35,975 bases of DNA, taken from NCBI GenBank assembly GCA_002334985.1, contig DDBY01000146.1, positions 1-35,975 of the forward strand, in the 5' to 3' direction. This document shows, one piece after another, positions 1 through 35,975 of the stretch (positions within the stretch are counted from its first letter, which is position 1; every line of letters begins with the position of its first letter). The notes under the pieces were generated by a model. The model searched no databases, had not been told where the DNA came from, and saw only the letters and a program-made list of their open reading frames with translations. The DNA is from Micavibrio sp. UBA2020 (GTDB taxonomy: Bacteria; Pseudomonadota; Alphaproteobacteria; Micavibrionales; UBA2020). The position numbers were made by a program, and so were the translations under genes.

Positions 1-1
1 C

Positions 2-730
2 CTGTCACGGCCGCGCCGCCAGAACGCGCAAGGCACACCCGCCGGCCGCAGCACTGCGGCAGAGCAGAACGAGCGCTGGGAAGAATACATCGCCCGCTTC
101 TGCGACCCCGATAAGGGCGGACAGGGTTGCGACGGTGCGCCGGGCGACCTTGCCGGCCGCCACGTTGACCTGCCATCGCTTTTGTGGGGTGACCGCCAGA
201 CCATTGATGCGACATCGGCCGATAACCAGCTGGTTGTCGATTCCGTGCTGAAATATATGCTGGCGCCCAAATCGCTGCCGCCCGTGCCCGAAAACGTGGT
301 GCAGGCGCCCGCAGGCCAGCAGATGCTGCTGCGCCGCCGGACGCTGACGGCACGCCAGAACACGATTTACAACTCGGTTGCGCTGATGATTGGCCAGCGC
401 CTGAGCGGCAGTAACGTGAACACGCAGGAAGTGCGTACGGCTTCGGGCTTGCCTGCTGCGGATGCTTCGACAGACGCCAGCTATGCGGAAATCGTGCATG
501 CGGTCAGCAAAGACCGTTTCCACAACCCGCAATACATCGTGCGCCTGATTGAAAGCCCCGAACAGGTTATCCGCGAACAGGGGACGGTCAACGCCGTGCG
601 CCTGCAGCAGATGAACGAGCTTTACAAGCGCATGGAAGAAATGGTGTTCATGGAAGTCTCTGCCCATGCCTCCGCCATGGATATGGACATTCCAAAGCCG
701 CAGGCCAAACACCGCCCGACGAATCAATAA
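2..730 (+). CDS. 3' part of an unrecognised protein gene, start lies before the window
   Basis: The reading frame is open from base 2 to the TAA at 728-730, giving 242 residues with no start needed inside the window, so the gene is cut at its 5' end. The visible part is soluble and alpha-helix-rich. It has a Cys pair near the left edge (FCDPDKGGQGCDG), a central Gln/Arg-rich segment (QQMLLRRRTLTARQNT) and a C-terminal helical stretch (LQQMNELYKRMEEMV). There is no membrane segment. I do not recognise a named family. The overall look, with an FCDP motif followed by a Leu/Arg-rich helical region, recalls conserved proteins found in type IV secretion or conjugation loci of alphaproteobacteria; that is a weak impression and no other such gene is visible here. 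A strong terminator follows 20 bases later, so this is the last gene of its transcript. Confidence 0.75.
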   Translation: MSRPRRQNAQGTPAGRSTAAEQNERWEEYIARFCDPDKGGQGCDGAPGDLAGRHVDLPSLLWGDRQTIDATSADNQLVVDSVLKYMLAPKSLPPVPENVVQAPAGQQMLLRRRTLTARQNTIYNSVALMIGQRLSGSNVNTQEVRTASGLPAADASTDASYAEIVHAVSKDRFHNPQYIVRLIESPEQVIREQGTVNAVRLQQMNELYKRMEEMVFMEVSAHASAMDMDIPKPQAKHRPTNQ

Positions 731-749
731 GGGCGCAGGCTTGAAATTC

Positions 750-784
750 AAAAAACCCCCGCCGTTTTCGCGCGGGGGTTTTTT
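750..784 (+). terminator. Rho-independent terminator after the first gene
   Basis: A perfect 13-bp inverted repeat has arms 750-762 and 772-784 around a 9-base loop. The core is CCCCCGC/GCGGGGG, flanked by an A6 run on the left and a T6 run on the right, so it can work in both directions. It ends the transcript of the gene stopping at 730 and insulates the operon that starts near 919. Confidence 0.9.
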
Positions 785-883
785 GCTGCACCGCGTGTGA
801 AGCCGGCTGACAGGACGAAAGGGCGGTCTGCCCCGCTGTTTTCCCCCTTATATCAATTACTTGAACATTTGTTCGATGCTGCA

Positions 884-912
884 TCGACAAGGGTGCGGTG
901 GTTTGGTATTAT
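884..912 (+). promoter_or_regulatory. Candidate sigma-70 promoter of the iscX-like operon
   Basis: TCGACA at 884-889 and TATTAT at 907-912 are 17 bases apart, each one mismatch from the -35 and -10 consensus. Transcription would start near 919, about 26 bases before the ATG at 945. Just upstream are two small dyads: GAAC-ATTT-GTTC at 863-874, and TCGATG-CTG-CATCGA at 873-887, which overlaps the -35. Either could be a regulator site. Confidence 0.6.
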
Positions 913-944
913 CGCCTAGTTTCAAAAACACCGGAGTCTTTCGG

Positions 945-1292
945 ATGCAACTGTCCTGGTCAGAACAGGATCGTCTTGCAGAAGCCCTCTGGGCGGCCTA
1001 TCCCGAACAGGACAGGCTCGCACTCGATGGCGAATCCCTGCGCCGCCTTGTCGTGGCGCTTCCGGGCTTTTCCGATGTGCCGCAACCACCGGATGCGCGG
1101 GTTCTCGATAAAATTCTATGGGCATGGATGCGCGTCGCCGATGCGCGCCTTGGCATGACACCGCGCAGCGCCGCTTTTGGTGATGCTGCGGCCGAAAAAA
1201 CAGAATGTTCATCCCCCGTTTGTTTCGCGGACGAAGCCGAGCTTCGCGCCGGAAAAGCTGCGGGCGGCGGACGAACGGATTGCGGGAGCTAA
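945..1292 (+). CDS. iscX: IscX-like iron-sulfur cluster assembly protein with a C-terminal extension
   Basis: The first 65-70 residues match the IscX (YfhJ) pattern: a W near the N-terminus (LSWSEQDRLAEALWAAYP), a middle strand-helix (LRRLVVALPGFSDVPQPP) and the terminal ILWAWMRVAD helix. IscX is a small acidic protein that binds the cysteine desulfurase IscS and iron and modulates Fe-S cluster assembly in the cytosol. Usual length is about 66 residues; this one has 115, with a Cys-containing, Ala/Gly-rich tail of about 45 residues that I cannot assign. I chose the ATG at 945 rather than the in-frame ATG at 861 because CGGAG sits 8 bases upstream and the family N-terminus begins there. No isc or suf genes are visible next to it. 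The next gene begins 3 bases after the stop, so the two are co-transcribed. Confidence 0.72.
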   Translation: MQLSWSEQDRLAEALWAAYPEQDRLALDGESLRRLVVALPGFSDVPQPPDARVLDKILWAWMRVADARLGMTPRSAAFGDAAAEKTECSSPVCFADEAELRAGKAAGGGRTDCGS

Positions 1293-1295
1293 GCC

Positions 1296-2933
1296 ATGGA
1301 CAACCTGCCCCCCGTACCCCCCACCGCCGCAAACGGCGACAAAGACGGAAATCAGGGCAGGTCGTTGCACTGGCATATTCTGGGCGGCAATAACAAACAC
1401 CGCATTGGCATGAACAGCGGTCTTTGCAGCTACAGCGAAACCGATTCAAACGGTGACAAGCGCAGCTGGAACATTTTGTTCGATGCGGGCACGATGTCGT
1501 CCGACCCGCGCAACCTCGAAGACCCCGCGCTCACCGATTGCGATACCGTCATTCCGGATTACGCCAACCATTTCCGCCGCCGCGACGATGCAAACCACAA
1601 GCCCGCGCAGCCGATTGACGCGATTTTCCTGACGCATAACCATTCCGACCACATGAACGCGCTGCCCATGCTGCTGCTGATGGGCTACGAGCTGCCGAAG
1701 ATTTACGCCACGCCCTATACCGCCAAGCGGCTGGAACAGGAATTGTCCAACGCCGGGCTCGACCCGTCCGAATGGCCGCAAATCATCACCATCGCCCCCG
1801 GCAAGCCCGTGCAGGAAGGACCTGTGAAAGTTTCCGCTTTCTGGGTCAGCCACTCCACGCCGCAATCCGTCGGGTTTTTCATCGAAACGCCGGAGGGCAA
1901 TATGCTCAACCCGGGCGATTTCAAGCTTGACCAGTCCGTCGTCTGGGGGCCTGCGTTTGACGAACAGCAATTCCAGCGTATCGTGAACAAGCCGGTTGAT
2001 TTGCTTTTGCTCGATTCAACGGGTGCGGACCGTGACGTGGTGCCGACCACCGAAGAAGACGTGCGCGACGCGCTGCGCGATTTGATGGAAAAATATCCGG
2101 GCAAGCGTTTCGTGATTGCGGTCATGAGCGGGTTTGAAGAAAACGTCGCCTCCGTCGCCAAGGTTGCGGCAGAAAAGGGGCGCACGGTCTGGGTTTCCGG
2201 CTGGTCGCACGAGCAATCCCTCTCCGCGCTTCAGCAAACGGGTTTGACGCTGTCGGATTCGATTGGCGAAAAAGTCGATGTGCGCGTGCTCTCCACCCCG
2301 CGTTCTATCCGCGACCTCGAAGAAAGCCGCCCGCGCGACAGTGTGGTGATTGTTACGGGCGCGCAAGGCTCCCCGGGTGCGGCGCTGACGCGCGCGGCGG
2401 ACGGACACCATCCGGGCCTCACGCTCGACCCGCAGCGCGATATCGTTCTTTTCTGCGCGCCCGTCATTCCGGGGCAGGAAGGCCAGCACGCACGCCTGAT
2501 GGCGACGCTGAAAAACAAAGGCGTCAAGGTTTTGACCCGCGCCGATGCGCCGCTTTATGCGCAGGCACATGCGCGCCTGCCGGAGCTGATTGAAATGGCG
2601 AAAATGGCCAAGCCCAAAACCGTCATGCCCATCCACGGCGACCGCAAGCTGCGCGAGTCTTGCGCAAATGCGATGGAAAAAATGGGGCAGCGCGTGATTA
2701 GCGCCGATAACGGCGATGCTATCCGCATCACGCGCGACGGCTGCCAGTCCGCCGCGCCGGAAACCAAGGGCGCGGCCAAACTGGTCGGCTTTAAAACGCT
2801 GCAGGGCGCGACGTGGTCCGACCGCCATTACCTGATGAAAACCGCGCCGCAGCCGAAGCTGCCGGAGCAAACGCAAGATGCGGCGAACGTCAACCGCCGC
2901 CGCCCGAAAATCTTCAACGTCAATCCTAAATAG
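1296..2933 (+). CDS. RNase J-like metallo-beta-lactamase fold ribonuclease
   Basis: The 545-residue protein carries the metallo-beta-lactamase and beta-CASP signature in order: metal-binding THNHSDH at residues 113-119, His186 in a VSHSTPQSVG segment, GDFKLD at 207-212, a TGAQGSP beta-CASP motif at 354-360, a late His at 425 (AHARLPEL) and PIHGD at 445-449. Order and spacing match the RNase J family of 5'-3' exo/endoribonucleases. RNase J lengths are around 550 residues, so it is full length. The N-terminal 60 residues and the long insert between the DAG motif (63-65) and THNHSDH differ from standard RNase J, so a diverged paralogue is possible. CGGGAG within the end of the iscX-like gene is the likely ribosome site. 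The flgL gene converges from the other side 25 bases downstream. Confidence 0.82.
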   Translation: MDNLPPVPPTAANGDKDGNQGRSLHWHILGGNNKHRIGMNSGLCSYSETDSNGDKRSWNILFDAGTMSSDPRNLEDPALTDCDTVIPDYANHFRRRDDANHKPAQPIDAIFLTHNHSDHMNALPMLLLMGYELPKIYATPYTAKRLEQELSNAGLDPSEWPQIITIAPGKPVQEGPVKVSAFWVSHSTPQSVGFFIETPEGNMLNPGDFKLDQSVVWGPAFDEQQFQRIVNKPVDLLLLDSTGADRDVVPTTEEDVRDALRDLMEKYPGKRFVIAVMSGFEENVASVAKVAAEKGRTVWVSGWSHEQSLSALQQTGLTLSDSIGEKVDVRVLSTPRSIRDLEESRPRDSVVIVTGAQGSPGAALTRAADGHHPGLTLDPQRDIVLFCAPVIPGQEGQHARLMATLKNKGVKVLTRADAPLYAQAHARLPELIEMAKMAKPKTVMPIHGDRKLRESCANAMEKMGQRVISADNGDAIRITRDGCQSAAPETKGAAKLVGFKTLQGATWSDRHYLMKTAPQPKLPEQTQDAANVNRRRPKIFNVNPK

Positions 2934-2958
2934 TCCTGCGGCTTTTTGCGCCGCGTCC

Positions 2959-3984
2959 TTAGCGGATAAAGTTGACCAGCGACAGCTGGCTCAAAAGGCT
3001 GGTGACTTCGTAAGACGAAGAAATCTGCGTTTGCAGGGACTGGATTTTGGCGACAACCTCGGTCGTATCGACGTTTTCTTTTTCAATCAGCAGCTTGTCG
3101 TAAACGGCACTGTCCGTCAGGTGCTGGTCTTCGACAGATTCAATCGTCGCCAGATAAACGCCCAGCTGGCCGTTGCCCTGGTCGGTTTTTTGCGTGGCGG
3201 CGGTGGTGCTATCGACGACGTATTGGATAAGCTCGTCCATATCCGCCTGCGTCGGGCCGGGGGGCGCCATGGACGGGTCGATGGGCGACAGGTTCGCCGC
3301 CAGCGCCATCGCCCGCATCAAATCCTTCATGCCGTTGGTGGACGCGACAGAGGTATAGTCGAGGTTCAGGCTTTTGTCGATTTGCGTCGTGACCTTGCCC
3401 GTCGAAGACAGGGCGGGGTTCATGCCAAGGTCGATATCCGACATTCCCTCGACGGCGGATATCAGCTGCGCGGTCGTGATGGTGCCCGCCTGCCAGTCGC
3501 TGACAAGGTTTTGCATGTTCAAATCCAGCTGGCCGTAGTTCGAAAACGGCTCCGCATCCGTTGCGCTGCCGGAAAACAGGTAACGCCCGTCGATTTCGAT
3601 GTTGGCGACGTCGCGCATCAAATCCAGCTGCTGGCGCGCGACAAGACTGACGGTTTCAACGTCGGTGGCGCCGTATTTGTAAAAATTGCTGACCGCGTCG
3701 GTCATCATGCGTCCGGCATCCGATGCCTGCTGCAGGGATGTGGACATGACTTCGATGCGCGTGGTCACAGTGGAAATGTTGGTCAAAAACCCATCCATCT
3801 GCGCCTTGTCGGTACGCAGTTTTTGCACGCTGTAGGCCTGTGCGCCGAAACCGCTGATATTGTCGTAGGCTTTTTGCGTGGTCAGCTGGCGCTGCAAATC
3901 TACCAGCGTGGTATTCAGCGACTTCAGGCGCGAGATTTGCGTGGTCGTCGTGCCGTAGAAGGAAAGGCCGGGGGTGTAAACCAT
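2959..3984 (-). CDS. flgL: Flagellar hook-filament junction protein FlgL
   Basis: The 341-residue protein has the flagellin-like N-terminal helix of FlgL (start MVYTPGLSFYG, then ISRLKSLNTTLVDLQRQLTT) and a C-terminal helix ending LLSQLSLVNFIR. The middle carries the family signature DGRYLFSGSATDAEPF around residue 135. FlgL (HAP3) joins the hook to the flagellin filament, is exported by the flagellar type III apparatus and so lacks a Sec signal peptide. It lies 21 bases downstream of flgK with AAGGAGA before the ATG, so the two form one operon. Length is typical (about 300-400). Confidence 0.88.
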   Translation of the reverse strand: MVYTPGLSFYGTTTTQISRLKSLNTTLVDLQRQLTTQKAYDNISGFGAQAYSVQKLRTDKAQMDGFLTNISTVTTRIEVMSTSLQQASDAGRMMTDAVSNFYKYGATDVETVSLVARQQLDLMRDVANIEIDGRYLFSGSATDAEPFSNYGQLDLNMQNLVSDWQAGTITTAQLISAVEGMSDIDLGMNPALSSTGKVTTQIDKSLNLDYTSVASTNGMKDLMRAMALAANLSPIDPSMAPPGPTQADMDELIQYVVDSTTAATQKTDQGNGQLGVYLATIESVEDQHLTDSAVYDKLLIEKENVDTTEVVAKIQSLQTQISSSYEVTSLLSQLSLVNFIR

Positions 3985-4005
3985 GACGTGGTCTCCTTAT
4001 TTCAC

Positions 4006-6093
4006 TTATTGCACGGCCGCGAAGAGCGTATCGAAAAGCTCCTCGGTCGCAGTAATCATGCGCGCGGCGGCGGTATAGGCTGTTTGTACGCGGATAAGCT
4101 CCGCAATTTCCTGGTCCAAATCGACGCCGCTGATGCTGCTGTTGCGGCTGTCGAGGGTGGCGAGATAGCTCTCTTCGCTTTCGTAAGTGCTTTGCGCCGC
4201 GTTATAGGTGGCGGATTGCTGCGTGACAAGGTTCTTGGCGTAATCGCCGATGCTGCTGTTGGCGGCCAGCCCCGTCGAAAGATTGCCCGCAGGGCCCAGA
4301 TTGTTCTGGCGGAACGATGTGTGGTTCACGTTAGTAATCGACAGCCCCAGCGCGCCCACGGGCGTGCCCGTGACGTTCTGAAACGAAAGGCTGCCGCCTT
4401 CGTCCGGCACCAGCTGCAGGATGCCGCCGGTGCCCTGCGTCGCGGTCAGGCCGGGGATGGCGTTCAGTTTGTTCAGAAGGTCAGTTTCGGTATCCGTCGG
4501 CAGGATGGTGACGGTAACCGCCGGCTGGCCGTTGACGCTGACGCTGAACGCGGGGTTGCTGGCCGGATAGGTGCCAAAGGTAAAGCCAAGGTCGGCCATA
4601 CCCGCCGCGCCGATGGTGTTGTCGGCAAGGGTGATGTCTTCGCTTGCGGTGAACGACAGCTGGCCCAGCGCGTTGATGGCCGCCGTGCCGGGGCCGAAGG
4701 CCGCGTTGATGGTATTCACAAGGTCAACCGGCGTATCGGCCGCGCCGATGTTGATGGTCTGCGTCGTGCCGCCGATGGTCAGGTCAAACGCGGCGGGCAG
4801 CGTCAGGTTCGTCGCGTCCGACAGGTCGGGCGTATAGGTATTGAGGTTGACGTTGCCGGACAGGTGGTTGACCTGCGTCAGGCTGGCCGCGGTAAAAATA
4901 TTGCCGGTGATGTCGATGGTGCCTGCGGCGTTTTGCGCGGCGACGTTGCCGAAAGCGAAAGAAGTGATGCGATTGATAACGCTGTTGGAGCCGGTTTGCA
5001 CCACGCCGCCGTTGGTGCCGCTCCGCAGCAGCGTCGGGTCGTTCACGATATTGGTATTGACGCGGATTTCACCGGCAAAGCCGCTATAGGTCACGGCCGC
5101 AGGCGGCGCGACGCTGGCGGGTACGTTGCCGTCGGCATCGGTGAAAAGACGCAGGCCGAGCGTATCGAAACGCTCCGCCATTTTTTGCGCCAGTTCATCG
5201 ACCTGCGCCTGATACTGCGGCAAAATCTCGTCGCGCAGTTCAAACAGACCGCCGATGGCGCCGCCAATCGCGCTTTGCGATATTTCAATGCCGCCGGTCG
5301 AATTGATGTAAAGCCCGCCAAGGCCGCCGCCGGGGTAATAAGACGAAGTGGCGATTTCTTCGGAGGCGTTGAATACCAGTTTTTGCGCCTTGGTATCGGC
5401 CAGCGCCTGGCCTTGCTTTGTCGATACAACGACCACGTTGTTCTGGTCGGTGAATGTCGAAATCTGGATATATTGCGATACGTTGCGAATGGCGGTGTCG
5501 CGCTGGTCTTCAAGGTCTGCGCTTGATTGCCCGCCCGCGGTCAGCTGTGCGATTTGCACGTTCAGCTCGGCAATCTGCTTCAGGCTGTTGTTGACTTCGG
5601 TCACATAGGCGGAAATTTCCGTTTCGCTCTGCTGGCGCAGGTCGTTAATCAGCGTGGTGTAATCGTTGAAAGATTTTGCCAGCGTTTGCGCCGCCTGCAC
5701 GGTCTGGTTCAGATATACGGTGCTGTCGGGCCCGCTTGAAAGGGCGGTGAAGGCATCCGACAGGTTGCCGATGCGATTGGACAGCGCCGTTTGCGCTTCG
5801 GACGCGCCGTGGAAATCCTGCACGCGGTCAAGATAATTGGATTTGACCAGCGCGGATTGTGTCGCGCTGACCTGGCCAAACAGGCTTTTCATCAACGTTT
5901 TGTCAACGTTGCGCACCAGGCCGCCTGTGGTAACGCCTGCGCCCGTGCCGCCGACGACAAGTGTCTGCTGCGGCAAAATTTTCCGCGTATAGCCCGGGGT
6001 GCTCGCATTTGCGATGTTGTTCGAGACGGTATTCAGCGCCAGCTGCGCCGCCTTGAGGCCGCTAAGGGCCGTATTAAGGGATACTGTCGTCAT
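4006..6093 (-). CDS. flgK: Flagellar hook-associated protein FlgK
   Basis: The 695-residue protein has the rod/hook N-terminal motif ALNTVSNNIANASTPGYTRK (residues 18-37) and the FlgK C-terminus, where GVDLDQEIAELIRVQTAYTA leads into a final helix ATEELFDTLFAAV. FlgK (HAP1) forms the first junction ring on the hook tip. The middle (about 330-600) is a Thr/Asn/Ala-rich, beta-rich variable region with repeated segments of the type FDLTIGGTTQTINIG and FSVSVNGQPAVTV, as expected for the surface-exposed domain. It is the first gene of a leftward operon with flgL. A near-perfect sigma-54 promoter lies about 85 bases upstream, which fits the late flagellar gene class. Confidence 0.93.
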   Translation of the reverse strand: MTTVSLNTALSGLKAAQLALNTVSNNIANASTPGYTRKILPQQTLVVGGTGAGVTTGGLVRNVDKTLMKSLFGQVSATQSALVKSNYLDRVQDFHGASEAQTALSNRIGNLSDAFTALSSGPDSTVYLNQTVQAAQTLAKSFNDYTTLINDLRQQSETEISAYVTEVNNSLKQIAELNVQIAQLTAGGQSSADLEDQRDTAIRNVSQYIQISTFTDQNNVVVVSTKQGQALADTKAQKLVFNASEEIATSSYYPGGGLGGLYINSTGGIEISQSAIGGAIGGLFELRDEILPQYQAQVDELAQKMAERFDTLGLRLFTDADGNVPASVAPPAAVTYSGFAGEIRVNTNIVNDPTLLRSGTNGGVVQTGSNSVINRITSFAFGNVAAQNAAGTIDITGNIFTAASLTQVNHLSGNVNLNTYTPDLSDATNLTLPAAFDLTIGGTTQTINIGAADTPVDLVNTINAAFGPGTAAINALGQLSFTASEDITLADNTIGAAGMADLGFTFGTYPASNPAFSVSVNGQPAVTVTILPTDTETDLLNKLNAIPGLTATQGTGGILQLVPDEGGSLSFQNVTGTPVGALGLSITNVNHTSFRQNNLGPAGNLSTGLAANSSIGDYAKNLVTQQSATYNAAQSTYESEESYLATLDSRNSSISGVDLDQEIAELIRVQTAYTAAARMITATEELFDTLFAAVQ

Positions 6094-6178
6094 CGTTTTT
6101 GCCTTATTTTACAATATCTTGTCTTTTTCCCTGTGTTTTGTGCCGCCTGCGCGGACAAAACTTCCCGCTGATATATAA

Positions 6179-6193
6179 GCAAGGCGCGTGCCA
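6179..6193 (-). promoter_or_regulatory. Sigma-54 (RpoN) promoter of flgK-flgL
   Basis: Read leftward this is TGGCACG, four bases, TTGC, followed by T: a perfect match to the -24/-12 consensus with exactly 10 bases between the GG and GC dinucleotides. Transcription would begin near 6167, leaving a leader of about 75 bases before flgK. It requires RpoN and an enhancer-binding protein such as FlbD or FleQ/NtrC types, not visible here. Confidence 0.88.
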
Positions 6194-6295
6194 AACCGGC
6201 GATTGCCCATAATTTCAAGGTAATCCCGCACGGACTTTATATATGCGGCGGAGGCGGCGGGCGGGGCGGTGACAAAAATACGGCGGTTCAAAAAA

Positions 6296-6311
6296 TGGCA
6301 TGACGCTTGCA
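6296..6311 (+). promoter_or_regulatory. Sigma-54 (RpoN) promoter of the flagellar hypothetical gene
   Basis: TGGCATG, four bases, TTGCA: one mismatch (T for C) from the -24/-12 consensus, with the required 10 bases between GG and GC. Predicted start near 6322-6323, about 43 bases before the ATG at 6366. It faces away from the flgK promoter, 102 bases of DNA lying between the two, so one enhancer site could serve both. Confidence 0.82.
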
Positions 6312-6322
6312 AGGTCTGAAAG

Positions 6323-6340
6323 GCCGGCGGCAAAGCCGGC
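6323..6340. promoter_or_regulatory. GCCGGC dyad at the start of the flagellar transcript
   Basis: GCCGGC at 6323-6328 and again at 6335-6340 flank GGCAAA, so the segment is an inverted repeat and also a direct repeat. It sits right at the predicted sigma-54 start site. It could be an activator or repressor site, as in Caulobacter where FlbD sites lie near or downstream of flagellar promoters, or a leader hairpin. The role is inference. Confidence 0.35.
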
Positions 6341-6365
6341 ACTTTGAACGGAGAGCGTTTCGAAT

Positions 6366-7517
6366 ATGTCCACGTCCGCCGCCCAGCAAACAGCCCAAAG
6401 TGCGCCCGCGTATCAAAACGCGTTCCGTGCGGAGCTGCGCGGCGATGGCCGCATGGCGGGCGCTGGTGCGCGTGATACGTTCAGCGCCATGGTGCGCGAA
6501 TCCTCCGCCACGTCTTCGGCTTCCGCGGCGCAAGGCAGCGACACAGACGGCGGCGGCTTTATCGGTTTTATCAAAACCGTTATCGATATCATCAACCCGC
6601 TGCAACATATTCCGGTTATCAGCACCATGTACCGCCATATCACTGGCGACGAAATCAGCCCCGTGGCGCGCATTGCGGGCGGTGCGCTTTATGGCGGCCC
6701 CGTGGGGCTGGCCGCGGGCATCGCCAATGCGGCGGTCGAAGATTCAACGGGCAAAGATATTGGCGAGACCATGCTGGCCATGGTGACGGGCGATGATAAA
6801 AAAACGCCTGCCGCGCCGGACAGCCAAAGCGCCACAATGCTGGCCGCGGCAGATATTATCTGGAACGATGCACCCGCTGCGGCAAAAAACACGCAAATCG
6901 CCGCCGCCGATGCCGCGCAAATGCCGGGCAAATCCGGCCGCGACATTGAAAAACAAATTCGGGAATCGCGCGCCGCGCAGGTGGCTGCGCTTGATTCCAA
7001 AAATTTCCCCTCGTCTGACACTCCTACAACCCTACGCACGCAGACGGGCGGGAATATCGGGCCGGACGGAGGTTCCCTACCCTCCGTATCACCGGCCATC
7101 CAAGCGAAGACAGGGATGCTCGCGCCCACGCAAACGGCTGACCGGACGCACACCGGCCAGACGACGGGTGCCGGGCGATTTACGGCACCAGATGTGGGCG
7201 ATAGAAATCCTGCCACGCATCAGGCGAAGGCCACCCCTGTTCTTCAATCGCAAAATGCTCCGGTCGGGGCCGCCAGAAAGGCATCCCCGCCGGAGCAAAT
7301 TGCATTTGCACAAAATGTATCTGAGCAAATTGCATCTTCTTCTTTTATGCCCGCCGCGCTTGAAGCGCAGGGCGAAAGCGGCGGGCTTGTTTCGCCCGCT
7401 GCAAGCCGCGCCATGGTGCCGCAGCAGATGATGGCGGCGCTTGATAAATATGCGGCGCTTAAAAAATCACAAAATGCCGCCGCCGAGACGCGGCAGATGG
7501 TGCCTTCGCTGCATTAA
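6366..7517 (+). CDS. Conserved hypothetical protein of the flagellar locus
   Basis: The 383-residue protein is unrecognised by name. Residues about 58-135 form the only ordered-looking part: a Gly-rich start (DGGGFIGFIKTVIDIINPLQ), then HIPVISTMYRHITGDEISPV and an Ala/Gly-rich possible membrane-associated hairpin (RIAGGALYGGPVGLAAGIAN). I have the impression that this NPLQH-IP-YR-ITGDEIS segment recurs in hypothetical proteins beside flgK in other alphaproteobacteria, which fits its position. The rest (140-383) is low in hydrophobic residues and rich in Ala, Gln, Thr and Pro, probably disordered. There is no signal peptide. GGAG lies 12 bases before the ATG. The sigma-54 promoter and the divergent flgK place it in the late flagellar class; it could be an exported or regulatory flagellar factor. 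No catalytic motif is seen. Confidence 0.75.
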   Translation: MSTSAAQQTAQSAPAYQNAFRAELRGDGRMAGAGARDTFSAMVRESSATSSASAAQGSDTDGGGFIGFIKTVIDIINPLQHIPVISTMYRHITGDEISPVARIAGGALYGGPVGLAAGIANAAVEDSTGKDIGETMLAMVTGDDKKTPAAPDSQSATMLAAADIIWNDAPAAAKNTQIAAADAAQMPGKSGRDIEKQIRESRAAQVAALDSKNFPSSDTPTTLRTQTGGNIGPDGGSLPSVSPAIQAKTGMLAPTQTADRTHTGQTTGAGRFTAPDVGDRNPATHQAKATPVLQSQNAPVGAARKASPPEQIAFAQNVSEQIASSSFMPAALEAQGESGGLVSPAASRAMVPQQMMAALDKYAALKKSQNAAAETRQMVPSLH

Positions 7518-7572
7518 GCGCCGCCTGCCGGACAGTGCTTGACCGTGCGGCGCAATCTGTCATCATCTGTGC

Positions 7573-8097
7573 ATGAATATTATCGTACAAACATCTTCGT
7601 GGGATGCGACGGTTGGCGTGCTTTTTATTGGCGGCGCGCGATATGACTGTACCCTTGGCCGCGGCGGCGTCACGCTTGAAAAAGCCGAAGGCGACGGTAA
7701 AACCCCCGTGGGCACCTATCCCTTGCGCCAGCTGATCTACCGCGCCGACCGCATGGCGCAGCCGCAGACGGGGCTGCCCGCCGAAATCCTGACACCTGAT
7801 ACAGGCTGGTGCGAAGACGCATCGCATGCGGATTACAACACCAAAGTCACGCTGCCGCATCCGGCCGTGTGTGACCGCATGACGCGCGATGACCATCTCT
7901 ATGACATGACGGTGGTTATCGGCTATAACGACGCGCCCGTTGTGGCGGGCAGGGGCAGCGCGATTTTCATGCACCTGGCGCGCGAAGAGTGGACACCGAC
8001 TGCGGGCTGCGTCGGGCTCAAGCAGGGCGATTTGATTGAAGTCCTCAAACACCTGACGCCGGACAGCCATATCACCATCCTGCCTCCGCCGGCCTAG
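7573..8097 (+). CDS. L,D-transpeptidase (YkuD-fold) family protein
   Basis: The 174-residue protein carries the YkuD catalytic pattern near its C-terminus: His134 in IFMHLAREEW, then TPTAGCVGLK with the nucleophile Cys146. The family either makes 3-3 cross-links in peptidoglycan or attaches lipoproteins to it. The N-terminal half has GDGKTPVGTYPLRQ, a usual substrate-groove segment. Length is close to a bare catalytic domain. No signal peptide or anchor is evident from this start, which is unusual for a periplasmic enzyme; no clearly better upstream start is seen and the ribosome site is weak. It may be a small cell-wall enzyme of the proteobacterial 'L,D-transpeptidase family protein' subgroup. 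Confidence 0.82.
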   Translation: MNIIVQTSSWDATVGVLFIGGARYDCTLGRGGVTLEKAEGDGKTPVGTYPLRQLIYRADRMAQPQTGLPAEILTPDTGWCEDASHADYNTKVTLPHPAVCDRMTRDDHLYDMTVVIGYNDAPVVAGRGSAIFMHLAREEWTPTAGCVGLKQGDLIEVLKHLTPDSHITILPPPA

Positions 8098-8177
8098 TGC
8101 GCGGGGATGGCCGGCAGGCCGCGCACAAATCATAAAATGCGGGGATGGGCGGATACGGCCGCGCACCAAACTATAAA
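8098..8177. repeat. Two imperfect tandem copies of a 36-39 bp sequence
   Basis: Copy one (8101-8136) and copy two (8139-8177) share GCGGGGATGG, a GGCC-GCGCAC core and a CATAAA/CTATAAA end. Copy one can also fold: TGCGCGG at 8098-8104 pairs with CCGCGCA at 8119-8125. No T-run follows, so it is not a standard terminator. It fills the spacer behind the L,D-transpeptidase gene. Confidence 0.55.
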
Positions 8178-8214
8178 GCCCGGCGCGTAGGCTGCTCGCC
8201 AGCCTCTCCCTTTG

Positions 8215-8242
8215 CGTCATACCGGCGCAGGCCGGTATGACG
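8215..8242. repeat. REP-like palindromic element
   Basis: A perfect 12-bp inverted repeat, CGTCATACCGGC at 8215-8226 and GCCGGTATGACG at 8231-8242, around GCAG. This type of palindrome (GTCAT...CCGG...ATGAC) is a widespread dispersed extragenic repeat in proteobacteria. It lacks a T-run, so I read it as a repeat rather than a terminator. The rest of the 319-base spacer 8098-8416 holds the tandem repeat before it and the gapR promoter after it. Confidence 0.7.
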
Positions 8243-8308
8243 GGGGCTGCGCAAAAAACGATAACCGCCATGAATACAAACGGCGATTCTTCTGCGTGAT
8301 TCTCCATA

Positions 8309-8336
8309 TTGACCTTGGACGGGAAGGGGCTATCAT
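8309..8336 (+). promoter_or_regulatory. Candidate sigma-70 promoter of gapR
   Basis: TTGACC at 8309-8314 and TATCAT at 8331-8336, 16 bases apart. Start expected near 8343, giving a leader of about 75 bases before the gapR ATG. Confidence 0.6.
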
Positions 8337-8416
8337 GCGCCCCTCTGCTCACCTTGAATCACTTTTCGTGCTTCAGCCGCGCTGCGGCGCGGATATAACC
8401 TGTCGGGAGGAATTTT

Positions 8417-8698
8417 ATGACAAGCGCAAATCTCCAAACCAAAGAAGCCCCCGATAACAGCGGCGAAGTTTCCGGCGCCCGCCTGAAATCTTTCATCGAG
8501 CGCGTGGAGCGTCTGGAAGAAGAGAAAAAAGCCCTCGCCGAAGACATCCGCGACGTTTACAGCGAAGCCAAAGCGACGGGTTTCGAGCCGAAAATCATGC
8601 GCAAAATCGTTTCCCTGCGCAAAGCCAATCTGGAAAAGCGCCGCGAAGAGCAGGAGCTGCTGGAGCTTTACATGGCCGCCATCGGCATGGCCGAATAA
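8417..8698 (+). CDS. gapR: GapR nucleoid-associated protein (DUF2312 family)
   Basis: The 93-residue protein has the family core SFIERVERLEEEKKALAEDI followed by RDVYSEAKATGFEPKIMRKI and a C-terminal ELLELYMAAIGM helix. In Caulobacter GapR clamps overtwisted, AT-rich DNA ahead of replication and transcription and stimulates topoisomerases. The N-terminal half is a long coiled coil used for dimerisation. Length matches the family (about 80-95). The ribosome site GGGAGGA lies 6 bases before the ATG. The gene stands alone with its own promoter and terminator, typical of a highly expressed small chromosomal protein. Its presence strongly points to an alphaproteobacterial host. Confidence 0.92.
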   Translation: MTSANLQTKEAPDNSGEVSGARLKSFIERVERLEEEKKALAEDIRDVYSEAKATGFEPKIMRKIVSLRKANLEKRREEQELLELYMAAIGMAE

Positions 8699-8763
8699 GC
8701 GGCTTTTACGGCTGCGGCATTTACGAAACGCGGCAAAAGATTGAAATCGAACAAAAATAACGC

Positions 8764-8798
8764 TTAAAAGCCTTTGCCTTATACGCAAAGGCTTTTAA
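8764..8798 (+). terminator. Terminator after gapR
   Basis: A perfect 14-bp stem has arms 8764-8777 and 8785-8798 around CTTATAC, with A-rich left and T-rich right ends (TTAAAAGCC / GGCTTTTAA). It sits 65 bases after the gapR stop and before the Sel1 gene. Confidence 0.82.
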
Positions 8799-8867
8799 CT
8801 TTTGCGCGGACGTATTATCTTGGAGCTTGCAAAAAAGTTCCATGCCTCGTTCAGGATATTCCCCCCG

Positions 8868-10214
8868 ATGACCCTGCCCCGTTATGTTCCGGCATTTCTG
8901 ATTGCCCTGATGCTGAGCGGCTTGCCGGCCGAACGCGCCATGGCGCAGGCGTTTCAGGCTTCGCTTGAAGACGGCCTTTCCGCCTTCAACTACGGCGATA
9001 ACGAACTCGCGCAGCGCCACTTCTGGCGTCTGGCCGGTCAGGGCGATGCCGTCGCGCAATATTACCTTGCCTATATGATGGATACCGGCCTTGGCATGCG
9101 CAAAGACATCGCGCAGGCGGCCAGCTGGTACCGCAAATCGGCTGACCAAGACTATCTGCCTGCTGTTTCCTACATGGGCTATATTTATTCGACCGGACAC
9201 GGCCTGCGCCGCGATGACGAACAGGCTTTCAAATGGTATGCGCGCGCGGCCCAGCTGGGCGATGCGGTTGCGCAAAACAACCTTGCGACCATGCTGCGCA
9301 TGGGGCGCCCTTACAAAAAGAATCTCTCGCTGGCGACGCAGTGGTTTTTGCAATCCGCCACGCAAGGCAATATTCGCGCGCAATATAACCTTGCGACGAT
9401 GTACCGCCTCGGCGAAGGCGTGCAGACCAATTATCCCGAAGCTTTGCGCTGGTACACTTTCGCGGCCAATCAGGGCGATGTGTATTCGCAAAACGCGCTC
9501 GGCTACATGTACAGAACCGGCACGGGCGTAGCGAAAAGCATTCCCATCGCGCTTGACTGGTACCGCCGCGCGGCGGAGCAGGGGCACATGCCGTCCCAGC
9601 TGATTATCGCGCACATGTATGAAACCGGCGAAGCCGGCGGCAGCAAAGGCGTCGAAGATGCGGCCATCTGGTACATGCATGCCGCAAAAACCGGCAACAC
9701 GCAGGCGCAGCACCGTCTGGGTCTGATGTATGAAACCGGCCGCGGCCTGCCTGCTGACGCGGCATCGGCTGCCAACTGGTACCGCAAGGCGGCGGAGGAG
9801 GGGAACTATCCCCCGTCGATGGTCGCGCTGGGTCTGATGTACGAAGGCGGCGTCGGGGTGCGCAAAGACCCCATCGCGGCGCGTGAATGGTACCAAAAAG
9901 CGATGAACGCCGATTACAGTCTTGGTTACATCCAGTATGCGCGCGTCAGCCGTTATGGCGTTGGCGGGGACAAGGATATCGTGGGTGCCTACAAATGGTA
10001 TAAAATCGCGCTTGAAAAAATGACCGAAGGCGAAAGCGAGCTGCGTGCCACCGCCGTCAGCAATCTGACGCAGCTGGCCGCCGAGATGACCAATGAAGAG
10101 CGTGTGAAGGCCGAGCGTGACATCGATACCTGGATGGCGCGTCAAACGTTGCGCGCAACCCCTTCGGGCGCCGCGCAACAGCCGCAGCAGTCTCCGGCCT
10201 TCAAATACGAATAA
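8868..10214 (+). CDS. Exported Sel1-repeat (TPR-like) protein
   Basis: The 448-residue protein begins with a Sec signal peptide (hydrophobic PAFLIALMLSGLP, cleavage likely after AERAMA near residue 26). About nine Sel1 repeats follow from residue 50 to 400, each of the form A-Q-LA-MY-G-GV-A-WY-KAA, for example AQYYLAYMMDTGLGMRKDIA and AQHRLGLMYETGRGLPADAA. Sel1 repeats are alpha-helical scaffolds for protein-protein contacts, often in envelope or signalling proteins (ExoR, PodJ). The last 40 residues are Gln/Pro-rich. I chose the ATG at 8868 over an in-frame ATG at 8802 because a signal peptide starts there, with CAGGA 12 bases upstream. Partners and exact role are unknown; a periplasmic adaptor is most likely. 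Confidence 0.85.
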   Translation: MTLPRYVPAFLIALMLSGLPAERAMAQAFQASLEDGLSAFNYGDNELAQRHFWRLAGQGDAVAQYYLAYMMDTGLGMRKDIAQAASWYRKSADQDYLPAVSYMGYIYSTGHGLRRDDEQAFKWYARAAQLGDAVAQNNLATMLRMGRPYKKNLSLATQWFLQSATQGNIRAQYNLATMYRLGEGVQTNYPEALRWYTFAANQGDVYSQNALGYMYRTGTGVAKSIPIALDWYRRAAEQGHMPSQLIIAHMYETGEAGGSKGVEDAAIWYMHAAKTGNTQAQHRLGLMYETGRGLPADAASAANWYRKAAEEGNYPPSMVALGLMYEGGVGVRKDPIAAREWYQKAMNADYSLGYIQYARVSRYGVGGDKDIVGAYKWYKIALEKMTEGESELRATAVSNLTQLAAEMTNEERVKAERDIDTWMARQTLRATPSGAAQQPQQSPAFKYE

Positions 10215-10265
10215 GCAAGCCCGCCCGCGCCCGCGCGCGGCGGCTGACAAAGCGAGCCCGCCCCC

Positions 10266-11300
10266 ATGACAGCCGAAGCCGATTTTTCTTCCAAGCAGAT
10301 GCCCGCCGTTGTTATCGGCCTGTCTGCCGTGGTGGTCGCGGTGCAGGGGCATGAGCCCAAAGTTTTCATCGTCCGCGGCGCCGAACACGCGCTGGCCGCC
10401 GGTGTGACCTCACCGAACGAAGAGGGCGATGCGCTGCCTTTCGGTCCGTTCGACCCGCTGCAGCACAAAACGCTCGAAGAGGGTCTGCGCACATGGGTGC
10501 GTGACCAGACACCGCTCAGCCCCGGTTATTTCGAACAGCTTTATACTTTTGGCAACCGCGGCCGCTATGCGGGGCAGCGTGATGAAACGAAACGCGTTGT
10601 ATCCGTCGGCTATCTGGCACTCACGCATGAAAAGCCGAATGCAGAAAAATCCGAACGTGTTTTCTTCGGCAATTGGTATGACTATTTCCCGTGGGAAGAC
10701 TGGCGCGACGGCAAGCCGCGCATTCTGCAAGACGCTATCGAGCCCGGCCTCAAGCGCTGGATAGCCGCAGCCGATACCGCAGAAGAAAAAGAGCACCGCC
10801 GCATGCGCGCGCAGGTTTGCTTTGGCCTTTCCGACGCCAAGGGTGCGGCGGCGGCATGGGACGAAGAAAAAGTGCTGGAGCGCTACGAGCTTTTGTACGG
10901 CGCGAACCTTGTGTACGAGTCTATCCGCGACAAGGGCATGAAGGTCGATTATGTGCTGGTGCCTGGCCGCTCGATGCTCTATGACCACCGCCGCATTCTG
11001 GCGACGGCGATGGGGCGTTTGCGCGGCAAGCTGAAATACCGCCCCGTGGTGTTTGAATTGATGGCGGCGGAATTTACGCTGCTCAATTTGCAAAAAACGG
11101 TGGAGGCGATTGTCGGCCACCGCCTGCATAAACAAAACTTCCGCCGTCTGGTCGAAGGCTCCGGCATGGTCGAAGAGGTCGCCGGCAAAAAATCCGCCGA
11201 AGCGGGTGGACGCCCCGCCGCGCTGTTCCGTTTCCGCCGCGACGTGCTTTTGGAGCGCTCCGCGCCCGGCGTGAAGCTTTCAGCGAGCATGGGCGGCTGA
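10266..11300 (+). CDS. nrtR: NrtR-type Nudix-related transcriptional regulator of NAD metabolism
   Basis: The 344-residue protein has the two-part NrtR build. Residues about 12-160 are Nudix-like (VVIGLSAVVVAV, then PFDPLQHKTLEEGLRTWVRD and the hallmark YFEQLYTFGNRGR at 88-100). Residues about 255-335 form a winged helix (RPVVFELMAAEFTLLNLQKT to GRPAALFRFRRDVLLE). The Nudix box is degenerate: the REXXEE catalytic core is replaced by WVRDQ, so hydrolysis is unlikely, as in known NrtR proteins that sense ADP-ribose. NrtR proteins repress NAD biosynthesis and salvage genes and release DNA on ADP-ribose binding. Its position 2 kb before nadABC fits. It is longer than typical NrtR (about 230), mainly from an insert around residues 150-230. 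No copy of the 23-bp dyad precedes this gene itself. Confidence 0.85.
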   Translation: MTAEADFSSKQMPAVVIGLSAVVVAVQGHEPKVFIVRGAEHALAAGVTSPNEEGDALPFGPFDPLQHKTLEEGLRTWVRDQTPLSPGYFEQLYTFGNRGRYAGQRDETKRVVSVGYLALTHEKPNAEKSERVFFGNWYDYFPWEDWRDGKPRILQDAIEPGLKRWIAAADTAEEKEHRRMRAQVCFGLSDAKGAAAAWDEEKVLERYELLYGANLVYESIRDKGMKVDYVLVPGRSMLYDHRRILATAMGRLRGKLKYRPVVFELMAAEFTLLNLQKTVEAIVGHRLHKQNFRRLVEGSGMVEEVAGKKSAEAGGRPAALFRFRRDVLLERSAPGVKLSASMGG

Positions 11301-11331
11301 TTTATTTTCCGAAAACATATATACAGGGCAG

Positions 11332-11356
11332 ATTATAGGTTATAACAGCCTATGAT
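11332..11356. other. AT-rich hairpin after nrtR
   Basis: ATTATAGG at 11332-11339 can pair with CCTATGAT at 11349-11356 (one G-U pair) around TTATAACAG. It lacks a T-run, so a terminator role is weak. It could be a second regulator site before the next gene, or simply an AT-rich spacer. Confidence 0.3.
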
Positions 11357-11368
11357 TTCGCATATTGA

Positions 11369-11391
11369 CTTATGCTCATTCTGAGACTAAG
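11369..11391. promoter_or_regulatory. 23-bp operator-like dyad before the gene at 11426
   Basis: CTTATGCTCA, spacer TTC, TGAGACTAAG: 8 of 10 positions are symmetric. It lies directly behind a candidate -35 (TTGACT, 11365-11370), so a bound protein would block the promoter. Related dyads precede nadA and the gene at 24327. NrtR is encoded immediately upstream and is the candidate binder (inference). Confidence 0.6.
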
Positions 11392-11425
11392 TTGCGGCAA
11401 GATATAAATTGCAGGAGCCAGAATC

Positions 11426-12178
11426 ATGACAGAGAAAAACCCCTACGACGGTACGCGCATTTTCAAACCCGCGCGTCCGCTCGATGACGTGATTGCGTCC
11501 CTGCCCAAATACAAGGGTGCCGAGGCGCGCGTCATGGCGGGGCCCGATACCTACCGCCGTCTGTACGCGGAGGCAGAGACCTTTTTGCAAAGCCAGCCGA
11601 CATTCAGCCTTGCCGAGGCCGCGCAAAAACAGGGCGTGAGCGAAAGCGCCTTCATCGCCCTCGCCGACAAGGGCGAGGCGCTGCTTATCGAATTTAACGG
11701 CAAACAATATGTGCCCGCCTGCAGCTTCGGCGCGGATGGAAAAATAGACGCGCTCAAAGTCGATATCGCGCGCGAATTCGTGCTGGAAGGGCATCAGCAT
11801 TATTTCAAATTCATGGACTACATGAAATTCATGCATGAACAGCAAACCGACATCGTCGATTTGACGATGAATGAAAAGCAGCTCTCCGCGCTTTTCAATC
11901 AGGCAGGGCTGGCAGGTTACCGCTGCAGCATCAGCGTGATGGCCAGCATGAACCAGCTTGCCGACCACCGCCATAAAATCCCTGCGGCTTTCGACAGGCT
12001 GGTACAGCATCTCGACAGTGCCGTGACACATGGCGGGTGGGACCCTATGGGCGGGCTTTCGCGGCCGTTCCGCGACAAATACGGCATCCCCGGCCAGACC
12101 ATACACGAACAAAGAACGGCCTATGTGCCGCCCGCGCCGAAAAAAGAAAAACCCGCAAACAAAGGGCCGCGGCAATAA
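11426..12178 (+). CDS. Unrecognised protein with a possible helix-turn-helix/antitoxin-like segment
   Basis: The 250-residue soluble protein has no family I can name. Residues about 50-110 (FSLAEAAQKQGVSESAFIAL, then ADKGEALLIEFNGKQYVPAC and SFGADGKIDAL) resemble the DNA-binding plus 'VPAWQFD-DG' layout of MbcA/ParS/Xre-type antitoxin proteins, but this is only a pattern likeness. A His/Met-rich middle (EGHQHYFKFMDYMKFMHEQQ) and a Pro/Lys-rich tail follow. GCAGGAG lies 8 bases before the ATG. It has its own promoter region with the 23-bp dyad shared with nadA. No toxin gene adjoins it. Convergent with the ankyrin gene at 12200. Confidence 0.75.
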   Translation: MTEKNPYDGTRIFKPARPLDDVIASLPKYKGAEARVMAGPDTYRRLYAEAETFLQSQPTFSLAEAAQKQGVSESAFIALADKGEALLIEFNGKQYVPACSFGADGKIDALKVDIAREFVLEGHQHYFKFMDYMKFMHEQQTDIVDLTMNEKQLSALFNQAGLAGYRCSISVMASMNQLADHRHKIPAAFDRLVQHLDSAVTHGGWDPMGGLSRPFRDKYGIPGQTIHEQRTAYVPPAPKKEKPANKGPRQ

Positions 12179-12199
12179 GCTGTCCGGCGCAGCGCGGCG

Positions 12200-13078
12200 T
12201 CAATAAGGTTTAGGCCCGCCATAGGTTGCTTTTTGTTTGGGCGACGGGCGCAGGCCGATGCTGCGCAGGGCGGCTTCGCTGCCTTCCAGCGGCCGTATAA
12301 GATTGCCGAGTTTCTTGCGCCATTTATGGTTGAATGCCGCGGGCATGCCGGCCTGCATCAGCTGCAGCGCGGCGCGGCCATGTTTTTTCTTGATGGCAAG
12401 GTCAAGTGCGGTTTCGCCCAGCGGGTTCAGGGCATCCAGCCGCGCGCCGGCCTTCAGCAGCGGCGCAATAAGATGCTCCATCCCTGTTTCCGCCGCGGCC
12501 ATCAAAAGCGTGCGCTGGTAAGCATCCGTTTGCAGCGGGTCGAAAGGTTTTTTGATAAGCGCATCCGCGCCTGTTTTATTTCCTGTCATCAGCGCCATCA
12601 TGAGCGGGGTGCGTTTGTCTGCATCCTTCACATCGCTTTGCGCGCCATAGCGCAGCAGCAGCGCGACATTTTCCCCGTAATAGCGGCTCAGCGCCGCATA
12701 GTGCAGCGGCGTGCGACCGCCGCGGTCGGGCAGGTTCACATCGCCGCCCTGATGCACCAGAAATTGCAGTGCCTTGGCTTCACCCTTGGCCGCGTATTCG
12801 TGCACGATGGTTGCGCCATCTGCATTCGCATCACGCAGCAGGCTGTGGTCATGTTCCAGTAGAATTTCACAGGCGGCAAGATTGCGCTGCCATAGCGCAT
12901 AGCGCAGCGGCTGCATATCGCCTTTCTTTTCCCAGCGCACGGCATCGGGATAGGCTTTGAGCAGCGCGGGCAGCGGCGTCACATCGCCGCGCCCCGACAA
13001 ACATTGCCGCAGCAAGTGATAGGGGGCTTTCGGGGGCCAGAGCCCCACGGCCTTTTTAAAATGGTCGGTGATACGCAT
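12200..13078 (-). CDS. Ankyrin-repeat protein
   Basis: The 292-residue protein has about six ankyrin repeats between residues 50 and 240. Two are canonical (GGDVNLPDRGGRTPLHYAAL and ARLDALNPLGETALDLAIKK); others are diverged (ADGATIVHEYAAKGEAKALQ, KDADKRTPLMMALMTGNKTG). The C-terminal 45 residues are basic (KWRKKLGNLIRP to SPKQKATYGGPKPY). There is no signal peptide or membrane segment, so it is likely a cytosolic binding scaffold or a secreted effector by a non-Sec route. It is divergent from nadA across a 271-base region full of regulator sites and may share control with it. It is related in type to the ankyrin genes at 24549-27768 but lacks the C-terminal region shared by the two at 24549 and 25829. 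Confidence 0.85.
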   Translation of the reverse strand: MRITDHFKKAVGLWPPKAPYHLLRQCLSGRGDVTPLPALLKAYPDAVRWEKKGDMQPLRYALWQRNLAACEILLEHDHSLLRDANADGATIVHEYAAKGEAKALQFLVHQGGDVNLPDRGGRTPLHYAALSRYYGENVALLLRYGAQSDVKDADKRTPLMMALMTGNKTGADALIKKPFDPLQTDAYQRTLLMAAAETGMEHLIAPLLKAGARLDALNPLGETALDLAIKKKHGRAALQLMQAGMPAAFNHKWRKKLGNLIRPLEGSEAALRSIGLRPSPKQKATYGGPKPY

Positions 13079-13234
13079 GGGCGCAGAGTAGCAAAGTGTT
13101 TTTCATAGGTCAAAGCACAGAAGTCATTGGGCCGGACGCACTTGATTCGCGCAAAAGTCGCCAAAGGCAGCTGTTTTGGGGGTGTCTGGGGCGGGCGACT
13201 GGGTTTTATCTAACTGTAATTAAACAATAAAATA

Positions 13235-13257
13235 CTTATACTCATTTTGTTGATAAA
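13235..13257. promoter_or_regulatory. nadA operator-like dyad, distal copy
   Basis: The left half CTTATACTCA is a full match to the shared dyad; the right half TGTTGATAAA is weak (6 of 10). It overlaps the candidate nadA -35 TTGATA at 13250-13255. Confidence 0.55.
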
Positions 13258-13278
13258 GCACTTTACTTATGCTCTAAT
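13250..13278 (+). promoter_or_regulatory. Candidate sigma-70 promoter of nadABC
   Basis: TTGATA at 13250-13255 and TCTAAT at 13273-13278, 17 bases apart, each one mismatch from consensus. Start near 13285, about 65 bases before nadA. Both elements are covered by copies of the 23-bp dyad, the arrangement expected for repression. Confidence 0.6.
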
Positions 13279-13288
13279 AGAGTATATA
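13266..13288. promoter_or_regulatory. nadA operator-like dyad, middle copy
   Basis: CTTATGCTCT, spacer AAT, AGAGTATATA: 7 of 10 positions symmetric. It lies 31 bases from the distal copy, about three helical turns, and spans the -10 box. Confidence 0.58.
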
Positions 13289-13310
13289 AAATGCTCATAG
13301 AGAGCAAAAC
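13288..13310. promoter_or_regulatory. nadA operator-like dyad, proximal copy
   Basis: AAAATGCTCA, spacer TAG, AGAGCAAAAC: the core GCTC/GAGC is kept and the outer bases have drifted. It shares its first base with the end of the middle copy and covers the predicted transcript start, 40 bases before the nadA ATG. Confidence 0.45.
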
Positions 13311-13349
13311 GCCGCAAAAACACAAAAGCGGCACCGCAGGAGAAAAAGA

Positions 13350-14372
13350 ATGTTCGATACCGTTATCCATCCCGAAGCCGACCTGAAATTCACCCCCGCC
13401 GTCGCGCGCGAAGTTGCGCCGCTGTATGCGCGCGTGAAGAATGTGGTGAGCGAGCTGGACTGGAGCGTGCACGCCCCCTACATCCTCGAAATTAACCGCC
13501 TGAAGCGTGAAATGGGTGCGGTCATTCTGGCGCATAACTACATGACGCCGGAAATTTTTCACTGCGTGTCCGACTTCGCGGGCGACAGCCTGCAGCTGGC
13601 GCAGCAAGCGGCGAAGACCGAGGCCGACCTGATTGTGCAGGCGGGCGTTCACTTCATGGCCGAGACGTCGAAAATTCTGAGCCCGCAAAAAACCGTTCTT
13701 ATTCCGGATATGCGCGCGGGCTGCTCGCTCGCGTCTTCCATCACGGGGGCGGATGTGCGTTTGCTGCGCGAAAAATATCCGAATACGCCGATTGTCACCT
13801 ATGTGAATACCTCGGCGGATGTGAAAGCGGAATCGGATATCTGCTGCACGTCGTCGAATGCGCTGAAAATTGTCGAAAGCCTGCCGCAAGACCAAGTCCT
13901 GATGATTCCGGACAAATATCTGGCGCGCAATATCGCCAAACAAACCAAAAAGAAAATCCTGACCTGGGAAGGCGCGTGCGAGGTGCATGAAAAATTCACC
14001 CCCGCAGATATCAAAAAAATGCGCAAGGCATGGCCGGATGCGGTTGTACTGGGTCACCCCGAATGCCCGCCCGAAGTTGTGGCCGAATGCGATTTCGCGG
14101 GCTCGACCAAGGCCATGGCGGATTATGTGACCGACAAACGTCCCAGCCGCGTGGTGCTGATTACCGAATGCTCCATGTCCGACAACCTGCAGGCCGCAAA
14201 TCCTGATGTCAAATTTGTCCGCCCCTGCAACCTCTGCCCGCACATGCAGCGCATCACCCTGCCGGCGATTTTGAAAAGCCTGCAAACGCGCACGACCGAA
14301 GTGCATGTCGATGCCGCTGTCGCAGACCGCGCCCGTGCAGCGGTTGAGCGGATGCTGGCCGTAAAAATCTAA
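13350..14372 (+). CDS. nadA: Quinolinate synthase NadA
   Basis: NadA condenses iminoaspartate with dihydroxyacetone phosphate to quinolinate using a [4Fe-4S] cluster. The 340-residue sequence has the family motifs [11 protein letters not shown] (59-69), [27 protein letters not shown] and the cluster cysteines at Cys125 ([10 protein letters not shown]), Cys239 ([10 protein letters not shown]) and Cys293/Cys296 (RPCNLCPHM). GHPEC and the terminal C-x-x-C match the long NadA form. AGGAG lies 7 bases before the ATG. It is first in nadA-nadB-nadC, with 37 bases to nadB. The upstream region has a good promoter overlapped by three dyads, so it is probably repressed when NAD is sufficient, most simply by the nearby NrtR. 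Confidence 0.96.
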
Positions 14373-14409
14373 CCACTCAATACCGGCGCTGTGCCGAAGG
14401 ATGTGAACC

Positions 14410-16059
14410 ATGACCACCCAAAAAACCGCAAACATCGAAACCAGAACGGCTGATGTTGTGATTGTCGGCTCCGGCGCGGCGGGGCTTTTTGCGGCGCTGA
14501 CGCTGGCGGCGGATAAACAGGCGGGCGGTAAAAATACGCGCATCATGGTTCTCAGTGAAAAACCCCTCGGCGGTGTTTGCGCCAGCGCCTGGGCGCAGGG
14601 CGGCATTGCCGCGGTTGTTGCGCCTGAAGACACCACCGACAGCCACATCGCCGATACACTGAAAGCGGCGGCGGGCACGGCGGATATCACGGCGGTGAAA
14701 ACGCTGGTCGAAGCCGCGCCGCGCTATGTCGAAATTCTGGCCAAATATGGTGTGCGGTTCGAGCGTGACGAAGAGGGCGCCTACCGCCTGAACCGCGAAG
14801 CCTGCCACGCCTGCCGCCGCGTTTTGAAGGCGGCAGCCGCCGACGGTTTCGGGGCGGAACTGATGCGCGCCCTCAGCGAAGCCGTGCGCCAGACGCCGGA
14901 TATCGTATTCGTGGCCGGTGTATCGGCGGAGCGCCTGCTGCGCGAAGGCGCGGCGCGCACGGGGGCGGTCAGCGGTGTTTTGACCCGCCGCCTTGATGAC
15001 AACGCGCCGGTTGTATTTTTGGGCAAGGCCGTTTTGCTGGCCACGGGCGGTGTTGGCGGACTTTTTGCAGCGACAACCAACCCGCTGCATGCCATCGGCC
15101 GCGGTGTGGCCATGGCGGCGCGCGCGGGCGCTGTTTTGTCCGACCTTGAATTCGTGCAGTTCCACCCGACTGCGCTGGATATCGGCGAAGACCCGGCGCC
15201 GCTCGCAACCGAAGCGTTGCGCGGTGAAGGCGCCTATCTGCTGAACAGCCGCGGCGAGCGTTTCATGCTGGATTACCACGAAGCGGGGGAGCTGGCACCG
15301 CGCGACGTGGTCAGCCGCGGCATTTTCGCGCAAATGCAAAAAGGCCAGAAAGTCTATCTGGATTGCCGCCATATCGATACCGCGCATTTCCCCGCGCTGA
15401 TTTCCGCGGCGGCGCGTGCAGGGCTGAACCCGCAGCGCGACCTTATCCCTGTCATGCCCGCCGTGCATTACCACATGGGCGGTATCGCGACGGATTTGAA
15501 CGGTCGCAGCAGCCTTGGCGGTCTTTGGGCGGCGGGCGAATGTGCGGCAACGGGCCTGCACGGTGCGAACCGCCTTGCCAGCAATTCGCTGATGGAAGCC
15601 GTCGTCATGGGCGCACGCGCCGCCGAAGACATCGCCGCGGCGATTGCCGGAAAAACCGCAGCGCCCAAGGCGGATTTGACGGATGTACGCCTGCTGCCGA
15701 TCGCGAAAGAGCCGGTGGTGGAGCGTGATATTCTGCGCCATATCATGAGCGAGCTTGTCGGCGTTATCCGCAGTGAATCCGGCCTCAGCGCCGCCATCCG
15801 CGATTTCATGCGCCTTGGCGCAGCGGCTGAAAACCGCGATGCGCGCACGGCGGATATGGCGCTTCTGTGCCGCATGATTGCAGTATCCGCGCTGATGCGC
15901 CGCGAAAGCCGCGGCGGCCATTGCCGCAGCGATTATCCGGATGCTGTACGCGCGCTGCAAAAACGCAGCTTCGTCACGATGAAAGAAACCGAAGCGGTTG
16001 CGGCCAGCCTGATTGCCGTCCCCGCCGTGCAAAATATTCAAACGGAGAAAGTCGCATGA
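14410..16059 (+). CDS. nadB: L-aspartate oxidase NadB
   Basis: NadB oxidises L-aspartate to iminoaspartate with FAD, feeding NadA. The 549-residue protein has the FAD-binding GSGAAGLFAALTLAAD at about residues 21-36, the loop CASAWAQGGIAAV, the substrate region VQFHPTAL and ALRGEGAYLLNSRGERFM, and the C-terminal flavin contact HGANRLASNSLMEAVV. These identify NadB rather than succinate dehydrogenase, as does the nad operon. One local oddity: the usual REGGHSxRRILH stretch reads REACHACRRVLK, so the Gly-Gly, Ser and final His are changed while the Glu and the Arg-Arg are kept. Length is typical (about 540). It overlaps nadC by four bases (ATGA). Confidence 0.95.
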   Translation: MTTQKTANIETRTADVVIVGSGAAGLFAALTLAADKQAGGKNTRIMVLSEKPLGGVCASAWAQGGIAAVVAPEDTTDSHIADTLKAAAGTADITAVKTLVEAAPRYVEILAKYGVRFERDEEGAYRLNREACHACRRVLKAAAADGFGAELMRALSEAVRQTPDIVFVAGVSAERLLREGAARTGAVSGVLTRRLDDNAPVVFLGKAVLLATGGVGGLFAATTNPLHAIGRGVAMAARAGAVLSDLEFVQFHPTALDIGEDPAPLATEALRGEGAYLLNSRGERFMLDYHEAGELAPRDVVSRGIFAQMQKGQKVYLDCRHIDTAHFPALISAAARAGLNPQRDLIPVMPAVHYHMGGIATDLNGRSSLGGLWAAGECAATGLHGANRLASNSLMEAVVMGARAAEDIAAAIAGKTAAPKADLTDVRLLPIAKEPVVERDILRHIMSELVGVIRSESGLSAAIRDFMRLGAAAENRDARTADMALLCRMIAVSALMRRESRGGHCRSDYPDAVRALQKRSFVTMKETEAVAASLIAVPAVQNIQTEKVA

Positions 16060-16916
16060 CCAGCGTCGCCCCCCTGTCCCCCTTTATCATTGAGCCCCTC
16101 GTGCGTATGGCGCTTGCCGAAGACCTCGGCCGTGCGGGTGATATTACATCCGACAGCACGGTGCCCGAATCTGCGCGTGCCTGCGTTGTCATCGCCGCGC
16201 GCGAAGAGGGGCGCATTGCGGGTGTGGACATCGCCGAAGCGGCCTTTCGCATGGTGGACCCGAGCCTGAAAATCACCCGCCTGCTGCGCGAAGGGGCGGA
16301 TGTAAAAAAAGGCGATGAAGTGATGAAGGTGGAGGGGCGCGCGCGCTCTATCCTGACGGCGGAGCGTGTGGCGCTCAATTTCATGGGGCACATGTCGGGC
16401 GTGGCGACTTTGACGCTGAAAATGGTGCGTGCAGTTGGCAACCACAAAGCGAAAATCGCCGCGACGCGCAAAACCCTGCCGGGTCTGCGTGCCGTGCAGA
16501 AATACGCGGTGATGATTGGCGGGGGCATTCCGCACCGCTACGGGCTTGATGATGCGGTTTTGATTAAAGACAACCACATTGCCATGTCGGGCGGTGTGAG
16601 GAGTGCCATCCGCAATGCCAAGGCGCATATCGGCCATACTGTAAAAATCGAGGTGGAAGTCGATACGCTTGCGCAGCTGGCCGAAGTGCTGGAAGAGGGC
16701 GTGGATATCGTGATGCTCGACAACATGACAAACGCGCAGATGAAAGAAGCCGTCGCCATGGTGGCTGGCCGCGCGGTTGTCGAGGCTTCGGGCGGCGTGA
16801 CGCTTGCGCGCATTCCTGAAATTGCGGCCACTGGCGTGGATTTGATTTCGTCGGGCGCGGTCACGCATAGCGCGCCCAATTTCGACGTCGGGCTGGATTA
16901 CAAAGCGGCGGCGTAA
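16056..16916 (+). CDS. nadC: Nicotinate-nucleotide pyrophosphorylase (carboxylating) NadC
   Basis: NadC joins quinolinate and PRPP to give nicotinate mononucleotide, CO2 and pyrophosphate. The 286-residue protein shows the family signature TRKTLPGLRAVQKYAVMIGG, then PHRYGLDDAVLIKDNHI, the EVEVDTLAQL strand, IVMLDNM and the barrel end ASGGVTLARI and DLISSGAVTHSAP. The start at 16056 is preferred because it overlaps the nadB stop (ATGA), has CGGAGAAAG upstream and gives the family N-terminus; a longer frame from 15867 would only translate nadB in another phase. Last gene of the nad operon; no clear terminator follows. Confidence 0.96.
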   Translation: MTSVAPLSPFIIEPLVRMALAEDLGRAGDITSDSTVPESARACVVIAAREEGRIAGVDIAEAAFRMVDPSLKITRLLREGADVKKGDEVMKVEGRARSILTAERVALNFMGHMSGVATLTLKMVRAVGNHKAKIAATRKTLPGLRAVQKYAVMIGGGIPHRYGLDDAVLIKDNHIAMSGGVRSAIRNAKAHIGHTVKIEVEVDTLAQLAEVLEEGVDIVMLDNMTNAQMKEAVAMVAGRAVVEASGGVTLARIPEIAATGVDLISSGAVTHSAPNFDVGLDYKAAA

Positions 16917-16980
16917 GCGGCACAAAAATCCCTGAAAAAAATAATGGTTTCGCGTTGTTTCAGCGGCGCGGAAGGCGTAT

Positions 16981-17014
16981 AGTTTAAACGACTCGCATCC
17001 GAGTTACGAAAACT
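16981..17014. promoter_or_regulatory. Dyad before the TauE/SafE-ctaA operon
   Basis: Outer arms AGTTT/AAACT and inner arms ACTCG/CGAGT are arranged symmetrically around CATC, with five unmatched bases between outer and inner arms on each side. It ends 24 bases before the ATG at 17039. The spacing differs from the nadA-type dyad, so it is a different site. Likely a regulator-binding site; the regulator is unknown. Confidence 0.45.
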
Positions 17015-17038
17015 AAACCCTCCACCGCAGAAAGCATC

Positions 17039-17863
17039 ATGGCCGACACATCGATGATACCCGCCGAACTGATTTTGCTCTTGCTGGCAATCGGTTGCGT
17101 GGGCGGGTTTTTGTCGGGGCTTTTGGGCGTGGGCGGCGGCATTATTTTCGTTCCGGCGCTTTTTTTCTCCCTCTCCTCCCTCGGTTTTAGCGAAGACCAT
17201 GCGATGCACATCGCCATCGGCTCGTCCTTGGCCGTTGTGATGGCGACAGGCAGCACATCCGCCTTCAGCCATTACAAACGCGGCGGTGTCGATATGGCGA
17301 TTTTACGCGGCTGGGGGCCTGCGATTGTTATCGGGGTTATTCTGGGCGCGATGCTGGCCTCCAGCGTCAAAAGCGTGGTTTTGAAAGAAATCTTCGCCGG
17401 CATGACGATGCTGATTGCCGTCTATATGGCCTTTTCCAAGGACAAGGCGGAGCCCAAGCCGATGCGTTTCCTTACCGAAAAGGTGCAAAAGGGCATTGCG
17501 GCCTTCGTCGGTGTTATTTCCGCCATGCTCGGCGTGGGCGGTGCGATTTTGACGGTGCCGCTGATGACCTGCATCGGCCTGCCCATGCCGCGCGCGGTGG
17601 GCACGGGTGCGGCGCTGGGCGTTGCTGTCGCGGTGCCGGGGGTTATCAGTTATATGGTCTCCGGCATGCTGGTCAGCGATACGCTGCCGCCGTGGTCGAT
17701 TGGCTATGTGAATCTTTTGACGGTGGCGATGATTATCCCCTCGTCCATGTTGCTGGCGCCTGTGGGCGTGCGTTTGTCGCATAACATGCCGCGCGCGATG
17801 CTGCGCCGTGTGTTCGCCGTGGTGCTGGTGATTGTTTCCGTCCGGATGTTTATGAGCCTTTGA
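17039..17863 (+). CDS. TauE/SafE family membrane transporter (DUF81)
   Basis: The 274-residue protein has about eight hydrophobic segments and the two family repeats: GGFLSGLLGVGGGIIFVPAL at residues 21-40 and the matching VISAMLGVGGAILTVPLM near 160-177, each followed by an amphipathic GSSLAVV/GTGAALGV segment. The family exports sulfite, sulfoacetate or related organic anions across the inner membrane; many members have unknown substrates. It is full length. The heme A synthase gene begins one base after its stop (TGAcATG), so the pair is translated from one message, which hints at a link with cytochrome oxidase assembly or respiration. The substrate is not predictable from sequence. Confidence 0.88.
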   Translation: MADTSMIPAELILLLLAIGCVGGFLSGLLGVGGGIIFVPALFFSLSSLGFSEDHAMHIAIGSSLAVVMATGSTSAFSHYKRGGVDMAILRGWGPAIVIGVILGAMLASSVKSVVLKEIFAGMTMLIAVYMAFSKDKAEPKPMRFLTEKVQKGIAAFVGVISAMLGVGGAILTVPLMTCIGLPMPRAVGTGAALGVAVAVPGVISYMVSGMLVSDTLPPWSIGYVNLLTVAMIIPSSMLLAPVGVRLSHNMPRAMLRRVFAVVLVIVSVRMFMSL

Positions 17864-17864
17864 C

Positions 17865-18917
17865 ATGACTGCTGTGCCCGCCGCCACGACAAAAGATTCC
17901 AGCCGCGCCATTGCTGCATGGCTTTTTGCCTGCGCCGCTGCTGTTTTTCTGATGGCGATTATCGGCGCGGTCACGCGCCTGACGGAATCCGGCTTGTCGA
18001 TTGTGGAATGGGCGCCTGTCAAAGGGGCGTTGCCACCGCTCAATGCCGCGGACTGGCAGCGTGAATTCGACCTTTACAAACAAACGCCGCAATACCTGAA
18101 GGTCAACCGCGGCATGAGCCTTGATGAATTCAAGGACATTTATTTCTGGGAATGGCTGCACCGTTTGTGGGGGCGCATTATCGGTTTGATTTACGCGCTG
18201 CCGCTGGCTTATTTCTGGCTGCGCGGGCGCATACCGGCGGAGGCGAAACCGCCGCTGCTGGGCATTCTGGCACTGGGCTTTGCGCAGGGTTTGATGGGCT
18301 GGCTGATGGTCAAAAGCGGCCTTGTCGATATGCCTGCCGTCAGCCATTACCGCCTTGCGGCGCATCTGATGCTGGCGTTTTTGATTTACGCCTGTTTGCT
18401 GCGCATGGGGCTTGCCTTCTCCTTCCGCCCGTCGCCCGATGCGGGGCGCGGCGCGGGGTTGCGCGGCGGTATCAAAATCGTGCTCGCCCTTGCGGTTTTG
18501 ACGATGGTCTGGGGCGCATTCGTTGCGGGCTTGCGCGCGGGGCTTCTTTATAACACTTTTCCGATGATGGATGCGCATTGGCTGCCGCCTGAGCTGTGGG
18601 CGCATAAACCGGTTTGGAAGGCGTTTATCGAAGAGCCCGCCACGGTACAATTCACCCACCGCGTGCTGGCGATATTGACGGTTGTTTCCGGTTTGTGGCT
18701 TTTCGTACGCGCGCGCGGCTTTCATTTGCAGGGGCGCGCGGGCACGCTGTTCCGTCTTTTGCCGTGGGCGCTGCTGGCGCAGGCGGCGCTGGGTGTGACG
18801 GCGCTTTTGCATGCGGTGCCTGTTGCGCTCGGCGCGGTGCATCAGGGCGGGGCACTGGTGGTTCTCAGCCTGCTGGTCTGGCTTTTGTTTGAAATCCCCG
18901 ATATCCGGAGCAACTGA
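17865..18917 (+). CDS. ctaA: Heme A synthase, COX15/CtaA type
   Basis: CtaA oxidises the C8 methyl of heme O to the formyl of heme A for aa3-type cytochrome oxidase. The 350-residue inner membrane protein has about eight transmembrane helices. Conserved histidines fall in FWEWLHRLWGRIIG, SHYRLAAHLMLAF, VQFTHRVLAI and GAVHQGGALVV, and the N-terminal family motif IGAVTRLTESGLSIVEW is intact with the following WAPVKGALPPL. The length and the long loop with EFKDIYFWEWLHR place it in the proteobacterial/mitochondrial COX15 subgroup. It follows the TauE-like gene by one base and its stop overlaps the next start (TGATG). No ctaB, ctaG or oxidase subunit genes are in the window. Confidence 0.95.
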   Translation: MTAVPAATTKDSSRAIAAWLFACAAAVFLMAIIGAVTRLTESGLSIVEWAPVKGALPPLNAADWQREFDLYKQTPQYLKVNRGMSLDEFKDIYFWEWLHRLWGRIIGLIYALPLAYFWLRGRIPAEAKPPLLGILALGFAQGLMGWLMVKSGLVDMPAVSHYRLAAHLMLAFLIYACLLRMGLAFSFRPSPDAGRGAGLRGGIKIVLALAVLTMVWGAFVAGLRAGLLYNTFPMMDAHWLPPELWAHKPVWKAFIEEPATVQFTHRVLAILTVVSGLWLFVRARGFHLQGRAGTLFRLLPWALLAQAALGVTALLHAVPVALGAVHQGGALVVLSLLVWLLFEIPDIRSN

Positions 18918-19162
18918 TGGCTGATTTTATCGCTCTTTTGCAAAACTCCGCGCTGGCGCAGTACTATCTGGCCGCCGTTTTGTGCCTGTGGCCGGTGCTG
19001 CGCGCCTATCGCCGCATGGGGCTCTCCTGCGCTTATGCCGTGCTTTTGTTCGTACCGCTTTTGGGTTTTGCGCTGGTGATGTTGGCGGCGCTGCGTAAAT
19101 GGCCGCTTTTGCCGCCGCAGCCGCCGCGCCCGAAACGCACGAAAAAGGAGACGGCGGCATGA
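18917..19162 (+). CDS. Small two-helix membrane protein
   Basis: The 81-residue protein has two hydrophobic helices (about 13-30 and 38-58) joined by a basic loop YRRMGLSCAY, and a Pro/Lys-rich cytosolic tail. The start overlaps the ctaA stop by one base and its own stop overlaps the next gene's start, so all are coupled. The second half (AYAVLLFVPLLGFALVMLAA then LRKWP) is clearly alike to the next protein (YWALLIIVPFLAPVMVWAFA then YARWP), so the two are tandem paralogues. Function unknown; membrane helper of the operon is possible. Confidence 0.72.
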   Translation: MADFIALLQNSALAQYYLAAVLCLWPVLRAYRRMGLSCAYAVLLFVPLLGFALVMLAALRKWPLLPPQPPRPKRTKKETAA

Positions 19163-19392
19163 ATGCGCTTTTCCCCGCCATCCCCGAATGGCTGTCGTAT
19201 CTGGTTGCGGGTCTGACTATTTTCGCCATGCTGTGCGCGGGTGCGGTGATTGCCGCGCGTGCGGGGCGCAACCCTTATTGGGCGCTTTTGATTATCGTGC
19301 CGTTTCTGGCGCCGGTGATGGTCTGGGCTTTCGCCTATGCGCGCTGGCCGTCGATGGAACAAAAATCCGCCGCACCGCCGCCGGCCGCTTAA
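19159..19392 (+). CDS. Small two-helix membrane protein, paralogue of the preceding one
   Basis: The 77-residue protein has two membrane helices (about 11-31 and 38-57), loop AARAGRNPYW, ending in YARWPSM and a Pro/Ala tail. I took the ATG at 19159, which overlaps the upstream stop as ATGA, rather than an in-frame ATG at 19099 inside the previous gene. The R-G-R/S-P-Y-W-A-LL pattern followed by P and W-F-A-ARWP is common in short alphaproteobacterial hypothetical proteins. Last gene of the operon; it overlaps the end of the leftward EEP gene by four bases. Confidence 0.72.
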   Translation: MNALFPAIPEWLSYLVAGLTIFAMLCAGAVIAARAGRNPYWALLIIVPFLAPVMVWAFAYARWPSMEQKSAAPPPAA

Positions 19393-20369
19393 TCTGCACG
19401 CAGCGATAAAACCGCCACCGTCGGCAGATGGTCGGAGCCGATGGCAGGCGCAAGCGTGTAATCCTGCACCGAAATTTCTTCGCTAACCAGTACATGGTCA
19501 ATCGGCAGGCGCAGCGGCGCAGGCAGCCATACAGGCCATGTGCCGTTCAGCCCGTATCCTTGCCGCGCATCTGTTAATGACAAACCGGTTTTGAGTTTTT
19601 TAAGCGCGGGGCACCACGGCGTTGCATTAAAATCCCCCGTGACAACCAGCGGCGTGTCTTTGCGCGCCGAAAATTCTTTGGTAATGGCCGCAAAATCCGC
19701 ATCGCGCAGCGCAAGCCCATGCAGCGGCGTGCGCGGATGCAGGGATAGAATCCGCACCGTATGACCGTTTATGTCGAGCGTGGCCACATGCGCGGGCACG
19801 CTGGCATCTGCGAAAGACACGCGTTTGATGGCAAGCGTGTGCAGGCGCGACAGAAACGCAAGCCCGCGCGCGTCGCGCGAAGGCTCTATCAGATAATACG
19901 GATAGGCGGTGGTTATTTTTTTTAAAAACGCGGCATGTGCCGCGTTAATTTCCGATAGCGCGATAACGTCGGGATTTTCCGCCGCAATCAGTTTTTGCAG
20001 CGCATCTGAATCCTGATTGAGAAACAGCACATTCGCCTGCAAAATTTTGAAAGACGCCGCAGGCTTTGTTTTCGGGGCGGGCAAATAATAAGGCGCAAGC
20101 GTCCATGTATTGAGCGCAAAGCCAAGGGCGAGCGCGCCCCAGACAGCTTTACGCACGCGCGCCGCGGCGGCAAAGCCGATCAGAAAAATCAGACCGATGA
20201 AATAATACGCGGCAAAATGGCTCGGCAGATCCGTCAACAGTACCGATACGGATATAAACGGCGTGATACTGCCAAGAACAGCCCCTGCCGCGCCGATATA
20301 GACAAGCCCGCGCAGGGTCTTGCTCCATGCGCCGCCTTGCGGTTTGCTGTTTATTGCTTGCTCAGCCAT
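19389..20369 (-). CDS. Membrane-anchored endonuclease/exonuclease/phosphatase family protein
   Basis: The 326-residue protein starts with about three membrane helices (residues 20-100), then an EEP domain. Visible catalytic motifs are KILQANVLFLNQDSD (Asn), DVIALSEINAAH (metal-binding Glu), LSLHPRTP (His), VVTGDFNATPW (Asp and Asn), LPIDHVLVSE and the final GSDHLPTVAVL (Asp-His pair). All core residues are present, so it should be an active phosphodiesterase or phosphatase facing the periplasm or cytosol from the inner membrane. The substrate (nucleic acid, phospholipid head group or phosphoinositide-like) cannot be told. It overlaps the end of the upstream alpha/beta hydrolase gene by 19 bases, so they are co-transcribed. 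Confidence 0.85.
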   Translation of the reverse strand: MAEQAINSKPQGGAWSKTLRGLVYIGAAGAVLGSITPFISVSVLLTDLPSHFAAYYFIGLIFLIGFAAAARVRKAVWGALALGFALNTWTLAPYYLPAPKTKPAASFKILQANVLFLNQDSDALQKLIAAENPDVIALSEINAAHAAFLKKITTAYPYYLIEPSRDARGLAFLSRLHTLAIKRVSFADASVPAHVATLDINGHTVRILSLHPRTPLHGLALRDADFAAITKEFSARKDTPLVVTGDFNATPWCPALKKLKTGLSLTDARQGYGLNGTWPVWLPAPLRLPIDHVLVSEEISVQDYTLAPAIGSDHLPTVAVLSLRAD

Positions 20370-21370
20370 GTAAAGCGCGTGCCGTCTTGGGTGGCGCCGC
20401 TGATGGTGCCGTTTTTCAGCCAGCTTTCCGCCGCGGCGTCACCGCGCAGCTTGGCGTCGAACATCGCCAGCGCGCTGCCGCGCACCGCATCGACTTCGTT
20501 TGCATCGGCGGGGCCAGCGCCTGTGAACCGAACCGCGCCCGAAATGCCGCCAAAACCGTGATAGGCGCCGTCCATCAGCAAAAGATAGCGGTCAGGCCCT
20601 GCGGGCGCGCCGTTCCAGGCTTCCATCCGCCATTTATAATCTTTGTCGTTGTTCGCGGCACTGTCGTTGGTGCCGGTAATCATTAAAAACGGCGCGTCTA
20701 TTTTGGCCAGCGCCGCGGCATCGACCTGTTTGCTGGTGCCCTGCGGGGAGACGATGACAAAAGCCTGCGCGCGCTTTTCGTGGAAATCATAACGCTCGCC
20801 GCCGCCCAGCAGGCGCTTGACCTGCATGCCGGCCAGCAGCTGCGCCGTATGCGCGCCGAATGAATGTCCGCCGATGCCGATTTTGCTGCCATCGACGCGC
20901 CCCTTGAGAGGGGGGATGAGGGTTTCAAGATTTTGCAGCTGGTCAATCAGGTATGAAACCTCGCGCGGGCGGTCGTCCCAGTCTTTGAACACCAGCGGGT
21001 TTTTGATATTCGGCTTGGTACCTTCGCGCATGGAATCGCTGTGCGTGGGCTGCAGTACCAGATACCCGTGGCTCGCCCAATATTCCGCCAGCGGCACATA
21101 GGCGGTATGGCTGCCGAACGCGCCATGCGACCAGACGATAACGGGCATGGCGCGCGCGCTGCGGCTGAACGTCGCGCGGTATTGCAGCGCGCTGCGGCGG
21201 CTGGGCATGCTCAGCTGTCCGTCAAACTTGGATATATCTTTGTAAGGCCCCATGCCGGGTTTGTAAAAGGCGCTGGTATCGACGGGCGGCTTTGCGGCCT
21301 CGTTTGCAAAAACCGCGGGCAGCGAGGCCATAAAAAACACAAAACCCAGAAAATAACCCAGCAGGCGCAT
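20351..21370 (-). CDS. Exported alpha/beta hydrolase (dienelactone hydrolase/PAF acetylhydrolase-like)
   Basis: The 339-residue protein has a signal peptide (LLGYFLGFVFFMASLPAVFA, cleavage near residue 22). The alpha/beta-hydrolase core shows the oxyanion strand PVIVWSHGAFGSHTAYVPLA (76-95), nucleophile elbow GGHSFGAHTAQLLA with Ser170, an acid candidate in LMITGTNDSAANN and the His in GAYHGFGG. The long helix before the elbow (REVSYLIDQLQNL) and the overall order resemble the platelet-activating-factor acetylhydrolase/dienelactone-hydrolase-like exported esterases. The substrate is unknown; it probably cleaves an ester in the periplasm. It sits just after the icd terminator, upstream of and overlapping the EEP gene. 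Confidence 0.85.
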   Translation of the reverse strand: MRLLGYFLGFVFFMASLPAVFANEAAKPPVDTSAFYKPGMGPYKDISKFDGQLSMPSRRSALQYRATFSRSARAMPVIVWSHGAFGSHTAYVPLAEYWASHGYLVLQPTHSDSMREGTKPNIKNPLVFKDWDDRPREVSYLIDQLQNLETLIPPLKGRVDGSKIGIGGHSFGAHTAQLLAGMQVKRLLGGGERYDFHEKRAQAFVIVSPQGTSKQVDAAALAKIDAPFLMITGTNDSAANNDKDYKWRMEAWNGAPAGPDRYLLLMDGAYHGFGGISGAVRFTGAGPADANEVDAVRGSALAMFDAKLRGDAAAESWLKNGTISGATQDGTRFTWLSKQ

Positions 21371-21398
21371 GGCAAAGTCCTCCCATCCGGCTAAAAAA

Positions 21399-21431
21399 TA
21401 AAACCCGGTGCCAGCGTAGCACCGGGTTTTA
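21399..21431 (-). terminator. Terminator behind icd
   Basis: A perfect 12-bp stem, TAAAACCCGGTG at 21399-21410 and CACCGGGTTTTA at 21420-21431, has a 9-base loop. Read leftward it is followed by T6 (21393-21398), so it ends the icd transcript. It lies about 117 bases past the icd stop, behind the tandem repeat. Confidence 0.88.
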
Positions 21432-21454
21432 TTACAGGCAATAAAGCAAAAAAC

Positions 21455-21566
21455 CTGCGTTTTATGCAGCTTTTTTCAGCCGCCTCATTTTATACGCGGC
21501 TTTTTTCAGCCGCCGCACTTTATGCGGCTTTTTTCAGCCGCCGCACTTTATGCGGCTTTTTTCAGC
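21455..21566 (+). repeat. Tandem 28-30 bp repeat at the icd 3' end, with plus-strand terminator-like hairpins
   Basis: TTTTTTCAGC recurs at 21471, 21501, 21529 and 21557 (steps of 30, 28 and 28 bases). The 21557 copy is the end of icd itself (Leu-Lys-Lys-Ala-Ala-stop); the others repeat that sequence beyond the stop. On the plus strand each T6 is preceded by a hairpin: CTGC/GCAG (21455-21469), GCCGC/GCGGC (21479-21500), GCCGCA/TGCGGC (21512-21528 and 21540-21556). Stem pairing is kept although sequences differ, so they look like four terminators against antisense transcription into icd. Confidence 0.75.
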
Positions 21567-22777
21567 ATTGCGGTATCAAGGTTCGCAATCAGCTTGTCCA
21601 TGAACTGTTCGGTTGTCAGGTGTTTTTGGTCGGGGCCTACCAGAAGTGCGAGGTCCTTGGTCATGTCCCCGCCCTCGACGGTATCGATGCAAACACGCTC
21701 CAGCGTTTCGGCGAAGGCGACAACATCCGGCGTACCGTCGAACTGGCCGCGGTATTTCAGGCCCTGCGTCCATGCGAAAATCGACGCGATGGGGTTGGTC
21801 GATGTCGGTTTGCCCTGCTGGTGCATGCGGTAGTGACGGGTGACCGTGCCGTGCGCGGCTTCGGTTTCAACCGTTTTGCCGTCGGGCGTCAGCAGTACCG
21901 AGGTCATGAGGCCGAGCGAGCCGAAGCCTTGCGCGACGCTGTCGGATTGCACGTCGCCGTCGTAGTTTTTGCAAGCCCAGAGGAAGCCGCCTTCCCATTT
22001 CAGGGCGGAGGCAACCATGTCGTCAATCAAGCGGTGTTCATAGACAAGGCCTGCAGCGTCGAATTTCGCCTTGAATTCCGCATCGAAGATTTCCTGAAAG
22101 ATGTCTTTGAAACGGCCGTCGTATGCCTTGAGGATGGTGTTCTTGGTGGACAGATAAACCGGATAGCCGCGTGCAAGGCCGTAGTTAAAGCAGCTGCGCG
22201 CGAAACCGGCGATGGATTCGTCCGTGTTGTACATGCCCATGGCAACGCCGCCGCCTTTGGCAAAGTCATAAACTTCCCATGTTTCCGGCGTGCCGTCGTT
22301 ATCGGGCGTGAAGGTCATGGTCAGCTTGCCGCGGCCGAGGATTTTCACGTCGGTCGCTTTGTACTGGTCGCCAAAAGCATGACGGCCAACCACAATCGGC
22401 TTGTTCCATGTGGTGACAAGGCGCGGGATGTTTTTGCAAATGATGGGTTCGCGGAAAACCGTGCCGTTCAGAATATTGCGGATGGTGCCGTTCGGCGATT
22501 TCCACATTTTTTTCAGCTTGAATTCTTCAACGCGCGCCTCGTCCGGCGTGATGGTCGCGCATTTGATGCCGACGCCGTATTGCTTGATGGCGTTTGCGGC
22601 GTCAATCGTAATCTGGTCGTTGGTTTCGTCGCGCGACTGCACGGACAGGTCGTAGGATTTGAGGTCGATGTCGAGATACGGCTTAATCATCCGCTCGATA
22701 ATCATATCCCAGATGATGCGGGTCATTTCGTCGCCGTTCATTTCGACGACGGGGGTTTTGACTTTAATCTTGCTCAT
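21548..22777 (-). CDS. icd: NADP-dependent isocitrate dehydrogenase, eukaryote-like type
   Basis: Icd oxidatively decarboxylates isocitrate to 2-oxoglutarate in the TCA cycle. The 409-residue protein matches the homodimeric type II family also found in mitochondria: start [20 protein letters not shown], then [24 protein letters not shown], the metal-binding segment [20 protein letters not shown] and the cofactor region [20 protein letters not shown]. It ends [12 protein letters not shown], about the usual length. Upstream AGGAGAGATGAC gives a strong ribosome site. It follows the Sel1-type gene by 37 bases and may be co-transcribed with it. Its 3' end has been copied in tandem downstream. Confidence 0.96.
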
Positions 22778-22814
22778 GTCATCTCTCCTTGATGTGTTTA
22801 GGGGTGTGTGAATT

Positions 22815-23660
22815 TCAGGGGGCGGCGGGGGCGGTTTCGTTTTCGCTCTCGGCCGCGGCAGGGGCTTCGGTTTCTTCCGCGGGGGTACCTTCTTCGGCGG
22901 CGGCGATGTCTTCTATCGCCTGTGCGGCGGCGGCTTCGCCTGCGTTTTCCGGTGCGGCTTCAACTACGGTTTCCGGTGAAGTTTCACCGGTGGTTTCCGG
23001 TGCAGCTTTACCGGCGGTTTCCGGCGTAGCTTCACCGGCGGCGGGCTCTATGGCAGACGGGGCGCTGGCGTCGGTTTTTTTCTCGCCTTTTTTATCTGCC
23101 GCCCTTTTATCCTCGGCTGCTTTTTTCTTTGCGGCGTCGGCAGCCTCTGCTGCAGCTTTTTTCCATGCGCTTGCGGCGGCTTTGGCGGCTTTGGTTTGTG
23201 CGGGCGTCAGGCTGTGCTCTTTCACCAGCGCATCGCGCGATGTCTGCGCCCATTTGCGCTCGGCCGATGGCAGGGCTTCGATGGCCAGCGTGTACCATTT
23301 GTATGCGTCTTCGGGTTTTTTGACGCGTTTTTCAAGCGCGGCCAGACGGATAAAACTTTGCGCATAACCCCCGCGCGCGCTTTGTTCAAACCACCCGCGC
23401 GCTTTTTTGATATTGCGCGGCAGCCCGCCCTTGCCCTTGCCGTAAAGGTCGCCAAGGATGAATTGCGCGCGCGCATCGCCCTCTTCGCCCATCAGCAAAA
23501 GGTCTTCCATCGGGTGCGGGTCTTCGGCGGCCAGTTTCTCGTACACGGGGTCTGACAGGTATTTAATGGTTTCCGCCGCCGCGCTGTGCGCGAAGAGCGT
23601 CAGGGCGAGCGCGGAGACCGCAAGGGCGGAAAAAACGGTGCGGGGGGCGAAAAACGTCAT
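22815..23660 (-). CDS. Exported Sel1-like protein with a low-complexity repeat tail
   Basis: The 281-residue protein has a signal peptide ([21 protein letters not shown], cut near residue 29). Sel1/TPR-like repeats follow at about 50-130 ([20 protein letters not shown], then [20 protein letters not shown] and [20 protein letters not shown]). Next come a Lys/Ala-rich helical stretch ([20 protein letters not shown]) and an Ala/Pro/Glu tail of about 80 residues with PETxGEA-like units of 8 residues. I used the ATG at 23660, which overlaps the DUF2794 stop (ATGA) and starts the signal peptide, rather than a longer frame from 23870 that would run through the neighbour. The repetitive acidic tail suggests a flexible periplasmic spacer. 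Partners are unknown. Confidence 0.8.
22944..23039. repeat. Four 24-bp in-frame tandem repeats
   Basis: Units at 22944, 22968, 22992 and 23016 share GGTTTCCGG and a TTCACCGG-like end (first unit degenerate). Each adds eight residues to the acidic tail of the Sel1-like protein. Such arrays change copy number easily by slipped replication. Confidence 0.7.
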
Positions 23661-23989
23661 GCCTGTTTGTCCTCGAACACTTCCAAAGCTTCGCGCAGGG
23701 AGGCGCTTTGCTTCAGGGTTTTGTTGCCTTCGTAAACGATGTATTCCGCCTGTTTCATGAAACTGCGCGGCGGTACTTTCGCAATCGAATAAATGGGGTT
23801 TTCGCGTGACGAGCGAAAAATGGAGAACACGGCCATATCCGGCAGGCTGTCGATGGCGTAGTCGCGCCACTCGCCACGCTTCACACGCTCGCCGTAAACA
23901 CCGAGGATGAGGCTCAGCTCCCCCTGGCTAAAGGCCGGTTTGCCCGCGAATTTATTTCTGAAGTAAAGCAGCATAGCGGCGCGGCGCAT
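23657..23989 (-). CDS. DUF2794 family protein
   Basis: The 110-residue protein matches the alphaproteobacterial DUF2794 pattern: LSLILGVYGERVKRGEWRDY, then AIDSLPDMAVFSIFRSSREN, PIYSIAKVP and the C-terminal SLREALEVFE. Function is not known; the family is small, cytosolic and nearly confined to Alphaproteobacteria. It begins a leftward run with the Sel1-like gene (four-base overlap) and icd. No strong ribosome site is seen before the ATG at 23989. Confidence 0.85.
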   Translation of the reverse strand: MRRAAMLLYFRNKFAGKPAFSQGELSLILGVYGERVKRGEWRDYAIDSLPDMAVFSIFRSSRENPIYSIAKVPPRSFMKQAEYIVYEGNKTLKQSASLREALEVFEDKQA

Positions 23990-24078
23990 CTCCCCGTGTC
24001 TTGGCGTGAACTCGGGGGCATTTTAGGGCGCGCGGACGCGGAAATAAAGCAAATTGCACCCTGTTTCCGCAGGGCGCG

Positions 24079-24327
24079 TCAGCAATCCAGATTGCGCGGG
24101 CCGAAGGGCTCCTTCTCGCTGTACCAATGTGTTTTGTCGATGGTTCTGGCTTTCGCTGCGGGCGGGGCTTTTATGCCGAGGCGCCGCGCCGCTGTTTCCA
24201 GCACAAAGGCGCGGCCTTCGGCATCCAGCGCGCCCAGTGCCTCCATCACCGCGCAAAGGGCGCGGGTTTCCCGAATGCAGGCTGTTTTGCTGAAATCTCC
24301 GGCGGCTTTGCGGGTGGGGGTGTTCAT
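24079..24327 (-). CDS. Small unrecognised protein under the shared dyad
   Basis: The 82-residue soluble protein has a central helical part (ALCAVMEALGALDAEGRAFV then LETAARRLGI) and a C-terminal TIDKTHWYSEKEPFGPRN with a final Cys. I recognise no family. The LDAEGRAFVLETAARRLGI segment resembles short helical modules found in alphaproteobacterial DNA-associated or phage-like proteins, too weakly to assign. AAGGAGAAG gives an excellent ribosome site and the promoter region carries the most symmetric copy of the dyad found before nadA. An alternative frame on the other strand lacks these signals. Existence is well supported by these signals; function is open. Confidence 0.7.
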   Translation of the reverse strand: MNTPTRKAAGDFSKTACIRETRALCAVMEALGALDAEGRAFVLETAARRLGIKAPPAAKARTIDKTHWYSEKEPFGPRNLDC

Positions 24328-24341
24328 CGGGCTTCTCCTTA

Positions 24342-24364
24342 TTTATTCTCAATTTGAGTATAAA
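24342..24364. promoter_or_regulatory. Best copy of the 23-bp dyad, before the gene at 24327
   Basis: TTTATTCTCA, spacer ATT, TGAGTATAAA: 9 of 10 positions symmetric. It ends 15 bases before the ATG of the leftward gene. A candidate -35 (TTGACG leftward, 24391-24396) and -10 (TATTAT leftward, 24370-24375, spacing 15) lie just upstream, so the dyad would cover the transcript start. It also lies in the divergent region shared with the ankyrin gene at 24549. Confidence 0.65.
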
Positions 24365-24548
24365 TAAAAATAATACGGAAAAATATGATTCGTCAACAAA
24401 AAGAGGCCGTAGAACGGCGGGGCAGCGATGCTGCGGCGCGGGGCAAAAGCGCCTGATTTTTTCGGGAGATTCCGTGTTTACCTGCCCCCGCGGCCTATGG
24501 TAAAAATCAAACCTCCATGAATACATAATCCGCGAAAGGAAAGGCCGC

Positions 24549-25784
24549 GTGTCCCCCCGCCAGCCGCGCGACATCGATGACGACCAGCCGCTGCAAAAGC
24601 TTCTTTGCAGCACGGCTGCCGATGCCGGTAAAACGGCCACGCAGGACACGGCCGACCAGCGGTTCCTCGCGGCGATGAAACGCACCCATATCAACCATGC
24701 CGAGGTCGAGGCCGCACTCAAAGACGGTGCCTGCCCCGACCGCGTCTTGCCCGGCGGCCTGCCGCCCCTGCATGCGGCGGTGGAGCGCGGTGATGCCGAT
24801 TTGGTCGCGCTGCTTATCAAATACGATGCGGAGCTATCCGATACCGACAGCGACGGCGCGAGCGCGCTGGATGCCGCCTACCGCAATCATTTCGCGCAGG
24901 GCATACGTCTTTTGTCCGACGCGGGCGCGAATTTTTGTGTGATTGGCAACGACCCGCGCTTTTTGCCCGACGATGTGCTGGTCAGCAATTACCAGACCCG
25001 CATCGACAAGGTTTTGATGCGCGCCATCCATAAAGGCACGACGCAGGAAGTCGAACACGCCCTGCGCCTTGGCGCGGATGCCAACGCGATTGAAAATGCC
25101 GAAGGCCGCGCGCGCTACTCCGCCCTGCATCTTGCCATCGCGCGCTGCGATGCGGGCAAGGTGAACGCGCTTTTGGCTGCGGGCGCCGATGTGCATGCGG
25201 TCAGCGGGCGCGGCGAAACTTCGCTCGACATGCTGTGGTGGGTGGGGGCGAAAGACCTGCTCGGCTCTGCTTGGCAGGAAATCTATAAAACGCTGGATGC
25301 CAAAGGCGGGCGCACGCTGTTCAGCCGCCGCCCCGAAGAGCTGACGATTACCGATTTGCGCGCCTATGTGCCTATCGGGCTTGATGGCAAAACGACGGCG
25401 CTGCATTTCCTTGTGCGCATGGGCAAGACGGATTTTGTGATGGATGCGGTGGCGCGCAGCAAAACCGGCCTGACGCGGGCGGATTTGCTCAAGCGCAGCG
25501 ATTATTACGGCGGGGAGACGCTGCTCGAAGCCTTCATCGCCAGCCGCCGCCTCTCCACACTTTTCACCGCTGCCGTCTGGCGCGACAGGCTGGATGAAAT
25601 GCTGACCCTGCGCCCCTATATCGAGGCCGACCCGCGCGCGAAAACGCAGGTCGATTTCGATGCGGCCGTGCGTGATATTTTCCGCTATCAGCGCGATGAA
25701 ATCAGCCGCCGCGCCGATGAACAGGCCAGCGATATTCGCCTGAAACCGCGCCCGCGCAAACCGCGCGACCCCGGCAGCCCGTAA
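24549..25784 (+). CDS. Ankyrin-repeat protein with a novel C-terminal region
   Basis: The 411-residue protein uses a GTG start at 24549 with AAGGAAAGG before it; no better in-frame ATG is seen. Residues about 60-215 hold ankyrin repeats (GGLPPLHAAVERGDADLVAL, DSDGASALDAAYRNHFAQGI, ARYSALHLAIARCDAGKVNA). Residues about 270-376 hold diverged repeats of another kind: DGKTTALHFLVRMGKTDFVM, then YGGETLLEAFIASRRLSTLF and AAVWRDRLDEML. The last segment is shared with the next gene's product. The tail is basic (RLKPRPRKPRD). No signal peptide. It leads a run of three rightward ankyrin-type genes with short gaps (44 and 5 bases). Probably a cytosolic scaffold or effector; the target is unknown. Confidence 0.82.
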   Translation: MSPRQPRDIDDDQPLQKLLCSTAADAGKTATQDTADQRFLAAMKRTHINHAEVEAALKDGACPDRVLPGGLPPLHAAVERGDADLVALLIKYDAELSDTDSDGASALDAAYRNHFAQGIRLLSDAGANFCVIGNDPRFLPDDVLVSNYQTRIDKVLMRAIHKGTTQEVEHALRLGADANAIENAEGRARYSALHLAIARCDAGKVNALLAAGADVHAVSGRGETSLDMLWWVGAKDLLGSAWQEIYKTLDAKGGRTLFSRRPEELTITDLRAYVPIGLDGKTTALHFLVRMGKTDFVMDAVARSKTGLTRADLLKRSDYYGGETLLEAFIASRRLSTLFTAAVWRDRLDEMLTLRPYIEADPRAKTQVDFDAAVRDIFRYQRDEISRRADEQASDIRLKPRPRKPRDPGSP

Positions 25785-25828
25785 AGCGCCTCCGTAAAGC
25801 GCCCCCGTTAAGCGTAAGGATAATAAAA

Positions 25829-26596
25829 ATGGCCAGCAAAAAGCCCCCCAAAAAAACCGCGGCAGCAACGCCACGCTTCAGCGATGATACCATCGCCGAC
25901 ATGATAGATGCGCGCGATGGCGCAGGTCTTGTCGCGGCGCTGGATGCGGGGCTGGATGCGGGCTGGCGCGACGAGGCGGGACGCAGCCTTGCGCATTTCG
26001 CCGCGCTTTGGGGCGAGACGGAAACACTGGACGCGTTTATCGCGCGCGGCGTATCCGCGGTTTCTTTCGATGCCGAGGGCAAAACACCCGAACAACTGGC
26101 GCGCGCCATGGGGCATGATGCCGCCGCATACCGCCTTGCAAAATCGGGCGCGGTGGCGCCAAGCGATGCGCCGGTATTCGCCTCGCTGGCCGATATGCGC
26201 CGCGCGGGGTTTGAAAATCTCAGCGACCAGTTCAACCACGCTGTATCGCGCGGCGGGCTTGCGGCGGTTATGACGCTGGCGCGTGCGGCCGTGGGCACGG
26301 CAGATAAGCTGACCGCCGCCGACCTGACGGCGAAGGGTGCAGACGGCGACAGCACGCTTTTGAAGATTTGCCAGCAAGGGCAGCTGGCGCAGCTGTTCGA
26401 TACGGCGGTCTGGAAAGACAGCGCGGATGAATTCCGCAAGCTGTGGGCGGTGGTGCCGCAGGATTATGCCGCGCAGCACGATGCGGAGGGTTTTTTGGCC
26501 GCCGTACACCGCGCGCAGATGGAAAACTATGTGCAGCCGGATTTCCGTCTCGGCTCCCGCCCGTCCAAGGGCGGGAACAAACCGCATAAACCGTAA
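25829..26596 (+). CDS. Ankyrin-type protein sharing the C-terminal region of its neighbour
   Basis: The 255-residue protein has a Lys/Pro/Ala N-terminus, two or three weak ankyrin repeats (residues 22-95: DGAGLVAALDAGLDAGWRDE, AGRSLAHFAALWGETETLDA, GKTPEQLARAMGHDAAAYRL) and a C-terminal region at 160-229. That region (LTAADL, then DSTLLKICQQGQLAQLFDTA and VWKDSADEFRKLWAVVPQD) aligns with residues 307-376 of the upstream protein, including the AVWRD/AVWKD motif. GTAAGGA precedes the ATG. The pair looks like a duplication with divergence of the N-terminal part. The function of the shared region is unknown. Confidence 0.8.
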   Translation: MASKKPPKKTAAATPRFSDDTIADMIDARDGAGLVAALDAGLDAGWRDEAGRSLAHFAALWGETETLDAFIARGVSAVSFDAEGKTPEQLARAMGHDAAAYRLAKSGAVAPSDAPVFASLADMRRAGFENLSDQFNHAVSRGGLAAVMTLARAAVGTADKLTAADLTAKGADGDSTLLKICQQGQLAQLFDTAVWKDSADEFRKLWAVVPQDYAAQHDAEGFLAAVHRAQMENYVQPDFRLGSRPSKGGNKPHKP

Positions 26597-26601
26597 CGCC
26601 G

Positions 26602-27147
26602 ATGTCTGGTCTCAGCGCAAAAGAGCGAGAATTTCTGAAAGCCGTGCAATCGGGCAGCGTCGGCGCCGTGCGCGCGCTTTTGAATGCGGGCTATAGCCCC
26701 AATATCGCCGCGCGCCGCCCCGACATCACGCCACTGCACGAAGCGGTCATTCAGGGCGATATGCTGATGATAAAGGCGCTGGTGGGCGGCGGGGCGCAGC
26801 TGAACGTGCCCGACAGGCGCGGCGATTTCCCGCTGGATACCGCAATATACGAAGACCGCGATGCCGCGGCAACATACCTGCGCAGCCAAGGCGCGCGCCG
26901 CCATGACGAAGACGATTTGACGGGCGGGGTTGACGATGACGCCAGCGATGGCGAAATTGACGCGGAAGATGATGAAAATCAAATGCCGCCGCCCGCAGGC
27001 AAGGCGCCCGCGGCTGGCGACGAAAATGTTCAGCATGATTTTGCCGAAAGCGCCCGCGAGATTTTGGCGGCGCATATAGACACCCTCGGCGCCGATACCT
27101 ACCGCCTGCCGCCGCGGGCAAAACGCGGCGGGGCTTCGCCTAAATAA
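26602..27147 (+). CDS. Short ankyrin-repeat protein with an acidic middle
   Basis: The 181-residue protein has two to three clear ankyrin repeats (residues 10-95: SGSVGAVRALLNAGYSPNIA, PDITPLHEAVIQGDMLMIKA, DRRGDFPLDTAIYEDRDAAA). An acidic Asp/Glu stretch (DDDASDGEIDAEDDENQ) follows, then a C-terminal AREILAAHIDTLGADTYRL helix that may be a contact site. It begins five bases after the preceding stop, so it is translated from the same message. It lacks the AVWxD region of its two neighbours. Confidence 0.8.
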   Translation: MSGLSAKEREFLKAVQSGSVGAVRALLNAGYSPNIAARRPDITPLHEAVIQGDMLMIKALVGGGAQLNVPDRRGDFPLDTAIYEDRDAAATYLRSQGARRHDEDDLTGGVDDDASDGEIDAEDDENQMPPPAGKAPAAGDENVQHDFAESAREILAAHIDTLGADTYRLPPRAKRGGASPK

Positions 27148-27180
27148 AAAATCCGGAAGGTTTCCGAAGCGCTGCGGCTA

Positions 27181-27768
27181 TCAAAGCCCCGGCTTGTCAT
27201 CCTGCGCGGGTTTGCGGCGTTTGGGCAGCATGTCCTTGAATTTTTCCGGCAGCTCCAGCAGGCCGGGCTTGCCGCTGCGGGCAAGCAAAAGGCTGATGGT
27301 GCGCTGGTAAATATTCACTTTGTCGGCTGCGGCGACGACGAAGCGCTCCAGCGTCAGGCTGGATTGGCGTTTTTTGGCAAGGCTTTCCTCGCACCACGCA
27401 TGGCTCATCAGGGCGTAGTCAAGCGCGGTGTGGCCTTCGTTGTTGCGCACCGTCGGCTCCGCGCCGTATTTCAAAAGCGTATCGGCGATGTCGAAATGTC
27501 CCAGCAGCGCCGCGGCATGCAGCGGGGTAGAACCTGCGGCATAGGGCACGCGGAACATCATGTTGGACACCATGCCCTGCGTTTTGCTGCGGCCGTTCAC
27601 ATCGGCGCCGTCTTCGATAAGCTTTATGACTTCGCTATGGGCGCCGCGTTCGATGGCGCGGAACAGGTCGTTGGTGCCGCGCAGGTTGACCTTGTTGGCG
27701 GCGTCCATGCGCTTCTGCGCTTTTTCGGCTTCGCTGGCGCGGCGGAAAATGTCGCGGAAAGAGGCCAT
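27181..27768 (-). CDS. Ankyrin-repeat protein
   Basis: The 195-residue protein has a basic N-terminus (SFRDIFRRASEAEKAQKRMD) and three ankyrin repeats at about 33-120 (GTNDLFRAIERGAHSEVIKL, GSTPLHAAALLGHFDIADTL, NEGHTALDYALMSHAWCEES). A C-terminal helical part ends KFKDMLPKRRKPAQDD. AGGAG lies upstream on the leftward strand. It converges with the rightward ankyrin run 33 bases away, so the cluster is two facing transcripts. No export signal is seen. Confidence 0.82.
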   Translation of the reverse strand: MASFRDIFRRASEAEKAQKRMDAANKVNLRGTNDLFRAIERGAHSEVIKLIEDGADVNGRSKTQGMVSNMMFRVPYAAGSTPLHAAALLGHFDIADTLLKYGAEPTVRNNEGHTALDYALMSHAWCEESLAKKRQSSLTLERFVVAAADKVNIYQRTISLLLARSGKPGLLELPEKFKDMLPKRRKPAQDDKPGL

Positions 27769-28007
27769 GGGATTTTACTCCTGCTGCGGGCGGCGGCGCC
27801 TTGGGGGCGCTGCGCGCTGTTCAAACCTGTTTAAATAATGCCTTTCGTCATATCATCCGCCCTTTGGGGCGTCAACCCTGCGTTATGAAAACAAAGGGCG
27901 CGGTTTAAAAGCCTAAATCTACGGGGTTTTCCTTGACCGCGCGGGGGCTTTGGGTCAATTTTAGGGCGGCATTTCAAAGATATGAGAACAAACAGACAGG
28001 ATTTCCG

Positions 28008-28661
28008 ATGTCCGACGATGTAATGAGACAAATCGAAGACGATATGCGCCAGGCGCGCCTGCAATCCTTCTGGGTTGAAAACCGCGCATGGATTATCGGG
28101 GGCATCGTTCTGGCTATCGTCATGACGGCCGCGCTCAGCTATTGGCGCCAGCATACCCTGAACCGCGACGCGCAGGCGACGTACGAGCTTTTCAGCGCGA
28201 TGGACAGCGCGGATGAAGCGGCGCTCAAAAAACTTTCCGATAGCGGCAAAGGCGCGCACGGCGCGCTGGCGGGTTTTGTGACGGCGGCTATCCACGCGCA
28301 AAAAGGCGAAAGCGAACAGGCCGCCGCGGTTTATGACGGCATCGCGTCCAAACGCGGGCTGGATGCGATGTACCGCGACCTCGCGGCTTTGTTGGCGGTC
28401 AGCCACCGCCTTGATACGGGCGATGCGCAAAAACTGCACGCGGCGTTGAAACCGCTGGTGTCGCCGAAAAGCGTCTGGCGCTACTCCGCGCTGGAACTTG
28501 AGGCGCTTTTGTACGCCCGCGAAGGCAAGATGAAAGAAGCCGTTGATACGCTGGGCGTTATCACCGGCGCGGCCGACGTGCCTGACGAAGTGCGCGCGCG
28601 CGCCACCACGCTGCGCGGTCTTTACATGCAATCCGCCGGCGGCGAAGCGGGGCGCGGATGA
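28008..28661 (+). CDS. YfgM-like membrane-anchored TPR protein
   Basis: The 217-residue protein has one N-terminal membrane helix (WIIGGIVLAIVMTAALSYW, about residues 28-46) with a cytosolic DDMRQARLQSFW start, then a periplasmic helical repeat domain of the TPR_21 type (AAIHAQKGESEQAAAVYDGI; ALEALLYAREGKMKEAVDTL). In gammaproteobacteria YfgM works with the Sec translocon and periplasmic chaperones, and the order yfgM-bamB-der is conserved, as here. I used the ATG at 28008 (CAGGA upstream) rather than 27933, which would add a non-conserved tail. Its stop overlaps the bamB start (ATGA). Confidence 0.85.
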   Translation: MSDDVMRQIEDDMRQARLQSFWVENRAWIIGGIVLAIVMTAALSYWRQHTLNRDAQATYELFSAMDSADEAALKKLSDSGKGAHGALAGFVTAAIHAQKGESEQAAAVYDGIASKRGLDAMYRDLAALLAVSHRLDTGDAQKLHAALKPLVSPKSVWRYSALELEALLYAREGKMKEAVDTLGVITGAADVPDEVRARATTLRGLYMQSAGGEAGRG

Positions 28662-30004
28662 GAACGCGTCGCTCTTTCTCCTCCCTTTCCATCGCCTGCG
28701 CATTGGCCGGCGTTTTGCTGCTGGGCGGCTGCGAAAGTGCGGAAAAGTTTTTCGGCACCGACAAAGACCCGCCGCTGCCGGGCGAGCGTCTGTCGATTTT
28801 GCAGCTGCAAAAAGACCTTGTGCCCAATCCGGCGCTGGAGGCGGAAGACATCGCCCTGCCCGAAATCTGGGATAACAAATTCTGGCCGCAAGCGGGCGGC
28901 TATCCCAACCATGCTATGACGCACGTTGCGCTGGCGCGGGGCTTTAAAAAAATCTGGAGCGAATCTATCGGCGCGGGCGGCGATAAACGCACGCCGCTCA
29001 CGGCTATTCCCGTTGTGGCGGAAGACCGCGTCTTCACGCTGGATACCGAAGGCCAGCTGAGCGCCTTTGCGATTGAAAACGGCAAGCGTCTGTGGCGCCA
29101 GTCGGTTGTGCCGCGCGGCGAGGGTAATAGCGGCGCCGTCGGCGGCGGCCTTGCCTGGCACGAAGGCAAGCTGTATGTCACGGCCGGATACAAACATCTG
29201 ATGGCCATCGACCCTGCGAGCGGCGGCGATATCTGGCGCGCGGTTTTGCCCGCGCCCGCCCGCACCGCACCGACGGTTATGGATGGCCGCGTTTACGTCG
29301 TGACGCTGGATAACCGCCTGATGGTTTACGGTGCGGCGGACGGTCTTTTGCTCTGGCAATATACGGGCGTGAGCGAGGCGACGAACCTGCTCGGCTCCGC
29401 TTCTGTTGCCGCAGATGAAACGCTGGTCGTTTTGCCGCTGTCTTCGGGGGAACTGTTCGGCCTGCGCCCGGAAAACGGGCAGGTTGTGTGGCAGGATAAC
29501 CTGTCTGCGGTGCGGCGCGGCGGCTCGCTTTCGGCGATTGCCGATGTGCGCGGTTTGCCGGTTATCGACCGCGGTATGGTTTTCGCCGTCAGCTATAGCG
29601 GCCGCATGGTCGCGCTTGACCAGGTGACCGGCCAGCGCCGCTGGCAGCGTGAAATCGGTAGCGCTGAAATGCCGTGGGTGGCGGGCGATACGGTTTTTGC
29701 CGTATCCGCCGAACAGCAGGTTGTTGCTGTCAAACGCGCAACGGGTGAAGTGCGCTGGGTCGCCGACCTGCCGCGCTGGGCGGATAAAAAACACAGCGAG
29801 CCTGTCGTCTGGGCGGGCCCCATTCTGGCGGGTGACCGTCTTGTCGTGACGGGCAGCAACCGCGATATGCTGGAGCTGAGCCCGCTCGACGGCAGCGTGC
29901 TCGCCACGCATAACCTGCCCGCGGAAACGCTGATGGCGCCCGTGGTTGCGGGCGGCACAATGATTGTGCTGTCGCAGAACGGTACCCTCAGCGCGTGGCG
30001 CTGA
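28658..30004 (+). CDS. bamB: Outer membrane protein assembly lipoprotein BamB
   Basis: BamB is a lipoprotein of the BAM complex that inserts beta-barrel proteins into the outer membrane. The 448-residue protein has a lipoprotein signal with lipobox LLGGC (Cys near residue 25), then an eight-bladed PQQ-like propeller. Blade motifs are visible as repeated W-x-x-x-L/V ends: NGKRLWRQSVVP, SGGDIWRAVLPAP, DGLLLWQYTGV, NGQVVWQDNL, TGQRRWQREIG, TGEVRWVADLP. Length is somewhat above E. coli BamB (392), with an extra N-terminal linker of about 40 residues after the Cys. Position between a yfgM-like gene and der is the conserved context. Confidence 0.92.
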   Translation: MRTRRSFSSLSIACALAGVLLLGGCESAEKFFGTDKDPPLPGERLSILQLQKDLVPNPALEAEDIALPEIWDNKFWPQAGGYPNHAMTHVALARGFKKIWSESIGAGGDKRTPLTAIPVVAEDRVFTLDTEGQLSAFAIENGKRLWRQSVVPRGEGNSGAVGGGLAWHEGKLYVTAGYKHLMAIDPASGGDIWRAVLPAPARTAPTVMDGRVYVVTLDNRLMVYGAADGLLLWQYTGVSEATNLLGSASVAADETLVVLPLSSGELFGLRPENGQVVWQDNLSAVRRGGSLSAIADVRGLPVIDRGMVFAVSYSGRMVALDQVTGQRRWQREIGSAEMPWVAGDTVFAVSAEQQVVAVKRATGEVRWVADLPRWADKKHSEPVVWAGPILAGDRLVVTGSNRDMLELSPLDGSVLATHNLPAETLMAPVVAGGTMIVLSQNGTLSAWR

Positions 30005-30057
30005 GGACTGAAAACAGGCATCGCGCCTGATAACTGAAGAAACGGAATACCCGCATC

Positions 30058-31497
30058 ATGACTTTCTCCCTTGCCATTATCGGCCGCCCCAACGTCGGCA
30101 AATCGACGCTGTTCAACCGGCTGGCGGGGAAGAAACTGGCGCTGGTGCACGACACCCCCGGTCTCACGCGCGACTGGCGCGAGGCGGAGGCGCATCTGAT
30201 GGGGCTCAATTTCCGCGTTATCGACACCGCGGGACTGGAAGAAAGTTTTGACGCTTCTATCCAGGGCCGCATGCGCCAGCAAACGGAACGCGCGCTTGCG
30301 CGTGCCGATATGGCTTTGCTGGTTGTGGATGCGCGCACGGGCATCACGCCGATGGACAGGCATTTCGCCGACTGGCTGCGCCGCCAGAATATCCCGAGCG
30401 CGCTGGTCGTGAATAAATGCGAAAGCCGTGCGGGCGCGGAAGGACTTTACGAAGCCTATGAGCTGGGCCTTGGCGAGCCTATCGCCATTTCCGCCGAACA
30501 CGGGCTTGGCATGGAAGAGCTTTACACCCTTCTGAAGCCGATGGTGGAAGAGGCGGAAGCCAAGGCCGCCCGCTTCGCCGCGCAAGCGCAGGAAGAAGCC
30601 GAGGAAGACGTCGAAGTTTTATTCCAGAAATATCACGAAGGGGACGAAACGGGCTTCGGTGACGAGGAGGTGCCGGAAGAAGACCTCTCCAAACCCATCA
30701 AAATTGCGATTGCGGGGCGCCCCAACGTTGGCAAATCCACGCTGCTCAACGCCATTCTGGGCGAAGAGCGCGCGATGACCGGCCCCGAAGCGGGCATCAC
30801 ACGCGACGCCATTCACGTCGATTTCGAATTTGGCGGGCGTCCGCTGCGTCTTGTCGATACGGCGGGTCTGCGCCGCAAGGCCAAGGTGGTGAACTATATC
30901 GAGCGCATGGCCGTGGACGATACGCTGCGCGCTATTCGCCTTGCGCAGGTGGTTGTTATGGTGCTTGACGGCGAAACCCTGTTCGAAAAGCAGGATTTGA
31001 CCATCGCCGGACATATCATTGACGAAGGCCGCGCCATGGTCATCGTTGTCAACAAATGGGACTTGGTTAAAGAAAAAGAAGCCACGCTGGAAGAGCTGAA
31101 ACATCAGCTGGCGACGCAGCTGGCGCAGGTGCGCGATATTCCCATCGTGACGGTTTCGGCCATCAAGGGGCAGCGCGTGGAGAAGGTTCTGCAGGCGGTT
31201 CTGGATACCTATAATCTCTGGAACCACCGCATCGGCACGGGCAAGCTCAACCGCTGGCTGCGCATCATGGAATCGCAAAACCCCGCGCCGCTGGTCAACG
31301 GCCGCCAGAACCGTCTGCGTTATATGACGCAAATCAAGGCGCGCCCGCCGACCTTTGCCATCTGGGTTTCGCGCCCCGACGATTATCCGGAAACGCACCA
31401 GCGTTATTTGATAAACGGCCTGCGCCGCGATTTCGAAATGCCCGCAACGCCGGTGCGCCTGATTATCAAGACCAGCCGCAACCCCTACGCGGATTAA
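30058..31497 (+). CDS. der: Ribosome-associated GTPase Der (EngA)
   Basis: Der has two tandem GTPase domains and a KH-like C-terminal domain and is needed for late assembly of the 50S subunit. Both P-loops read GRPNVGKST (residues 9-17 and 220-228). G3 motifs DTAG are at 56-59 and 267-270, and G4 motifs NKCE (119-122) and NKWD (332-335). The KH domain holds the final part (INGLRRDFEMPATPVRLIIK). An acidic linker of about 40 residues (AQAQEEAEEDVEVLFQ to DEEVPEEDL) joins the G domains. Length 479 is normal. The first G4 is NKCE in place of the commoner NKxD, as seen in many alphaproteobacterial Der proteins. Transcribed with yfgM and bamB across a 53-base gap. Confidence 0.96.
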   Translation: MTFSLAIIGRPNVGKSTLFNRLAGKKLALVHDTPGLTRDWREAEAHLMGLNFRVIDTAGLEESFDASIQGRMRQQTERALARADMALLVVDARTGITPMDRHFADWLRRQNIPSALVVNKCESRAGAEGLYEAYELGLGEPIAISAEHGLGMEELYTLLKPMVEEAEAKAARFAAQAQEEAEEDVEVLFQKYHEGDETGFGDEEVPEEDLSKPIKIAIAGRPNVGKSTLLNAILGEERAMTGPEAGITRDAIHVDFEFGGRPLRLVDTAGLRRKAKVVNYIERMAVDDTLRAIRLAQVVVMVLDGETLFEKQDLTIAGHIIDEGRAMVIVVNKWDLVKEKEATLEELKHQLATQLAQVRDIPIVTVSAIKGQRVEKVLQAVLDTYNLWNHRIGTGKLNRWLRIMESQNPAPLVNGRQNRLRYMTQIKARPPTFAIWVSRPDDYPETHQRYLINGLRRDFEMPATPVRLIIKTSRNPYAD

Positions 31498-31515
31498 TTC
31501 CCTTTTTTATTTAGG

Positions 31516-32478
31516 CTATTTCCCGCCCGCGGGCGCCGTTTGAATACGGTGGTCGAGGCGGTGGTCGTCTATGCCCGCCGGTTCCTGATGCATCAGGATT
31601 TCCGCCTTGGGGAAGGCGGCATAGAGTTTTTTCTCCAGCTCTTCCGTGATGTCATGTGCGCGGTTCAGCGACATCTCGCCATCCATTTCGACGTGGAATT
31701 CGATAAACAGATGATTGCCCGTGCTGCGCGTGCGCAGGTCGTGGATAGATACGACATGCGGATGAGCGGTGGCGATTTCCTCGATTTTCTTGCGGTCTTC
31801 TTCAGGCAGTTCCTTGTCCATCAGGATGTCCGCCGATGAAATCAGAATGCCCCAGGCACCCCGCAGCAAAACCGCCGCGATAAGGACCGCGAACAGCGGG
31901 TCGAAATACGGCCACTGCGTATATTTCGCCAAAAGCAGCGCGGCAATGACGGCGGTATTGGTCATCAAGTCGCCCGTATAATGCAAACGGTCGGCGGAAA
32001 TGGCGACGGATTTTGTTTTTTTGACCACATAGCGCTGGAACGTAATCAGGCAGGCCGTCAGAATGACCGACAGCAACATGACGATGATGCCGACGTCGGC
32101 GTCCTTGACGGGCTCCGGCGTCAGCACGCGGCGGGCAGATTCGACCATCAAAAACATCGACGAGCCGAAAACGAAAATCGACTGCGCCAGTGCGGCCAGC
32201 GCCTCCAGCTTGCCGTGGCCATAACGGTGGTCTTCGTCGGCAGGGCTTGCCGCATGGATAACGCCCAGCAAAGTCACCAGCGACGCCAGCAAATCGAAGA
32301 AAGAATCCATCAGCGACGACAAAAGGCTTACCGAATTGGTCATCAGAAAGGCGGTGACCTTGGTGATAATCAAAATGGTCGCAACCGAAATGCTGGCGGT
32401 TGTCGCCATGCGTTTCAGTTTCAGCTCCAGCTGAAGCTTTTTGTTATTGCCGTGCAGATGGGGGTTTGGCGTATTCAT
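31516..32478 (-). CDS. Cation diffusion facilitator (FieF-like) metal exporter
   Basis: The 320-residue membrane protein has six transmembrane helices and a C-terminal cytosolic ferredoxin-like domain. The transport site residues align with E. coli FieF: Asp58 and Asp62 in SLMDSFFDLLASL, and His166/Asp170 in DRLHYTGDLMTN (same offset of 13 as FieF Asp45, Asp49, His153, Asp157). The DHRYGHGKLEALAAL loop at 83-97 is the family signature. FieF members export Zn2+ or Fe2+ by proton antiport. A His/Asn-rich N-terminus (NPHLHGNNKK) precedes helix one. The start overlaps the SDR stop by four bases. Metal choice cannot be fixed from sequence; the DD-HD site suits Zn/Fe/Cd. Confidence 0.92.
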   Translation of the reverse strand: MNTPNPHLHGNNKKLQLELKLKRMATTASISVATILIITKVTAFLMTNSVSLLSSLMDSFFDLLASLVTLLGVIHAASPADEDHRYGHGKLEALAALAQSIFVFGSSMFLMVESARRVLTPEPVKDADVGIIVMLLSVILTACLITFQRYVVKKTKSVAISADRLHYTGDLMTNTAVIAALLLAKYTQWPYFDPLFAVLIAAVLLRGAWGILISSADILMDKELPEEDRKKIEEIATAHPHVVSIHDLRTRSTGNHLFIEFHVEMDGEMSLNRAHDITEELEKKLYAAFPKAEILMHQEPAGIDDHRLDHRIQTAPAGGK

Positions 32479-33197
32479 GCGGCAGCGTGGATACGGCCGG
32501 TCTCGCTGCAGTCCTCGGCGGCGAGGCGCACGAATATCTCGGTCACGTCTTCGGGCGGCGTCAGCAGGGATGTGTTTTCACCGGGGAAAGCGCCCGCGCG
32601 CAGCTCCGTGCGCAGGGGGCCGGGGTTGACGACATTGACGCGCAGCGGGCTGAACGACACCTCCTGCGCATAAGTCGCGGCCATAACCTCGAGCGCGGCT
32701 TTGCTGGCGCGATAAGCGCTCCAGAACGGGCTGGTTTCGCCCAGCGTATGGTCCGTCACGAAAATCGCGCGGCCGGCGATGCTGCCGCGCAGAAGCGCAT
32801 CAAGGCTGCGCAGCAAATGCACATTGGCCATGAAATTGACACGCATCACTTCGTCGTAAACCTTCGCGTCCGACAGCGCGACGGGCGACAGCGCGCCCAG
32901 CGTTGCCGCACAGGCGGTCAGAATATCCAGCTTGCCGAAACGCTCTGCAATCGCGGCGCCAAGGGCGGGGATTTTTTTATGTTCCATCAAATCAAACGGC
33001 AGCAAGGTCGCCGTGCCGCCGGCAGATTGAATGCGGTCGTCGATTTCCTCAAGCGCGCCCTGCGTGCGGGCAAGCAAAATCACATGCGCGCCTTCTCTCG
33101 CATAGGCTTCGGCAACCGCCGCGCCAAGGCCGCGGGATGCACCGGTAACAAGGGCAAGGCGGCCATCAAGGCGGCCTGCGGCATTCCCTTTGCTCAT
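32475..33197 (-). CDS. Short-chain dehydrogenase/reductase with an altered catalytic site
   Basis: The 240-residue protein has the SDR fold: cofactor loop TGASRGLG at 18-25, a DL pair near 69-70 for the adenine ring, the active-site YRASK with Tyr162 and Lys166, and NPGPLRTELRAGAFP after it. Two canonical features deviate. The residue 13 before Tyr, normally the catalytic Ser, is Asp149 (IFVTDHTLGE), and the NNAG strand reads TACAA. Related alphaproteobacterial proteins usually have VTSG at that place. It may be a very slow enzyme, use another residue, or have a binding role. It sits in the radA-cvpA operon with four-base overlaps on both sides. The substrate is unknown. Confidence 0.85.
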   Translation of the reverse strand: MSKGNAAGRLDGRLALVTGASRGLGAAVAEAYAREGAHVILLARTQGALEEIDDRIQSAGGTATLLPFDLMEHKKIPALGAAIAERFGKLDILTACAATLGALSPVALSDAKVYDEVMRVNFMANVHLLRSLDALLRGSIAGRAIFVTDHTLGETSPFWSAYRASKAALEVMAATYAQEVSFSPLRVNVVNPGPLRTELRAGAFPGENTSLLTPPEDVTEIFVRLAAEDCSETGRIHAAA

Positions 33198-33556
33198 GGC
33201 AGTTCTCCTTCTTTTTCAATCAGGGCGTCCATACCCGCGCGGTCTTTGGTGTTGTATCCCTGCTCCGGCTTTGCCTTGGCGGGGCGCACGTTGATGGGCT
33301 CTTTTTCATGCTTTTGCAGCGGCAGCACGTCGATGGTCTGTTTGCCGCGCGCCCAAAGGCTGTCGATAACCTGGTCGCGTGTCTGGTAAAGGGCGATAAC
33401 GGCGTCCTCGTTGCGCAGTTTTTCAGGCCAGTGTTTACGCTCGCTAAAGCTTATCGCGGCGGCAAAGACGCTCAGCAGCAGCGCAACCACCATCAAAAAG
33501 CGCATGATGCCGCCGCCGGATTTTTTGGCGCTTTTTTTGGTTTTTTTCTGGGTCAT
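33194..33556 (-). CDS. Small single-pass membrane protein
   Basis: The 120-residue protein has a Lys-rich cytosolic N-terminus (TQKKTKKSAKKS), one membrane helix (about 18-37, MRFLMVVALLLSVFAAAISF) and a hydrophilic periplasmic part with two helices (EDAVIALYQTRDQVIDSLWA). I do not recognise a family. Its start overlaps the cvpA stop and its stop overlaps the SDR start, four bases each, so it is translated within the operon. The topology recalls small inner membrane accessory proteins, but no role can be given. Confidence 0.75.
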   Translation of the reverse strand: MTQKKTKKSAKKSGGGIMRFLMVVALLLSVFAAAISFSERKHWPEKLRNEDAVIALYQTRDQVIDSLWARGKQTIDVLPLQKHEKEPINVRPAKAKPEQGYNTKDRAGMDALIEKEGELP

Positions 33557-34296
33557 GGGCGGGCGTGGCTTTCTTCGTCGGAAAGAATTTCGCTGGTGAC
33601 ATCCTGCTGCACGTCTTCATAACGCTCCAGTGCGCCTTGTTGCGGCGGCTGGGCGGCTTTCTTTTCCTGCTCGCGCATAATGTCGTCGCCCATTTTCTTC
33701 AGGCGGCGGCCGAGGGGGCCTTCTTCCTCTTTGCCCTCGGGCGTGTCTGCGGCGGCTTCCTTGTCGCCGAAGGTGTCTTTGACCCAGCGGTAGCTGGAAT
33801 CAAGCATGCCGAAGCTGATGGATTCTTCGGCCCATTGCGGGTATTTTTCCTTGTCCGGCGGCATGAAATGCGCGAAGGGGGCGTACATCAGCAAAACCAG
33901 CAAGAAACCGCGCAGCGCGCCGAAAACCATACCAAGGAATTTATCGAGCGGGCCGAGCCCCATCGCCTTCACGCTGCCCGAAATCGCCATGCCGGCCAGG
34001 GCAAGAATAATCAGCGTCACAAAAAAGACGGCAAAGTAGGACAGGAACGTGCCCGCAACTTCCGGCGGCACAAGGCCGAGGACTTTATGCGGCTTTTCGC
34101 CCGCAGCGACTTCGCCCGCGCCCATCCATTTCTGGAAGGCCGGTGCGAACTGTCCGCCCAGATACCATGCCGCCACCGCCGCACCGATGAGGTTGACGAT
34201 GGTTAGTACCTCTTTGACGAAGCCGCGGAAAAACGCGACGATGACCGAAAGCAGAATGACGATGATGACCGCGGTATCGAGAATGATGGGGGTCAT
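33553..34296 (-). CDS. cvpA: CvpA family inner membrane protein
   Basis: The 247-residue protein has the CvpA pattern: N-terminal helix ILDTAVIIVILLSVIVAFFR, then GFVKEVLTIVNLIGAAVAAW, a third helix around 82-105 and GPLDKFLGMVFGALRGFLLV. CvpA proteins affect colicin V secretion, envelope stress resistance and, in some bacteria, purF expression; the biochemical role is uncertain. After the membrane part is a long charged cytosolic tail (residues 165-247: PEGKEEEGPLGRRLKKMGDD and so on), longer than in E. coli CvpA (162 aa) but usual in alphaproteobacteria. It begins six bases after the radA stop. No purF is nearby. Confidence 0.88.
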   Translation of the reverse strand: MTPIILDTAVIIVILLSVIVAFFRGFVKEVLTIVNLIGAAVAAWYLGGQFAPAFQKWMGAGEVAAGEKPHKVLGLVPPEVAGTFLSYFAVFFVTLIILALAGMAISGSVKAMGLGPLDKFLGMVFGALRGFLLVLLMYAPFAHFMPPDKEKYPQWAEESISFGMLDSSYRWVKDTFGDKEAAADTPEGKEEEGPLGRRLKKMGDDIMREQEKKAAQPPQQGALERYEDVQQDVTSEILSDEESHARP

Positions 34297-34302
34297 GGGT
34301 GG

Positions 34303-35664
34303 TTATTCCTCCGTAAACAGCGGCAGCATATCTTTCAGGTGCCGGATTTGTGTCAGTTTCATGCCGTCGGGTTTCATCGGCGGCTTGCCGCCCGTGGCAG
34401 GGATAAGCGCGTGGCGGAAGCCGAGCTTGGCGGCTTCTTTCAGTCTGTGGTCGGCTTGTCCGACGTTGCGCACTTCGCCCGATAGGCCAATCTCGCCAAA
34501 AATCACCATATCGGCGGGCACAGGCACGCCGGACATGGAACTGACAAGTGCGACGGCGACGGCCAAATCGGCGGCGGGTTCCGTCACGCGCAGGCCGCCC
34601 GCGATATTCAGATAAACGTCATTGGGGCCGATTTGCACGCCGCAGCGCGCCTCCAGCACCGCCAGCACCATGGAAAGCCTTCCGCTGTCCCAGCCGATAA
34701 CGGCGCGGCGCGGTGTGCCGAGCGGCGAGGGGGCGACCAGCGCCTGCGCCTCGACCAGCACGGGGCGTGTGCCTTCCATGCCTGCGAAGACGGCGCTGCC
34801 GGATATTTGCTCCTGCCGCTGCGCAAGGAAAAGGGCAGAGGGGTTTTCAACTTCAGCCAAGCCTTGCTCGGCCATTTCAAAAACACCGATTTCATCCGTC
34901 GCGCCAAAACGGTTTTTAACCGCGCGCAAAATGCGGAAAGTGTGGCCGCGGTCGCCTTCGAAATAAAGAACGGTATCGACCATGTGCTCCAGCACGCGGG
35001 GGCCTGCAATCTGCCCTTCTTTGGTGACGTGGCCGACCAGCAAAAGCGATGTACCGCGTTTTTTGGCGGTGCGTATCAGTTCCTGCGCGCTGGCGCGTAC
35101 CTGCGCGACGGTGCCGGGTGCGGAATCGAGGTTGTCGAGATACATGGTCTGGATGGAATCGATAACGATAACATCGATTTTTTCACGCTCCAGCGTCTCG
35201 ATGATGTCGCGCACGTTGGTGGCGGCCGCGAGCGCCACGGGCATTTTGTCACAGCCAAGACGGCGCGCGCGCATGCGTACCTGGTCGATGGCCTCTTCGC
35301 CCGATACATAGGCGCAGCGTGCATGTGCCGACAGCTTCGCCATGACCTGCAAAAGCAAGGTGGATTTGCCGATGCCCGGGTCGCCGCCGATAAGCACGGC
35401 AGAGCCGGGGACAAGGCCGCCGCCAGTGACGCGGTCGAATTCCTCGATACCGCTTTTGCGGCGCGGTGCCGCTTCGGCCGCGCCGGAAAGGGCGGCGAAT
35501 TCAATCACCTTGCCGCGGCCGCGGCTGAGCCCTTGCGGCGGGCGTGCTTCGGATATTTCCTCGACGATGCTGTTCCACTCGCCACAGGCTTCGCACTTGC
35601 CCGCCCATTTGTTGTGGGTGGCGCCGCAGCTTTGGCAGACGTATAGGCGTTGGGCTTTGGCCAT
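34303..35664 (-). CDS. radA: DNA repair protein RadA
   Basis: RadA (Sms) is a RecA-related ATPase and DnaB-like helicase that drives branch migration in recombination. The 453-residue protein has the N-terminal zinc finger C10-C13-C24-C27 (VCQSCGATHNKWAGKCEACG), Walker A GGDPGIGKST at 93-102, Walker B IDVIVIDSIQT near 162-172, the RadA-specific KNRFG at 249-253 and a Lon-like C-terminal domain (GGLRVTEPAADLAVAVALVS, FGEIGLSGEVRNVGQADHRL). Length is standard (about 455). It heads the five-gene leftward operon; the rplT terminator lies upstream. Confidence 0.96.
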   Translation of the reverse strand: MAKAQRLYVCQSCGATHNKWAGKCEACGEWNSIVEEISEARPPQGLSRGRGKVIEFAALSGAAEAAPRRKSGIEEFDRVTGGGLVPGSAVLIGGDPGIGKSTLLLQVMAKLSAHARCAYVSGEEAIDQVRMRARRLGCDKMPVALAAATNVRDIIETLEREKIDVIVIDSIQTMYLDNLDSAPGTVAQVRASAQELIRTAKKRGTSLLLVGHVTKEGQIAGPRVLEHMVDTVLYFEGDRGHTFRILRAVKNRFGATDEIGVFEMAEQGLAEVENPSALFLAQRQEQISGSAVFAGMEGTRPVLVEAQALVAPSPLGTPRRAVIGWDSGRLSMVLAVLEARCGVQIGPNDVYLNIAGGLRVTEPAADLAVAVALVSSMSGVPVPADMVIFGEIGLSGEVRNVGQADHRLKEAAKLGFRHALIPATGGKPPMKPDGMKLTQIRHLKDMLPLFTEE

Positions 35665-35730
35665 GATGTATCCGTTCGGGACAATCCGTTCTTTTACTGT
35701 TCTTTGTGTAGCATTTTCCGCGCATAAAAA

Positions 35731-35760
35731 AAACCGCGGAGGCCATGCCGTCCGCGGTTT
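35731..35760 (-). terminator. Terminator behind rplT
   Basis: A perfect 10-bp stem, AAACCGCGGA at 35731-35740 and TCCGCGGTTT at 35751-35760, has a 10-base loop. Read leftward it runs into an unbroken T tract (eight or more with the stem end), 26 bases after the rplT stop. It separates the ribosomal transcript from radA. Confidence 0.9.
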
Positions 35761-35785
35761 CTTTATATCTGTCCGTTAAAGTCGC

Positions 35786-35975
35786 TTACGCGGCTTTTTT
35801 GGCCAATGCAGCTTTCGCCTGTTCGGCGATGCTGGCAAAGCCGGCAGGGTCGCGCACGGCGATGTCTGCGAGGACTTTGCGGTCCAGCGTGATGCCGGCC
35901 AGTTTCAGGCCGCCCATCATTTTGGAATAGGTCAGGCCGTTCAGGCGTGCACCGGCGTTGATACGCTGAATCCAC
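35786..35975 (-). CDS. rplT: Ribosomal protein bL20, C-terminal part (start outside the window)
   Basis: The leftward frame from the window edge to the TAA at 35786-35788 encodes 62 residues that match the end of L20: [20 protein letters not shown], then [19 protein letters not shown] and a terminal [20 protein letters not shown] followed by KAA. L20 binds 23S rRNA early in 50S assembly and is normally encoded with infC and rpmI, which would lie beyond the right edge. The short frame in another phase here (start at 35975) is not real. Confidence 0.93.

Follow-up and report, generated by a model that had tools for sequence, protein, structure and literature searches.

The closest described system to the locus analysed here is the regulon of NadQ (COG4111), which occurs in alpha-, beta- and some gammaproteobacteria and whose regulator has been structurally characterized (7q91-7q94) (PMC5343134). 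In the portion of that source on which we draw, NadQ possesses a C-terminal HTH homologous to that of NrtR, recognizes the consensus ttATRCTCannntGAGYATaa and is often encoded in a cluster with nadABC, its core targets, nadD and nadE being listed as further targets (PMC5343134). For betaproteobacteria, the consulted part of a second source names nadC as a target together with a periplasmic binding protein (PMC11452294). As the published targets differ by group, variation in the membership of the NadQ regulon is, within these excerpts, already known.

The window, i.e., the whole stretch of DNA that was analysed, corresponds to positions 1-35,975 (35,975 nucleotides, forward strand) of contig DDBY01000146.1 from Micavibrio sp. 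UBA2020 (GCA_002334985.1; coded G000). A preliminary description of this DNA had noted five 23-bp dyads and attributed them to NrtR. The analysis reported here makes it very probable that they are operators of a repressor, NadQ, encoded at 10266-11300, and that nadABC and two orphan genes form a single regulon (Table 1). The regulator gene is clustered with nadABC, the four genes starting at 10266 (nadQ), 13350, 14410 and 16059.

Table 1. Coordinates of the genes and predicted control elements in the window
Feature	Position	Strand	Evidence or remark
nadQ, COG4111/NadQ family transcription regulator, 344 aa	10266..11300	+	phmmer to 7q91; Pfam winged helix
Predicted -35 TTGACT (11365-11370) and -10 TAAGTT (11388-11393)	11365..11393	+	read from the sequence
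NadQ operator (predicted) before the 250-aa gene	11369..11391	+	1 mismatch; 20.1 bits with the relatives' matrix
Lineage-specific 250-aa protein, predicted winged-helix fold; predicted NadQ target	11426..12178	+	
NadQ operator 1 (predicted)	13235..13257	+	2 mismatches; 18.9 bits; right arm degenerate
NadQ operator 2 (predicted)	13266..13288	+	3 mismatches; 33.8 bits
NadQ operator 3 (predicted), weak in G000	13288..13310	+	4 mismatches; 20.4 bits
nadA, quinolinate synthase	13350..14372	+	PF02445 E 1.5e-114; NF006878 and TIGR00550 above cut-off
nadB, L-aspartate oxidase	14410..16059	+	NF005701 and TIGR00551 above cut-off
nadC, nicotinate-nucleotide diphosphorylase	16059..16916	+	TIGR00078 above cut-off
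Lineage-specific 82-aa protein; predicted NadQ target	24079..24327	-	without Pfam or NCBIfam family
NadQ operator (predicted) before the 82-aa gene	24342..24364	-	0 mismatches; 34.5 bits

Identity of the Regulator

In a phmmer search, the nadQ product matched 7q91, annotated as "NADQ transcription factor," over residues 52-341 of 344 (E 4.9e-75). The next chain was 3gz5 ("MutT/nudix family protein"; E 1.2e-9), whose best stretch covers residues 237-327 and which has a second matched stretch, and another MutT/nudix chain, 3gz8, weakly matched residues 5-102 (E 0.088). The entries 3gz5, 3gz6 and 3gz8 presumably represent NrtR. In Pfam, the winged helix was recognized by PF21906 (NrtR_WHD; residues 262-323, E 5.5e-19), with PF19368 on the same stretch, and no NUDIX domain was matched up to an E of 0.1. 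The NCBIfam equivalog model for NrtR, NF050029, scored 67.8 bits for a cut-off of 400.

An assignment to NrtR, a Nudix-domain repressor sensing ADP-ribose, would be consistent with the NrtR_WHD match, with a regulator gene adjacent to nadABC and with the 3gz8 and second 3gz5 stretches. However, the solved relative 7q91 is far closer than 3gz5, no Pfam NUDIX match up to an E of 0.1 accompanies the winged helix, and the window dyad matches the consensus published for NadQ before nadABC (PMC5343134, in the part consulted). With NadQ similarity extending over most of the protein and NF050029 far below its cut-off, NrtR was rejected as the binder proposed in the preliminary description, and we regard this assignment as extremely improbable. 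On sequence similarity, the regulator is NadQ, a family separate from NrtR, and its name is corrected accordingly. Reportedly, from the title of a 2022 article by Minazzato, NadQ is ATP-responsive and Nudix-like; the ADP-ribose effector test suggested earlier fits NrtR rather than such an ATP-responsive regulator.

Predicted Operators in the Window

A pattern search of both strands, allowing up to three mismatches, revealed exactly four dyads in the window (11369, 13235, 13266 and 24342) for 0.01 expected from 100 dinucleotide shuffles, while the weak fifth one, at 13288, has four mismatches to the 21-bp core. A position matrix derived from 30 nadA operators of relatives, G000 being left out, recovered exactly these five sites, the sixth-best place scoring 5.1 bits and the top score across 60 mononucleotide shuffles being 13.7 bits. 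All five dyads are intergenic and lie 5' of a gene. The dyads and their placement in promoter regions, as first described, are thus borne out. Upstream of nadQ itself, neither the pattern search (up to three mismatches) nor the matrix scan of the window detected a dyad. Over the whole G000 genome, 10 places were found at up to three mismatches versus one for a reversed control pattern. Of 223 strand contexts, 24 have TTGAC at a fixed offset of exactly 5 bp from the start of the 21-bp core, as do none of 16 dyads from genomes lacking a detected nadQ (nadQ-). In the fetched stretches, from which G022:C56 was left out, 43 of 113 dyads fall within a stop-free frame of at least 150 aa on one strand, so that some dyads may be due to chance.

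Before nadA, operator 2 fills the spacer of a promoter read from the sequence as TTTACT (13262-13267), 17 bp, TATAAA (13285-13290). Six relatives (G005, G006, G008, G011, G013 and G014) likewise have, 31 bp ahead of operator 2, a site whose right arm is degenerate, and the place equivalent to operator 3 has two mismatches in four of them (G006, G008, G011 and G014). Genera g2 and g4 of the same family also have the three-operator array, G000 being the sole representative of genus g1 in this comparison.

The 250-aa Gene

The dyad at 11369 fills the 17-bp spacer of a TTGACT-17-TAAGTT promoter, and the homologue of the 250-aa gene in G013 carries the same dyad within the same TTGAC-17-TAAGTT promoter; in each of the two stretches, none of 5000 dinucleotide shuffles was as good. 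A distant homologue, L171, has no dyad, and nadQ was not found in its genome. Scanning genome contigs for this family returned two loci, one of them that of G013, and a thinned sample of 385 genomes from the class yielded no locus other than the window's own gene. With so few loci, G013 and L171 were the only places where conservation of the upstream DNA could be assessed. As the 11369 dyad sits inside the nadQ-nadA cluster, it might be a relic or a piece of the nadQ-nadA control region, unrelated to the 250-aa gene. In G013, however, the homologue is on contig C3 and nadQ on C10, with the dyad still in the same promoter, which makes a relic very unlikely and favors an operator of the 250-aa gene.

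The model of the 250-aa protein adopts the winged-helix fold of Rv2175c, and the protein is probably a second-tier DNA-binding protein. PF21531, the Pfam family looked for as a sign of Rv2175c-like proteins, matched one of 29 family members (E 0.15) and not the window's protein; the Pfam scan of these 29 members otherwise gave scattered matches (best E 0.025, one member), and the single row of a PDB profile search (E 0.15) was taken as chance. The one PADLOC match (E 0.029) was likewise considered as chance and a defence or toxin-antitoxin reading was dropped; a weak Foldseek match, 8qnl (NatRT, E 4.6), was not used.

The 82-aa Gene

On the minus strand, the 24342 dyad lies just downstream of TTGACG/TTATTT, and 15 bp separate it from the start codon (ATG) at 24327. 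The G002 homologue keeps the dyad (one mismatch, 36.4 bits) 21 bp before its start, and none of 5000 dinucleotide shuffles was as good in either stretch. The dyad might instead serve the divergent ankyrin-repeat gene at 24549, leaving the 82-aa gene outside the regulon, since G002 has the same divergent gene, at a distance of 213 bp from its dyad. Nevertheless, the ankyrin start is 185 bp off, compared with 15 bp (21 bp in G002) for the 82-aa start, and the dyad is located just downstream of a shared promoter-like TTGACGAATC...TTTCCGTATTA pointing toward the 82-aa gene; control of the ankyrin gene alone is thus unlikely, and the 82-aa gene is the preferred target.

The 82-aa protein has three homologues among ~5.8 billion proteins and no family in Pfam or NCBIfam, and its C-terminal motif DKTHW-S-PFGPRN-DC is kept in all five aligned sequences. 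Its model, a weak helical hairpin (pLDDT 67, pTM 0.38), is too weak for a fold search. PADLOC gave no match, and a defence or toxin-antitoxin role was dropped here as well.

At the level of footprints, the preliminary placement of both orphan genes in an NAD-linked regulon agrees with these data, each footprint resting on one relative: G013 for the 250-aa gene and G002 for the 82-aa gene. As nadQ was not detected in G002, the only footprint of the 82-aa gene comes from a genome without a found regulator.

Distribution of the Dyad

Among 55 genomes (22 nadQ+ and 33 nadQ-), nadA was sought in 35. All 18 nadA copies of nadQ+ genomes (17 genomes; G017, where nadA begins at the contig end, is excluded) are preceded by two or three dyads with at most three mismatches, versus none in the six assessable nadQ- genomes (best places with 6-7 mismatches; shuffle P 0.68-0.95). 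Before nadA, the dyad therefore tracks the regulator gene, as the preliminary description had asked to be checked. At up to two mismatches, 97 dyads were counted in the 22 nadQ+ genomes versus five for the reversed control, and 50 versus 10 in the 33 nadQ- genomes, 20 of these 50 being in G002, G003 and G022. Despite 4 and 12 dyads, nadQ was not found in G002 or G003 (each 99% complete), nor were nadA and nadC; dyads without a detected nadQ also occur in G022 (73% complete). In three genomes (G007, G009 and G012), nadQ is present, but neither a dyad at up to two mismatches nor nadA was found. Among 16 dyads from nadQ- genomes (one locus per genome), 10 lie in stop-free frames of at least 150 aa. 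These 16 share no common downstream frame; of the 30 frames downstream of them, a single one matches (20% identity) a frame from the other set.

The dyads of G002 and G003 could be read as copies of a dispersed repeat, or as sites bound by some unrelated regulator. Against this, symmetry is kept while the arms vary, the promoter geometry recurs, the dyad before nadA follows nadQ, and the consensus is that of NadQ in the excerpted source (PMC5343134); a repeat or foreign operator is accordingly most improbable, and NadQ operators are retained as the explanation.

The dyad accompanies a YffH/AdpP-family Nudix hydrolase in G000, G001, G002 and G006, and NAPRT in G003, G011, G013, G021 and G022; the NAPRT of G000 (C189) has none at up to three mismatches. 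In relatives, dyads also precede a zinc-type dehydrogenase, an aldehyde dehydrogenase and others, downstream-gene clusters that looked antisense or out of frame having been set aside by judgement. The sites at the Nudix hydrolase and at NAPRT suggest that control extends beyond the synthesis of NAD to its breakdown and its salvage. Other G000 dyads were not retained: C136:10745, inside a gene read by us as YggS-like, and C226:3139 are possibly chance, and C106:6615, before a gene read as shikimate-kinase-like, recurs in G001 and G002, which may reflect mere close relatedness.

Proposed Regulation

In the proposed scheme, NadQ would contact the palindrome as a dimer, using its C-terminal winged helices. 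Bound NadQ would occlude the -35/-10 region both of nadA, which has three operators in tandem, and of the 250-aa gene; at the 82-aa gene, it would obstruct the start region. Its dissociation would be triggered by a change in the sensed nucleotide, reportedly ATP by the title mentioned above, so that nadABC output would be set by the need for NAD, with the 82-aa and 250-aa genes co-regulated. More speculatively, and less likely than not, NadQ of Micavibrio-like bacteria might have become a wider controller of NAD turnover, encompassing nadABC, NAPRT, ADP-ribose clearance by the Nudix hydrolase, dehydrogenases and a second tier via the 250-aa protein, the 82-aa protein being a small partner or modulator.

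Comparison With Known Systems

These data provide a predicted operator set in a lineage for which a limited literature search found no NadQ regulon, and link both orphan protein families with NAD metabolism, each with a testable hypothesis. Rv2175c (Mycobacterium tuberculosis, 2kfs) and the 250-aa protein compare at 12% identity, with a C-terminal extension in the comparison and no Pfam family in common, and function is not transferable between them. NrtR shares with the window's regulator a C-terminal winged-helix DNA-binding domain and the control of NAD genes, but belongs to another family by full-length similarity, as its equivalog model also indicates. With the known NadQ regulon, the locus has in common the regulator family, the consensus, the position of nadQ beside nadABC and nadABC as targets. 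It differs by three tandem operators before nadA and by predicted operators at the 82-aa and 250-aa genes and the Nudix hydrolase, to which relatives add NAPRT, the zinc-type dehydrogenase, the aldehyde dehydrogenase and others.

Predicted operators and regulator of the nad region

The preliminary description reported five dyads of one design in the window, and these are real. A pattern search allowing up to three mismatches returned four of them (all except the 13288 site) with 0.01 matches expected. A position matrix trained on 30 nadA operators from related genomes, the window's own genome (G000) being excluded, ranked all five on top with scores of 34.5, 33.8, 20.4, 20.1 and 18.9 bits, far above the next-best place in the window (5.1 bits); the highest score in 60 mononucleotide shuffles was 13.7 bits. 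The spacing of the three-operator array at nadA (31 and 22-24 bp between successive starts) is repeated in G005, G006, G008, G011, G013 and G014, which belong to two other genera of the family.

Features of the window and other loci discussed in the text
Feature	Location	Position	Strand	Remark
nadQ	window	10266-11300	+	regulator gene
Dyad	window	11369
250-aa gene	window	11426-12178	+
Ankyrin-repeat gene	window	12200-13078	minus	Pfam; convergent with 250-aa gene
Dyad	window	13235
Dyad	window	13266
Dyad	window	13288		weak, 4 mismatches; third of the array
nadA, nadB, nadC	window	13350-16916	+
82-aa gene with DUF2794, Sel1-repeat and isocitrate/isopropylmalate-dehydrogenase-family genes	window	21548-24327	minus	last three in this order downstream of 82-aa gene, same strand
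82-aa gene	window	24327-24079	minus	about 7 kb beyond nadABC
Dyad	window	24342
Ankyrin-repeat gene	window	24549-25784		Pfam; divergent from 82-aa gene
Candidate ankyrin-repeat genes	window	25829-27147, 27181-27768		by reading of the sequence, no Pfam call
Adjacent Nudix hydrolases	G000 C11:1-4500 (L006)	366-1112, 1212-1865		both above TIGR00052 cut-off
Tandem dyads	G000 C11	1152, 1175		promoter of second Nudix hydrolase
Dyad	G000 C219:6894 (L005)	2894-2916		1 mismatch; upstream of 383-aa frame
nadA copies	G013	C10:5447-6457, C1:476639-477646

Judged by its sequence, the regulator is NadQ. It had been named NrtR, an identification rejected in view of its nearest solved relative, the 'NADQ transcription factor' 7q91 (E 4.9e-75, residues 52-341), and of a score of 67.8 against the NCBIfam NrtR-type equivalog, far under the cut-off of 400. 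The next chain, 3gz5, follows at E 1.2e-9 and matches best in the C-terminal domain. Pfam detected the winged helix PF21906 and, up to E 0.1, no NUDIX domain; a weak match of residues 5-102 to the MutT/nudix chain 3gz8 (E 0.088) counts against the absence of NUDIX. According to Leyn and colleagues, NadQ corresponds to COG4111, its consensus is ttATRCTCannntGAGYATaa and its targets are a nadABC core, joined in some groups by nadD and nadE (PMC5343134). ATP is given as the NadQ effector in the title of another paper (Minazzato 2022).

Co-occurrence of the dyad and nadQ

A NadQ search of 55 genomes (G000 included) gave a match in 24. The matches in G031 (33% identity, 246-aa frame) and G049 (40% identity, 251-aa frame) were confined to the C-terminal part, and both were classed as NrtR-like, leading to a final split of 22 genomes with nadQ and 33 in which it was not detected. 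A search for nadA in 35 of the 55 genomes located the gene in 24, with two copies in G013. Of the resulting 25 copies, 24 had an upstream stretch that could be assessed; the exception is that of G017, which is cut by a contig end. In genomes with nadQ, all 18 nadA copies (17 genomes) are preceded by two or three dyads with up to three mismatches, versus none of the six assessable copies in the other genomes, where the best place has 6-7 mismatches. Before nadA, the dyad tracks the presence of nadQ. Genome-wide, at up to two mismatches, 97 dyads versus 5 for the reversed control were found in the 22 nadQ genomes, and 50 versus 10 in the remaining 33; 20 of these 50 sit in G002, G003 and G022.

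In G013, which is rated 7% contaminated, both nadA copies carry the same three-operator array, which may stem from gene duplication or from the presence of a second strain.

Some genomes fit this pattern poorly. The assemblies of G002 and G003 are each rated 99% complete and hold 4 and 12 dyads, but nadQ, nadA and nadC were not found, consistent either with recent loss of the nad cluster leaving orphaned operators or with an assembly gap. In G007, G009 and G012, nadQ is present, no dyad was found at up to two mismatches, and neither nadA nor nadC was found.

The 250-aa and 82-aa genes

Membership of these two genes in the regulon, as proposed in the preliminary description, is supported by footprints in one relative each. 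In G002, a homologue of the 82-aa gene (60% identity) is preceded by the dyad ATTATACTCAAATAGAGCATAAT, 21 bp upstream of its start. The 250-aa gene has a homologue in G013 (52% identity) with the dyad CATAGGCTCATTCTGAGCATAAG inside a matching TTGAC-17-TAAGTT promoter, on a different contig (C3) from nadQ. For each of the four upstream stretches, none of 5000 dinucleotide shuffles equalled the observed dyad. The 250-aa protein also has a more remote homologue (L171, 30% identity) with no upstream dyad, in a genome where nadQ was not detected. Each gene was found in 2 of the 55 genomes, G000 counted in both, and no 250-aa gene beyond the window's own emerged from a thinned sample of 385 genomes in the class. 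Collectively, it is highly probable that the dyads are NadQ operators of an NAD regulon with nadABC and the 250-aa and 82-aa genes as predicted targets, a confidence tempered because the 82-aa footprint stems from a genome without detected nadQ.

By reading of the sequence, the order of the 82-aa homologue, DUF2794, Sel1-repeat and isocitrate-dehydrogenase-like genes in G002 is that of the window. Ankyrin-repeat genes look abundant in the window.

A possible wider regulon in the order

We fetched 105 stretches around dyads and clustered, from 100 of these and the window, the frames beginning between 30 bp before and 260 bp after the dyad's end. Plausible genes in two or more genomes included nadA (14 genomes), zinc-type dehydrogenases of two families (9; PF08240 in the one member scanned), nicotinate phosphoribosyltransferase (NAPRT; 5; PF17767 in the one member scanned), a Nudix hydrolase (4, including G000), aldehyde dehydrogenase (4), a protein of 264 aa (4) and one of 313-336 aa with no Pfam family (5). 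A further protein (5 genomes) matches the DUF4344 metallopeptidase family weakly, below the cut-off, and has a divergent frame of 66-89 aa next to it. These counts are not independent because some genomes are close relatives. The Nudix hydrolase is above the cut-off of TIGR00052 (YffH/AdpP) and below that of PRK10729, ADP-ribose diphosphatase. Genomes of these clusters include G003 and G022, plus G002 for the dehydrogenase and Nudix hydrolase, in all of which nadQ was not found. Since the NAPRT gene of G000 has no dyad, regulon membership varies.

In 24 of 223 strand contexts TTGAC starts exactly 5 bp upstream of the 21-bp core, versus none of 16 dyads from genomes without nadQ, the pattern expected of operators filling the promoter spacer. 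Not every dyad need be an operator, as 43 of the 113 dyads of the fetched stretches lie inside a stop-free frame of at least 150 aa on one strand.

Tandem dyads similar to those at the second Nudix hydrolase of G000 occur in G001, G002 and G006. The 383-aa frame of G000, which has no Pfam family and fell into no cluster of dyad genes, is possibly another NadQ target.

Comparison with known NadQ regulons

A literature search combining Micavibrio with NAD biosynthesis and regulon found no paper. The preliminary description had recognized the regulon from the sequence alone, and this part stands, with NadQ in place of NrtR as the regulator family. The dyads, their regulator and the nadABC target are of an already known kind, the NadQ regulon, while what is new here is its lineage-specific membership, each orphan gene having footprint support from one relative.
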